Source: Gammaproteobacteria bacterium
GTDB lineage: Bacteria > Pseudomonadota > Gammaproteobacteria > UBA6429 > Thiohalophilaceae
Length of the DNA stretch: 49,940 nucleotides
NCBI GenBank assembly: GCA_022712915.1
Contig: JAFLJQ010000251.1
Location: 1-49,940, forward strand
Direction: 5' to 3'
The translations under genes and the position numbers were made by a program. Under the pieces are notes generated by a model. That model had not been told where the DNA came from. It ran no database searches and worked only from the letters and a program-made list of their open reading frames with translations. Positions 1-49,940 of this stretch are shown piece by piece; within the stretch, counting starts at the first letter, position 1; the number at the start of each line of letters is the position of its first letter.

Positions 1-128
1 AATGGACGATGCCACTTCATCATTGGAATGTTGCACTGAATCGGTTTATGCTTGAATATCAGGGCCGGTTACCGAGAGGTTTCTAGCATTGACCAACCGG
101 GCAGTTACACAGAATTATTTACAGGGTC
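1..128 (+). mobile_element. right end of an IS256-family insertion sequence (partial)
   Basis: The first bases encode the extreme C-terminus of an IS256/Mutator-type transposase. They are followed by a short non-coding tail whose end (about 103-128, TTACACAGAATTATTTACAG then GGTC) looks like the terminal sequence typical of this family. The element runs out of the window on the left, so its length, the other end and any target duplication cannot be seen. The family is inferred from recall of C-terminal motifs, not from a search. Confidence 0.5.
3..86 (+). pseudogene. IS256-family transposase, C-terminal fragment
   Basis: The frame beginning at base 3 is open to a TAG at 84-86 and reads WTMPLHHWNVALNRFMLEYQ followed by GRLPRGF. 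The W-T-x-P-x-x-x-W-x-x-A-L-N-x-F ... F/Y-x-G-R-L pattern is characteristic of the last 30 residues of IS256-type transposases. Only this tail lies in the window, so it may belong to an intact gene continuing to the left. It is listed as a fragment because nothing upstream can be seen. Confidence 0.5.
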
Positions 129-555
129 ATTTTTCAAGATAGTGGTTGTTTTTTATATTAAGTGACCATGTTCACCATCACAAATAATCAAGTTTCAGCT
201 AACCTGTTATCGTGTTTGAGTATGAATGCTCTTTGTTACGCAGATTGTGTTTGCCAATAATGCGAGATGAGTTTTTCTCGTTTTTCTTTTCTGTGACCTC
301 AAATAGGGTAAGCTTTAAAGTGGCAATATTTTCTTCAATGCAGTTATTTTCCAACTCTCTGTGTACTGAGGTATTATTTGTTTCCCCTCGCACCCTGATA
401 TCGTTGATTTACTCATGTTGTATGAGCCACAACGATCCTTACATAGAGATTGTATAAAGCATGTCAACAGCATATTTCACAGGAATACTTTCATCTTTTT
501 TCCGCTTTATACTGGCTATACATATGTCTCATATTGCGCACTAAGCTATCGATTG
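129..555. other. gene-free AT-rich stretch
   Basis: No convincing gene is visible between the IS256-like end and the small exported-protein gene. Short open frames exist on both strands, but they have no ribosome binding site, no recognisable protein character and unusual codon use. No strong terminator hairpin was found, although the minus-strand operon must end here. Confidence 0.5.
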
Positions 556-837
556 TTATTGTCTTACCTGGTCGGGACTTATAACAAGGTCACTACCTTC
601 AGCAGGTAAAATTGGGTCAAAAACATCACCAAAAAGACTATGTAGGGTCAGGTCTTGAGATGCTTCATTTGTTTTTGTTGATCTCATGTCTTGCCAGGGA
701 ACAATGTACATCATTTGCGGCAATTCTTTATTCCCTTTGATAATGGTTGTATTAAGCTCGACTTCATCTTCAGCATTCACTGTGCCATATAGCAAACCGA
801 TTACTAGTACTAATAGTTGTTGATTATATTTTTTCAT
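556..837 (-). CDS. small exported protein of unknown function, last gene of the TPR operon
   Basis: This encodes about 93 residues starting at the ATG two bases after the stop of the upstream TPR lipoprotein gene, so translation is very likely coupled. The first 20 residues (MKKYNQQLLVLVIGLLYGTV then NAED) form a classic Sec signal peptide with an Ala-type cleavage site. The mature part is short, acidic and free of cysteine. It contains an I-I-K-G-N-K-E-L-P stretch and an M-Y-I-V-P-W segment, and has no domain I recognise. A longer reading from 879 would overlap the neighbour by 40 bases and lose the signal peptide, so it was not used. By position it is a periplasmic accessory of the TPR/TolQ-like envelope machine. 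That role is an inference from gene order only. Confidence 0.75.
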   Translation of the reverse strand: MKKYNQQLLVLVIGLLYGTVNAEDEVELNTTIIKGNKELPQMMYIVPWQDMRSTKTNEASQDLTLHSLFGDVFDPILPAEGSDLVISPDQVRQ

Positions 838-839
838 TA

Positions 840-1445
840 TCAGCCTTTCTTGAGGGATACTCTGAGTTGGTTGAGCCATTCAGCTGTATTTTTGTCTTTA
901 TTTTTTGTCAGCCTCATGTATTTTTGATAATGTATGATGGCTTTAGGTATATCCTGAATATAAATATCATAGAGTAAAGCAAGATTATAATGGGCTATGG
1001 CATAATTGCCTTTCATTTCTATTGCCTTGGTGTAGAGAACTCTGGCCTTAATTATGTTACCACGATTTTTTTCGATAAAACCCATAAGATTAAAAGCCTG
1101 AGGCATTTTCGGATTTCGCTGTAAGGCGGCTTCTAATAGTTTTTCTGCTTTTTCTAGTTTATTATTTTTTATATTAATTAATGCTAGATTGGCCCACGGT
1201 CCAGCCAGTTCGGGATGGTCTTCAGAAAAGGAGACTAGTGCGGATTCTGCTTTATCCAGTTTTCCATTCGCGAGTAGGGAGAGGGCATTTCGGTATTCCT
1301 GAATGTCAGACTCGGATGTCTCCTTCAGTGCCTTGTTAATATCTTGCTCTGATAGATGTTTGGTTTTATCTTCATGTGTGGCGCAACCAGAAAGCAGTAG
1401 GGCTGTTAATAAGGTAATGTTAATGAATAACGTTGACATATGCAT
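840..1445 (-). CDS. TPR lipoprotein (GltE-like by context)
   Basis: This is a protein of about 200 residues with a lipoprotein signal: a hydrophobic core, then L-L-S-G-C-A, the Cys near residue 21. Residues about 50-190 form three to four tetratricopeptide repeats, with A-x-x-x-x-x-P-x-x-x-x-A-x-x-N-L-A signatures such as P-E-L-A-G-P-W-A-N-L-A-L-I and Y-A-I-A-H-Y-N-L-A-L-L-Y. The start at 1445 has GAGAAG about nine bases upstream. An in-frame ATG at 1439 is an alternative. It overlaps the end of the large TPR gene by 26 bases. Small TPR lipoproteins of this kind sit beside a large TPR protein and a TolQ/TolR set in Agl/Glt-type envelope machines. The anchor to the outer membrane is inferred from the lipobox. 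Confidence 0.85.
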   Translation of the reverse strand: MHMSTLFINITLLTALLLSGCATHEDKTKHLSEQDINKALKETSESDIQEYRNALSLLANGKLDKAESALVSFSEDHPELAGPWANLALINIKNNKLEKAEKLLEAALQRNPKMPQAFNLMGFIEKNRGNIIKARVLYTKAIEMKGNYAIAHYNLALLYDIYIQDIPKAIIHYQKYMRLTKNKDKNTAEWLNQLRVSLKKG

Positions 1446-4224
1446 CGATTTTTACTTCTCTTTTATAACGGGCAGGATACAGTACTTCTAGTCGTTTTAG
1501 ACTATTTTGAACCCATTGATTGTATATGCCATCTTTTATGTGATTAAGATTGGCTTCATAAAATTCTATCGCCTTTTCTTCAAATGGGTAGGCTTTGTCT
1601 TCAAGTAATATCTGATATTGCTCCAGCTCGTCTTTGTTAAGATTAGTGGGGCGTTCAGATTCCAGCAGAGCCGTACTGAATAAGCTGTATATCTCAGCTA
1701 TGCTGTGTGTTGCCTCAGTGGCGGTGTCTGCGACACCGTATACGGAAGCACGACCAAATAGTCTTACTGCTGATTGCATGGCGATTTTTTTCTTTCGCAG
1801 CGTTGTCTTTAGAGGTAAGGTCAGTTTTTGGCGGTCAAACTGAGAATATTTATGCTTGGCCAAATCTAAAGACGCCACTGAAGCGATAAATTTTGTTCGT
1901 TCTGTTTTTGTTTTATTGGAGACTAGTTTGTCTGCCTTGAGAATATTTTTTCTCCATTTATCTGCGTTAATGATATTTTTTTCTTGAGAATACAGGGCAA
2001 CCAGTTTTTTCATGGCTTCCATATATTGTGGAAAAGGCTTTGTATATTTATTGGTGTATTGCTGGTAAGCGTTGATTGCCGAAGGTAGGTCGTGTTTTGA
2101 TTCATACAATTCTGCTGCCTTCCATAGTGCAGCCATTTTAACGGTATCATTGCCGTCCAGTTTTGCAACTTTCTCAAATTCACGTGCAGCCATAATGTCT
2201 TGACCAGATTTCAGGTAGACAGCTGAAAGTTTTCGAGAAACATCACTATTTAATTTGTGTGACGGATAGAGTGTTTGGAATTGTTTAATATAATAGATTG
2301 CACTGGGCCACAATTCTTTTGACATGGTAAGGGCGATAGCATCATACATCCCTTTGGCTGAATATACGGAAGTCGGCGTTAGTTTGTTAATTCGAGTGTA
2401 GTGATACAAGGCCAAGTCTGTATTACCCTTTTTTTCCTCAGTTTCAGCTTGTTTATATACAGATAAACCAAGCTTGCTTTCAAGTTCAGACCGATTTTTT
2501 AAATTTATGTTGTTGGTAGATAAGGCATTCTGATAATTGACTTCAGCAATATTGTATTGTGTCAGCTTGAAATAGGAGTGTGCCTTTATGATATTGCTGC
2601 GCAGACTAATGCTGGATTGGCTGTTTTCAGGTGTTAATTCGGCAAGTTCAATTGCCTTTTGATATTGTCCGGATCTAAACGCAAGTTCTGCCGCATGAGA
2701 TATGATCTTGGGTGAGCGTTTATCTGTGGGATAGAGCTGGCTAAATAACATAGAGTACTTAATGTGCTTGTTTAGTAATAATTTTTTATTTTCAGTCTTT
2801 TTACCCTTATTATAAAGTTTGCTGGTTAAGGTAATGGTTGCGTAGGCGGCATCTTTGTTAAGGATGATATCGGTTTCGTATGCAGCCATTTCATACTGTT
2901 TTAAAGCGCGGATATACGCGCGGCCTCTTGACAGAAGTTCAGCGTATGTGTGATGAATGTTATCTTTGCGAGCTTGTGATGGGTAGTGTTCAAGGTAACG
3001 TTCATACCACTGTTGAGCAGTAAGAAAGAATTTTTTCTTTTTATGCTTGATATATTTTCCATGATGATCTTTTGCAACTAAAAGAATGTTGTCTTTTAGT
3101 TTTTGAGAGGCTATTTGATATGTTTTGTTATGGGTGTTTTTTTTAACCCAATAATCACTTTTTGGGTTGTATAAATTATAAAATTTATCAAGAGATTCAT
3201 ATACTCTATTGGCAAAGCCACCTTTTTTCCATATATCAAATATTGTGAGTTGTGCAAGAGGGATGTTGGGTGAGTCGGGATGCATTTTTATAAAGTGGTT
3301 CTGTGTCTCCACGGCATCAGAAAAACGGTATTGTTTTTCATATATTTCACTTACATGTGCATAGGTGTAATATATATATTTAAAGTCTGGTTTGTTTGCA
3401 AAATATTTGTTGAGTTTATCTACCCCACCTAGATATGAAAATGATAGACCAATTGCCCGAAAATATTCTTTAAATAGCTCCTTTCCTGACGGGGCAAGTT
3501 GCTCATATTCGTCAAAATCATGATAGGTGACAGTTTCGAGAAAATCATCGACTGCTTCAATATAGTATTCCTGTTTAAATCGGGTCCAACCGCGTTTGAA
3601 TATGGCCTTTTCGTAAAAACGATCATTCTTTTTTGATACCACGACTTCAGTGTAGGCGTCCTCAGCCTTCGCATATTGTTGCTTAGAAAATGAAATTTCA
3701 GCCAGTCTAAATTGGCTTTCTATGTAATAAGGTGATTTTGGGTGATTTTTTGCAAGTTGTTGTAAAGCCGTTTCTGATTTTTGCGACTCCCCTTTTTGAT
3801 CATAGGTGTTGGCTAAATTATAAAGGATTTGGTCATTTTTCTTTGATATTGGGTACTCCTTCAATGATGTTGTCAGTAATTCGATAGTTTTATTGAGTCT
3901 GGAATTATATAGTTTGTCATCTAGATCCTCATTTTTATCTTTCTTAAGGTTATTATTTTCCATCATGAGTTTGTTACCAAGCTCAAACTCGAGTTCTGCA
4001 AGACGTGTTATCGCATTCTGACGTAAGTTATCACTTTTTGTTGAGTATTGCAGATATTGTGCATAGGCTTTTCTAATCTCTTCATCTGTTTTTGGTCTAT
4101 GTAATGTGTTTGTTACTTGATGTTGTTTGCTAGCAATATCTATGTCACTCAGGGTTGTACGTTTTTCATGGCTGCTACAAGAAACAATGGAAAGCATGAG
4201 GATTGTATATAAAATATATTTCAT
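1420..4224 (-). CDS. large TPR-repeat lipoprotein (GltD-like by context)
   Basis: This protein of 934 residues opens with a lipoprotein signal (MKYILYTILMLSIVSC, Cys at 16), so the mature protein should be tethered to a membrane on the periplasmic side. Nearly all the rest is helical repeat of TPR/outer-membrane-lipoprotein type. Examples are the stretch near residues 130-220 with Y-N-L-A-N-T-Y and A-E-I-S-F-S-K-Q-Q-Y-A-K-A-E-D-A-Y, and further repeats near 510-570 and 600-740. The start codon abuts the TAA of the upstream TPR gene. The gene is strongly AT-rich, unlike the housekeeping genes near the right end of the window. Large TPR scaffolds are part of the Agl/Glt gliding machinery, and here the protein may link the TolQ-like motor to the cell envelope. 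That is inference. Confidence 0.85.
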   Translation of the reverse strand: MKYILYTILMLSIVSCSSHEKRTTLSDIDIASKQHQVTNTLHRPKTDEEIRKAYAQYLQYSTKSDNLRQNAITRLAELEFELGNKLMMENNNLKKDKNEDLDDKLYNSRLNKTIELLTTSLKEYPISKKNDQILYNLANTYDQKGESQKSETALQQLAKNHPKSPYYIESQFRLAEISFSKQQYAKAEDAYTEVVVSKKNDRFYEKAIFKRGWTRFKQEYYIEAVDDFLETVTYHDFDEYEQLAPSGKELFKEYFRAIGLSFSYLGGVDKLNKYFANKPDFKYIYYTYAHVSEIYEKQYRFSDAVETQNHFIKMHPDSPNIPLAQLTIFDIWKKGGFANRVYESLDKFYNLYNPKSDYWVKKNTHNKTYQIASQKLKDNILLVAKDHHGKYIKHKKKKFFLTAQQWYERYLEHYPSQARKDNIHHTYAELLSRGRAYIRALKQYEMAAYETDIILNKDAAYATITLTSKLYNKGKKTENKKLLLNKHIKYSMLFSQLYPTDKRSPKIISHAAELAFRSGQYQKAIELAELTPENSQSSISLRSNIIKAHSYFKLTQYNIAEVNYQNALSTNNINLKNRSELESKLGLSVYKQAETEEKKGNTDLALYHYTRINKLTPTSVYSAKGMYDAIALTMSKELWPSAIYYIKQFQTLYPSHKLNSDVSRKLSAVYLKSGQDIMAAREFEKVAKLDGNDTVKMAALWKAAELYESKHDLPSAINAYQQYTNKYTKPFPQYMEAMKKLVALYSQEKNIINADKWRKNILKADKLVSNKTKTERTKFIASVASLDLAKHKYSQFDRQKLTLPLKTTLRKKKIAMQSAVRLFGRASVYGVADTATEATHSIAEIYSLFSTALLESERPTNLNKDELEQYQILLEDKAYPFEEKAIEFYEANLNHIKDGIYNQWVQNSLKRLEVLYPARYKREVKIDAYVNVIH

Positions 4225-5649
4225 TTAATTACTGCTGGTTAAACTATTGTCATATAAACGGGCTAGACCATACCTGGATTGATTTATGTAGCTTTGTAAA
4301 TATTCGATTCGTTGATTAAGTAGCTGTAAACTTATATTTTTCATTGTGTTTTTATAGTCAGAAACTAATGAGATATATTGTTTGTTTAATTTATTTAAGC
4401 GGTCTGTTTCTTTATTAAGACTCATCAAATGGGTATAATTTTCAAAAAATGATCCAGGGTACTGTCTAAAATAATAAAACTCATTGCTTTTAATGCGTAT
4501 TCTTTGGTTTCTATGATTTAATTTAACCAGGGCAATAAAATCTCTATCAGAGTGGGTTATTTCCTGCAACCTGGTTATTCTCTCCTGATAATATTCTATT
4601 GCATCTTTATAGGCAGATATTGCGGTTCGATGTTGCTTGAGTTTACCATAGGTGTAGGGGAGTAATAAGTATGATTCATCTACAGACAAGTCAGTTGTTT
4701 TTTTGTCTTTTAAAATTGTAATTGCATTTAGTGCGCCGATAAAATCATCCTGATTGACGGCGGTTAATGCGATACCGAGTAATGCCTTGTTCGTATACGG
4801 ACTGTTTAGGCCAACCTTACGGAAGGCATCTCTGGAGTTACGAAAATATTTTTTTCTCAATAGGGCATAACCCAGAACAAGGTTAAGCCGATCGGACATA
4901 ATATCGGTGACTTGTTCTTTATGCTTATCGATTGTTTCATTAATTAGGGTATGCGCATCGGTCCACCAATCCTGTCGAATATAGGCTATTGCTGTATTTA
5001 AAATAGCAACTGAATAATATTTTGAGGATGGATTTATTTTTGTATAGTATTCGATTGCTTCCCGGTGTTTTTTCTGATGTTGCAGAATGGTGCCAATCAT
5101 GAGTTGAGCATAGTCAGCATTTTCCGGGGACAATTCATTGCTTATATTATTGAGATATTCAAAGGCTGTTTGCCATTTTCTTTTTTTCATGAAGTATTTG
5201 GCAAATTCAAATGAGATATTGGATGTAGCCGATTTCCCTGCTTCATTTTTAGCGATATCGAGAATCTTCTTGGCCTCATGCCAGTCATTATGTTTAAGGA
5301 GTAATGCGGTGAGGGGGATGATCTCAATGGCATCGATATTGTTGCGTAGCATCTCTTGGTTGTGGTGTATGAGGGCAATGGCATGGGTTGTTTTGCCTGA
5401 TTTTATATGAGCGTCAACCTTTATTCTTAGTTCCTCGGCAGTTGTGTATTTTTTTAGCGGCAGAATAGCCTGCACGTTGACTTGATTGTAAAAATCCTGG
5501 CTGAATTGCTGGAAACGTTTATCCAAGGTTTCAAATGCTTCTGGTTTTATTGAGACAGCAAGACTTGTGGAACAGGTTCCGAAGAGCAGACTGCTGATAA
5601 TAATGCTAGCAGGAATGATCTTTCTTATTAATCTTAGCGATGCGTCCAT
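4225..5649 (-). CDS. exported TPR-repeat protein, first gene of the distal TPR operon
   Basis: The chosen ATG at 5649 gives 474 residues with a basic start and a hydrophobic segment (about residues 8-32, I-I-P-A-S-I-I-I-S-S-L-L-F-G) consistent with an export signal. The longer open frame from 5748 puts 33 hydrophilic or odd residues in front of that signal and was rejected. The body carries several TPR-type repeats, for example Y-A-Q-L-M-I-G-T-I-L-Q-H-Q-K-K-H-R-E-A-I-E-Y and L-N-L-V-L-G-Y-A-L-L-R-K-K-Y-F. A coiled C-terminal segment (about 400-470) contains repeated Leu/Lys/Asn. It is followed without a gap by the 934-residue TPR lipoprotein. Its function is not known. Together with the two following TPR genes it looks like the periplasmic scaffold of the TolQ/ExbD/TonB-like set found at the other end of the island. 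Confidence 0.8.
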   Translation of the reverse strand: MDASLRLIRKIIPASIIISSLLFGTCSTSLAVSIKPEAFETLDKRFQQFSQDFYNQVNVQAILPLKKYTTAEELRIKVDAHIKSGKTTHAIALIHHNQEMLRNNIDAIEIIPLTALLLKHNDWHEAKKILDIAKNEAGKSATSNISFEFAKYFMKKRKWQTAFEYLNNISNELSPENADYAQLMIGTILQHQKKHREAIEYYTKINPSSKYYSVAILNTAIAYIRQDWWTDAHTLINETIDKHKEQVTDIMSDRLNLVLGYALLRKKYFRNSRDAFRKVGLNSPYTNKALLGIALTAVNQDDFIGALNAITILKDKKTTDLSVDESYLLLPYTYGKLKQHRTAISAYKDAIEYYQERITRLQEITHSDRDFIALVKLNHRNQRIRIKSNEFYYFRQYPGSFFENYTHLMSLNKETDRLNKLNKQYISLVSDYKNTMKNISLQLLNQRIEYLQSYINQSRYGLARLYDNSLTSSN

Positions 5650-5967
5650 TGTTTGATAGGCTCTGCAAAATAAACTCTTTAAAAACAATAGAATATAAGT
5701 TTTTGTTGTTTCAGGATTGATTGTGAAATGTACCATTTTGCCCTGCATGAGTCTATCTGAATCTGTGATGGATACAGAGGATGGGGGTCAGCTTAAAATA
5801 TTCGTGTACCGAGATGTTTCGATAACACGGTGGTGCAATATTTGTGTTGTTGTTTCTCATGAATGGCATCCCCCTATAGCGTGCGATTAGAATCTGGCCG
5901 ATCAACTTAAATCTGCTCGACTCGATTCTGGTCATTATATTTTTAAAACAAAAATAATATGCAAGGG
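5650..5967. other. 318-base gap between clpV and the TPR operon
   Basis: No supported gene lies here. A 60-residue minus-strand frame at 5753-5935 has no family resemblance. The gap separates the T6SS part of the minus-strand block from the TPR part, so a promoter for the TPR genes is expected. The region just downstream of the clpV stop is very AT-rich (about 5935-5965), but I cannot point to a clear -35/-10 pair or a terminator. Confidence 0.4.
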
Positions 5968-8733
5968 TTATGTTATTTCATAGCTTAATTCTCCATCTTC
6001 TGTCACGGCAACCTGAACATTTGGCATGGTTTCATCGCTATTAAGTTCATATGTGAAGTCGCCTTCTTCGGTGACGCCAACATGAATGTTAGAAATGATT
6101 TCTCCATTGGCCATTCTGGATAAACATTCAGAGGCCATTTCAGGTAGCATGGTGCGTGTCAGGATATTTTCAATATTCCGTGCGCCGGTATCAACTTCCT
6201 GACATCTGGCGACAATATGTAACAGGACATCTTCTTGATAGCTGAATTGAGCATCATAATGTTGACGTATGCGTTTCTCGATGCGCTTCATGTTGATCTT
6301 GCATATTTTCATTAGGTCGTCATCACCCAAAGGGTAATAGGGGATGACGGTACTGCGACCCAGGAAGGCGGGTTTAAAGTAATTCAATAGCTGTGGGCGG
6401 AAGTTATCCAGCAAGATATCGGGTTCCGGTAATTCGTCACTTGATGCGCACATGGCGCGAATATGTTCTTCTCCGGCATTGGACGTCATAATGATCACGG
6501 TGTTGCGAAAATCAATGTCTCGTCCTTCACCGTCTTTAATGGTGCCTTTATCAAACAGGTTGTAGAAAATGTCTTGCACCCCTGGATGGGCTTTTTCCAT
6601 TTCATCCAGCAGGATCACACTATAAGGTGTGCGGCGCACGGCTTCGGTCAGCACACCGCCTTCTCCATAACCGACATAGCCAGGAGGTGAGCCGAGTAGC
6701 ATAGAGACTTTATGTTCTTCTTTAAATTCTGACATGTTGATGGTGGTGATATTTTGTTCTCCACCATAAAGAATATCGGCCAGTGCTAGAGCCGTTTCGG
6801 TTTTTCCGACCCCACTGGGACCGACCATGAAGAAGACGCCGATGGGTTTGCGAGGATCGGTGAGTCCCGCGCGTGCTGTGCGGATGTTTTCCGCAACGGC
6901 ATTGAGTGCATGTTGCTGACCTATGACACGTTCACCTAGTTTGTCTCCGAGGCTCAGGATGGACTGGATTTCATCTGAAACCATTTTCCCGACGGGGATG
7001 CCGGTCCAGTTGGCGACAACTTCGGCAATGGCCTGACTGTCCACATTAACCTGAATCATGGCTTGATCATCTTGTAACTGATTGAGTTCTTTCATCAGTT
7101 TGCGTAATTCAGATTTGACTTTATCACGTTCGGCATCGAGCAGTAATTTAGGGGCATCTTTTGTCTTGCGTGCTTCTTCAGACAGATTTTGCGCATGAAA
7201 ATCGTCCTCGATTTGTTTTTGCAAGTCATGGATCAGGGTGACTTTTTCTTTTTCTTTTTCCCATTGTGTTTCTTGTACGATTAGGTGTTGTTCGAACTGG
7301 GCCTTTTCTTCTTGTAGTTTGATAATACGTGCTTCACAGTTGCCAAGCGTGGCATTTTCTCTTTGTAAGGAAATGATGTTTGTTTCAATTTGGTTAATAC
7401 GGCGAAGGGTATCTTCTACTGCGGCAGGGGTGGCGCTTTGACTCAAGGCAACACGAGCGCAGGCAGTATCCAGCAGACTGACTGATTTGTCAGGTAATTG
7501 TCGCGCGGTGATGTAACGGCTGGAGAGTCGAACGGAATCGACAATGGCTTCATCCATGATCCGCACACCATGGTGGTTTTGCAGCATCTCGGAAATGGCA
7601 CGCATCATATTGATGGCTTTTTCTTCATCCGGTTCTTCTATCTTCACCACTTGGAAGCGGCGGGTCAGAGCGGGATCTCGCTCGAAATATTTTTTGTATT
7701 CTGCCCAGGTGGTGGCGGCGATGGTTCGTAGCTCTCCACGAGCCAGGGCCGGCTTGAGTAGATTGGCGGCATCACCTTGGCCTTCTTTGCCACCCGCACC
7801 GATTAGAGTGTGGGCCTCATCGATAAACAGGATGATGGGGGTAGGGGAGGCTTTTACTTCTGCAATAACAGATTTTAGACGGTTCTCAAATTCACCTTTG
7901 ACACTGGCACCGGCTTGTAACAGGCCGAGATCCAGTGTGCGAAGACAAACACCTTTGAGTGGATCGGGTACATCACCCGAGGCGATTCGCAGGGCAAAGC
8001 CCTCTACCACGGCTGTTTTACCGACACCGGCTTCACCGGTCAGGATGGGATTATTCTGCCGGCGGCGAATCAGGATATCAATGATTTGACGGATTTCTTC
8101 ATCCCGTCCTAACACGGCATCGATTCTGCCTTGTTTGGCATCTTCAGTCAGGTTAACCGTGAATTTGTCCAGTGCCGGGGTTTTGCTGGGGGCATCTGCG
8201 GGTGAGGAGGAGCCAGGATGAGAGCTAGAGGTATCACCTAGTGCAGCACGGTTTGATTCCGTGGTTGTGCCGACGATAGAACGTACGGTATCACGCAGGG
8301 CTTCGGGGGGAATTTTTTTCAGTATGGGCGCACTGCTTTCAATAGAGCGTCTCAATGATTCATCTAACATTAAGGCGGCCAGAATATGAGCAGATGTTGT
8401 CTGGGCGTGACCATATTCAATTGAGGCCAGCATCCAGGCATTTTTTGCCAGGTCGACAATGGTGGGAGAGAGGGCGGGCGCGCGAGTGTTGCCGGTCTTA
8501 ATGCGATCCAGCTCCATGTTGAGTTCTCTGGCAAGTTTACCGGGGTCGATCTCAAACATTTCCAGTAGTGCGGTGATATCACTGTCTGGAATTTCCAGCA
8601 GTTTTAACAACCAGTGTTCTGTTTCAACGTTGTAATGTGTCCGGGATAGGCACAAGCCCGCCGCCCCTTCTAGTGCATTACGAGTTTGTTCGTTAAATTT
8701 GCCTACCAGTGATTTAAGATCAATTGTAATCAT
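5968..8733 (-). CDS. tssH: T6SS sheath-recycling AAA+ ATPase ClpV/TssH
   Basis: TssH disassembles contracted TssB/TssC sheaths in the cytoplasm. The ATG at 8733 has AAGGGA just upstream and gives 921 residues starting MITIDLKSLVGK, the usual beginning of this family. The longer frame to 8886 is rejected. There is a Clp-N domain (about 1-160), then a first AAA+ domain with Walker A G-E-A-G-V-G-K-T near residue 232 and Walker B I-L-F-I-D-E-A-H. A coiled M-domain follows (about 420-540), then a second AAA+ domain with G-P-S-G-V-G-K-T-E near 636 and V-I-L-L-D-E-M-E-K-A-H, then a ClpB-type C-terminal domain. The end is unusual: the last 45 residues hold two copies of a V-x-V-T-E-(E/D)-G-(D/E)-(F/L)-(T/S)-Y-E-(L/I) tail, where one copy is normal. 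It lies 37 bases after tssG. Confidence 0.97.
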   Translation of the reverse strand: MITIDLKSLVGKFNEQTRNALEGAAGLCLSRTHYNVETEHWLLKLLEIPDSDITALLEMFEIDPGKLARELNMELDRIKTGNTRAPALSPTIVDLAKNAWMLASIEYGHAQTTSAHILAALMLDESLRRSIESSAPILKKIPPEALRDTVRSIVGTTTESNRAALGDTSSSHPGSSSPADAPSKTPALDKFTVNLTEDAKQGRIDAVLGRDEEIRQIIDILIRRRQNNPILTGEAGVGKTAVVEGFALRIASGDVPDPLKGVCLRTLDLGLLQAGASVKGEFENRLKSVIAEVKASPTPIILFIDEAHTLIGAGGKEGQGDAANLLKPALARGELRTIAATTWAEYKKYFERDPALTRRFQVVKIEEPDEEKAINMMRAISEMLQNHHGVRIMDEAIVDSVRLSSRYITARQLPDKSVSLLDTACARVALSQSATPAAVEDTLRRINQIETNIISLQRENATLGNCEARIIKLQEEKAQFEQHLIVQETQWEKEKEKVTLIHDLQKQIEDDFHAQNLSEEARKTKDAPKLLLDAERDKVKSELRKLMKELNQLQDDQAMIQVNVDSQAIAEVVANWTGIPVGKMVSDEIQSILSLGDKLGERVIGQQHALNAVAENIRTARAGLTDPRKPIGVFFMVGPSGVGKTETALALADILYGGEQNITTINMSEFKEEHKVSMLLGSPPGYVGYGEGGVLTEAVRRTPYSVILLDEMEKAHPGVQDIFYNLFDKGTIKDGEGRDIDFRNTVIIMTSNAGEEHIRAMCASSDELPEPDILLDNFRPQLLNYFKPAFLGRSTVIPYYPLGDDDLMKICKINMKRIEKRIRQHYDAQFSYQEDVLLHIVARCQEVDTGARNIENILTRTMLPEMASECLSRMANGEIISNIHVGVTEEGDFTYELNSDETMPNVQVAVTEDGELSYEIT

Positions 8734-8770
8734 GTTCTTTCCCTTATATGTTCTTATACTATGTCTATTA

Positions 8771-9880
8771 TTATGATCGAGCTTGGCCGGCGGAAACGGA
8801 AATGTCGACGGTCTCATCCTCGTTAAAGCGTTGTGGTTTACTGGATAGCCAGGCATTCCAGCCGATGATGGTTGCTTGTTTTGCACCTAACTGGATTTTG
8901 TCTGGAATATCCCGGCGTTTTACTCGAATGCTAAAGTCGTAGTCATATTCCATGCCGACATATAAACGTATTAATTCATCCAGTGCCTTCAGGGTACGCG
9001 TACCGGGGGCGAAGCTATGTAGCTGTTGTTGATTTAACGGCCCCAGGATGATGCGGATTTTCCCCTGAGCAAACCAGCCGTTTTTACCCAACATGAAATT
9101 GCGACCCAGACAGTTATTTTGGCCCTGCGGATTTTCGCGGCCGGGTAAACGGGTGCGCACATCTTTGATCAGATTTTGCCATTGCCCAACAAATTCTTTT
9201 ATCTCTACAGGAATATCAAAATGGTGTTTGAGGATCTGTTTCAGGCCAGTGGCCGTGCGGATCTGTTGTGTAAATAGTCCGCTGTAATAAATCAGGGATT
9301 CATCACGAGTATAAAGTCGGTTTGTCAGCCCCTGGGTTCCCAGTCCAATCAGTGACAGTAAGACTTGTGAATGATGATCCTTGTCTTTGTTAAGGGGCTC
9401 ATGTAGTTTTTTTCGTTCATATTCTATGGGCAATCGGTACTTACTGGCCGCCTGATAGAATAATGAGATTGTCCTATGGTTGAATATATCGAAAAAATTT
9501 CGTATTGACTCGTCTTTTATTTTGAGTCGTTGCAGGATTATTTCAGTATAGTGATATGGCAATACACCCATGGCACCGGATAGTCCCATGAAGTTTATGT
9601 TCATATGCCATTGTTTGTTACCCGATTTGCGTTGCAGCGGTTTGATCGATTTTATTTCAGACGTTGGAAAGCTAAGGCTTTGCTGGGTATGGAAGCGTAT
9701 TGCTTCCGTACCGGGAGGCGTAAAGCGAGCTACAGGTCGGGCCAATTTTTTGGGATCTTTTTCACTTTGCGTAGCTGCCCGTTCCAACAGGCGAACGGCC
9801 TGAACGAATGAAAAAGACTGGGGACTTTCGGCCAGTTTTTGTATTACAGGAGAACTTTTTCGCCAGCGCGTGGTGGACAT
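8771..9880 (-). CDS. tssG: T6SS baseplate protein TssG
   Basis: This protein of 369 residues matches TssG (VasB/ImpH). The N-terminus has L-A-E-S-P-Q-S-F-S-F-V-Q-A-V-R-L-L-E-R, the family signature. Other conserved stretches are M-N-F-M-G-L-S-G-A-M-G-V-L-P-Y-H-Y, F-F-D-I-F-N-H-R-T-I-S-L-F-Y, and near the C-terminus F-A-P-G-T-R-T-L-K-A-L. TssG forms the core of the baseplate wedge with TssF, TssE and TssK on the cytoplasmic face of the inner membrane complex. The start lies inside the 3' end of tssF (37-base overlap), which implies translational coupling and equal dosage. Length is normal for the family and nothing is missing. Confidence 0.96.
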   Translation of the reverse strand: MSTTRWRKSSPVIQKLAESPQSFSFVQAVRLLERAATQSEKDPKKLARPVARFTPPGTEAIRFHTQQSLSFPTSEIKSIKPLQRKSGNKQWHMNINFMGLSGAMGVLPYHYTEIILQRLKIKDESIRNFFDIFNHRTISLFYQAASKYRLPIEYERKKLHEPLNKDKDHHSQVLLSLIGLGTQGLTNRLYTRDESLIYYSGLFTQQIRTATGLKQILKHHFDIPVEIKEFVGQWQNLIKDVRTRLPGRENPQGQNNCLGRNFMLGKNGWFAQGKIRIILGPLNQQQLHSFAPGTRTLKALDELIRLYVGMEYDYDFSIRVKRRDIPDKIQLGAKQATIIGWNAWLSSKPQRFNEDETVDISVSAGQARS

Positions 9881-11679
9881 TTCTTAAGGTATCCTTCTTT
9901 GTTTCTTAGTTTAACCAGAACTCGGGTAAATGAATTAATGGAGCAATACAATGCAAAAAAGTGTTCCAGTATGGAAGCAAATAAATAGGCACTGCTACCG
10001 GTTAATTGACTACCATCCAGTTCAATTTCGACTTCTATTCCACGGCACATGGTGGCATGTCCATCAATGGTTAATGGTGCACTGATGGGGCGTGCATCAA
10101 CCGATAGGATGGATTCTATTAATCCTCGTGTCACGGATGATTCTCTAAAATCATACAGGCGTAAAATTTCTTTTAATGCCTCCGTGGCATCATCTCTTCC
10201 GGTCAGGGATAGGTGGTTTAGGTTCAGGTGTGAGATCAAACGCCAACGAGCATGGTTTCGCATTGGAGGTCGAATAACGGAGGATGGCTGTGTTACGCAG
10301 CGAATTCGTTCAACGGGGGGCGCGCAATCGACACCTTGCAATTTAGGTTGTGTTGATGAAAAAGGCAGTTTTTCGGGTAAGTTCCGATTGCTGCAAGTTG
10401 ATTTAATAATGAGTGTTCGGTCATCTGGAATATTCGGGTTAAATTGCAGATCCACCAGGCTCAGAAAAACGTCTGTACCATCATCTCGATGATAGGCACT
10501 CATTTTGGCATTGCGTCGATTGGCTAACCAATAGGCGTAGTTATTTGAATCCTGATATTTGTGATTTAAACCATAAAAGGGTAAATAGTTTTCTTCTTCG
10601 CCCGTTGTTGATGTGGCTGTTACCTCGTCTACAGAGTAGACCTCATAACCTATTGGGCGGCGTGCGTCAGGAATTATTTGGTATTCTAGTTGTGTATGAT
10701 CCAGTTTAATGGGGTCTGTTCTGTGTTCAAACAGATTTACCGCTGGGGTACATCCTAATAAAAATGTTTCTTCCGATATATTATGTTCCAGTTCAACATC
10801 AGATGAACCAAGATAAATATAGAGTTCCAGTTTGTTAGTGGCATTTTCCGGGATTTTTTTCGCCAGATTCATGATATCAATAAACATAAATTTTTCAGGA
10901 AAGACAAAATATTCTGTTAAGAGACGATAGCCCAGAAATGAGGAGTCAGGATAGGGCAACAGGCCATCATCTAAATTGAAGCCGACGGGTTGAATGGCAT
11001 TTTTACCCAGAAAGATGGGTGCGGTGTTTTCTTCACCAACAGACATCACAATGTTATGACAGTCATTAAGCAGAAGCTGATAGAGCGGGTTTATATGTTG
11101 TGGTTGGCCCTTAAGGTAAAAACGAAGTTTTTCAGGTTTCATTTCTGCAAAGGTTATTTCATCGGTATAGGTTTCAAGGCAGAGTTTTAATACACCTCCG
11201 GCACCTTTTACTTCTGTTGAACCGGGTGTGGTGAAAGGACGGCCGATTAGGCTGGCATCTGTCACTGTGATGGGAAAGAGTTCTGTTGGATAGATGGTTG
11301 AGAATCGACAGTTTTCACCTTGAAACTGTTCTGTTTCAAGGAGTGTATTTTTTTCAAGTCGGTACTTTGATTCCAGTTGTTCTTTATCGCCGACAAACTG
11401 CACAATGGTGCTTGACGGAATGGGGCGCTGATAATGTGGAAAGAGTACGCGTAGTAGGGCATCGCTCAATTCCGGGAAGTCATCATCTAGTTTGTGCTGG
11501 ATGCGTGCATTGAGATAGGCAAAACTTTCAATCAATCGAGATACGTGAGGATCTTCAATTGTGTCAGAGTTGATGCCCAGACGACCGGCAATTTTCGGAT
11601 GTTCTTCTGCAAACTCGCTGCCGAGCTGTCTTATGAAGGCCAGTTCTTTTTCGTAATAGGGGAGTAATTCGTCAGCCAT
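9844..11679 (-). CDS. tssF: T6SS baseplate protein TssF
   Basis: TssF (VasA/ImpG) of 611 residues. It begins M-A-D-E-L-L-P-Y-Y-E-K-E-L-A-F-I-R, which is diagnostic, followed by F-A-E-E-H-P-K-I-A-G-R-L-G. Near residue 65 it has L-I-E-S-F-A-Y-L-N-A-R-I. The C-terminal half has the conserved G-L-N-H-K-Y (about 360) and a closing R-G-I-E-V-E-I-E-L-D-G ... L-F-A-S-I-L-E-H-F-F-A-L-Y motif. It builds the T6SS baseplate wedge with TssG and TssE. Its start codon overlaps the end of tssE by 8 bases and its end overlaps tssG by 37 bases, so tssE-tssF-tssG is one coupled translation unit. Length and motif order are normal. Confidence 0.97.
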   Translation of the reverse strand: MADELLPYYEKELAFIRQLGSEFAEEHPKIAGRLGINSDTIEDPHVSRLIESFAYLNARIQHKLDDDFPELSDALLRVLFPHYQRPIPSSTIVQFVGDKEQLESKYRLEKNTLLETEQFQGENCRFSTIYPTELFPITVTDASLIGRPFTTPGSTEVKGAGGVLKLCLETYTDEITFAEMKPEKLRFYLKGQPQHINPLYQLLLNDCHNIVMSVGEENTAPIFLGKNAIQPVGFNLDDGLLPYPDSSFLGYRLLTEYFVFPEKFMFIDIMNLAKKIPENATNKLELYIYLGSSDVELEHNISEETFLLGCTPAVNLFEHRTDPIKLDHTQLEYQIIPDARRPIGYEVYSVDEVTATSTTGEEENYLPFYGLNHKYQDSNNYAYWLANRRNAKMSAYHRDDGTDVFLSLVDLQFNPNIPDDRTLIIKSTCSNRNLPEKLPFSSTQPKLQGVDCAPPVERIRCVTQPSSVIRPPMRNHARWRLISHLNLNHLSLTGRDDATEALKEILRLYDFRESSVTRGLIESILSVDARPISAPLTIDGHATMCRGIEVEIELDGSQLTGSSAYLFASILEHFFALYCSINSFTRVLVKLRNKEGYLKKCPPRAGEKVLL

Positions 11680-12169
11680 GGCCTATTTCTTTTACACTTA
11701 CGTTACGGGTTACGGATTCAAGTACAGAGTCAAAAATGACCACTTCAGGTGCTGGATCGGCATACAAAACGGCATCGATCCTGAAACGGAGTGTTCGGTC
11801 TGTATTGTCTTTATTATCCAGATATTGCACTTTTACAGTTTTAAATCTGGGTTCATATTGGCGAAGTATTATTTCAAGTTTATGGGTGAATTCTTTGCGT
11901 TTATCACTATCAACAATATTGACTGTTGCCAGATCTGGCATACCATAATTCAGCAATGACTTCTCAATTTGTTTATATTCTTCTGGTGGTTCTACAACTC
12001 TGAAGCGAGAGTTTAATAAATGTTCCAAATCACGACGCACACTGCTTCTTAAATCTTTTAACCGCTGATGTTTGCCCGGATCGATCTCGGTCTGATTATG
12101 TGGTTCATCATCCATTAATCTGTCCAGAATTGAGGGCCTAAGTTTTTTCTTTTTATCTACGCGTGCCAT
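11672..12169 (-). CDS. tssE: T6SS gp25-like baseplate protein TssE
   Basis: This protein of 165 residues belongs to the gp25-like lysozyme family that initiates sheath assembly at the baseplate. Visible signatures are S-I-L-D-R-L-M-D-D near the start, the helix L-K-D-L-R-S-S-V-R-R-D-L-E-H-L-L-N-S-R, the loop S-L-L-N-Y-G-M-P-D-L, and near residue 105 the conserved I-x-x-x-E-P-R/F segment, here L-R-Q-Y-E-P-R-F. The charged lysine-rich start (V-D-K-K-K-K-L-R-P) is usual. It begins two bases after the second tssC-like gene and overlaps tssF by 8 bases. Confidence is high. Confidence 0.95.
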   Translation of the reverse strand: MARVDKKKKLRPSILDRLMDDEPHNQTEIDPGKHQRLKDLRSSVRRDLEHLLNSRFRVVEPPEEYKQIEKSLLNYGMPDLATVNIVDSDKRKEFTHKLEIILRQYEPRFKTVKVQYLDNKDNTDRTLRFRIDAVLYADPAPEVVIFDSVLESVTRNVSVKEIGHG

Positions 12170-12171
12170 TT

Positions 12172-13695
12172 TTAACCCGCTGCGGCCAGTTCTGTAACAA
12201 GTTCAAGATCTGACACCATTTGGTCAAGTTGGTAATGGGGTCGTAAATGAATGACACAGACATATTCACCTGGTTTGGCTGGATGTTCTTTGACATTAAC
12301 GGCGGCTTCTCGCAAAGGATAACGGGCCTGTTCTTCCCAGTCCAGATCATCTCGACCGGTTGTGTATTTGAATAACCACTCACGTAAGTGCTCTTCACAG
12401 TCCGCAGCAGTGGCAAATGAACCTACTTTGTCACGAATCATGACCTTGATATAATGGGCGATGCGTGAACCGCATAAAATATGTTGCAGCATAGCGGACA
12501 ACTTTGCATTAACATTGGCGTCCTGATTGGAATAGTTCTTGGGATTTTGGATGGACTGGTTGTTATAAAATGCTGTAAAGGGTGTGTCATAGCATTGGCA
12601 GAGAGGCATTAGGCCGAGATCACTCAGTTCACGTTCGAGGCTGTCTGTAATGACTACATCAGTAACCGGTTTGTGGGCGATTTCATCCGCATCGGTTGCA
12701 AAACAGTCAACGGGTAAATTTGTCAGTAGTCCACCCGAAATATGGTTGCGGGGCACACCACGGATATGACCAAACCAGCCGACATTGGTGAACTCACGTA
12801 TCAGGATACTCGCCATGGCATAGGCCGCATTACCCCATAGATAATTTTCCAGGCCTGCGTTATGTGATTTTTCGTAGAAATAAATACCTTTATAGGAACC
12901 GGGGCGGGTTCGGTAGGGCAGACGCATGAGCATGCGTGGAACGGTCAATGCAACAAATCTTGAATCGGGTTTGTCACGCAAGGCTCGCCATTTAATATAT
13001 TCCTGTTGATTAAAAATAGTTTGCAGGTTTAATGGTAAACCCAGAGTCGAAAAATCATCTACGCCAAACAGTTCACTTGATGCAGCAGCAATAAAGGGTG
13101 CAAATGAGGCGGCGGCAATTTGTGATAGGCCTTCAAGTGTGGAGATGTCATCATGTCGGTGTTTTTTAGAAATTTTGTGGCTGATTTCATAATCACCGAT
13201 GATGACGCCATAGGGTTCGCCCCCTGGGGTGCCATATTCTTCGCTATATATTTTTTTGAATAACTGACTTTGATCAAAGTCCAGTGCACGACTGATATCC
13301 CTCACCACCTCAGCCCAGCTAATATCCAGCAATCTTATTTTAATGTTAAGCGCACCATCTGCCTGAACGGCCAGAAACCAGAGTCCTCGCCAGGAGGCTT
13401 CCAGTTTTTGGAAGCGTTCATGGTGGATAATAAGATTCAGCTGATCATTTATGAGTTCGTCAATATTGGCGATGGCTCTGTGAAGCGTGTTGGTAATATC
13501 CTGTTTTGTTTTTATTTGAGCCAGATTTTCATGTTCAATCAGCCAGTACAGCAGTGCCCGCCTGGTATCGGTTTCTTGGAGAAATTCGTCAAGATTGGTG
13601 ATATAGGCCTGACGAGAATACAGTTCGTCCAGATTGACGTCCTTTGAAGACGTGTCTGATTGAACGGGCGTGCTTGGAGTGCTTGTGGATGACAC
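12172..13695 (-). CDS. second TssC-like sheath protein (TssC paralogue, ImpD type)
   Basis: This protein of 507 residues is clearly homologous to the neighbouring TssC along its whole length. Shared stretches include H-E-R-F-Q-K-L-E-A-S-W-R-G-L, A-L-D-F-D-Q-S-Q-L-F-K-K-I-Y, G-G-E-P-Y-G-V-I-I-G-D-Y-E, Y-I-K-W-R-A-L-R-D-K-P-D-S-R-F and M-I-R-D-K-V-G-S-F. The sequences differ at many positions, so this is an old paralogue, not a recent copy. The start is GTG, since no ATG is available near the N-terminus. A 9-bp perfect hairpin lies in the 50-base gap in front of it. Some T6SS loci carry such a second TssC (called ImpD in rhizobia). Its exact role is not settled. It could be a sheath-cap, baseplate-proximal or alternative subunit. 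Confidence 0.93.
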   Translation of the reverse strand: MSSTSTPSTPVQSDTSSKDVNLDELYSRQAYITNLDEFLQETDTRRALLYWLIEHENLAQIKTKQDITNTLHRAIANIDELINDQLNLIIHHERFQKLEASWRGLWFLAVQADGALNIKIRLLDISWAEVVRDISRALDFDQSQLFKKIYSEEYGTPGGEPYGVIIGDYEISHKISKKHRHDDISTLEGLSQIAAASFAPFIAAASSELFGVDDFSTLGLPLNLQTIFNQQEYIKWRALRDKPDSRFVALTVPRMLMRLPYRTRPGSYKGIYFYEKSHNAGLENYLWGNAAYAMASILIREFTNVGWFGHIRGVPRNHISGGLLTNLPVDCFATDADEIAHKPVTDVVITDSLERELSDLGLMPLCQCYDTPFTAFYNNQSIQNPKNYSNQDANVNAKLSAMLQHILCGSRIAHYIKVMIRDKVGSFATAADCEEHLREWLFKYTTGRDDLDWEEQARYPLREAAVNVKEHPAKPGEYVCVIHLRPHYQLDQMVSDLELVTELAAAG

Positions 13696-13716
13696 AGAAA
13701 TTCCATTTTAAATGCA

Positions 13717-13738
13717 GCGGGGATCGTGTGATCCCCGC
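13717..13738 (-). promoter_or_regulatory. intercistronic RNA hairpin between the two tssC genes
   Basis: GCGGGGATC - GTGT - GATCCCCGC forms a perfect 9-bp, GC-rich stem with a 4-base loop just after the tssC stop codon. On the minus strand it is followed by TGCATTTAAAATGG, which has no real U-tract, so it is a poor Rho-independent terminator. More likely it is a 3' stabiliser or partial attenuator that sets a high ratio of tssB-tssC message to downstream messages. The function is inferred. Confidence 0.6.
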
Positions 13739-13745
13739 AAACATA

Positions 13746-15233
13746 TTAACCTGCTTTCGGAATGTTTGCGACGAGTCGCAATGAAGCTGTTAGTTCTTCC
13801 ATTTGCAGCCATGGACGCATCCAGGCAATAGCACTGAAGACACCGGGTTGGCCTGGTACTTCTTTCACTTCAACGGAGGCTTCTGCTAGTGGGAAGCGAG
13901 CCTTCATTTCGGCACTGGCACCTGGTGTGGCATTGACATAGTTGGCGATCCAGCGATTGAGCCATTCTTCAGCATCGGCGGCTTCCATGAAGGAACCGAC
14001 CTTATCGCGTGCCATGACCTTGAGGAAATGAGCGATACGAGCGGTGGCCATGATGTAGGGCAGGCGCGCTGAAATGGCGGCATTGGCCGTGGCATCCGGG
14101 TCATCAAACTTCTTGGGTTTCTGGGTTGTTTGTGCTCCGAAGAATACGGCATAGTCTGTATTTTTGTAGTGGCACAGTGGTAGGAAGCCTAATTTACTGA
14201 GTTCTGCTTCGCGACGATCAGTGATGCCGATTTCAGTTGGGCATTTTTGATCCATATCACCATCATCACTGATGAAGACATGACTAGGCAGACCTTCAAC
14301 TTTACCACCACCTTCGGCACCACGAATGCTGGTACACCAGCCATATTCGGCAAAGGAACGGGTAAGGGTTGTACCCATGGTGTAGGCGGCATTCATCCAG
14401 CAGTATTGTTCGTGCCCGGCTTCAAGCTGTCGACCATCATTATCTACATTAGCTTCTTCAAAATTGAATGCTTCAACAGGCTTGGTGGAGGCACCATACG
14501 GTAGACGAGCCAGTACACGTGGCATGGTCAGGGTTACAAAGCGTGAATCCTCTGTATCCCGGAAACTGCGCCATTTAATGTATTCCGCTGAATCAAATAT
14601 TTTTTCAAGATCACGTGGCTTGGATAATTCGGTAAAGCTATCAAAGCCAAACATTTGTGGTGCTGTCGCGGAAATGAACGGGCAGAAACCGGCGGCAGCA
14701 ATATTTGAGACATTACTTAACAGATCAATGTCATCTGGGTGAGAAGAGAATTCATAGTCACCAATGAGAGCGGCATAGGGTTCACCACCGGCGATACCGA
14801 ATTCACTTTCGTAGATCTTTTTAAATGTCTGGCTTTGGTCAAACTCAACGGCCTTTTCCAAATCCTTGGCCAGTTCTTTCTTGCTGAGATTCATCATGCG
14901 AATTTTCAGCTGGGTACTGGTTTCAGAGTTCATTATGAGATGGTTCAGACCGCGCCATGAACCTTCCAGCTTCTGAAATTTTTCATTTTTCATTACCGCA
15001 GATAACTGCTTGGACATGACGGCATCAATGGCGGCAATAGCGGCATTGATGGTGACCGTGAGATTCTTGTCCCACTTGACGGTTCCATTCATGGCCTCTT
15101 GAGTCAGGGTCTTTAACAATTCCGTAGTTTCATCACCCGGAGTTTGTTTGGTTGCGTCAATAGCCTGTTCCAGAAAACTGATTTCTACCGCTTCGGCAGC
15201 TTCCTGGGTTCCTGCTTCAGTTTCAGTACTCAT
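13746..15233 (-). CDS. tssC: T6SS contractile sheath large subunit TssC
   Basis: TssC (VipB/EvpB) of 495 residues forms the contractile sheath with TssB around the Hcp tube. Signature segments in order are [14 protein letters not shown] near 88, [13 protein letters not shown] near 130, [14 protein letters not shown] near 150, [15 protein letters not shown] near 220, W-M-N-A-A-Y near 280 and [14 protein letters not shown] near 405. The C-terminal [11 protein letters not shown] closes the typical domain. Its ATG overlaps the TAA of tssB (TAATG), as expected for subunits needed in equal amounts. Of the two TssC-like genes this is the canonical one. Confidence 0.97.
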
Positions 15234-15757
15234 TATTTGTCACCTTCATCGCTAGCTTCGCCTTCACCTATGCCTAGCTCGCCAGATAGCGATGACATGG
15301 CATCTGCATTGCTTAATACATTTTCAAGAATGCTTTCGAGATCTTCGGACCGATCTGCCTTGGTCAGCAGGTCGCGTAGTTTGTTACGTGTATCAAGCAG
15401 TTTTTTCAGTGGCTCAACATTCTCTACTACTCTGTGAGGTTCAAAATCTTCCATGCTCTTGAAATTCAGGTTGACGCCAATTTCGCTGCCATCGTCTTGC
15501 AGGGTATTTTCGACCTTCATCTGTAGTTCAGGGGAAATGTTGCGCATAACTTCATTGAAGTTGTCGCGGTCAATACTGGAGAATTTGCGATCCTTCAGGG
15601 GTTTCTTGTTGGCATTATCACCGGAATAGTCGCCCATTACACCCATCACAAAAGGGAGTTCCTTCTCGGCTACAGCACCGTTGGTTTCTACATCATAGGT
15701 GATATGTACTCGTGGTTTCCGTACACGTTTAAGTTTGTCATGAATGCTCTCGGCCAT
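15233..15757 (-). CDS. tssB: T6SS contractile sheath small subunit TssB
   Basis: TssB (VipA) of 174 residues. The start [24 protein letters not shown] and the following [14 protein letters not shown] are family hallmarks. [15 protein letters not shown] and F-E-P-H-R-V-V also match. It pairs with TssC in the sheath, and its C-terminal helix is normally bound by the TssC partner. The C-terminus is rich in Glu and Gly ([10 protein letters not shown]). The start lies 56 bases after tssA, and the stop is shared with the start of tssC. Confidence 0.97.
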
Positions 15758-15813
15758 GGTTATTTCCTCTGTTATTCAGTCTAAATTTATTAAGTTACTT
15801 ATACAAACTCGGC

Positions 15814-16932
15814 TTAATCATCATCCGTTTTTACACCGGTTAATGAACCGTAAAAATCCCGGGATGATGAATCCGGGATCAGTTCTTTCATCAGCTCATT
15901 AAGATCCATATCTCCCCAGCGAACAGCTTTATCGATGATATAGGAGATTGGTGAGTGGGGTTCTGTTTTGCGGAAAAAATCAGCAATGCCATTCAGATGC
16001 CTGAAGGCGTCAGCGCGGGTCTTGATGGAACCCGATATGGTAACGATACCGGATGCTTGTCCTTCTGCCGCCATGCCGTCTCCATCAAGTTCGCCTATCT
16101 CTTCTTCATTTGACGATTCAGCCGGTAATTTAAATCGTGCTACGTGTTTGATAACACTTAAGGCGTCTTCCAATGTGCTGATAATGTTGCTGGTTGGAGG
16201 GGCCTCATGTGTACCACAGAGCTTATCTAATGCCTCGCTGATCTGCCGATATTCATTGATTGACATCGAGATGTCATCACGCAGGTTAATAAAAAATTCT
16301 TCACTGGAATGGGATACGGCATTTTCAATATCCTCCAGGCTATAACCAATTTTTGCGGCCTTTTTATTGCGTGTATTATCGTCAGCAATTTTATGGATAT
16401 CCAGGGCTTGTTTGTATTGCCAGAAACTGAAAGGACCCGGGTCGCTGCCTTCCGTAATGATGACATTTCGAATAGGTGCGATGAGTACGCCTTCTGCCCC
16501 TTCACCATTTAGACCACTGAGTGATGCCACTCGTGTCTCGATTCCGTCTTCTTCATCGGGTAGTGGGTAGAGGTTATCCCAGTAGCTATCTATTAATTGG
16601 TGAATGATGCTAAAGCCATCGCGCAGCCCCTGGAAACCGGCTCGGCGTATTAATGCTTCGGTGTACCAACTGGCAACTTCAAGATCTTTGGTGTGGCTCT
16701 TGAGAATTTCAGGGGCCAGTTCGAGGATTTTGTGCCAGTATTCCATGGCTTCATTGCTACTATCATCAAACATACTGTGGCGTTCGGCTGCACGTGCCGC
16801 ACTGCGAGCATCTTTGATACTGTTATATATAGATGAAGAGGAGGGATCCTGGCGAATATCACTTCCTACTGAATTATCATCAGTAATAGGGGAAACCAGA
16901 CTTTCTATATCGATAAATGCGGGTGATGGCAT
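15814..16932 (-). CDS. tssA: T6SS assembly protein TssA
   Basis: This protein of 372 residues has an N-terminal ImpA_N domain (about residues 40-160). Signatures are E-A-M-E-Y-W-H-K-I-L-E-L-A-P-E-I-L, D-L-E-V-A-S-W-Y-T-E-A-L-I-R-R-A-G-F-x-G-L, and Y-W-D-N-L-Y-P-L-P-D-E-E-D-G-I-E-T-R. TssA primes baseplate and tail tube-sheath assembly. The C-terminal third is variable in this family and here ends with a helical R-A-D-A-F-R-H-L-N-G-I-A-D-F-F-R-K-T-E-P-H-S-P segment typical of the short TssA class. It is the first gene of the minus-strand operon. A strong AGGAGAGGAAAAGGAA stretch lies directly before the ATG. Confidence 0.95.
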   Translation of the reverse strand: MPSPAFIDIESLVSPITDDNSVGSDIRQDPSSSSIYNSIKDARSAARAAERHSMFDDSSNEAMEYWHKILELAPEILKSHTKDLEVASWYTEALIRRAGFQGLRDGFSIIHQLIDSYWDNLYPLPDEEDGIETRVASLSGLNGEGAEGVLIAPIRNVIITEGSDPGPFSFWQYKQALDIHKIADDNTRNKKAAKIGYSLEDIENAVSHSSEEFFINLRDDISMSINEYRQISEALDKLCGTHEAPPTSNIISTLEDALSVIKHVARFKLPAESSNEEEIGELDGDGMAAEGQASGIVTISGSIKTRADAFRHLNGIADFFRKTEPHSPISYIIDKAVRWGDMDLNELMKELIPDSSSRDFYGSLTGVKTDDD

Positions 16933-17164
16933 GTTCCTTTTCCTCTCCTTATTATATGGTTAGTCACACCGTGCCAGTAATTGATGTTTTGGGCTTTTGG
17001 GTGATTCGCTCATTCCTGCGGGGCATCCATTCGGTCTCAATTTAAACCTACTTTGTAGAGATCCTTTTTTGGCTATTAATCTTATTATCTTGTGTTGTTT
17101 AAAGATTTTCCTATGCGACACCAAACTTGATTTTTTTACGCTTTTATAAGGTATCAGCATAATG

Positions 17165-17193
17165 ATGTAAAGAGCTGATTACATTTTGTTCAA
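17165..17193 (-). promoter_or_regulatory. possible promoter for the tssA operon
   Basis: On the minus strand TTGAAC (17193-17188) is followed after 17 bases by TTACAT (17170-17165). The -35 is good, the -10 is only fair, and a 5' leader of about 230 bases would follow. This is a visual match only. Confidence 0.25.
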
Positions 17194-17233
17194 AAATAAT
17201 TAGCTATCTTCGATATCACTTAATTTTAGTGTT

Positions 17234-17250
17234 CAATTCTGTCAGAATTG
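17234..17250. promoter_or_regulatory. 17-bp hyphenated palindrome, operator-like
   Basis: CAATTCTG-T-CAGAATTG has 8-base arms that are exact reverse complements around one central base. It lies about 40 bases upstream of the possible tssA-side -35. That is a suitable place for a dimeric transcription factor. No regulator gene is found next to it. Confidence 0.45.
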
Positions 17251-17409
17251 TAGGCAAATTTAGAATCCATCTAAACTGTCTCTTGGTTGAGTTGATCTAA
17301 TCGGCCTTGAGTTTAACACTGGTTATATTTTATACAAAGTTTTAAGGCTTTGTCCACATATTTTTTGTTGCATTGTTTGGTTAAATTTGATTCAATTTGT
17401 TCGAGCTAT

Positions 17410-17418
17410 TGGTATACT
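17410..17418 (+). promoter_or_regulatory. possible extended -10 promoter for the tagH-tonB operon
   Basis: TGGTATACT combines the TGn extension with a near-consensus -10 (TATACT). No good -35 is present at the right distance, which is acceptable for extended -10 promoters. Transcription would start near 17425. Confidence 0.35.
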
Positions 17419-17468
17419 ACATGCCAGTTTAAGTTCAAACAATAATATCTTTATATATTACGAATATA

Positions 17469-17486
17469 ACTTAAATATATTTAAGT
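17469..17486. promoter_or_regulatory. 18-bp perfect palindrome downstream of the rightward promoter
   Basis: ACTTAAATATATTTAAGT is an exact 18-base palindrome, starting about 50 bases after the candidate -10 and lying in the presumed leader of the right operon. Its position suits a repressor or a nucleoid-protein site. Such AT palindromes can arise by chance in AT-rich DNA, hence the modest confidence. Confidence 0.4.
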
Positions 17487-17614
17487 CATGTTTAATTATT
17501 TAATGGTGAGAATGAAGTGAACACGTTTATAGTTCAATCACAATAGGGTTTATTTAGTACAGAATTTGTAATAAATATGTTGAAATTTGAAAGCTATATC
17601 AGGATGATATTTCT

Positions 17615-19120
17615 ATGTCGCTCACAATATCTATAGTAAAGTCACCGGCCGATGTATTTAACCAGCAACCCAGTATTGCATTTGCTGAAAGTGGGGGGAC
17701 CATTGGGCGAGCCGCGAATAACTTCTGGGTTCTTGATGATCCGGAACGATATATATCATCCCACCATAGTCAAATTACTTGTTTGAATGGCCAATATTAT
17801 CTGACGGATCTCAGTACAAACGGTACATTTTTGAATGGTTCGTCTGAGCCGATTGGCAAAGGCAATAAGGTGGCTATTACTGATGGTGATAGCTTTAGTC
17901 TGGGAGACTATGAATTTTTGGCGAGTCTGGCTGAAGATGAGCAATTTGCCGGAGGAGGCTCACCCTTTTCCTTTATCCCAGATACCCCCGGTATTGAAGT
18001 CAATTATCTAGATACCCCGTTGCCTGAGCAGAGTGATGATCCTTTTGCTGCATCGGTGGGTGGGCATGTTTCAACATCTGTACCTCTGTTTAATGATTTT
18101 AGTGAAACTGACCCACTGGTTGCGCTGGATAAGGCAAATCAAGGTATGGGTTCGGCTACATCAGATGTATTTGCTGATGCCAGTTATGCCGATGAGGCTA
18201 ATGTTATGAATCAGGCTGTGGTTTGGCCCGATGCCGTCCCCGAGTTTGCTGCCATACCGGATGATTGGGATGATGATTTGCTGACAGATGAAGTACAGTT
18301 AAAGCCTGCGCCAACAGTGGTGGTGGCTCCTATTATCCCCGAGCCTGCTCAGACTCCTGAACCACCATTGCGGGCTCAGGCGGTTAATAATGATGTCATT
18401 AATCAATTGCAGGCACAAAATCGTCTTTTGATTGAAGAGAATAAAAAATTACAGGCGGATGTTGATCTGTTGGCGAAACAGGTTCGAGACAAACAGAGAA
18501 AAACAGGTTCAGCGACCGCTATTGACCATTTATTGATTGAGGCCATGGGGTTGTCGGGTAAAAATCTGAGCGAAGCCAGGATGATGGAGATCAGTCAGAT
18601 CGCAGGTGAGTTGATGCGCGAAACTATTTCTGGTTTGATGCAGGTACTGAGTTCGCGCAGCACGGTCAAGAATGAATTTCGGATGAATGTTACGACGATT
18701 CAACCTGTTGAAAATAACCCTCTGAAATTTTCAGCCAATATAGAAGACGCGCTGGAAAATATGTTTATTCGCGAGAGTCAGGCCTATAAAAAACCGGTCG
18801 AGGCCGTTAGAGAAGGATTTCAGGGGATAGCAGAACATCAGGTAGCTATTCTGGCTGGTATCAGGGCCGCATTCCGTGGTGTGATTGAAAAATTTGATCC
18901 CATTACATTGGAACAACGCTTCGAAAAATACCGTAAGGCTGGTTTGTTGCAGATGGTGAATAAAGGTAAAAATTGGGATTCGTATAAAGAATATTATAAT
19001 GAATTGGCCAATGACATGGATAATTCATTCCAGCATTTATTTGGTTATGATTTTGTGCAGGCTTATGAGGATCAATTATTTAAGTTATCTTCTTCACGAA
19101 GAACGAATACCAATTTATAA
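17615..19120 (+). CDS. tagH: T6SS-associated FHA-domain protein TagH
   Basis: This protein of 501 residues begins with an FHA domain (about 25-105) carrying the phosphothreonine-binding set: G-R-A-A-N-N-F near 30, S-S-H-H-S-Q-I, and D-L-S-T-N-G-T-F. A long acidic and Pro-rich linker (about 110-260) is followed by a coiled coil (about 265-300). The C-terminal TagH/ImpI-type domain (about 310-500) includes R-M-M-E-I-S-Q-I-A-G-E-L-M-R-E and F-D-P-I-T-L-E-Q-R-F. In characterised systems this protein reads the phosphorylation state set by PpkA/PppA and promotes T6SS assembly. It is the first gene of the right operon, preceded by AGGATGAT. The frame and length fit the family. Confidence 0.93.
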   Translation: MSLTISIVKSPADVFNQQPSIAFAESGGTIGRAANNFWVLDDPERYISSHHSQITCLNGQYYLTDLSTNGTFLNGSSEPIGKGNKVAITDGDSFSLGDYEFLASLAEDEQFAGGGSPFSFIPDTPGIEVNYLDTPLPEQSDDPFAASVGGHVSTSVPLFNDFSETDPLVALDKANQGMGSATSDVFADASYADEANVMNQAVVWPDAVPEFAAIPDDWDDDLLTDEVQLKPAPTVVVAPIIPEPAQTPEPPLRAQAVNNDVINQLQAQNRLLIEENKKLQADVDLLAKQVRDKQRKTGSATAIDHLLIEAMGLSGKNLSEARMMEISQIAGELMRETISGLMQVLSSRSTVKNEFRMNVTTIQPVENNPLKFSANIEDALENMFIRESQAYKKPVEAVREGFQGIAEHQVAILAGIRAAFRGVIEKFDPITLEQRFEKYRKAGLLQMVNKGKNWDSYKEYYNELANDMDNSFQHLFGYDFVQAYEDQLFKLSSSRRTNTNL

Positions 19121-19165
19121 CGTAACAGGATTAAAATGGACAACTGGTTGGGACAGGGAAAAAAA

Positions 19166-19681
19166 ATGAAAATATTTAGATTATTTTATGTACTATTTAT
19201 GACCATCGTGATGTTATCAACTTCAGCCTGTTCTTCCTTGAATAGTGCTGTTGGCGGGATCTTTGGTGCGGATACGGATCTTACTTTAACGTTTAAGGTT
19301 GAATCAGATATTAACCCAGATGAAAATAAAAGGCCTTCACCTTTGATCGTCAGGATGTATGAGTTGAAATCCAACAAACTTTTTAATAAGGCAGATTTTA
19401 TCGATATATATGAACAGGATGAGGCGACGCTGGGAGCTGATTTTATCGCCGTTCAGAAACTTAAACGTTTAAAACCGGGTGAAGACAGGGAGAACAGCTT
19501 TGTTTTGGACGAGAAAACCCGTTTTGTTGCTTTGTATGCAGAGTTTTTTAATTATAAAAATGCCCGTTACAAGGTGATCATTCCGGTTGTTCAGCACGAT
19601 GTTATTGGTACAACGATTAATATAAATGTTTCAAGTAATAAAATTCTCAATATTGATCAGGAACAGGCCACTAAGAATTAG
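19166..19681 (+). CDS. tssJ: T6SS outer-membrane lipoprotein TssJ
   Basis: The ATG at 19166 has AGGGAA a few bases upstream and gives 171 residues. A 10-residue longer frame would place polar residues before the signal and was dropped. The signal peptide ends in L-S-T-S-A-C-S-S, giving a lipidated Cys near residue 21. The mature part has the TssJ beta-sandwich pattern: L-T-L-T-F-K-V-E-S-D-I-N-P-D, then R-P-S-P-L-I-V-R-M-Y-E-L-K, then F-I-D-I-Y-E-Q-D-E-A-T-L-G-A-D, and a late F-V-A-L-Y-A-E-F. TssJ anchors TssM to the outer membrane. It lies 45 bases after tagH, with a 195-base gap to tssK. Confidence 0.94.
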   Translation: MKIFRLFYVLFMTIVMLSTSACSSLNSAVGGIFGADTDLTLTFKVESDINPDENKRPSPLIVRMYELKSNKLFNKADFIDIYEQDEATLGADFIAVQKLKRLKPGEDRENSFVLDEKTRFVALYAEFFNYKNARYKVIIPVVQHDVIGTTININVSSNKILNIDQEQATKN

Positions 19682-19730
19682 TGTCGGTCTATAACGAATA
19701 TACGTAATCAGGATACATATACTTAAGAAG

Positions 19731-19752
19731 ATAAAAGATGTGGGTCTTTTAT
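19731..19752 (+). promoter_or_regulatory. hairpin in the 195-base tssJ-tssK gap
   Basis: ATAAAAGA and TCTTTTAT form an 8-bp AT-rich stem around a 6-base loop (TGTGGG). This is the longest gap inside the right operon. The hairpin is weak and lacks a terminator U-tract. It could be a processing or attenuation site, or nothing. Confidence 0.3.
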
Positions 19753-19876
19753 TCGAAAATATTAAGATAGTGGTGTTGTTTTGTGAGATTATTATATGTC
19801 AAGAACATTCACTCTCCCGATCCTGATATGTCAATAAAAGAACCTCGTAATCAACAAATAAACAGGCAAGAAGATA

Positions 19877-21211
19877 ATGTCGTTAGATAGCAAAGTGATT
19901 TGGACAGAAGGGATGTTTCTTAATCCGCAGCATTTTCAGCAGCAGGAACGTTACTTTGAGCGGTATGTGGAAGGAAAAATTTCAGCATATGGTGCGTATG
20001 GTTGGGGCTTGCAGGATTACGATGTTGATACTCAATTACTTAAATTAGGAAAAATTTCAGTTACTCGCGCTAAAGGTGTTTTTCCTGATGGAACGCCTTT
20101 TAGTTTTCCTGAGTTAGATGAAGCACCGCCGGTGCTTGAGATACCAACCAATACACATAACACGATTGTTTATCTGGCCGTTCCCGTTAGAAGACCGGGC
20201 GCTGTTGATGTGATCATGGATAGTGATACACAAGGGCTGGCCCGATATTTTTCGGCCGAACAGAATATTCGTGATGTTACCCTGGAGGGGAGTGACATCA
20301 TCCCTATCAATGTTGGTAAATTACGTATTCGTTTATTACTCGAATCAGATGATATGAGTGGTTATGCCTGCATTGGTGTGATTCGTATTGCAGAGTCTCG
20401 TGACGATAAAAATGTTTTGCTGGATGATGAGTATATCCCAACGGGCCTGGATGTGAGCAATATGCCAAAGTTGGCGGCATTTTTGTCTGAATTGGCTGGA
20501 TTATTACACCATCGAGGTGAATCTATTGCTGGCCGGTTGGCAGATACGCAGCGCGGTGGTTCCGCTGAGATTGCAGATTATATGATGTTACAGCTTATTA
20601 ATCGTCTGGAGCCCATGACCAATCACCTTTCGCAAATACAAGGTTTGCATCCGTTGCAATTATTTTCTGAAACGGTGCAAATGGTTGGAGAAATTTCGAC
20701 CTTTGCGAGTAAGAATAAACGGCCTCCTGCCTTTCCTCCTTATCTACATGACAATTTGCAAAGTACATTTGTGCCGGTCATCAGTGCCTTGCGTCAGAGT
20801 TTGAGCATGGTGTATGAACAAACCGCCACTTCTTTACCGTTGGTGGAAAAAAAATACGGCATCAGGGTGGCACAGATTCCCGATCGCTCTATGATCGGTA
20901 CTTCAATTTTTATACTCGCGGCCAGGGCAGATGTACCAGCCGATGCCTTACGCTCCCATTTGCCTGGACAGGTCAAGATAGGCCCTGTGGAACGTATTCG
21001 CCAACTGGTGAATGCTGCTATGCCAGGTATTCCGTTGAAAGCTTTGCCGGTTGCGCCACGCCAGATACCGTATCACTCCGGTTTTACCTATTTTGAGCTG
21101 GATCGCGCCAGTGATTTTTGGAAAGAACTTAAAACCTCAGGAGGTTTTGCTCTGCATGTAGGAGGAGATTTTCCGGGCCTGGAGTTTGAATTTTGGATTA
21201 TTCGCCAATAA
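19877..21211 (+). CDS. tssK: T6SS baseplate protein TssK
   Basis: TssK (VasE/ImpJ) of 444 residues connects the baseplate to the TssL-TssM membrane complex. Its N-terminal block V-I-W-T-E-G-M-F-L-N-P-Q-H-F-Q-Q-Q-E-R-Y is one of the most recognisable in the T6SS. Further signatures are G-W-G-L near 43, L-A-G-L-L-H-H-R-G-E-S-I-A near 208, F-P-P-Y near 290, and the C-terminal Y-F-E-L-D-R ... F-W-K-E-L ... G-F-A-L-H-V. AGAAG precedes the ATG. Length and motif order are normal. Confidence 0.97.
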   Translation: MSLDSKVIWTEGMFLNPQHFQQQERYFERYVEGKISAYGAYGWGLQDYDVDTQLLKLGKISVTRAKGVFPDGTPFSFPELDEAPPVLEIPTNTHNTIVYLAVPVRRPGAVDVIMDSDTQGLARYFSAEQNIRDVTLEGSDIIPINVGKLRIRLLLESDDMSGYACIGVIRIAESRDDKNVLLDDEYIPTGLDVSNMPKLAAFLSELAGLLHHRGESIAGRLADTQRGGSAEIADYMMLQLINRLEPMTNHLSQIQGLHPLQLFSETVQMVGEISTFASKNKRPPAFPPYLHDNLQSTFVPVISALRQSLSMVYEQTATSLPLVEKKYGIRVAQIPDRSMIGTSIFILAARADVPADALRSHLPGQVKIGPVERIRQLVNAAMPGIPLKALPVAPRQIPYHSGFTYFELDRASDFWKELKTSGGFALHVGGDFPGLEFEFWIIRQ

Positions 21212-21265
21212 GCCAGATTCACAGGGATTTGTAATTTAATAACATTTGTCAGGCAGGACTAGATT

Positions 21266-22219
21266 ATGTCTTCAGATAATTCAGACAAGACTGTATTCAA
21301 ACAACCGGGTATGGCGGCACCATCGGGTGAACATACCATTATCCGGCCTATGCCGGGTGGCCGTCGTGGTGGAAGCGGGCAAACTCAAATACCACCGATA
21401 GCCCCTTCTTCGGCCCCTGAATATGGACAACAGGCTGCCAGGCCAGTGCATAGCCCGAACCTTGATAAGCAAGCGGCCTATTTCAGGACATCAACGGGTT
21501 TGAATCCACTGGTTAATGCTGCTTCCATGCTGATAGCTGTTTTTGAAAAGACCCGGTATTCAGTTACTCATCCTGATATTGGTGGTCTTTATCAACGGTT
21601 GGTTAATGAAATTAAGGCTTTTGACAGTCGAGCCAGGGAGCAAGGGATTAAGCCAGAGCTTGTTTTGGCGGCTCGCTATATCGTATGTGCTGCTTTGGAT
21701 GAGGCCGTACTCAATACCCCATGGGGGGCTGAGAGTGTTTGGCCACAAAAGACGTTACTGAGTACTTTTCATAATGAAACAGCGGGTGGTGAAAAGGTTT
21801 TTCTGATTCTTGATCGGATGCGTGAATCACCGGCTGAAAATCTTTATATCCTGGAGTTGATTTATATCTGCCTCAGTCTCGGATTTCAGGGAAAATACCG
21901 GGTGATACACAGAGGTAAAGATCTGGTCGGGCAAATACGTGAAGAATTGTTTAATGTGATTCGTACATATCGTGGTGATTATGAACGATCCTTGTCACCT
22001 AGTTGGCAGGGGCTTGGCAAAATTCGTAACTCGCTTGCTCAGTATGTTCCTATGTGGGTGATTGCCAGCATCGTAGGTGGTTTTATGCTGTTGTCGTATT
22101 CTGGTTTTCGTGTCTGGTTGTATCAGTCATCTGCACCGGTAGGCATGAAATTGACTGAGATTGCGAAAAGCCATTCTGTTACCGGTAGTGATCGGTATAA
22201 ATCAGATCATAAAAATTAG
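21266..22219 (+). CDS. tssL: T6SS inner-membrane protein TssL (DotU type)
   Basis: This protein of 317 residues has a DotU domain (about 75-255; L-N-P-L-V-N-A-A-S, A-R-Y-I-V-C-A-A-L-D-E-A-V-L-N-T-P-W-G, L-I-Y-I-C-L-S-L-G-F-Q-G-K-Y-R) and one C-terminal membrane segment (about 268-288, V-I-A-S-I-V-G-G-F-M-L-L). It stops soon after, so it has no OmpA-like peptidoglycan-binding extension. The disordered N-terminus holds two threonine motifs, K-T-V-F-K-Q-P (Thr9) and H-T-I-I-R-P (Thr24). They recall the N-terminal region of Agrobacterium TssL, in which a threonine phosphorylated by PpkA is bound by Fha. AGGA is found ahead of the start, and tssM begins 19 bases downstream. Confidence 0.95.
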   Translation: MSSDNSDKTVFKQPGMAAPSGEHTIIRPMPGGRRGGSGQTQIPPIAPSSAPEYGQQAARPVHSPNLDKQAAYFRTSTGLNPLVNAASMLIAVFEKTRYSVTHPDIGGLYQRLVNEIKAFDSRAREQGIKPELVLAARYIVCAALDEAVLNTPWGAESVWPQKTLLSTFHNETAGGEKVFLILDRMRESPAENLYILELIYICLSLGFQGKYRVIHRGKDLVGQIREELFNVIRTYRGDYERSLSPSWQGLGKIRNSLAQYVPMWVIASIVGGFMLLSYSGFRVWLYQSSAPVGMKLTEIAKSHSVTGSDRYKSDHKN

Positions 22220-22238
22220 TGGAACATCGGGTAGCAAG

Positions 22239-25200
22239 ATGAATAAAGTTATTGAATTTTTTAAAAACAGGGTCGTTATTTCAATTGTCGGCTTGATCGT
22301 TTTGTCGTTCCTGATCTGGTTTATTGGCCCAGCAATCAAGTTTGGTGAAAATAATTATGCGCCATTAGGCAGTACCGTGGCCCGTTTGATCGTGATCATG
22401 GTGATCATTGTTGCTTGGGGACTGAATAATCTACGGGTTCAGTCGCAGAATAAAAAACAAAATGAAGAATTGGTTGACGGTATTCAGGATAGTCAGAATG
22501 CTGCGACCTATGGTCAGAACCCGGAAGAGATGCAGCAAATCAACGACCGTTTTTCACAGGCGTTGGTGACATTAAAAAAACTTAAATTTCAGGGGCGAGG
22601 TAGTAAGAAGGCGCTGTATGAATTGCCCTGGTATATTATTATAGGTCCTCCTGGTTCGGGTAAGACCACGGCTCTTATTAATTCTAGTCTGGATTTTCCT
22701 CTGGCTGAGAAGTTTGGCAAAGGTGCATTACAAGGCGTAGGCGGTACGCGGAACTGTGATTGGTGGTTTACCAACGAAGCTGTTTTAATTGATACCGCAG
22801 GTCGTTATACAACACAAGACAGTCATAAGGTGGCGGATAGCTCTGCTTGGGAAGGTTTCCTGACACTGTTGAAAAAGAATCGCCGTCGGCGTCCTATTAA
22901 CGGCGCCATTATTGCCATCAGTCTGCAAGATTTACTCATTCAGTCTGAAGAAGAGCGCATCATGCATGCCAGGACGATTCGAACCCGAATTGATGAGCTT
23001 ATGGATAAGCTTGAGATCCGCTTTCCGATATATTTGATGTTTACCAAGAGTGATCTCGTTTCTGGTTTTACAGAGTTTTTTGAAGATTTAGGCAAGGATG
23101 AACGTGAACAGGTGTGGGGTGTCTCTCTTCCAAATGCACCAGACCCGGATCAGGCTCCAGATTTTGATTATCTGGAAGATGAATTTCAGGGTTTACTCAA
23201 GCGTCTTTATGAAAGAGTGGTTTCGCGCATGCACCATGAACGCGATCCTAAACGACGCGGTGCCATTCAAGGTTTTCCTCAACAAGTTGAAAACTTGAAG
23301 CCGCTTATTGATGATTTTGTCAAACAGACATTCGCCAAAAACCGCTTTCACTTTCAGCCCTATTTGCGCGGAATTTATTTCTCTAGTGGCACACAAGATG
23401 GTAATCCAATAGATCGGCTTATGACTTCGGTCTCGTCTAGTTTTGGTTTTGCCCGTGAACTGGTACAGCAATCCAATCAACAGGGTAAAAGTTATTTTCT
23501 TGGGCAGTTGTTCCGTAATGTTATATTTCCGGAATCAGAGCTAGTCGGTTCCAATCGGAAATATGAAATGGTCATTCGTTGGTCACAACGAGCCAGTTAT
23601 GTTGGACTTTCTGCCTTGGCTGTCATTATGTTTATTGTCTGGGCGGGTAGTTTTACCCGGCATGAAATGTACATGAATGAAGTTGAGTCTTATATTGCTG
23701 AATATAACGCTGAAAGCAAACGTCTCACTACATGGTCTAATGATATTAGAACGGTTTTGCCGGTATTGAACGCCCTGGCTAATGCCAGTGTTGTGTATGA
23801 TCAGGAAGAACATCCCTGGTTATCTGGTATGGGGATGTATGATGGCAATGTTGATGATTCAGCTGATAGCGCTTACAAAAATAAATTACAACAACTGTTA
23901 TTACCGAAACTTCTTAACTATCTAGAAGTGTATCTGAAACGAGGTCATCAGGGAGGCGATCTATATAATACTTTCAGAACATATATGATGTTTAATAAAC
24001 TTGAATACCTCGATCAGAAACTTGTAATCGAATGGTTTTCAAACCGATGGAGCAGAGAACTTAAGGGGCAAGCGACAAAACGCAAGGAACTCCAAAAACA
24101 TTTGACGGCGTTACTGGCCAGTGAGTTTGAATCGGTTAAACTAAATAAACGTCTGGTGCAATCAACACGCAGTTTACTATTACGTGTGCCGGTCTCTCAA
24201 CGAGTATACAGTCGGGTTCGGACTAACCCACATTTTAGTCAGCAAATAGATCTTTTTAATGAATTTGGGGAAACCGTCAGGGCGACTTATCAGTCTGATA
24301 CAAAACACAGTGATGCCATGTTGACCCCCTTGCTGTTCACCATTGAAGGTTATGAAGATATTGACCTGTCTCCAGACTCGCAAATTTTGGCGGATGTCGC
24401 GAATGAGCGCTGGGTACTATCGGATAATGAATCGGGAAAGGTGGATTTTGCTAAAGATGATCTTGATGAAATAAGTGAAAAAGTTAAGGGACATTATTTG
24501 GCGGAATACCGAGAGCATTGGACTCGTATTTTCAATCATCTCGAAGTGAAATCTTTTTTAGATTTGCGTCATGCCAATACCGTTCTGACCAGTTTTACCG
24601 ATCCGGTTTATTCTCCGATCCTGGCTATCTTGCAGGTTTCTTCTGCCAATACTCAATTATCCAGTCAGCTTTTAGTCAATTTAGCCGATGATCATCAGCA
24701 AGGCAAAAAGGGCAAATTGGCTGCTTTTGCTGCATCGAAGGCAAAATGGACTATCGTTGATAAATCCTTTCAGGATATCAATAAATTACTACGTGAATCG
24801 AAGAAGAGTCCTGCACCTGTCAGTGCTATTATTCAACGTGTTCAAATGATGCAGGACTTTGTTAATGAGATCATTTTAGCCCCTGACCCTGGTAGAAAGG
24901 CTTTTGAAGTGGCTAAGGCAAGATATGAAAGTGGTGCAGGGAACCCGATTACGGCCTTACGAGGATATGCCAAGACCACACCAGAGCCCGTTAAACGTTG
25001 GTTGAATTCTCTCTCAACACAGACGTGGAAGGTGATTCTTCGGTCGGCTAATCAATATGTTAATTTAGAATGGAAGACTCAAGTCTATAATCCCTATGCA
25101 CAGGGACTGGCGGGGCGCTACCCACTAAAACGTACATCTCGGGATGAGCTTGCACTCGCTGATTTCACTGAATTTTTCAAGCCGGGGGGGACGATGGATA

Positions 25201-25805
25201 AATTCTATCAGGAAAACCTCAAGTCATTTATTGATACTCGCAGTAAGTGGGGTAACCGGATTGTGGATAATTACAGCCTTGGCTTGTCTGACAGAACTAT
25301 CAAACAGATTAGTACAGCTCAGGAAATTAAGAGTATTTTCTTTAAGGATAGCCCAGATAAACCCAGCCTTACTTTCCAGTTGAAGCCCTATACGATGGAT
25401 AAGCGAGATACGCGCTTTATTCTTGAGGTGGGTGACAAGCGTGTCTCCTATAGTCATGGACCTAAATTCTGGAACACCTTGCAGTGGATCGGCGATGATG
25501 AACACAATAGAGTGCGCCTTATCTTTGAAGATCTGAATGATGTTAAACATGCAAAAACTTATGATGGACCCTGGGCATGGTTTCGCTTGCAAGACCAGTC
25601 ATTGCTCAGTAAGACACAAAAATCCAATGTTTATATGGTGACGTATAATGTGGATGATGTGAATGACAAGAATGAATTATCCTTGAATACAAAGTTGAGA
25701 AAAAAGAGCGTCCGAACTATTCGATATCAAATAAAGGCGAAGAGTGTTAATAATCCGTTTGGTAAAAATCTGCTGGCCTCTTTTTCTTGTCCTGAGAGAA
25801 TTTAG
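22239..25805 (+). CDS. tssM: T6SS inner-membrane protein TssM (IcmF type)
   Basis: The ATG at 22239 gives 1188 residues. A longer frame from 22161 runs into tssL and was dropped. Two membrane helices (about 10-30 and 45-65) precede a cytoplasmic domain with an NTPase site: G-P-P-G-S-G-K-T-T near 136 (Walker A) and V-L-I-D-T-A-G-R-Y near 185 (Walker B). A third membrane helix (V-G-L-S-A-L-A-V-I-M-F-I-V-W-A-G, about 455) leads into the large periplasmic part, which ends in the TssJ-binding beta domain. Because Walker A is intact, this TssM may bind or hydrolyse ATP as reported for some homologues. It connects directly to tagF, whose GTG start follows the TAG. Confidence 0.97.
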   Translation: MNKVIEFFKNRVVISIVGLIVLSFLIWFIGPAIKFGENNYAPLGSTVARLIVIMVIIVAWGLNNLRVQSQNKKQNEELVDGIQDSQNAATYGQNPEEMQQINDRFSQALVTLKKLKFQGRGSKKALYELPWYIIIGPPGSGKTTALINSSLDFPLAEKFGKGALQGVGGTRNCDWWFTNEAVLIDTAGRYTTQDSHKVADSSAWEGFLTLLKKNRRRRPINGAIIAISLQDLLIQSEEERIMHARTIRTRIDELMDKLEIRFPIYLMFTKSDLVSGFTEFFEDLGKDEREQVWGVSLPNAPDPDQAPDFDYLEDEFQGLLKRLYERVVSRMHHERDPKRRGAIQGFPQQVENLKPLIDDFVKQTFAKNRFHFQPYLRGIYFSSGTQDGNPIDRLMTSVSSSFGFARELVQQSNQQGKSYFLGQLFRNVIFPESELVGSNRKYEMVIRWSQRASYVGLSALAVIMFIVWAGSFTRHEMYMNEVESYIAEYNAESKRLTTWSNDIRTVLPVLNALANASVVYDQEEHPWLSGMGMYDGNVDDSADSAYKNKLQQLLLPKLLNYLEVYLKRGHQGGDLYNTFRTYMMFNKLEYLDQKLVIEWFSNRWSRELKGQATKRKELQKHLTALLASEFESVKLNKRLVQSTRSLLLRVPVSQRVYSRVRTNPHFSQQIDLFNEFGETVRATYQSDTKHSDAMLTPLLFTIEGYEDIDLSPDSQILADVANERWVLSDNESGKVDFAKDDLDEISEKVKGHYLAEYREHWTRIFNHLEVKSFLDLRHANTVLTSFTDPVYSPILAILQVSSANTQLSSQLLVNLADDHQQGKKGKLAAFAASKAKWTIVDKSFQDINKLLRESKKSPAPVSAIIQRVQMMQDFVNEIILAPDPGRKAFEVAKARYESGAGNPITALRGYAKTTPEPVKRWLNSLSTQTWKVILRSANQYVNLEWKTQVYNPYAQGLAGRYPLKRTSRDELALADFTEFFKPGGTMDKFYQENLKSFIDTRSKWGNRIVDNYSLGLSDRTIKQISTAQEIKSIFFKDSPDKPSLTFQLKPYTMDKRDTRFILEVGDKRVSYSHGPKFWNTLQWIGDDEHNRVRLIFEDLNDVKHAKTYDGPWAWFRLQDQSLLSKTQKSNVYMVTYNVDDVNDKNELSLNTKLRKKSVRTIRYQIKAKSVNNPFGKNLLASFSCPERI

Positions 25806-26558
25806 GTGACAATAGAACATCATACAGGGCTTTTTGGGAAATTACCTGCTCATGGTGATTTTGTGATGAGGCATCTTCCTCAATCATTTGTTTCTGTCTG
25901 GGATGAGTGGTTGCAACATTATATTGCTGGCTCAAAAGAACAGCTTGGTGAGGAGTGGTTAAACATTTATTTAACCAGTCCAATCTGGCGGTTTGTCTTT
26001 TCTGCCGGTGTAATTGATAACAATGTTTGGGCAGGGATTATGTTGCCGAGTGTTGATAGGGTGGGTCGTTATTATCCTCTGTCGGTCATTAGACCATTGC
26101 CGGAAAATACTATCCCATTAGAATTTATTGGTATGCAGAACAATTGGTTTTCTGCTATGGAAGAGCTTTGTCTGCAAGCCCTTAATGGGGAAGTGAAAAT
26201 TGATGATTTATCATTAGAAGTTAACGCTATTGATTTAATTGTTGATTCCAGTTACTCCTATGCAAGAGGGAATGACGGATCTACAACTGCGTTGCAGATT
26301 AATATGGACTATGAAGAACAGATGCCCGTATCTGTTTATCCTTTTTTATTTAATGCAGTATTACAGAAAACATTTGCCAGTTATGGTGTTTGGTCAACGA
26401 CAGGATCTGAAAGAATAGAACCTTGTCTTTTTTTGACTCAGTCATTACCCTCCATTAGCAGTATGCCTGCGATGTTGGATGGTCAGTGGCAGCAATGGGG
26501 TTGGCAACAACCCTATTCATTAAATGAATTCAGGGCAGTGGATATACTAGATGAGTGA
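25806..26558 (+). CDS. tagF: T6SS regulator TagF
   Basis: This protein of 250 residues starts with a GTG immediately after the tssM stop. The N-terminus H-T-G-L-F-G-K-L-P-A-H-G-D-F-V, then F-V-S-V-W-D-E-W-L-Q and W-R-F-V-F-S-A-G-V, are diagnostic of TagF (ImpM). V-G-R-Y-Y-P-L-S-V is also conserved. TagF represses T6SS activity independently of phosphorylation, by sequestering the FHA protein in some species. It overlaps pppA by 8 bases. In Agrobacterium TagF is fused to PppA, so the adjacency fits a shared regulatory role. Confidence 0.95.
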   Translation: MTIEHHTGLFGKLPAHGDFVMRHLPQSFVSVWDEWLQHYIAGSKEQLGEEWLNIYLTSPIWRFVFSAGVIDNNVWAGIMLPSVDRVGRYYPLSVIRPLPENTIPLEFIGMQNNWFSAMEELCLQALNGEVKIDDLSLEVNAIDLIVDSSYSYARGNDGSTTALQINMDYEEQMPVSVYPFLFNAVLQKTFASYGVWSTTGSERIEPCLFLTQSLPSISSMPAMLDGQWQQWGWQQPYSLNEFRAVDILDE

Positions 26559-27306
26559 TATCACAGTAAGACGTCCAGTAAAATGGCACAGTGCTGAAGA
26601 AACCAATACTGGAATGGTTCGGAACATTAATGAAGACGCTATTATGTCCAACGCTAGTGTTAAATTATGGGCTGTTGCTGATGGAATGGGAGGATATGAG
26701 GCGGGTAATGTCGCAAGTAATATGATTGTTAGCTCATTGAAAGAAATTACGGTTGCCGCTCATCTGGATGATTTGGTTACCTCAATTGAAGATTGTATTC
26801 TTGATGCGAACCAACGAATTATTGAATATGCGGAAATTATGCATGATGGGCGTATGCTTGGCAGTACACTCGTTAGTCTATTAATTCATGGTAAAGTTGG
26901 CGCATGTCTGTGGGTGGGTGATTCAAGGCTATATCGTTATCGTAATAATGAGTTAATTCAATTATCTCGCGATCATAGTCACGTGGAAGAGTTGCTGCAA
27001 AAAGGAAGCATTAGTCGTGAGGAAGCGGAAAATCATCCTGATGCGAATGTTATTACCCGTGCCGTTGGCGCGGCGGAAGAATTATATGTTGACATCAATG
27101 TTTTTGGTGCACAAGTTGGTGATATTTACATGCTTTGTAGTGATGGTTTATACAATGCCGTCGACAGTGAGAATATTATTTATTGTTTAAAAAATTTTAG
27201 TGCGGACGAGGGTGTTAAAAGTTTAATATCTAAAGCTTTGGAAAATGGTGCGCCTGATAATGTATCTGTTATTGTTGTGAAAGGTGTGCCGGCAAATGAT
27301 GGGTAA
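26551..27306 (+). CDS. pppA: T6SS protein phosphatase PppA (PP2C family)
   Basis: This protein of 251 residues is a PP2C-type Ser/Thr phosphatase. Motifs in order are R-N-I-N-E-D-A near 28, A-V-A-D-G-M-G-G-Y-E-A-G near 47 (metal-binding Asp), G-S-T-L-V-S-L-L near 108, W-V-G-D-S-R-L-Y-R near 123, and the C-terminal S-D-G-L-Y-N and P-D-N-V-S-V-I-V-V. The metal-binding Asp residues are all present, so it should be active. In T6SS it removes phosphate from the PpkA targets and turns the system off. No membrane segment or signal is visible, so it is cytoplasmic. ppkA follows after 33 bases. Confidence 0.95.
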   Translation: MSDITVRRPVKWHSAEETNTGMVRNINEDAIMSNASVKLWAVADGMGGYEAGNVASNMIVSSLKEITVAAHLDDLVTSIEDCILDANQRIIEYAEIMHDGRMLGSTLVSLLIHGKVGACLWVGDSRLYRYRNNELIQLSRDHSHVEELLQKGSISREEAENHPDANVITRAVGAAEELYVDINVFGAQVGDIYMLCSDGLYNAVDSENIIYCLKNFSADEGVKSLISKALENGAPDNVSVIVVKGVPANDG

Positions 27307-27339
27307 ATTGATGCTTATGAACAGGAAGTTAATAAGTCT

Positions 27340-29991
27340 ATGAGTCATTCAGATGATAAAAAGAAGACGTTGCCAGATTGCACGGAAGATCACGGTGATA
27401 GTATAACATCGCCTGACAGAACGGTTGTTAGACCAAAAGATGTGACTCGGGTAAAGAAAAAAATACCTGCGCAGGAGCCTGTTGCCAACCCTGATGCCAG
27501 GACGATTATTAATGATCTTAGAAAAAAAGCTTTAAATCAAACCGCCCAACATAACTCAAGTGTAAATACTAAAATAAAAGGGACTGGCGTATCTCAAACT
27601 CTAAACTTGAATGAAAACCAACCTAATGCTGATACAACACGAGTTCATTCTCCATCTTCTTTAATTACAAGATCGAGTCCAGAGGGAACGAGGGATAAAA
27701 GAACTAATAATAGTCAGCACCGAATACTTAAAAACCGTTTTCTGCTAGAAAAAGTGCTGGGTGTTGGTGGTATGGGAGTCGTCTATAAGGCAAAAGACAG
27801 GCTTAAGGTAGAAGCCCACGACAGAGAACCTTATGTGGCAATTAAAGTCTTGAATGATGAATTTAAGACTCATCCGGATGCATTTATTTCACTGCAACGT
27901 GAATCCAGAAAAGCACAACGATTATCGCAACCCAATATTGTGAAGGTTTATGATTTTGATCGAGATGGTGATGTTGTCTTTATGACTATGGAATACATGG
28001 AAGGCAAGCCACTTGATCAGATAATAAAGCAGTACAGTGCCACAGGACTTCCACTGGATGATGCGATGGAGGTTATTAAAGGGATATGTTCTGCCCTTAG
28101 TCATGCGCATCTAGAACATATCATTCATTCTGATTTTAAACCGGGCAATATTTTTGTAACAACTACAGGCATAGCAAAAGTTTTTGATTTTGGGATTGCA
28201 CGGGCTGTCACGAATGTTGACCGAAAAGATGGTAAGGCTTTAGACAAGACGGTTTTTGATGCGGGTACATTAGGTGCATTAACTCCGGCCTATGCTAGTA
28301 TGGAGATGCTGCAAGGACAGGTGCCGGATGTTCGGGATGATATTTATGCATTGGGCTGTATTGTTTATGAAATGTTAACGGGTAGACATCCGTTTAATAA
28401 AATGCCAGCTGATGATGCCTGTCAGAAAGGATTGAAGCCAAAACGCATAACTACTATCAGTAAAAAACAGTGGCGGGCGATTGAAAAGTCGTTGGCTTTT
28501 AAGCGTCCGGATCGTCTTGGTACGGCTGATGAGTTTTACCGGCTTTTTACAACAAAATTTAAACCTAGCTACTTGGTCGCAGCTTTATCTGCATTGATCG
28601 TGATATTATCGACCATTGTCTATGTTAGCAATTCAAGTCAAAATGGTATTTCTGAACATGATTTGCGCAATAAAATGGAATTTAAAATTCGTTTTGATTT
28701 ATACAAAGAAGAAATTAAACGGTTGGTTGATAATGCATCCTTTTCTCTTGATTGGGAAGAAGATTTATGGCGTGAGGTTTCTGGTGTGACACAGATTTTA
28801 CCCAAGGATGATTCTTGGCTGCTGTCTTTGCGCAGGGATATACTGATACTTTATTTTGAGAAAATAAGGCAAGCTAGATCTGAAACAAAACTAGCAAGAA
28901 CAAAAATGCTGATTGATAATGCAGCAAGATATACAGATGACAAAAATATTTTGAATGATGAAAGAGCCAAGTTGGCTCAAGCAATTGAAATGGATGAAAA
29001 GCAAAAGCAGCTGTATGCTATAAATGCCAGCAAAGTAAAGCGTTCAGCATTAAAGAAAGAAATTGAAACGAAGAAAATACATGATTCTTTCAATGAAGCT
29101 CTTGCGAATGTGAATAAACAACTGCAATGTCAATTAAAATTAAGTATGAGAGATTTTGACATTGCAATAAATAAACTGAGGCTGCTTGACTATTTTCGTT
29201 ATCAGAAAATGGAGCGACGAATTATTAATTCACTATCGCTCTGTATTGTGGCTGTTGGAAAAAAATTCCCTGAACGAGCGGAAGAGGCCAAAAAATATGC
29301 ACTGAATCTTTTTGATTATAATTCTGAGATTGTGGCAATTAAAATAAAACCAAAAGACACCTGTGATGAATCGATAGCGGGATTAGGCCAATATGGCAAA
29401 CGTGGTATTTGTCGCGATAAAATTCGTGGACTAGGTTTGGGGCCTGATTTGGTAGTTGTTCCCCGTGGTAAGAATCAGAGCGCGTTTGCTATCGGAAAAT
29501 ATGAGGTTACTATTGGAGAACTCAATCAGTTCTGTAAAACTACTATAGAGTGCTCTGTTGTAACGGGAGTAATTGGCAATATGCCAGCAACTAATATTCC
29601 CATGACAACTGTTAAGAAATATATGATTTGGTTGAGCAAAAAATCAGGCAGAAAATATAGATTACCAACAAAAAGGGAATGGATTTATGCTTCAAACTCA
29701 ACAAATGACCGGCATGATCCAAATCGTAATTGCCAACTGAGCAGTCGTGGTATTCAAAAAGGTAGCGGATTAGTAAATACAGCTACAGGAAAGCAAAATT
29801 CATGGGGCTTGGTTAATTATCTGGGCAATGCTCAGGAGTGGGTTTATGCTAATGGTGGTAAGCTGGCCACTGTCGGCGGCTCATATCAGGATTCGATGGA
29901 TAAATGCAATACACTTGCCTGGAATTTCCATTCTGGTAAAGCAGATAGAATGACAGGTTTTCGATTACTTAGAGAGTTAATGGAAAAATAA
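27340..29991 (+). CDS. ppkA: T6SS Ser/Thr kinase PpkA with a periplasmic FGE/SUMF1-like domain
   Basis: This protein of 883 residues has three parts. The disordered N-terminus contains R-T-V-V-R-P (Thr28) and R-T-I-I-N-D (Thr55). The kinase domain (about 128-405) has V-G-G-M-G-V-V-Y, V-A-I-K-V, H-S-D-F-K-P-G-N-I-F (Ser replaces the Arg of HRD) and D-F-G-I-A-R. After one membrane helix (about 408-428, A-A-L-S-A-L-I-V-I-L-S-T-I-V-Y-V) comes a periplasmic coiled region and a C-terminal sulfatase-modifying-factor-like fold (about 680-880; A-I-G-K-Y-E-V-T, R-L-P-T-K-R-E-W, A-Q-E-W-V, G-F-R-L). The Cys pair needed for formylglycine formation is not recognisable, so it is probably a ligand-binding sensor. 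The kinase turns T6SS on by phosphorylating FHA partners. Confidence 0.93.
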   Translation: MSHSDDKKKTLPDCTEDHGDSITSPDRTVVRPKDVTRVKKKIPAQEPVANPDARTIINDLRKKALNQTAQHNSSVNTKIKGTGVSQTLNLNENQPNADTTRVHSPSSLITRSSPEGTRDKRTNNSQHRILKNRFLLEKVLGVGGMGVVYKAKDRLKVEAHDREPYVAIKVLNDEFKTHPDAFISLQRESRKAQRLSQPNIVKVYDFDRDGDVVFMTMEYMEGKPLDQIIKQYSATGLPLDDAMEVIKGICSALSHAHLEHIIHSDFKPGNIFVTTTGIAKVFDFGIARAVTNVDRKDGKALDKTVFDAGTLGALTPAYASMEMLQGQVPDVRDDIYALGCIVYEMLTGRHPFNKMPADDACQKGLKPKRITTISKKQWRAIEKSLAFKRPDRLGTADEFYRLFTTKFKPSYLVAALSALIVILSTIVYVSNSSQNGISEHDLRNKMEFKIRFDLYKEEIKRLVDNASFSLDWEEDLWREVSGVTQILPKDDSWLLSLRRDILILYFEKIRQARSETKLARTKMLIDNAARYTDDKNILNDERAKLAQAIEMDEKQKQLYAINASKVKRSALKKEIETKKIHDSFNEALANVNKQLQCQLKLSMRDFDIAINKLRLLDYFRYQKMERRIINSLSLCIVAVGKKFPERAEEAKKYALNLFDYNSEIVAIKIKPKDTCDESIAGLGQYGKRGICRDKIRGLGLGPDLVVVPRGKNQSAFAIGKYEVTIGELNQFCKTTIECSVVTGVIGNMPATNIPMTTVKKYMIWLSKKSGRKYRLPTKREWIYASNSTNDRHDPNRNCQLSSRGIQKGSGLVNTATGKQNSWGLVNYLGNAQEWVYANGGKLATVGGSYQDSMDKCNTLAWNFHSGKADRMTGFRLLRELMEK

Positions 29992-29992
29992 T

Positions 29993-30220
29993 ATGCCCGA
30001 ATTACTTTATTTTTCCAAGATTCGTGAGTTATGTAATGATTACTATCAACAGCGAATAACAAAAAATCAGTATGCAATATTTCGGAAAACACTTTTGGAT
30101 GAAATTGATAAAGAAATAAATAATATTGATCCAATAGATACGGGGGAGAGTTCAGAGTCAGGTGTTGTTAACAAAATCATGTCATTTTTTACGAACTCGG
30201 ATGAAGAGAAAATTTTATAA
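29993..30220 (+). CDS. 75-residue protein of unknown function between ppkA and the TolQ-like gene
   Basis: This is a short protein starting one base after the ppkA stop, with GGAAAA in the end of ppkA as a possible ribosome site. It is predicted helical, with R-E-L-C-N-D-Y-Y-Q-Q-R-I-T-K-N-Q-Y near residue 11 and an acidic middle. It has no signal peptide and no membrane helix. The Y-Y-x-x-R-I-T-x-x-Q-Y-x-x-x-R-x-x-L-L-D-x-I-D pattern resembles short helical hairpin proteins encoded in other secretion or TolQ-type clusters, but I cannot name a family. Its tight spacing supports it being real. It may be a cytoplasmic adaptor. Confidence 0.7.
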   Translation: MPELLYFSKIRELCNDYYQQRITKNQYAIFRKTLLDEIDKEINNIDPIDTGESSESGVVNKIMSFFTNSDEEKIL

Positions 30221-30285
30221 GTTTAATTTTTCTGTAATATTCAGAGTAAGTTCAAACAAAGATTAAATTATCAAGAGGGTATTTT

Positions 30286-30903
30286 ATGGATGTTATAAAG
30301 TTTTTTCAGACCGGAGGGCCATTTATGTATCCTATATTAATAGTATTTGCGATTGGTCTCGCTATAGCCATTGAGAGATTTTTGTATCTGTCAAAGACTC
30401 ATCGATTAACAATTAAGGTGTGGGCTCAATTGATCCCTATGCTCAGAGCTAGTGACTTTCAACGGGCTGTCAAATTAACTGAATCTATTAGAACGCCTCT
30501 TTGCAGTGTTTTGAGCTATGGTTTTTCACGGCACAGTGCTAACAAACGTCGTGAAATAATAGAGTCTGCTATGGAGGAAGGTATGATGGATGCCATGCCA
30601 GAATTGGAGCAGCGTACGCATTATTTAGCAACCTATGCCAATGTTGCTACGTTGCTAGGGCTTCTGGGTACCATTGTGGGCCTGATTCAGGCATTTACAG
30701 CTGTAGCCGCAGCTGATCCAGCAGAAAAAGCCGATTTATTGTCAGCCAGTATTTCGGTTGCCATGAATACAACAGCTTTTGGTCTGATGGCGGCTATACC
30801 GTTATTATTACTTCATTCCTACCTTGTGACTAAGACAGCACTTGTTGTCGGAAACCTCGAAAAGGCCGCAATAAAAAGCATTAATCTGATGGTTCAGGAC
30901 TGA
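30286..30903 (+). CDS. MotA/TolQ/ExbB-family proton channel subunit
   Basis: This protein of 205 residues has three membrane segments: F-M-Y-P-I-L-I-V-F-A-I-G-L-A-I-A-I-E near 13-32, then a pair near 105-190 with Y-A-N-V-A-T-L-L-G-L-L-G-T-I-V-G and N-T-T-A-F-G-L-M-A-A-I-P. G-L-L-G-T-V-x-G-(L/M)-I-x-x-F is the TolQ/ExbB signature. It forms the stator with the two ExbD-like proteins downstream and uses the proton gradient to power an envelope process. A GAGGG lies about 10 bases upstream of the ATG. This combination (TolQ, two TolR, TonB/AgmX) resembles AglR-AglQ-AglS of Myxococcus more than the Tol-Pal system, since no tolA, tolB or pal is found nearby. Confidence 0.93.
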   Translation: MDVIKFFQTGGPFMYPILIVFAIGLAIAIERFLYLSKTHRLTIKVWAQLIPMLRASDFQRAVKLTESIRTPLCSVLSYGFSRHSANKRREIIESAMEEGMMDAMPELEQRTHYLATYANVATLLGLLGTIVGLIQAFTAVAAADPAEKADLLSASISVAMNTTAFGLMAAIPLLLLHSYLVTKTALVVGNLEKAAIKSINLMVQD

Positions 30904-30916
30904 AGGTGAATTGATT

Positions 30917-31423
30917 ATGAAGAGGCTTAGTAAAAAATATATAGCAGAAGCGCAAGAGCTTAATATTACGGCCTTCATGAATTTGATGGTAATTCTAGTG
31001 CCATTTTTGTTGATTACAGCGGTATTTTCCAGGATTACGGTATTGGAATTAAATTTACCATCTCTGAATTCCAAGTTAAAGGAACAGGATAAGGTTAAAC
31101 TCCAGCTTGAATTGGTTTTGCGAAAAAACTCTTTTGATATACAGGATGTGAATTTAGGAGTTATTAAAAAATTTGAACGAAAAAATGGTGAGACTCGATG
31201 GGACTTGTTCAAGGATGTATTGGTTGAAATAAAAACTAGGTTTCCCGATGAAAATAATATAACACTCTTACTCGAACCGGATATTAATTATAAAACTTTG
31301 ATTAGGGTCATGGATCATGTTAGAAGTGCAGATGTTGTACAGGGATTGAGTTTGGAAACAGTTGAACTATTTCCCAATATATCAATTGGTGATGCTGAGC
31401 AAGTTGTTGGTCAAGAAGGTTAA
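30917..31423 (+). CDS. ExbD/TolR-family protein lacking the membrane Asp
   Basis: The ATG at 30917 has AAGGTGA at a 7-base spacing and gives 168 residues. A TTG six bases earlier was rejected. There is a single N-terminal membrane helix (about 18-40). Where ExbD/TolR proteins carry an Asp needed for proton use (as in x-x-x-D-x-x-x-x-L-L), this one has Asn22 in I-T-A-F-M-N-L-M-V-I-L-V-P-F-L-L. The periplasmic domain (about 45-168) has the TolR-like I-N-Y-K-T-L-I-R-V-M-D-H-V-R stretch near 135. It probably forms a hetero-dimer or trimer with the next gene, which has the Asp. It starts 13 bases after the TolQ-like gene. Confidence 0.9.
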   Translation: MKRLSKKYIAEAQELNITAFMNLMVILVPFLLITAVFSRITVLELNLPSLNSKLKEQDKVKLQLELVLRKNSFDIQDVNLGVIKKFERKNGETRWDLFKDVLVEIKTRFPDENNITLLLEPDINYKTLIRVMDHVRSADVVQGLSLETVELFPNISIGDAEQVVGQEG

Positions 31424-31429
31424 GTAAAC

Positions 31430-31939
31430 GTGAAGTTGATGAAAATATCAAGCCGTGCACAACGCATGGTACAATTTAAAAAACTGCATGGCAAGGCAGG
31501 TTTGAATCTGGTTTCATTGATGGATATTTTTACTATCCTGGTGTTTTTTTTACTCGTAAGTTCTTCAAACATTCAACAATTACCAAATAATAAAAAAATA
31601 ACCTTACCGACATCAGTTGCAGAAAAATTACCTAAAGAAACTATTGTCATCGCAATTACAAAAACAGCAATACTTGTTCAAGGAGTAGAAGTCGCGAAAA
31701 TTGATATAGCGATAAAAAATGAGAAATTGGTAATTGTCAAACTTGAACAAGAGCTTAAATTTCACGCATCAAAAGTGACTTATTCCAGTGAGACGGGGGA
31801 AATCAATCGATCTGTTACCATCATGGGCGATGAAAATGTACCATATCAGCTACTACGAAAGATACTTGCGTCATGTCGTCAGGCTAATTATACACAGATA
31901 GCTTTTGCGGTTTTGCAAAAGGCTAAGGACAAGGATTGA
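31430..31939 (+). CDS. ExbD/TolR-family protein with the membrane Asp
   Basis: This protein of 169 residues (GTG start; ATG at 31439 is an alternative) starts with a basic tail and one membrane helix (about 26-48). It keeps the conserved Asp32 in L-V-S-L-M-D-I-F-T-I-L-V-F-F-L-L, and should carry the proton. The periplasmic part contains I-T-L-P-T-S, V-I-A-I-T-K-T-A-I-L-V and V-P-Y-Q-L-L-R-K-I-L-A-S-C-R-Q-A-N-Y-T-Q-I, matching the ExbD/TolR C-terminal fold. It is coupled to its neighbours (6 bases after the previous stop, a TGATG overlap with the next start). The pair with the Asp-less partner is noteworthy. Confidence 0.92.
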   Translation: MKLMKISSRAQRMVQFKKLHGKAGLNLVSLMDIFTILVFFLLVSSSNIQQLPNNKKITLPTSVAEKLPKETIVIAITKTAILVQGVEVAKIDIAIKNEKLVIVKLEQELKFHASKVTYSSETGEINRSVTIMGDENVPYQLLRKILASCRQANYTQIAFAVLQKAKDKD

Positions 31940-32862
31940 TGGCAGTTTTGACGTATGAATATCTGGCTCTGCAATGGACGCCTGTACGCAAACGAGATCA
32001 TAGTTTTAATGTCTTGGCGACGATTATTGTTGCTGGATTATTATTTGTTGCTATTGTTATTTCCTCAATTAAACTTCCAGAAGAGGAGCGGAAGGCACGT
32101 ACCGTTGTACCTGAGCGTATTGCAAAATTTATTCTCCAGAAGGAGAAACCAAAGAATGTTAAGCCTAAGCCTATACCAAAACCTAAAATAAGATTAAAAC
32201 CAAAACGTACGGAAGCATTGAAAAAACCTCTTACAAAAAATCAGAAGAAAGCACGTAATAAAGCAGCCGATAGTGGCCTTCTGGCTCTAGGTAATGAACT
32301 TTCTGACCTTATTGATACTAGAAGCATTGATGCTATGGTTGGAAGAAAACTATCTAGTTCCAGTTTGGCGAGTAAAAAAGCTTCTGTTAATACGAATATT
32401 TTGACGGATGATGTTAACAGAGGAAGTGGTGGTATTTCTGTGAATGATGTGCCAACACTTATCGGCAAGACGGTACTAGACAACAAAGAAAGGCTGGAAC
32501 TACAACAATCAATTATGTCCTCTAATTCAGGTAAGGTAGATAAACCTAAAAAACGGGGTTATCGAGGGGAGGGACTGCGTTCTGAGGAAGAGATTGCGAT
32601 TGTTATGGATCAGAACAAAAGCCAGCTACATAGTCTTTACAGGCGGGCAAGACGGACAGACCCGGGTTTGAAGGGTAAAATTGTACTCGCAATTACGATA
32701 CTGCCATCCGGGCAGGTATCAAAAATAGAAGTTCGCTCCAGTGAACTGAAGTCTCCTAGACTGGAAGCAAGAATTATTGCTCGTATCAAGCGCTTTAATT
32801 TTGGTGTCAGAGGGGTAGAAACTGTTACTGTTACCTATCCCATTGAATTTCTACCATCATGA
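31939..32862 (+). CDS. TonB/AgmX-type energy transducer
   Basis: The ATG at 31939 overlaps the stop of the exbD gene (TGATG), and the protein has 307 residues. One membrane helix (about 22-45, V-L-A-T-I-I-V-A-G-L-L-F-V-A-I-V-I-S-S) is followed by a Lys/Pro-rich stretch (about 67-95, P-K-P-I-P-K-P-K-I-R-L-K-P-K) as in TonB, a disordered middle, and a C-terminal domain (about 210-307). That domain has L-H-S-L-Y-R-R-A-R-R-T-D-P-G-L-K-G-K-I-V and I-x-P-S-G-Q-V-S-K-I-E-V-R-S-S-E-L, typical of TonB/AgmX C-terminal domains. It is the last gene of the operon and probably the periplasm-spanning element moved by the TolQ/ExbD motor. Its outer-membrane partner is not in the window. Confidence 0.9.
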   Translation: MAVLTYEYLALQWTPVRKRDHSFNVLATIIVAGLLFVAIVISSIKLPEEERKARTVVPERIAKFILQKEKPKNVKPKPIPKPKIRLKPKRTEALKKPLTKNQKKARNKAADSGLLALGNELSDLIDTRSIDAMVGRKLSSSSLASKKASVNTNILTDDVNRGSGGISVNDVPTLIGKTVLDNKERLELQQSIMSSNSGKVDKPKKRGYRGEGLRSEEEIAIVMDQNKSQLHSLYRRARRTDPGLKGKIVLAITILPSGQVSKIEVRSSELKSPRLEARIIARIKRFNFGVRGVETVTVTYPIEFLPS

Positions 32863-33174
32863 TAGATTCTAAAACATCGATTAGGTAATATATCTGTGAA
32901 TTATGCACATATAGGTCGCGGTGATGTGTATGGTGAAATTGTAATTAATTCAATAGGTTGAGATTTCTTTTCTCAACTGATTACGCGTAAACCCAAAAAG
33001 CATCAGGATTAGTGAGGGTCTAAGATTGATTTTTTGCTCTATACATTATTAATTATATTTCTTACTTTTTCATAAAAGGATGATAAACTTGACATGAAGT
33101 CTAAAAATTAAACTGTCTGGCATTTGTGAAAAATATAAAGTACCGAAAGGGTCAAGTTTTAAGGGTTATTGATT
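32863..33174. other. 312-base gap after the TonB-like gene
   Basis: There is no gene. A 7-bp hairpin (GTTGAGA - TTTCTTT - TCTCAAC, 32957-32977) is the most likely end signal of the long right operon, although it is not followed by a clean T-run. Further on, TTGACA at 33089-33094 is a perfect -35, but the best -10-like word (TAAACT, 33109-33114) is only 14 bases away, so a promoter for the next gene is not certain. Confidence 0.4.
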
Positions 33175-34410
33175 ATGTATCTTGAGCATTTTGGTCTGAA
33201 AGAATTTCCATTTAGTCTGGCGGCTGATCCCAAATTTTTGTATTTGGGCAAGTCTCATGCCCGTGTAAAGGCTCAGATTGAGTATGCTCTTTATATTCAG
33301 GATAGTCTGGTTGTCTTTACTGGTGAAATAGGTTCTGGTAAGACAACGTTGTTGCATGATGCATTAGCAAAATTTAATGACAATATCATTGTAGCAAAAA
33401 TCCATCAAACCCAAATAAATGAAATTGAATTTCTTCAGCTTCTTCTTGCCGAGTTTGGCTTTGAGCTTTTTGAGGCTTCTAAAGTTGAGCTGTTAAATAC
33501 GGTATCTACATTCCTAAAAGAAAAACTGCATGAAAGGAAGAAGGTTGTGCTCATCATTGATGAGGCGCAAAATCTGGGCAAACGGGTGTTAGAAGAAGTA
33601 CGATTATTGTCTGATTTACAAAGTGGACATGAAAAATTACTTACCGTTGTAATAGTAGGGCAGCCAGAATTAAATGAAATTATCGACAGTCCTGGAATGG
33701 AGCAGTTTGTTCAGAGGATACGGCTTCGATTTCATATATCAGCTTTAACTGACGAAGAAATACCTGAATATATTCAACATAGGCTAAATGTGGCAGGTTA
33801 TGGTAAGCCTGATTTATTCGGTGAAGATACAACTCGACTAATTCATACTTACACAGGTGGTCGTCCGAGGTTACTGAATATTCTCTGTGATTATGCGTTA
33901 ATGAATTGTGCTGTTGAAAATAAGAATCAAGTTACCAGACAAGTAATTGAGGAGGTGCTGTCAGAATTGCAGTGGCAGCCGTATGAGCAACGCTTTGGCA
34001 GAATTAAAAGTTATTCTGCTTTGGATGCACATTCGGATATGCATAATATTGCCAAGTTAAATGTTACTAAAAATGATAAACAGATTGGCACTTTTGATTT
34101 AGATAAGGAATATTTTTCGATAGGTAGAAGGGCTGATAATGATTTTTTAATTGATGATAAAAAAGTTAGCCGTTATCATGCCCAGATTGTAACTAATGAT
34201 GGTGAGTCATATTTAAGAGATTTGGATAGTACGAATGGTACTTATATCGGCTCAGATCTGGTTGAGACACATCATTTAACCGATGGTGAAATTTTCACAA
34301 TAACGGATATTTCTTTTCACTATATAAAAGCATCGGGTGATGAAGTGAGTACTGAAGAAAAATTTGGGAAGATTCTCGAGTATCGCAAGCCTAAAAAGAA
34401 TAATAACTAG
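33175..34410 (+). CDS. ExeA/GspA-like AAA ATPase fused to a C-terminal FHA domain
   Basis: The ATG at 33175 is preceded by AAGGG nine bases upstream and gives 411 residues; a TTG six bases earlier was rejected. The N-terminus Y-L-E-H-F-G-L-K-E-F-P-F-S-L-A-A-D-P is typical of ExeA-type ATPases. Walker A is G-E-I-G-S-G-K-T-T at residue 50, Walker B is V-V-L-I-I-D-E-A-Q, and a G-G-R-P-R-L-L-N-I-L-C-D segment follows near 230. The C-terminal third (about 300-395) is an FHA domain with F-S-I-G-R-R-A-D-N-D, V-S-R-Y-H-A-Q-I and D-S-T-N-G-T-Y. ExeA normally carries a peptidoglycan-binding domain and a membrane segment. Neither is here, so this is a soluble phosphothreonine-reading ATPase. It converges with the FHA gene at a 28-base gap. 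Confidence 0.9.
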   Translation: MYLEHFGLKEFPFSLAADPKFLYLGKSHARVKAQIEYALYIQDSLVVFTGEIGSGKTTLLHDALAKFNDNIIVAKIHQTQINEIEFLQLLLAEFGFELFEASKVELLNTVSTFLKEKLHERKKVVLIIDEAQNLGKRVLEEVRLLSDLQSGHEKLLTVVIVGQPELNEIIDSPGMEQFVQRIRLRFHISALTDEEIPEYIQHRLNVAGYGKPDLFGEDTTRLIHTYTGGRPRLLNILCDYALMNCAVENKNQVTRQVIEEVLSELQWQPYEQRFGRIKSYSALDAHSDMHNIAKLNVTKNDKQIGTFDLDKEYFSIGRRADNDFLIDDKKVSRYHAQIVTNDGESYLRDLDSTNGTYIGSDLVETHHLTDGEIFTITDISFHYIKASGDEVSTEEKFGKILEYRKPKKNNN

Positions 34411-34438
34411 TTTCTCATATATTGAGTATACGCTAACT

Positions 34439-35107
34439 CTAGTACAGATAAAAAAACTCCATTTGTGTACCTGCTAATTCTAGGATATCCCGGTCATTTA
34501 GCGTTGTGGAATCATGGTTAATTGGGTGTTGGTTTAGTAAAGGGCATTCGTCAGGTTTTTTGGTATGGGCTGTTTTTATGGTGGAAATTGAATAACCATC
34601 GATATTGCGGCTAATCATTGCCAGTTTATGACCATTAAAACCAAGTGTGTTAAATGGTTTTCGCAGCTCCAGAACTTTTTTGGCCATTGGTCCATTTAAT
34701 ATACGAACGGCAGCAAGGCGCTCCCCCTTTTTTATGATAGACGCGGAGCTGGTATCAATGATCTGTGTATCTTCTATTTCCGCCCTAATAAACATAGTGG
34801 GTTCATAGTCATTGTTTTCCTCGCAGAAGAATGTAAATTGATAATTACCTGTTTGAATAGTATCACCATGACCTAATTGTGATTTGGCTATACGAGCACC
34901 ATTTAGTAATGTTCCATTGGTGCTTCCTAAATCGTCAACATAGGTGTGTTCACCCATAATAGTGATCAATGCATGCCTACCGCTGATGGTCAGGTCATTC
35001 AGTTGAATATCATTACCGTGCTTTCGTCCGATACTTATACTATCTTTGTCAATCTCATATTCGCGTATGACAGCACCATCGAGTGTCAGAATTAGCTTTG
35101 CCATCAT
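34439..35107 (-). CDS. FHA-domain protein with a second degenerate FHA-like domain
   Basis: This protein of 222 residues has an N-terminal FHA domain (about 20-95) carrying S-I-G-R-K-H-G-N-D-I, S-G-R-H-A-L-I and D-L-G-S-T-N-G-T-L. It should bind phosphothreonine. Residues about 130-222 look like a second, degenerate FHA fold (F-N-T-L-G-F-N-G-H-K-L-A, I-S-T-I, L-N-D-R-D-I-L-E-L-A-G-T-Q-M-E-F-F-Y), without the S-x-x-H and N-G motifs. There is no membrane helix. Its start overlaps the end of the PilT-like gene by 4 bases (ATGA), and it closes the kinase-PilT-PilT-FHA operon. A natural guess is that it reads the phosphorylation set by the HEAT-repeat kinase. Confidence 0.88.
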   Translation of the reverse strand: MMAKLILTLDGAVIREYEIDKDSISIGRKHGNDIQLNDLTISGRHALITIMGEHTYVDDLGSTNGTLLNGARIAKSQLGHGDTIQTGNYQFTFFCEENNDYEPTMFIRAEIEDTQIIDTSSASIIKKGERLAAVRILNGPMAKKVLELRKPFNTLGFNGHKLAMISRNIDGYSISTIKTAHTKKPDECPLLNQHPINHDSTTLNDRDILELAGTQMEFFYLY

Positions 35108-36249
35108 TCTATGCCTGTTACATTTATTGTATTACCAATTGTACTTGAAGAACCAGAGGAAGATGGCCCTTGATCATTTTCACTTATTTCGTTTTCACTT
35201 CTGAAGTGTTCAAACTCTGTTTTGTTTCTTGATTTTAGGTAGGCTTCCTTCCTTGAAATAATTTGGGCATCAAGTAATTTCCGTATTGCGGTATCCATGC
35301 GTTGCATCCCCTGTATTGCACCGCTTTGAATAATATTATCTAGCTGATCTGTTTTGCCTTCGCGAATTATATTCGATACTGCAGCATTATTTATCATAAT
35401 TTCAAGAGCAGCAATTCGAGATTTTCGGTCAGCAGTAAGTAATAATTGCTGTGAAATTACGGCAATCAGTGAAGTTGATAGCATTGTCCTTACATATGGC
35501 TCTTCGCCAGCTGGAAAGACATTAATTATTCGGTCGACAGAAGAGGCGGCTCCATTGGTGTGAAGTGTGGCGATAACCAGAATACCGGTTTCAGCAGCGG
35601 TGAGGGCTAGATGAATGGTTTCCAGATCACGCATTTCACCTATTAATATTACGTCAGGGTCTTCTCTCAGAGATGAACGTAGTGCATCTGAAAATCCAGC
35701 AGTATGTGAACCAATTTCCCTCTGGCTCATCAGGCATTTTTTATTTGGATGGATAAATTCTATTGGATCTTCAATGGTTATAATATGACCATTTTTTTCG
35801 CTGTTGATGAAGTCAACCATAGCCGATAGGGTTGTTGATTTGCCAGACCCTGTTGGTCCTGTAACCAGAATTAAGCCTTTTTGCTGTCGACATAGGTTTT
35901 TTAATACCGGTGGTAAGTTAAGGTCGTTAAGTTTTTGGATTTGATTTGGAATGGCACGAAAAACTGCACCGATGCCCCCAAGGTGTTGAAAAATATTGAC
36001 ACGGAATCGTGCCATATTTTCAACTTCATAAGCAAAATCAGCGCCACCCTCTTGTTCGTAGATAGTTTTAATACCTGCGGGCATGATTTCGTAAAGGAGC
36101 TCGGTGGTTTCTTTGCTTGTTAACTCACGGTATTTAACAGTAAACGTTTCACCATGAAGGCGGATTCTGGGAGAGTTTCCTGATACAAGATGCAGATCAG
36201 AACCACCTTGTTTTATCACCAGTTCCAGAAAGGCATCGATTCTATTCAT
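35104..36249 (-). CDS. PilT-like ATPase (second copy)
   Basis: This 381-residue ATPase is of the type IV pilus retraction/T2SS superfamily. It opens R-I-D-A-F-L-E-L-V-I-K-Q-G-G-S-D-L-H-L, the PilT beginning. It has Walker A G-P-T-G-S-G-K-S-T near 135, an Asp box I-E-D-P-I-E-F-I-H, Walker B-like D-V-I-L-I-G-E-M-R-D, and a His box V-I-A-T-L-H-T-N. The retraction ATPase motif A-I-R-N-L-I-R-E-G-K is represented by V-S-N-I-I-R-E-G-K near 300. The C-terminus is longer and Ser-rich (last 35 residues). It follows the first PilT-like gene by one base. No pilin, pilQ, pilB or pilC is seen within the window. Confidence 0.9.
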   Translation of the reverse strand: MNRIDAFLELVIKQGGSDLHLVSGNSPRIRLHGETFTVKYRELTSKETTELLYEIMPAGIKTIYEQEGGADFAYEVENMARFRVNIFQHLGGIGAVFRAIPNQIQKLNDLNLPPVLKNLCRQQKGLILVTGPTGSGKSTTLSAMVDFINSEKNGHIITIEDPIEFIHPNKKCLMSQREIGSHTAGFSDALRSSLREDPDVILIGEMRDLETIHLALTAAETGILVIATLHTNGAASSVDRIINVFPAGEEPYVRTMLSTSLIAVISQQLLLTADRKSRIAALEIMINNAAVSNIIREGKTDQLDNIIQSGAIQGMQRMDTAIRKLLDAQIISRKEAYLKSRNKTEFEHFRSENEISENDQGPSSSGSSSTIGNTINVTGIE

Positions 36250-36250
36250 G

Positions 36251-37345
36251 TCAATTTATGGCTAAGTTAATTTGTGGCAGCAAATCTGGATTTGTTATAT
36301 ATCTTTGAAATTGTTTCTTATCCAATGCATGGATGTAGGTATCATCTGGATCAATTTCTTTATTTTTTAATGCTTCAAGTAGAGCTTGATCCATAAGTTG
36401 CATCCCAAGCTCTTTACCAGTTTGTATGGAGCTTGGGATCTGAAATACTTTACTGGATAAAATAAGTCTTGATATTGCAGGAGTGTTAATCATGATCTCT
36501 ACAATGGCTTTACGGCTTCGACCATCGGCAGTTCTGACTAGTTTCTGGCTGATTACGCCTTTTAAATGTTGTGATAGGAACGTTGTAGCAAGAGACTTTT
36601 GCATTGTTGGCATAGCATCAATAATCCTGTCGATCGTTTTCACTGCTGAAGTGGTATGTAATGTGCCGAGTACCAGATGACCGGTTTCGGCAGCCGTCAT
36701 GGCCATTGATATGGTTTCGGGGTCACGCAATTCGCCAACAAGGATAACATCTGGATCTTCTCGTAATGCTGCGCGTAATCCTTCAGCAAAATTTTTAACA
36801 TGAGTACCGACGGTACGTTGTATTATTAAGGACTGTTTACTCTTATGTACAAATTCAATGGGATCCTCGAGTGTAATAATATTATAACGGCGATTATTAT
36901 TTAGCCAGTCAATCATCGATGCAAGCGTGGTGGATTTTCCTGTCCCTGTTGCTCCAGTTACAAGTATGAGTCCTTGGTTTGTATGTAGGAATTTTTCTAT
37001 AATTGAAGGCAGCCCTAATTCAGTTAGGCTGGGTATCTTGGGTGCTATAGTCCGCAGACTTGCACCGATGCCTTTAAATTTACGGTATAAATTTACTCTG
37101 AATCTGCCAACATCTTCATGTTCATAGGAAAAATCAAGATCTTGACCAGATAAAAATATAGTCTTCTGCTCTGGAGTTAAAATCTCATAGACTAGTTCTT
37201 CAAGTTCAGTATCTGAAAGATTTCGGTATTTAATGGTTTGTAATTCACCGTGTAAACGAATAAGAGGAGGGCATCCAACTGCAAGGTGAATATCCGAGCC
37301 ACCTTGTTCTCGCCCAAGTTTAAGAAAGGCATTGATTCTGGCCAT
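36251..37345 (-). CDS. PilT-like ATPase (first copy)
   Basis: This protein of 364 residues is related to the next gene but clearly different. It has R-E-Q-G-G-S-D-I-H-L-A near the start, Walker A G-A-T-G-T-G-K-S-T near 130, L-E-D-P-I-E-F-V-H-K, D-V-I-L-V-G-E-L-R-D-P-E-T, and H-box L-G-T-L-H-T-T. The retraction-motif position reads I-S-R-L-I-L-S-S-K and the following segment Q-I-P-S-S-I-Q-T-G-K-E-L-G-M-Q-L-M-D is close to genuine PilT/PilU. Its start overlaps the kinase gene stop, so kinase and ATPase are co-translated. PilT proteins are hexameric motors. With no pilus genes here, the partner could be a pilus elsewhere or something else. Confidence 0.92.
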   Translation of the reverse strand: MARINAFLKLGREQGGSDIHLAVGCPPLIRLHGELQTIKYRNLSDTELEELVYEILTPEQKTIFLSGQDLDFSYEHEDVGRFRVNLYRKFKGIGASLRTIAPKIPSLTELGLPSIIEKFLHTNQGLILVTGATGTGKSTTLASMIDWLNNNRRYNIITLEDPIEFVHKSKQSLIIQRTVGTHVKNFAEGLRAALREDPDVILVGELRDPETISMAMTAAETGHLVLGTLHTTSAVKTIDRIIDAMPTMQKSLATTFLSQHLKGVISQKLVRTADGRSRKAIVEIMINTPAISRLILSSKVFQIPSSIQTGKELGMQLMDQALLEALKNKEIDPDDTYIHALDKKQFQRYITNPDLLPQINLAIN

Positions 37346-39729
37346 TATGCCGCTTCCTTCTTTAGGAGGTATTCCAGATCATGTTGCATTGCGGTGATGT
37401 CTTGATAGCGGTCATCAGGGTTGGTTGCTATGGCCTTCATAATAATGGCATTAAGCTCATTACTAATTTTCGGATTTGCCTGGTTGGCTGGTTTAGCATT
37501 ACCTTCAACATGTTTAAATAATGTCGCCATATGATCTTCTCCTTTGTATGGAGGATGGCCGGTAAATATTTCATACATTAGAATACCAAGGCTATATATA
37601 TCAGTCCTGGCATCAATTGTTCTGGCGCGAACTTGTTCAGGGGCCATATAAGTGGGGGTGCCTACAAGAATTCCGCTTTTGGTTAGCCGGGCATCTGATT
37701 GGCTGGCAGCAGCAGCGAGACCAAAGTCAACAACTTTCACTAGATTATTCTCTCCAACCAGAATATTAGCAGGTTTGAGATCGCGATGTACCACTCCGGC
37801 ATTGTGTGCGACTGCCATGGCTTTGCATATATCACAGAAAATTTGTTTAATTCGAGTATGGTCTCTTGTTCGTTTTGTTTTTATTTCATAGGCAAGAGAA
37901 TGACTTGAAAAATACTCCATTGAAATGGCATATGATTTCCCAAATGTGATGAAGTCGTATATACGGATGACATTTTCATGAGTTATTTTTCTTGCGAAGC
38001 GAAGTTCATGAATAAAGCGTTGAATAACACTTTCATCTGAGGCCATGTGTGGGTTGAGAAATTTCAGAATGATATCCTCATTGACCATCATATCTTTGAC
38101 GAGTACGACTACACCGAAGGCTCCTTTACCAACTTGACGGATAATTTTATAACGTTCGGCAAGTACCTGATCTGGTTTTAATTTGGCAGCGTCAATAATG
38201 TGTGCTGTATAGATGTCTGATGTCTCAGTGGTATTTGAGAGGTCAATAACAGAGTTTTTATCCTCAGTAATAACTGTTTCATCAACACGTCTGTTTGTAT
38301 CATGTCCCGCGATATGCGCAACAATGGTTTTTAATGTTGAGTTAGCCAGATCCTTAAATGCAGTATTTGAGTTTATGGTGAGTTGTTGTAATGCATTTTT
38401 GACAAGAGGTAGCATTTCCTCATCAGTTAGTATGGCAAGTGCTTGTAAAATATCCTTGCCCCATTTGTCTTGTGATTTTGACAAAATTTGGAGTAGTGGT
38501 TTGATGGCCGTTTTATCGTTCAAGGAGGCAATGGATTGTATCGCTACAGGTGCTGACTCAGGATGTGTCTTAATCATTTTTAGAAGTGAAGGGACAACTC
38601 TTTTGTCACCGAGCTGCCCCAAGGCATCTGCCGCACGTTCGCGCACCCACCAGTCATCATCACTTAAGGCTTTGGCAAGGTGTACAACGGCTCGTTTGTC
38701 CTTAATTGAATTAAGAATTTCAACGGCTGTGCGACGTAAAAATTCATCTTTATTTTTAATCAGTTCTAAAACCGCATCAACAACTTTTGGTCCTCCAATA
38801 CTTCCCAGAGCATCTGCTGCACGTACTTTGACCCACCAATCTTTGTCGCGCATGGCAATTAACAAATCATGGATAGCGCTGGGATCACCGACTTCATTTA
38901 ATACTTCAACGGCAGCTCTGCGCACATATTCTGATTCGTCTTGTAATATATCGATTAGGTATTTTACGGTAGTTGGATCCTTTATTTTTGTTAGTGCGTC
39001 GATGGCTTTGCTTTGTACGGTAAGATCTGGATCCTTGAGTAATTGACAAAGTGGTTTGGCTGGTACCGGTATACTGGTTTCTCCCAGACCTTCAATAGCC
39101 GCTTGCCGGACATTTTTGTTGGGATCATTAATTGCCTGAAGTAGAGCATCACATACAGACTCTGTATGAAACCGTGAAATAATTTTTATTATGTTAAAAC
39201 GAATATTCAGGTCAGGACTGTTTGCATATCGAAGTAGATCATTTAAATGGGATTCTTGTGCAACCTCATCAAGTACTTTTAAAATCATGAGGCGAATATT
39301 TTTTTCTACATTGTTTAGCATGCCTAACAGGATTTTGACACTTAATTTTCCTTGATGAGCGAGTAATATTTGAACGAGGACATTTTTGGGAATATCCGGG
39401 TCGTCAAATAATTCAAAAAGTCTGTTTGGATCATATTGTCTTGAATTGGCAAGTATCCGCATTGTGCCTGCTATTATGCGGCCATCTTGATTGGCCAATC
39501 CATCCACATAATGGGACAGAGTTCGGTTATCAAGCATGGAGATAAGTAGCTGCTCGATGGGCGAGTTAGCGGGAGATTCACCTAATGCATGGATTAATTT
39601 TGGTATCGCCTGAGCGCCTATTTGTTTTAATTTGGCGACAGCTTCTTTGGCTTCCAGGCTATGTATACTTGAACAGCCGAGAAGTGTATCTATTGCTTTA
39701 TTTGCTTTAAATCCTTTAATTAAACTCAT
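37345..39729 (-). CDS. HEAT-repeat protein with C-terminal Ser/Thr kinase
   Basis: This protein of 794 residues has two parts. Residues about 10-470 consist of HEAT/PBS-lyase-type repeats of about 31 residues, with clear copies such as V-R-R-A-A-V-E-V-L-N-E-V-G-D-P-S-A-I and V-R-E-R-A-A-D-A-L-G-Q-L-G-D-K-R-V-V. Residues about 523-790 form a Hanks-type kinase: G-K-G-A-F-G-V-V-V, the Lys in I-L-K-F-L, H-R-D-L-K-P-A-N-I-L near 646, V-D-F-G-L-A, P-T-Y-M-A-P-E-Q and D-I-Y-S-L-G. All catalytic residues are present. There is no membrane segment, so it is a soluble kinase. It is the first gene of a tight operon with the two PilT-like ATPases and the FHA protein. The HEAT array likely recruits the substrate. 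Confidence 0.94.
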   Translation of the reverse strand: MSLIKGFKANKAIDTLLGCSSIHSLEAKEAVAKLKQIGAQAIPKLIHALGESPANSPIEQLLISMLDNRTLSHYVDGLANQDGRIIAGTMRILANSRQYDPNRLFELFDDPDIPKNVLVQILLAHQGKLSVKILLGMLNNVEKNIRLMILKVLDEVAQESHLNDLLRYANSPDLNIRFNIIKIISRFHTESVCDALLQAINDPNKNVRQAAIEGLGETSIPVPAKPLCQLLKDPDLTVQSKAIDALTKIKDPTTVKYLIDILQDESEYVRRAAVEVLNEVGDPSAIHDLLIAMRDKDWWVKVRAADALGSIGGPKVVDAVLELIKNKDEFLRRTAVEILNSIKDKRAVVHLAKALSDDDWWVRERAADALGQLGDKRVVPSLLKMIKTHPESAPVAIQSIASLNDKTAIKPLLQILSKSQDKWGKDILQALAILTDEEMLPLVKNALQQLTINSNTAFKDLANSTLKTIVAHIAGHDTNRRVDETVITEDKNSVIDLSNTTETSDIYTAHIIDAAKLKPDQVLAERYKIIRQVGKGAFGVVVLVKDMMVNEDIILKFLNPHMASDESVIQRFIHELRFARKITHENVIRIYDFITFGKSYAISMEYFSSHSLAYEIKTKRTRDHTRIKQIFCDICKAMAVAHNAGVVHRDLKPANILVGENNLVKVVDFGLAAAASQSDARLTKSGILVGTPTYMAPEQVRARTIDARTDIYSLGILMYEIFTGHPPYKGEDHMATLFKHVEGNAKPANQANPKISNELNAIIMKAIATNPDDRYQDITAMQHDLEYLLKKEAA

Positions 39730-40021
39730 GGTTGTTTATTGCTATATATAAATTGCCCATACCTCAGACAGAATTTATGGTGCTTGGTTGATGATCCAAG
39801 CAGTTCGTTCTCATTGCTACGCTACTTACTAAAACGATCAGCCTTCTGCCTCTTATACCCAGTAACCACTCTAGCCACTTATATATGTACACATGTTTAA
39901 TTATAACCTTAATATATTCCTGACGGGGAGAAATATGAGAAAAACTTGAACCTTGAGGGCATAAAAATACCTAGTTATCAAAAGCTTGCCGGGATTAAGT
40001 TATTCCGGTGTTGAATTACTC

Positions 40022-40501
40022 CTAATTGAGTATCCTTCCTGCTCGGATATAACGTTTTTGCCAATAGGGGTTATCCAGATTGGCAATTGACACCGATTTT
40101 CCCGATGAAGGGGCATGGATAAAGCGGTTATTCCCAAGGTAGATTCCTACATGGGATACTCGGGAGCGATAAATGCGGAAAAATATTAGATCACCTTGTC
40201 TCAGGTGTTGCCTTGAAATAGGCTGAGACTGCTTAAACTGGCCATAGGCTGTTCTGGCAAGGCTTAGCCCTGCTTGTTTAAAGCTATAATACACTAGGCC
40301 ACTGCAATCAAACCCTCCGGTAGGTGACGCCCCTCCATTCTTGTATTCAGTCCCTAGTTGTTGCCTGGCGGTGTTGATAACTCTGCTTGTGTCTATCGGC
40401 CGTTTACCCTCTGCAGTCAGGGCTATTTTGGGCTGGCTACAGGCGGTCAGAGACATCAAAATGCAGGTAAAACCAAGATATATTAGGAGTTTATCTGTCA
40501 T
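40022..40501 (-). CDS. NlpC/P60-family cell-wall lipoprotein
   Basis: This protein of 159 residues has a lipoprotein signal (L-M-S-L-T-A-C, Cys21) and an NlpC/P60 peptidase domain (about 40-155). The catalytic Cys is Cys66 in G-G-F-D-C-S-G-L-V-Y, the His lies in S-H-V-G-I-Y-L-G near 117, and the third residue is the His in F-I-H-A-P-S-S-G. It should cut peptide crosslinks of peptidoglycan, like Spr/MepS or NlpC. All three catalytic residues are present. It is a single gene with its own promoter candidate and a divergent neighbour. Such a gene is common chromosomal stock and not clearly part of the island. Confidence 0.93.
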   Translation of the reverse strand: MTDKLLIYLGFTCILMSLTACSQPKIALTAEGKRPIDTSRVINTARQQLGTEYKNGGASPTGGFDCSGLVYYSFKQAGLSLARTAYGQFKQSQPISRQHLRQGDLIFFRIYRSRVSHVGIYLGNNRFIHAPSSGKSVSIANLDNPYWQKRYIRAGRILN

Positions 40502-40541
40502 GGGGTAATCTCTTAATTGTTGATTTGTATCACAATATTAG

Positions 40542-40569
40542 ATAATACTATTATTTGTTTACAATTCAA
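40542..40569 (-). promoter_or_regulatory. candidate sigma-70 promoter of the NlpC/P60 gene
   Basis: On the minus strand TTGAAT (40569-40564) and TATTAT (40547-40542) are separated by 16 bases and lie about 40 bases ahead of the start codon. Both hexamers are close to consensus, although the surroundings are AT-rich. Confidence 0.4.
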
Positions 40570-40727
40570 TTAACTTTTTAATAATCATAATGTTAGCAGC
40601 TTCTTATCATGATTTTAACACAATAAGCTCATGTTTTTTGCGTGAAAAGGTTGATGTTGCTTAAAAAATGACCGATATTGTAGGCCATGAAGATTGAATT
40701 ACGCCCATATTAACTGAGTATTAAATT

Positions 40728-41234
40728 ATGGATCCATCCACTGTATCAGGTCGGGATAGGAACAAGGATATCGCTAGTCCCCCGCCAACTCGAAATCCGT
40801 CACGCCAGGCCCGTGCCCGGCAAGCGGAAGTGGATAATGCTGTTCAGCAGGAACGTCGGGTGGCTAATAACCGAGAAGCGATGAGACGCCAGGCTAGCGC
40901 TGCATTTCGGGAAAGTGTTGAACGGGATCGGGCTGTGGAAAGACAGAATATGCAGGCCGGGGTAGAAAAAATGGTTCGTTCGGTAGTTCGTAAAGAATCT
41001 GCTCAAACGGAACAGAGTCGTGCACAGGACAATTCCCATCAAAATGAACTGCATGAACAAGATCAATATGTTCGTGAAAAACTCAAATCAACTTATAGCT
41101 CAACGGCCAGTGAATCGCCTCGCGATGAATCCCAGCAGCCATCCCCCTCTCAACGGCAGCAACAACGTGCTATTGACGATTACCAACAGTCCACTCGTAA
41201 TAGTATTGACCGCGCTGTTGAATTGGTTATTTAG
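40728..41234 (+). CDS. highly charged helical protein of unknown function
   Basis: This protein of 168 residues is very rich in Arg, Glu, Gln, Ser and Asn, and nearly free of hydrophobic residues and aromatics. It has no signal or membrane segment. Residues about 25-100 are likely one long helix (A-R-A-R-Q-A-E-V-D-N-A-V-Q-Q-E-R-R-V), followed by a Ser/Pro/Gln-rich loop and a short terminal helix. No family is recognised. A coding role is supported by its length, position between two genes, and absence of overlapping alternatives. The ribosome site is weak. Low complexity means a chance frame cannot be fully excluded. Confidence 0.6.
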   Translation: MDPSTVSGRDRNKDIASPPPTRNPSRQARARQAEVDNAVQQERRVANNREAMRRQASAAFRESVERDRAVERQNMQAGVEKMVRSVVRKESAQTEQSRAQDNSHQNELHEQDQYVREKLKSTYSSTASESPRDESQQPSPSQRQQQRAIDDYQQSTRNSIDRAVELVI

Positions 41235-41340
41235 GACGATTAAAAATCATAATTGCATGAGGCTACAGTCAGGTTGATGATCTGAACGGTTTTGTGCCAA
41301 GCATTCGAACTGAATCATACTAATACCGTCTAAGCGGTAC

Positions 41341-41346
41341 TATAAT
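41341..41346 (+). promoter_or_regulatory. consensus -10 box ahead of mrcB
   Basis: TATAAT is a perfect -10, located 38 bases before the mrcB ATG. It is preceded by a 5-bp inverted repeat TACCG-n6-CGGTA (41324-41339) in the spacer. The -35 region is poor (TACTAA at a 17-base spacing), so the inverted repeat could be a regulator site. Confidence 0.4.
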
Positions 41347-41383
41347 AAAAACTTTATCCTTGTAAGCATTATTGAGCCTTTGT

Positions 41384-43708
41384 ATGGTCAAAAGACGTCC
41401 GACGCGTAAACGTAAACCAGCACAACAACAGAAAAAACAGTCTTCTAGGAAAAAACAAGGCAAAAAAAGTCGTTTTCGTCGTTGGCCACATTTGCGTAAA
41501 ATAATTCTTGGCTTGTTTGTTTTGTCTCTGGCCTATGTGGTTTATCTGGATACCATTATCCGTGTCAGTTTTGAAGGGAAGCGTTGGGCTTTGCCCGCCC
41601 ATGTCTATGCCCGTCCGCTGGAACTTTATCCCGGTGTCAGGTTGTCAGCATCCCAGTTTAATCTTGAACTGGAGCGTCTTGGTTATCGTTATACCTACCG
41701 GCCAACTGAACCGGGCAGCTATACTCGGCAGGACGATCGTTTTTACCTGATTAGTCGTTCTTTCCAGTTCTGGGATGGTAAGGAACCTTCTCGTCAGCTA
41801 GATATTCATTTTGAGAATGGTCGACTGGAGAGCCTTAGAGAGGCAGGCCTTGATAAGGATTTGACGCTGGCACGCCTCGATCCCCCCCGTATTGGTGGTA
41901 TTTACCCAACACACCATGAAGACCGTATTCTGGTCCAGTTGCAAGATACTCCGGCATTGTTGGCCAAGGCGTTGACGACAGTCGAAGATCGTAATTTTTA
42001 TTCTCATATTGGTCTGGATGCACGGGCGATTGCCCGGGCCTTGTGGGTCAATTTGACTGGTTCCGGTGGTCTGCAGGGTGGCAGTACTCTTACTCAGCAG
42101 TTGGTAAAAAACTTTTTTCTCACTAATGAGCGAACCCTGTGGCGTAAGGTGAATGAGGCTCTGATGGCCTTGTTGTTGGAATGGCACTACGACAAGAATG
42201 AGATCCTGGAGGCCTATTTTAATGAAGTGTATCTGGGGCAGGATGGTCGTCGTGCCATACACGGTTTTGGTCTGGCGAGCCGGTTCTATTTTGATAAACC
42301 AATAGAACGGTTGAGTTTACCTGAGATTGCCGCCCTGGTGGCCATGATTCGTGGCCCTGGTTATTATCACCCTAATCGTCATCCTGATCGCTTGCTGGAG
42401 CGCCGTAATCTGGTGCTTGAATTGATGTCCAAGCATGGGGTGATCAGTAAGGCACAGTATGGATCGGCCAAGCGGTCTGTCCTGGGTGTAATTCAGGATC
42501 GGGCTAGTGGAGGGAGTTCTTACCCGGCCTTCATGGATTTGGTTAGACGGCAATTGAGAGAGGATTACCGTGACACAGATTTGACGTCAGAGGGTTTGCG
42601 TATATTTACGACCCTTGACCCCTGGGTGCAGGACAGCGTTGAAGAAACGGTCAAGCAACAGGTCAAGTCACTTGACCAGAAAAGAGCCCTTAATGGACAA
42701 CTTCAGGTGGCCGTGATCCTCACCAATACCACCAATGGAGAGGTCTTGGCCATGTTGGGCGATCGCACACCGGGCTATGCCGGGTTTAACCGGGTGCTTG
42801 ATGCCAAACGACCTGTTGGTTCGCTCATGAAACCCGCCGTGTATTTAACGGCTATTGAGAAGAGTGGTCAGTATAATCTACTCAGCCTTGTCGATGATGC
42901 CAGTATTAGCCTGAAGGCGCAGGGCGGCATCGTTTGGTCACCAAAAAATTATGATGGTAAAAGCCATGGCAAGGTGCCGCTTTACGCCGCTTTGGTCAAT
43001 TCCTATAATCTGGCTACGGTACGTTTGGGCATGCAGTTAGGTTTTGAAGCCATTGAGAATACCTTGCAACGTTTGGGTATTCAAAAATCAATTCCGCCTT
43101 ACCCTTCCATGCTGCTGGGGGCTATTGAACTCTCACCTATTGAAATTGCGCAGATGTACCAAACCCTCGCAGCCGGGGGGTTTCGTACTCCCTTGCGAGC
43201 GATTCGAGAGGTTATGACGGCCGATGGCCAGCCTCTGCAACGCTATCCCATACATGTTGAGCAAACCGTTGACGGTAAATCGATCGCCGTATTGACCAGT
43301 GCCATGCAGCAGATCATGCGAAACGGTACAGGCAAAGGGGTGAGACAGTTTTTCCCGGATGACGTGGAATTGGCCGGTAAAACGGGTACCACGGATGAGT
43401 TACGGGATAGTTGGTTTGCCGGTTATGGCAGTGATTATCTGGGCATCGTTTGGCTGGGAACCGATGATAATCAGCCGATTCATCTTTCCGGTAGCAGTGG
43501 AGCCTTGGTCGTATGGGGTGATATGATGCAGCGCTTGCAGATTCAATCCCTGTTGCCCATGGCGCTCGAGGGGGTTGAGGTTTTGCCGATTGACCCTGAT
43601 TCATTGCTGATAGCGGGGGATGGTTGCAGTAAAACGGTGAATTTGGCCTTTATCAAAGGCACGGCACCTGATCGCTACGCAGATTGTGCTGGTGGTGGAC
43701 AACGATAG
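41384..43708 (+). CDS. mrcB: penicillin-binding protein 1B (bifunctional)
   Basis: The ATG at 41384 gives 774 residues; an upstream TTG was rejected. A basic cytoplasmic tail leads to one membrane helix (about 34-55). A UB2H-like segment (about 60-150) is followed by the glycosyltransferase family 51 domain (about 185-360) with T-V-E-D-R-N-F-Y-S-H near 200 (catalytic Glu) and G-G-S-T-L-T-Q-Q-L-V-K-N. The transpeptidase domain (about 440-740) has S-L-M-K at 480 (catalytic Ser), S-Y-N at 540 and K-T-G at 666. It polymerises and crosslinks peptidoglycan at the inner membrane. The presence of UB2H and the single membrane segment favours PBP1B over PBP1A. The GC content is higher than in the island. 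Confidence 0.95.
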   Translation: MVKRRPTRKRKPAQQQKKQSSRKKQGKKSRFRRWPHLRKIILGLFVLSLAYVVYLDTIIRVSFEGKRWALPAHVYARPLELYPGVRLSASQFNLELERLGYRYTYRPTEPGSYTRQDDRFYLISRSFQFWDGKEPSRQLDIHFENGRLESLREAGLDKDLTLARLDPPRIGGIYPTHHEDRILVQLQDTPALLAKALTTVEDRNFYSHIGLDARAIARALWVNLTGSGGLQGGSTLTQQLVKNFFLTNERTLWRKVNEALMALLLEWHYDKNEILEAYFNEVYLGQDGRRAIHGFGLASRFYFDKPIERLSLPEIAALVAMIRGPGYYHPNRHPDRLLERRNLVLELMSKHGVISKAQYGSAKRSVLGVIQDRASGGSSYPAFMDLVRRQLREDYRDTDLTSEGLRIFTTLDPWVQDSVEETVKQQVKSLDQKRALNGQLQVAVILTNTTNGEVLAMLGDRTPGYAGFNRVLDAKRPVGSLMKPAVYLTAIEKSGQYNLLSLVDDASISLKAQGGIVWSPKNYDGKSHGKVPLYAALVNSYNLATVRLGMQLGFEAIENTLQRLGIQKSIPPYPSMLLGAIELSPIEIAQMYQTLAAGGFRTPLRAIREVMTADGQPLQRYPIHVEQTVDGKSIAVLTSAMQQIMRNGTGKGVRQFFPDDVELAGKTGTTDELRDSWFAGYGSDYLGIVWLGTDDNQPIHLSGSSGALVVWGDMMQRLQIQSLLPMALEGVEVLPIDPDSLLIAGDGCSKTVNLAFIKGTAPDRYADCAGGGQR

Positions 43709-43725
43709 GACTTGAGTGATTGATA

Positions 43726-44196
43726 ATGAAACAGCTGTACTATATTTTATTTGCTAGTTTGGTTTTATTGTTAAGTGCCTGTAGTAGTCCCCCACAAAAG
43801 CAACCCGCTGGCTTTGAAGTAGGGGAAGAGGTGCCACAAGGTGAGCAAATTCTGCCTAGTTCCCGCACCAGTAAAACCGTACTGGCACTGCTAGATAATG
43901 CCCGTCAGGCCGCTAAATCCGGTCAGTTACATAATGCTGAGTCACAGCTGGAACGGGCGCTACGCATTGAACCGCGTAATGCCGTACTTTGGCATTACAT
44001 GGCCAAGCTCCGTTTACATCAGGACAGAATTTCCGAAGCCGCCGGTCTGGCGGCCAAATCTAACAGCCTGGCGGGTAAAAACCACAGTTTACAGGCAGAT
44101 AATTGGCGCATTATTGCTCATGCCCGTCACCAGCAGGGTGACGTAGCCGGTGCCCAGCAGGCACAGAACAAGGTTGAGCAACTCAAGCCGCAATAG
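43726..44196 (+). CDS. TPR-containing lipoprotein
   Basis: The ATG at 43726 gives 156 residues; a TTG six bases earlier was dropped. The lipoprotein signal ends in L-L-L-S-A-C-S-S (Cys20). Residues about 55-155 hold two or three TPR repeats, including A-A-K-S-G-Q-L-H-N-A-E-S-Q-L-E-R-A-L-R-I-E-P-R-N and W-H-Y-M-A-K-L-R-L-H-Q. It follows mrcB by 17 bases, so it is probably in the same operon, and could assist PBP1B at the outer membrane. No LpoB domain is seen, but the position resembles that of a PBP-accessory lipoprotein. That suggestion is inference. Confidence 0.88.
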   Translation: MKQLYYILFASLVLLLSACSSPPQKQPAGFEVGEEVPQGEQILPSSRTSKTVLALLDNARQAAKSGQLHNAESQLERALRIEPRNAVLWHYMAKLRLHQDRISEAAGLAAKSNSLAGKNHSLQADNWRIIAHARHQQGDVAGAQQAQNKVEQLKPQ

Positions 44197-44304
44197 TTTC
44201 AGATCGTTAATTTCAATCTGGTGACTGGTCGAGGCTGTTTTTGTTACACTCCCGATCATGCACATCAATAAACCATCAAATTTCATGAACATTAGGCCAC
44301 CACG

Positions 44305-44841
44305 ATGACCGCAGAGCACGATCAGAGTAATGGTAAAGGGGTCTATTCTGTTGATAAGCTGATTAGTGAGGCGCGTCATTTGGCCGCAGAATATCGGCGC
44401 ACCACGGGGCAACCTCTCGGTATCAGTAGTGAGATCGCCCAGCACGATGCCTGCAATCTGCTCAATCTTGAGCCGGTTAAGGATGCGAGTTGTGGTTTCG
44501 ATGCCATTGGCCGAGGGGATAGACAAGGACTCCATATACAGATCAAAGGCCGGGTCATCTTTGATGAGGCTAAAAAGAATCAGCGTATCGGCCAATTAAA
44601 AGTTGAACAGGACTGGGACAGTATCATGCTGGTGCTGATGGATGAAAATTATGAAACCGAATCTATCTACGAGGTCGATCGAGATGTCTTGCTGGAGGCC
44701 TTGAATGATCAAACGGGAAGCAATCGCAGCAAACGTGGTGCGATGTCCGTGGCGAAGTTTAAAAACCTTGCCAGTTTGGTCTGGGCCCGTGAGGAAGGGA
44801 CGGTAGAAAATGAGATTTGGGACAATCAATCTGGTGCCTGA
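44305..44841 (+). CDS. conserved-looking hypothetical protein next to the helicase gene
   Basis: This protein of 178 residues is soluble, with no signal or membrane segment. The middle contains A-I-G-R-G-D-R-Q-G-L-H-I-Q-I-K-G-R and D-W-D-S-I-M-L-V-L-M-D-E-N-Y-E-T-E-S-I-Y-E-V-D. The pattern of an Asp followed by I-Q-I-K-G and an alternating beta strand recalls restriction-endonuclease-like folds (D ... E/Q-x-K), so a nucleic-acid-related role is possible. No specific family is claimed. A possible promoter lies upstream in the 108-base gap. It ends 27 bases before the helicase gene. Confidence 0.75.
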   Translation: MTAEHDQSNGKGVYSVDKLISEARHLAAEYRRTTGQPLGISSEIAQHDACNLLNLEPVKDASCGFDAIGRGDRQGLHIQIKGRVIFDEAKKNQRIGQLKVEQDWDSIMLVLMDENYETESIYEVDRDVLLEALNDQTGSNRSKRGAMSVAKFKNLASLVWAREEGTVENEIWDNQSGA

Positions 44842-44868
44842 GTCATCGATATTAAGTCGAACTGAAAC

Positions 44869-46827
44869 ATGACGCTTTCTGTAAAGGACGTTCTGTCCGA
44901 TTCTGGCCCACTTGCGGCCTCGTTGCCAGGTTTTGCTCCTCGTCTGCAACAGCAGCAAATGGCCGAGGCCATTGAAAAAGCCCTGGGTGAAAAATCGTTA
45001 TTGGTGGCCGAGGCGGGTACGGGCACAGGCAAAACCTTTGCATATCTTGTCCCCAGCCTGTTGAGCGGTAAAAAAATACTGATTTCTACCGGCACCAAAA
45101 ACCTGCAAGATCAGCTCTATCATAAAGATATTCCTTTGGTGCAAAAGGCGCTGGGCATTCCGGTATCAGCGGCCTTGCTAAAGGGGCGAGCCAATTATTT
45201 ATGTCCGCAACGGCTGGAATTGGCCTTTGAGGACAATCAAAGTCTGATTAGACCGGTTATTGATAAATTGCGCCGTATTGCGGAGTGGGGTGGGCGCACT
45301 CGCATAGGGGATCGGGCTGAAGTAAATGATATTGCCGAAGATGATATTATCTGGTCGCGGGTAACATCGACCGCAGATAATTGTCTTGGCCAGGAATGTC
45401 CGAGTCTGAATGATTGTTACCTGGTCAAGGCACGTCGTGCGGCACAAGCGGCGGACATCGTGGTCATCAACCATCATCTTTTATTTGCCGATATGTCGCT
45501 ACGTGAACAGGGTTTTGGTGAACTGCTGCCCATGGCCGATGCCGTAATACTCGATGAGGCCCACCAGTTATCTGAAGTGGCATCGTCCTTTTTTGGGATT
45601 GCGCTCAGTGGTAATCAATTGCTAGAGCTGGCTCGTGATAGTGAGGCGGTCTTTCACAAAGAAATTCACGAAGGCCATGAATTGCCCAAGGCCTGTGATG
45701 AACTGAGCAAAGCGGTACGCGATATGCGTTTGGCCATGGGTGTGGCGCAACGACGCGGTCGTTGGTTGGAGTTTCAGCATAACAAGGCATTACAAAATAC
45801 AATTCAGACTCTCGCGACCAGTCTGGTCAAGTTACATAATTTACTTGAACCCCTTGCTGAACGCAGCAAGGATCTGGAGAGTTGCTATCGGCGTTGTCTG
45901 GATTTAAGTGAGCGGTTTACATTAGCTACAGGGCAGCCGGATGACACCTACATCCACTGGTTTGAAACCCACAAGCGTAGCTTTGCCATACATCTTACAC
46001 CACTGGATATCAGTGAAAACTTTCAGGCCCACCTGAAGGCTATGCCAGGGGCGTGGGTGTTCACCTCTGCAACGCTGAGTGTCAACGGTGGTTTTAATCA
46101 CTTTGTCAGTCAACTGGGTTTGCACGAGGCCACCACAAAAAGCTGGGATAGTCCGTTTGATTTTCAAAGGCAAGCCATGCTTTATTTGCCCAACAACCTG
46201 CCAGAGCCGAACCAGAGCAACTATACCTCGGCCGTCGTTGAGGTAGCCAAGCCGGTACTTGCGGCCAGCGGCGGCCGGGCCTTTATGTTGTTTACCAGTC
46301 ATCGAGCCTTGCGAGAGGCGGCAGAGTTGCTCAAAGACCAGTGTGATTATCCCGTATTGATTCAGGGGGATGCCCCAAGAGATATGTTGCTGGAACAGTT
46401 TCGTCGTGCCGGTAACGCCATCTTGCTGGGAACCAGCAGTTTTTGGGAAGGTGTGGATGTGCGGGGTGAAGCCCTGTCCTGTGTGATTATCGACAAATTA
46501 CCTTTTGCTTCGCCCGGTGATCCCGTTTTGCAAGCCCGCCTGGAGGCCATGCGGCATCAGGGGCAAAACCCCTTCATGGATTTTCAGTTGCCCCAGGCCG
46601 TCATCATGCTCAAGCAAGGAGCCGGGCGTTTGATTCGGGATGTGAATGATACCGGTGTGTTGATGATCTGTGACCCGCGTATGAAGAGCAAACCCTATGG
46701 ACGGATCTTCCTTGCCAGTTTGCCCAACATGCGGCAGACAAGAGACATCAGTGATGTTGTTCGGTTTTGCGAATACATGAAACATTTGAATGATCAGGTT
46801 AGCGTTGATGAAGCTGCTTGCGATTGA
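44869..46827 (+). CDS. yoaA: DinG/YoaA-family Fe-S DNA helicase
   Basis: This is an XPD-type superfamily 2 helicase of 652 residues. Motif I A-E-A-G-T-G-T-G-K-T-F is near residue 45. A four-Cys iron-sulfur domain lies between the Walker motifs (C in N-Y-L-C-P-Q-R, then C-L-G-Q-E-C and N-D-C-Y, about 110-185), and the DEAH box is V-I-L-D-E-A-H near 227. The C-terminal helicase domain has T-S-S-F-W-E-G-V-D-V-R-G and G-A-G-R-L-I-R. The length and the four Cys fit YoaA better than DinG. In E. coli YoaA acts with the DNA polymerase III subunit chi in repair. It overlaps tsaB by 20 bases. Confidence 0.93.
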   Translation: MTLSVKDVLSDSGPLAASLPGFAPRLQQQQMAEAIEKALGEKSLLVAEAGTGTGKTFAYLVPSLLSGKKILISTGTKNLQDQLYHKDIPLVQKALGIPVSAALLKGRANYLCPQRLELAFEDNQSLIRPVIDKLRRIAEWGGRTRIGDRAEVNDIAEDDIIWSRVTSTADNCLGQECPSLNDCYLVKARRAAQAADIVVINHHLLFADMSLREQGFGELLPMADAVILDEAHQLSEVASSFFGIALSGNQLLELARDSEAVFHKEIHEGHELPKACDELSKAVRDMRLAMGVAQRRGRWLEFQHNKALQNTIQTLATSLVKLHNLLEPLAERSKDLESCYRRCLDLSERFTLATGQPDDTYIHWFETHKRSFAIHLTPLDISENFQAHLKAMPGAWVFTSATLSVNGGFNHFVSQLGLHEATTKSWDSPFDFQRQAMLYLPNNLPEPNQSNYTSAVVEVAKPVLAASGGRAFMLFTSHRALREAAELLKDQCDYPVLIQGDAPRDMLLEQFRRAGNAILLGTSSFWEGVDVRGEALSCVIIDKLPFASPGDPVLQARLEAMRHQGQNPFMDFQLPQAVIMLKQGAGRLIRDVNDTGVLMICDPRMKSKPYGRIFLASLPNMRQTRDISDVVRFCEYMKHLNDQVSVDEAACD

Positions 46828-47512
46828 TGCCGCCACCGAGGCCTGTTCGGTTGCCCTGTTAGTCGGGGATGTGATTTATGAACGTTATGTCGTCTTCCCC
46901 AGAGGACACTCCAAACTGTTGTTGAACATGGTGGATGAGATCCTGACTGAGGCCAGTGTCAGCCTGAAATCGCTGGATGCGATTGCCTTTGATCGTGGAC
47001 CGGGCTCGTTTACCGGTGTCAGAATAGGAACCAGTGTCACTCAGGGGCTGGCCTTTGGAGCAGACTTGCCGGTGATCCCCGTTTCCAGTCTGGCGACCAT
47101 CGCACAGGGTGTATGGCGCGAAGGGGGACATAAGCAGGTCTTGTCGGTGATCGATGCGCGTATGGCCGAGGTCTACTGGGGATATTATAGTGCCGAACAG
47201 GGCATCATGACCTTGCAAGGTGCTGAACACATCAGTAAAGCCGAGGCGATTACCCCAGCGAAGGGACAATGTTTCGGAGCCGGTACCGGTTGGCAAGCCT
47301 ATCAAGCAACGTTGCAGATGGCAATGCAGTTGCAAGGGACATTGGGAGTGGAGGGCAAATGTGTGGGGTTTGACCCCGACCGCCTACCCCATGCCGTGGA
47401 TATTCTGAGTTTGGCCAAACCCCTGTTTGAGGCCAGAGAATATGTTCCCGCGGAGCAGGCCTTGCCAACATATTTAAGAAATGAAGTTGCCAAGAAGCAA
47501 TCTCAGGTATAA
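46808..47512 (+). CDS. tsaB: tRNA t6A37 biosynthesis protein TsaB
   Basis: The ATG at 46808 gives 234 residues beginning M-K-L-L-A-I-D-A-A-T-E-A-C-S-V-A-L, which is diagnostic. The conserved R-G-P-G-S-F-T-G-V-R-I-G motif is near residue 64, followed by G-L-A-F-G and P-V-I-P-V-S-S-L. TsaB is an actin-fold scaffold for the TsaD-TsaE-TsaB complex that makes N6-threonylcarbamoyl-adenosine in ANN-decoding tRNAs. An alternative start at 46790 is rejected as it lies deep inside the helicase gene and adds a poor N-terminus. The yoaA-tsaB order is common in gammaproteobacteria. Confidence 0.95.
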   Translation: MKLLAIDAATEACSVALLVGDVIYERYVVFPRGHSKLLLNMVDEILTEASVSLKSLDAIAFDRGPGSFTGVRIGTSVTQGLAFGADLPVIPVSSLATIAQGVWREGGHKQVLSVIDARMAEVYWGYYSAEQGIMTLQGAEHISKAEAITPAKGQCFGAGTGWQAYQATLQMAMQLQGTLGVEGKCVGFDPDRLPHAVDILSLAKPLFEAREYVPAEQALPTYLRNEVAKKQSQV

Positions 47513-47611
47513 TCGGTTCACACAGTTGGTCATGAATTAAGGGCCTGTCTAAAACAGTATATTTCAGACAAGTCTTAAATACCAAAGCTTGTGAGGAGAA
47601 AGGCAGTGGCA

Positions 47612-48172
47612 ATGCGATTGGGTGTTTTATTTTTAGCGTCGGTGTTGTTCATTCCGGCATACAGTCAGGCTGAAATCCCCCTGGTATCAACCGAGTCGAG
47701 TCAACCTCCAAATAATATACAGATTGCAGAGGCTACAACCACCGCCCCCGTTACACCTAAGGCCAACGATGAAGGCATGATTTATGTCAAAAAACGCCGC
47801 AAACCGCTCTCCATTTTATATAAAAGAATTTTTACTGCACTGGAACATAATGGTTATTTTATTCTGATTGAACCCAACATTGGCAAAAATCTTTCTCATT
47901 TTGCCCAGCGCTGGGGCAGTAATTACAACAAAAACAAGCTGGAAGAAATCCGCAGCATGGTATTCTGCAACGCTTGGTTTGCCAATAAGGTAGGCAATGC
48001 TGATCCCCATATGTTAGCACTGTGCCCGTTGCGTATCACCTTAATCCAGAAGGGCAACCTGACCACCATCGTGTTTGTCCGCCCAGGCAAAGTTGCGGTA
48101 GACAGTCCAGCCAGGGATGTGGCAGAAGAGTTGGAGAAGGATATCATCCGTATTATCGAAAACGCCGTTTAA
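47612..48172 (+). CDS. exported DUF302-domain protein
   Basis: The ATG at 47612 follows AGGAGAAAGG at a suitable spacing and gives about 186 residues; the GTG at 47606 is an alternative, and the 47591 GTG lies on top of the ribosome site. A signal peptide (about residues 1-22, V-L-F-L-A-S-V-L-F-I-P-A-Y-S-Q-A) is followed by a Thr/Pro-rich linker and a DUF302-type domain (about 75-185, including M-V-F-C-N-A-W-F-A-N-K-V and C-P-L-R-I-T-L-I). The function of DUF302 is unknown. Its TAA stop codon overlaps the outer arm of the inverted-repeat element at 48170-48351, so the last residues may have been altered by an insertion. Confidence 0.85.
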   Translation: MRLGVLFLASVLFIPAYSQAEIPLVSTESSQPPNNIQIAEATTTAPVTPKANDEGMIYVKKRRKPLSILYKRIFTALEHNGYFILIEPNIGKNLSHFAQRWGSNYNKNKLEEIRSMVFCNAWFANKVGNADPHMLALCPLRITLIQKGNLTTIVFVRPGKVAVDSPARDVAEELEKDIIRIIENAV

Positions 48173-48351
48173 AACGCAACGAGGGCTTGCAATACGGCGT
48201 TAAAAACTATTTTCAAAATGCTCACTTACAGAAACGGAATTCACTCTCGCCCGTCCATGGGCTTTGTGAAATAAGCACATCCTTGTGCAAAGCTCCGCTT
48301 TTGAAAATAGTTTTTGTCTTGCTTTGCTTTACAAGCCCTCGTTGCGTTTTA
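48170..48351. mobile_element. MITE-like element of 182 bases with nested inverted repeats
   Basis: The outer arms are 20-base exact inverted repeats beginning TAAAACGCAACGAGGGCTTG (48170-48189) and its complement at 48332-48351. The inner arms are 17-base exact inverted repeats AAAAACTATTTTCAAAA (48202-48218) and its complement at 48299-48315. The middle adds small stems (GCCC-n6-GGGC and GCACA-n4-TGTGC). It encodes nothing. A TA at each border fits, but does not prove, TA-target insertion of IS630/Tc1 type. The alternative is a very long transcription-stop hairpin for the DUF302 gene. Confidence 0.6.
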
Positions 48352-48571
48352 TATTAATAGCAATAAATATTCAACCACTAAGTCATCAAGGCTCCAAGTA
48401 AAACAGAACGGGTATAACCTTTTTGTACATGTTGGGGTTCAAATGAGTTATTACGATTCATACTCGTTTTTCAATCTGTTGATAAAAAACAAAAATAGCG
48501 CTGTGATTTTTCTCTGCTGAGATCATTTGTGATTTACGTAGTCAGCACTGAAAAAAGTCTGGGTATTTGTT

Positions 48572-49940
48572 TTACCCATATCGACGGACGAGCGGAGTCA
48601 CAATTGGCTTGTGAAATGCTATCCCCCCTTTTAATATGCGACAAAAATCATTTAACAAGCTGTTTAATGCGTAAAAAAGCAGCACAAAAAAATGGACTAA
48701 CCATTTTTTCAAGTTCCAGGCACTCGCAGCCATCAATAAATTTAAAGGGTCGCCCAACTCGCCTTTCAGATAATTTCTCGACAATCTGAAGTCTTGTTTT
48801 AAGTGACCAATAATGGGTTCGATGGCGGCACGCCTGCGACACTGTTTTCTTTTTTTGTCTCGTTGATATCGGTTGTCTTTTTTGAGTGCTTTCTTCGGTA
48901 AAATAATGTCTGTTCCGTTCACTTCATTTTTGCCACGGTAGCCTCGGTCACAAACCGCTTGCTTAACGGCTTTGCCGCGTGAAGTTTCGATATGCTCCAG
49001 CACTTCAGGTAGTGTGTGACTATCGTGATAATTATTTGGGTGACTCACTACACCAACAATAATATTTGTTTTAGCGGTTGATGCCACAGAGGCTTTGCTG
49101 CCATATTCATACTGAACGTGATCTTTTCCTTTGGCCATGCAATACACTTGTGGCTCATGCAAAGAATAGATTTTGTTCTTATCCTTGGATTGTTGTGACA
49201 GCACTTTTCATACATCAAAAAATCAGCCTGATAACACTCAAATAAAGCATATTGGGGGAGTGTACGACGTAATTCTCTGATCAATGCATTGGCGATGGTT
49301 CTAAGGCGTTTAAGTGCGCGCGTTGCTTTTTTTCTTTTTTTAACATGACGGAAGTGTCGAATATCCAAGCGCAATCCTTTCACTTCTTTTACAAACGTTC
49401 GGCGTTGCTGAATACCCTGTGTTTTGGCTATTTTATTGAGTCTATTAATGATCTTGATCGCCAGTTTACTATCTGTGGGATAAGTGATATTTTTTTCCTG
49501 GACTGTCGTGTCAATATTTACCGCACTTTCTAAAGCTGCGCGACCATGTAATGCAATGCTCATTTGAAATATTTTTTCAGCACCTTCCTGACCAATGCGT
49601 TTTCAAAAATGAACCAATTCAGTTGAACAACAAGGTTGTGATCGTTGGAACGTTGTCATGCCACAAAAAGCCTGGTAGTAAGCGTTGCGTTTCCATTGCA
49701 AGACAACGGCTTCATCACTTAAATTTTCCAAATGTTTGAGTAGGCGTAAGCCCACCATTAAACGGATGGGTTTGCTTGGTGCACCAATATCTTTGCTGTC
49801 GTGTTTGGCAAAGGCATCATCGAAATCTTTCCAGGGAATAACCGAGGATAATTGTAATAATGGATCGTTGGGATCGAGCTGTATCAGTAGATCCGTGCCA
49901 AACAGGTTGGTTTGATGAAACTCGGTGCTTTTTGTGAGCA
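48572..49940 (-). pseudogene. IS5-type transposase gene, broken twice (runs off the window end)
   Basis: Read on the minus strand from the window end, the frame is open from 49940 to a TGA at 49605-49603, where the codon breaks the V-H-F-(R)-K-R-I-G motif of this family (CGA to TGA is likely). The frame goes on through A-V-N-I-D-T-T-V-Q-E-K-N (first catalytic Asp) to about 49204. There a one-base loss (expected AAGGTGCTG, found AAGTGCTG) shifts the frame. The rest, down to 48572, holds Y-S-L-H-E-P-Q-V-Y-C, D-R-G-Y-R-G (second Asp) and A-A-I-E-P-I-I-G-H-L-K (catalytic Glu). The start codon is outside the window. It is inactive as it stands. Confidence 0.85.

Follow-up and report, generated by a model that had tools for sequence, protein, structure and literature searches.

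The DNA analysed here, which we call the window, comprises 49,940 nt of contig JAFLJQ010000251.1 (assembly GCA_022712915.1) from a Gammaproteobacteria bacterium of the Thiohalophilaceae. Five open reading frames at the locus of interest were confirmed (Table 1). The genes for a HEAT-repeat Ser/Thr kinase, two PilT-family ATPases (PilT-X1 and PilT-X2, abbreviated X1 and X2) and an FHA protein are closely packed into one operon, and the gene for an ExeA-like ATPase carrying an FHA domain lies tail to tail with it. The stop codon of the kinase gene and the start codon of X1 share 1 nt (TAATG), X1 and X2 are spaced by 1 nt, and the X2 stop shares 4 nt with the start of the FHA protein gene (ATGA). 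Open reading frames, domains and the reading of the junctions thus bear out the preliminary description, which had reported five genes with overlapping or nearly touching junctions in the four-gene operon. The window also contains a complete type VI secretion system (T6SS) and, between it and the module, an ExbB/ExbD/ExbD/AgmX set. As noted earlier, the window proteins tested included no pilin, PilB, PilC or secretin.

Table 1. Location and annotation of the module genes and selected neighbours in the window
Feature	Position	Strand	Basis
HEAT-repeat Ser/Thr kinase, 794 aa, core gene	37345..39729	-	Pfam HEAT_2 and Pkinase
PilT-X1, PilT-family ATPase, core gene	36251..37345	-	TIGR01420, 431 bits
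PilT-X2, PilT-family ATPase, core gene	35104..36249	-	TIGR01420, 445 bits
FHA protein	34439..35107	-	Pfam FHA
ExeA/XrtA-type AAA ATPase with C-terminal FHA domain, facultative neighbour	33169..34410	+	AAA_22 and FHA
ExbB, ExbD, ExbD, AgmX/TonB-like proton-channel set, neighbour	30286..32862	+	MotA_ExbB, ExbD (two), NF033768
PP2C phosphatase of the T6SS cluster, PppA-like	26551..27306	+	PP2C Pfam match
TagH of the T6SS	17615-19120		

Kinase, FHA protein and motor ATPases

The kinase consists of a HEAT solenoid (residues ~1-480), a linker and a kinase domain (residues ~521-790; Pfam Pkinase, 186 bits), and its orthologs can be aligned over their full length. The protein has the complete catalytic core of a Hanks-type Ser/Thr kinase. 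The Gly-loop residues G534 and G536, K556, E575, HRD (648-650), N655, DFG (668-670) and APE (696-698) are invariant in 18 sequences, in accordance with the intact catalytic core noted earlier. A relationship to the anti-phage defence kinase systems PD-T4-6 and MADS was rejected: the PADLOC kinase matches were confined to the kinase domain, the others were generic HEAT matches, and X1 and X2 scored below 28 bits.

The FHA protein is composed of an N-terminal FHA domain (FHA1, residues ~1-97), a linker (residues 98-128) that is predicted to be disordered, and a second FHA-like domain (residues ~130-220). The phosphothreonine-binding residues R28, S42, H45 and N64 of FHA1 as well as Thr104 and Thr114 of the linker are invariant in 41 orthologs. 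The closest folds to FHA1 are GarA, OdhI and EmbR, of which GarA and OdhI are substrates of Ser/Thr protein kinases. The protein had been described as a double FHA protein. This holds for the fold, in that the C-terminal half is modelled as a second beta-sandwich that aligns to FHA1 (hhalign 76%, E 2e-5), but not for the binding site: this half is degenerate, its alignment being devoid of the Arg/Ser/His/Asn set, and Pfam detects only one FHA domain. The structural matches listed cover residues 1-99, and none was found for the C-terminal half by itself. Identity with the T6SS-associated TagH/Fha was also rejected, since the scores obtained with TIGR03354, 38.7 and 35.4 bits, fall far below its cut-off of 120.25; the actual TagH of the window is encoded elsewhere (Table 1).

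Both ATPases exceed the curated cut-off of the pilT_fam model TIGR01420 (431.3 bits for X1 and 445.5 bits for X2 versus 319.1). In the tree, X1, X2, PilT and PilU each make up a well-supported group of their own (support 100/100 for the X1 clade and 99/97 for the X2 clade), with X1 and X2 inside the PilT/PilU family and closer to PilT than to PilU. By tree position, they are paralogs rather than the PilT or PilU orthologs of the same genomes. Walker A, Asp box, Walker B with the catalytic Glu and His box are kept in 41 X1 and 41 X2 sequences (in X1, Walker A reads GATGTGKST and Walker B DVILVGELRD), and the full-length PilT architecture is retained along with these motifs across large divergence. 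The C-terminal AIRNLIRE motif of PilT is partly preserved in X2 (AvsN.iReGk) and largely missing from X1; PilU departs from it too. At position 259, X2 has Thr in 40 of 41 sequences and Ser in the remaining one, whereas the equivalent PilT residue is Glu in 12 of 12.

Conservation and neighbourhood of the module

The order kinase-X1-X2 was found in all 41 loci examined, which represent ~28 families and include 20 loci picked via the kinase alone, as well as in nearly all loci picked via the FHA protein. Because the same order recurs in 41 of 41 loci, a chance arrangement is excluded. Most loci also encode the FHA protein. Thus, the search for the five-gene combination in other genomes revealed a conserved kinase/FHA association around an invariant kinase-X1-X2 core. 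Of 369 genomes drawn from the class, 50 carry the module, and most host lineages are uncultured gammaproteobacteria. Among 299 genomes of at least 85% completeness drawn from the whole phylum, it was detected only in the genome studied here; unlike the class-wide draw, this one seems to be weighted toward other lineages.

One or another of four proteins is often encoded next to the module: a ~157-aa protein, a PP2C phosphatase, an FHA-GAF-HD-GYP protein or a cyclase-FHA fusion. Among the FHA-selected loci, PP2C was present in 17 and FHA-GAF-HD-GYP in 18, and a fusion with a class III cyclase occurs in three loci. These second-messenger enzymes are missing at many loci, the window included. Other lineages have a dedicated PP2C at the module; the only one found in the window belongs to the T6SS cluster and is a possible eraser for the module. 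The invariant gene order, the intact kinase and ATPase motifs, and the PP2C and further FHA proteins in many genomes support, and indeed strengthen, the earlier proposal of a conserved module combining a phospho-switch with motors. For the ExeA-FHA protein, previously counted as part of it, a place in the core is not supported, as it lies nearby in just 6 of 41 loci, including two from T6SS-free genomes; it scored 271 bits with TIGR03015, below the cut-off of 324.5. An ExbB/ExbD/AgmX set was also found near the module in three other loci, and a similar set in lineage L124. For the ~157-aa protein, which is encoded upstream, two small beta-barrels with a weak resemblance to Hfq are predicted. 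Foldseek gave no significant match (E >= 0.13), the Hfq-like alignments were weak (Z <= 4.2), and profile comparison did not support an internal duplication (E 0.05).

The divergence of X1 and that of X2 are correlated across loci (Spearman 0.84), and NlpC and PBP1b are neighbours common to one family. For these reasons, the module looks vertically inherited rather than like a horizontal cassette. A plasmid collection was matched at conserved PilT stretches only.

Association with type IV pili and alternative readings

The locus had been described as lacking a pilus, which does not apply to the genome as a whole. Other contigs encode pilT-pilU, pilQ, and a gsp cluster with pilins, pilB, pilC and pilD beside it. 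X1 and X2 as the sole pilT/pilU can therefore be rejected, and a separate canonical pilT (>490 bits) is present in 46 of the 50 module genomes. PilQ was above the cut-off in 47 of these and PilB was strong in 43. Since the majority of the class-wide sample is piliated in any case (PilB in 272 of 369), the co-occurrence of module and pili (Fisher p = 0.04) is weak evidence. In none of the loci read did pilBCD, pilMNOPQ or pilT-pilU lie beside the module. On balance, we slightly favour the view that the module equips the regular type IVa pilus of the cell with an accessory pair of retraction motors and a Ser/Thr phosphorylation control of its own. This view is supported by the recurring gene order, the position of both ATPases within the PilT/PilU family with their catalytic motifs, their correlated divergence, the pilus genes of the module genomes, the clustering of writer, reader and eraser genes, and the invariant binding residues and linker threonines of the FHA protein. 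Besides the distance from structural pilus genes, the loss of most of the AIRNLIRE region in X1, the gsp genes near the module in two lineages (L124 and L133) and a closed genome (G378) with the module and PilQ but no PilB above the cut-off speak against it.

X1 and X2 may instead do little mechanical work and sense the state or load of the pilus at its base, with the kinase-FHA part converting this information into a c-di-GMP or cAMP output. The FHA-GAF-HD-GYP and class III cyclase-FHA proteins adjoining the module in many lineages are in line with such a role, as is the fact that canonical PilT/PilU already supply retraction. However, the Walker and catalytic motifs kept in both ATPases indicate that ATP turnover seems important, and many loci are devoid of the second-messenger enzymes. 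We regard such a mainly sensory pair as rather improbable.

Less probable still is a role at a different type II/IV platform, where the pair would act as a disassembly motor gated by phosphorylation; the T2SS endopilus (GspF) would be the likeliest such platform. In lineages L124 and L133, gsp genes occur within several kb of the module, in L133 downstream of it. They are also found within several kb in G378, which encodes a GspE but no PilB above the cut-off. The GspA/ExeA-like ATPase-FHA protein near the module in part of the family would also fit. Yet, according to a tblastn scan and direct reading, gsp genes are near the module in only 2 of 41 loci, and we know of no retraction ATPase of a T2SS. 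Similarly doubtful is that X1 and X2, without a platform of their own, have turned into regulators that depend on phosphorylation and act, for instance, on gene expression or PilB/PilT assembly. While the uncoupling of the module from structural pilus genes and the weakly Hfq-like neighbour could be taken in its favour, the conserved PilT architecture with all its ATPase motifs speaks against it.

A motor and phospho-switch for the adjacent T6SS or another envelope process nearby, as suggested in the preliminary description, is very unlikely, and a requirement for the T6SS was rejected. The two are neighbours in the window and co-occur above chance over 58 genomes (16 with both; odds ratio 5.3, p = 0.007). 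However, the association is not significant within the family (p = 0.15), 14 module genomes are without TssM (nine of them at least 90% complete), five genomes have TssM and no module, and T6SS-free genomes carry the same operon.

A putative phosphorylation switch for pilus retraction

From the observed gene order, conservation, orthology, catalytic motifs and co-occurrence with pili, we infer a sequence of phosphorylation events and interactions directed at the pilus. In the accessory retraction-motor reading, an input would switch the kinase on or off, with the HEAT solenoid as a likely docking or sensing surface. The kinase would then phosphorylate threonines in the linker of the FHA protein and/or X2, for which Thr259 is the prime candidate. 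FHA1 may bind phosphothreonine in its own linker, resulting in GarA-like self-inhibition, or in X2 or the kinase, and this binding would decide whether the X1/X2 hexamers engage with the PilC platform. Their engagement could alter the speed, force or on/off state of retraction relative to the constitutive PilT/PilU. PP2C would reset the switch, and FHA-HD-GYP or cyclase-FHA neighbours may relay its state to c-di-GMP or cAMP. More tentatively, we propose the full version of this scheme, in which the second PilT-family pair is gated by its own kinase, PP2C and FHA protein, Thr259 of X2 is a reversible stand-in for the Glu of PilT, and the second-messenger enzymes read the same state via FHA.

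X1 and X2 resemble PilT/PilU and extra paralogs such as Neisseria PilT2 and Geobacter PilT1-4 in family profile and ATPase motifs, in being an adjacent pair and in existing beside the housekeeping PilT/PilU. A division of roles among several PilT paralogs has been described (PMC5065972, PMC10790696). Unlike these, X1 and X2 form separate clades and are encoded in an operon with Ser/Thr kinase and FHA genes instead of a pil cluster. The archaellum network of Sulfolobus comprises the FHA protein ArnA, the vWA protein ArnB, the kinases ArnC/ArnD and PP2A, and the fold of ArnA is among the matches of the FHA model (Z 14.8). The published role of ArnA/ArnB is to repress archaellum expression. The Arn set is without a motor ATPase, whereas the operon of the module encodes its own motors and no DNA-binding domain was detected. 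GarA and OdhI (PknB/PknG, actinobacteria) are likewise small FHA proteins in which an unstructured segment bears a conserved Thr motif, ETTS in GarA (PMC5448819). In the module, by contrast, the motif YEPTMF.xAE..ET follows the FHA domain and precedes a second FHA-like domain, and the targets of GarA/OdhI are metabolic enzymes instead of pilus motors. The PpkA-PppA-Fha-TagF pathway of the T6SS in the same window shares the logic of kinase, PP2C and FHA. It differs in having separate genes, a PpkA with an FGE-sulfatase-like domain and no PilT-family motors, and the module also exists without a T6SS.

Literature searches among open-licence papers yielded no description of the module or of a PilT-family motor coupled to a Ser/Thr kinase and FHA protein, in agreement with the initial impression of an undescribed system. 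To our knowledge, no Ser/Thr kinase system is encoded together with a retraction motor, and how retraction of type IV pili is switched on and off is only partly understood. The module suggests that the bacteria carrying it control the pulling on their surface pili by protein phosphorylation. If so, writer, reader, eraser and motors would be available as one compact set for testing how a very strong motor is controlled after translation, and bacteria would have a counterpart to the control that kinases and FHA proteins exert on the archaellum. The probable function of a gene set of many gammaproteobacteria in environmental metagenomes, whose extra pilT genes would be annotated simply as pilT, would also be recognised.

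The operon and its neighbours

The module consists of a HEAT-repeat Ser/Thr kinase, two PilT-like ATPases (X1 and X2) and, usually, an FHA protein. As proposed in the preliminary description, the four genes are tightly coupled in the window, and their junctions overlap or almost touch. Upstream in the window lies a complete T6SS with a PpkA/PppA/TagF/Fha set, whose cluster contains two different sheath genes in succession and a PpkA-like kinase with an FGE-sulfatase-like domain at its C-terminal end. In its domains, the ExbB/ExbD/ExbD/AgmX-like set is reminiscent of proton-channel motor parts of the AglRQS/GltG type that serve myxobacterial gliding. Genomes G001, G004 and G010 likewise have it close to the module, and genome G378 has a similar set. 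A transposase remnant is found close to the window end.

Features of the module and its surroundings in the window
Feature	Position	Strand	Remark
VipB/TssC-type sheath gene	12172-13695		T6SS cluster
VipB/TssC-type sheath gene	13746-15233		T6SS cluster
PpkA-like kinase	27340-29991		T6SS
ExbB/ExbD/ExbD/AgmX-like set	30286-32862		upstream in the window
ExeA/XrtA-type ATPase fused to FHA domain (ExeA-FHA)	33169-34410	+	tail to tail with operon
FHA protein	34439-35107	-	operon
PilT-like X2	35104-36249	-	operon
PilT-like X1	36251-37345	-	operon
HEAT-repeat Ser/Thr kinase	37345-39729	-	first gene of tight operon
Transposase DDE domain remnant	48572-49204		

Conservation and orthology of the module

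Of 40 genomes from the order, 27 had a full-length kinase ortholog; across the class, an even draw of 369 genomes yielded 50 carriers (~28 families). Kinase, X1 and X2 were adjacent, in identical order and strand, in all 41 loci read, 20 of which had been chosen on the kinase alone. The kinase/FHA association is likewise conserved, the FHA protein being encoded next in most of these loci, in some in two copies. An FHA alignment scan of the sequence collection revealed ~50 full-length orthologs, all titled uncultured gammaproteobacterial MAGs and nearly all located in the same kinase-X1-X2-FHA operon; these FHA-selected loci overlap in part with the 41, some stemming from the same genomes.

Among 58 relatives, X1 orthologs (59-83% identity) occurred in 28 genomes, nearly always followed by X2, and were clearly distinct from housekeeping PilT (~43-49%) and PilU (36-40%). 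A maximum-likelihood tree of 108 sequences separated X1 (100/100), X2 (99/97), PilT (100/99) and PilU (100/100), with X1 and X2 as sister groups (99/83). The divergence of X1 correlated with that of X2 across the 41 loci (Spearman 0.84).

Further members vary. Many lineages encode a divergent FHA-GAF-HD-GYP protein (18 of the FHA-selected loci) and a PP2C phosphatase (17 of these loci), and a class III cyclase-FHA fusion occurs in three loci without the FHA protein. ExeA-FHA was close to the module in only six of the 41 loci. Immediately upstream of the kinase, 30 of the 41 encode a ~157-aa protein (L035-L083; e.g. L038, 4872-5342), which was not found in the window; it matched no Pfam family above cut-off, and two small beta-barrels (pLDDT 86) with weak Hfq/Sm-like resemblance are predicted. 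In much of the family (L014, L015, L016, L019-L022, L025), the module is followed directly by RND-type efflux genes, which in some genomes extend into the stretch separating it from ExeA-FHA. Locus L082 (8366-10944) carries kinase, PP2C phosphatase and a distant FHA-protein relative (37% identity) in tandem; no PilT-like gene was found there, and the tandem may represent an earlier, motor-free version of the switch.

Sequence features of the kinase, motors and FHA protein

The catalytic core of the kinase is complete and invariant among orthologs, and Walker motifs as well as the catalytic Glu are conserved in both X1 and X2. The AIRNLIRE region of PilT is partial in X2 and diverged in X1. Position 259 of X2 is Thr in 40 and Ser in one of 41 sequences, as against Glu in 12/12 canonical PilT proteins; judged by sequence, it is a candidate switch in which a phosphorylatable residue replaces a fixed negative charge.

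The phosphothreonine-binding residues of the FHA protein are invariant. The preliminary description of a double FHA protein holds insofar as the C-terminal half is FHA-like, but this second domain is degenerate. The linker between the two beta-sandwich domains is predicted to be disordered (pLDDT < 50) and carries an almost invariant motif, YEPTMF.xAE..ET, in which Thr104 and Thr114 never varied among 41 sequences. GarA and OdhI, FHA proteins whose unstructured extension bears a Thr motif that is phosphorylated to switch them (PMC5448819), are among the nearest folds of the N-terminal FHA domain; the Thr-bearing element of the FHA protein is the linker.

Relation to type IV pili and secretion systems

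The supposed pilus-less setting does not extend to the whole genome. Further PF00437 genes comprise pilT-pilU on contig C82 and secretion ATPases on C207 (two) and C185 (one); C207 harbours a gsp cluster adjoined by pilins, pilB (858 bits), pilC and pilD, and C58 carries pilQ. Given pilT-pilU on C82, X1 and X2 are thus a second PilT-family pair. Among the 50 module genomes, 47 had PilQ above cut-off, 43 a strong PilB and 46 a separate canonical pilT (>490 bits). Because pili are usual in the class (PilB in 272 of 369 genomes), this co-occurrence is consistent with a pilus role but no proof of it.

As a rival explanation, the module may sense the state of the pilus and pass it on as a second-messenger signal. 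Alternatively, X1/X2 may drive a T2SS endopilus. Genome G378 (L124, L162-L164), a single 2.4 Mb contig, contains PilQ, pilT, pilU, a third pilU-like gene, X1 and X2; no PilB was found above cut-off on it, the sole strong PilB/GspE-type match being GspE of its own T2SS. The weakest rival is a T6SS motor: the suspected special tie to T6SS was not supported, with TssM missing in 14 of 30 module genomes (nine of the 14 at least 90% complete), present in five genomes without the module, and not significantly associated with it within the family (p = 0.15).

Additional PilT paralogs are known from Geobacter (four; PMC5065972) and Neisseria (PilT2; PMC10790696), and kinase-FHA control from the archaellum, a pilus-like machine (PMC5300886, PMC6509490, PMC7472852). 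In line with the initial impression of an undescribed system, we found no description in the open-licence papers searched of a PilT-family pair joined to a dedicated kinase and FHA reader. We favour the view that the module is an accessory retraction-motor pair of the ordinary type IV pilus, which would be its target, under a kinase-phosphatase-FHA switch of its own that would act through phosphorylation and FHA binding and may, in some lineages, be linked to c-di-GMP or cAMP.
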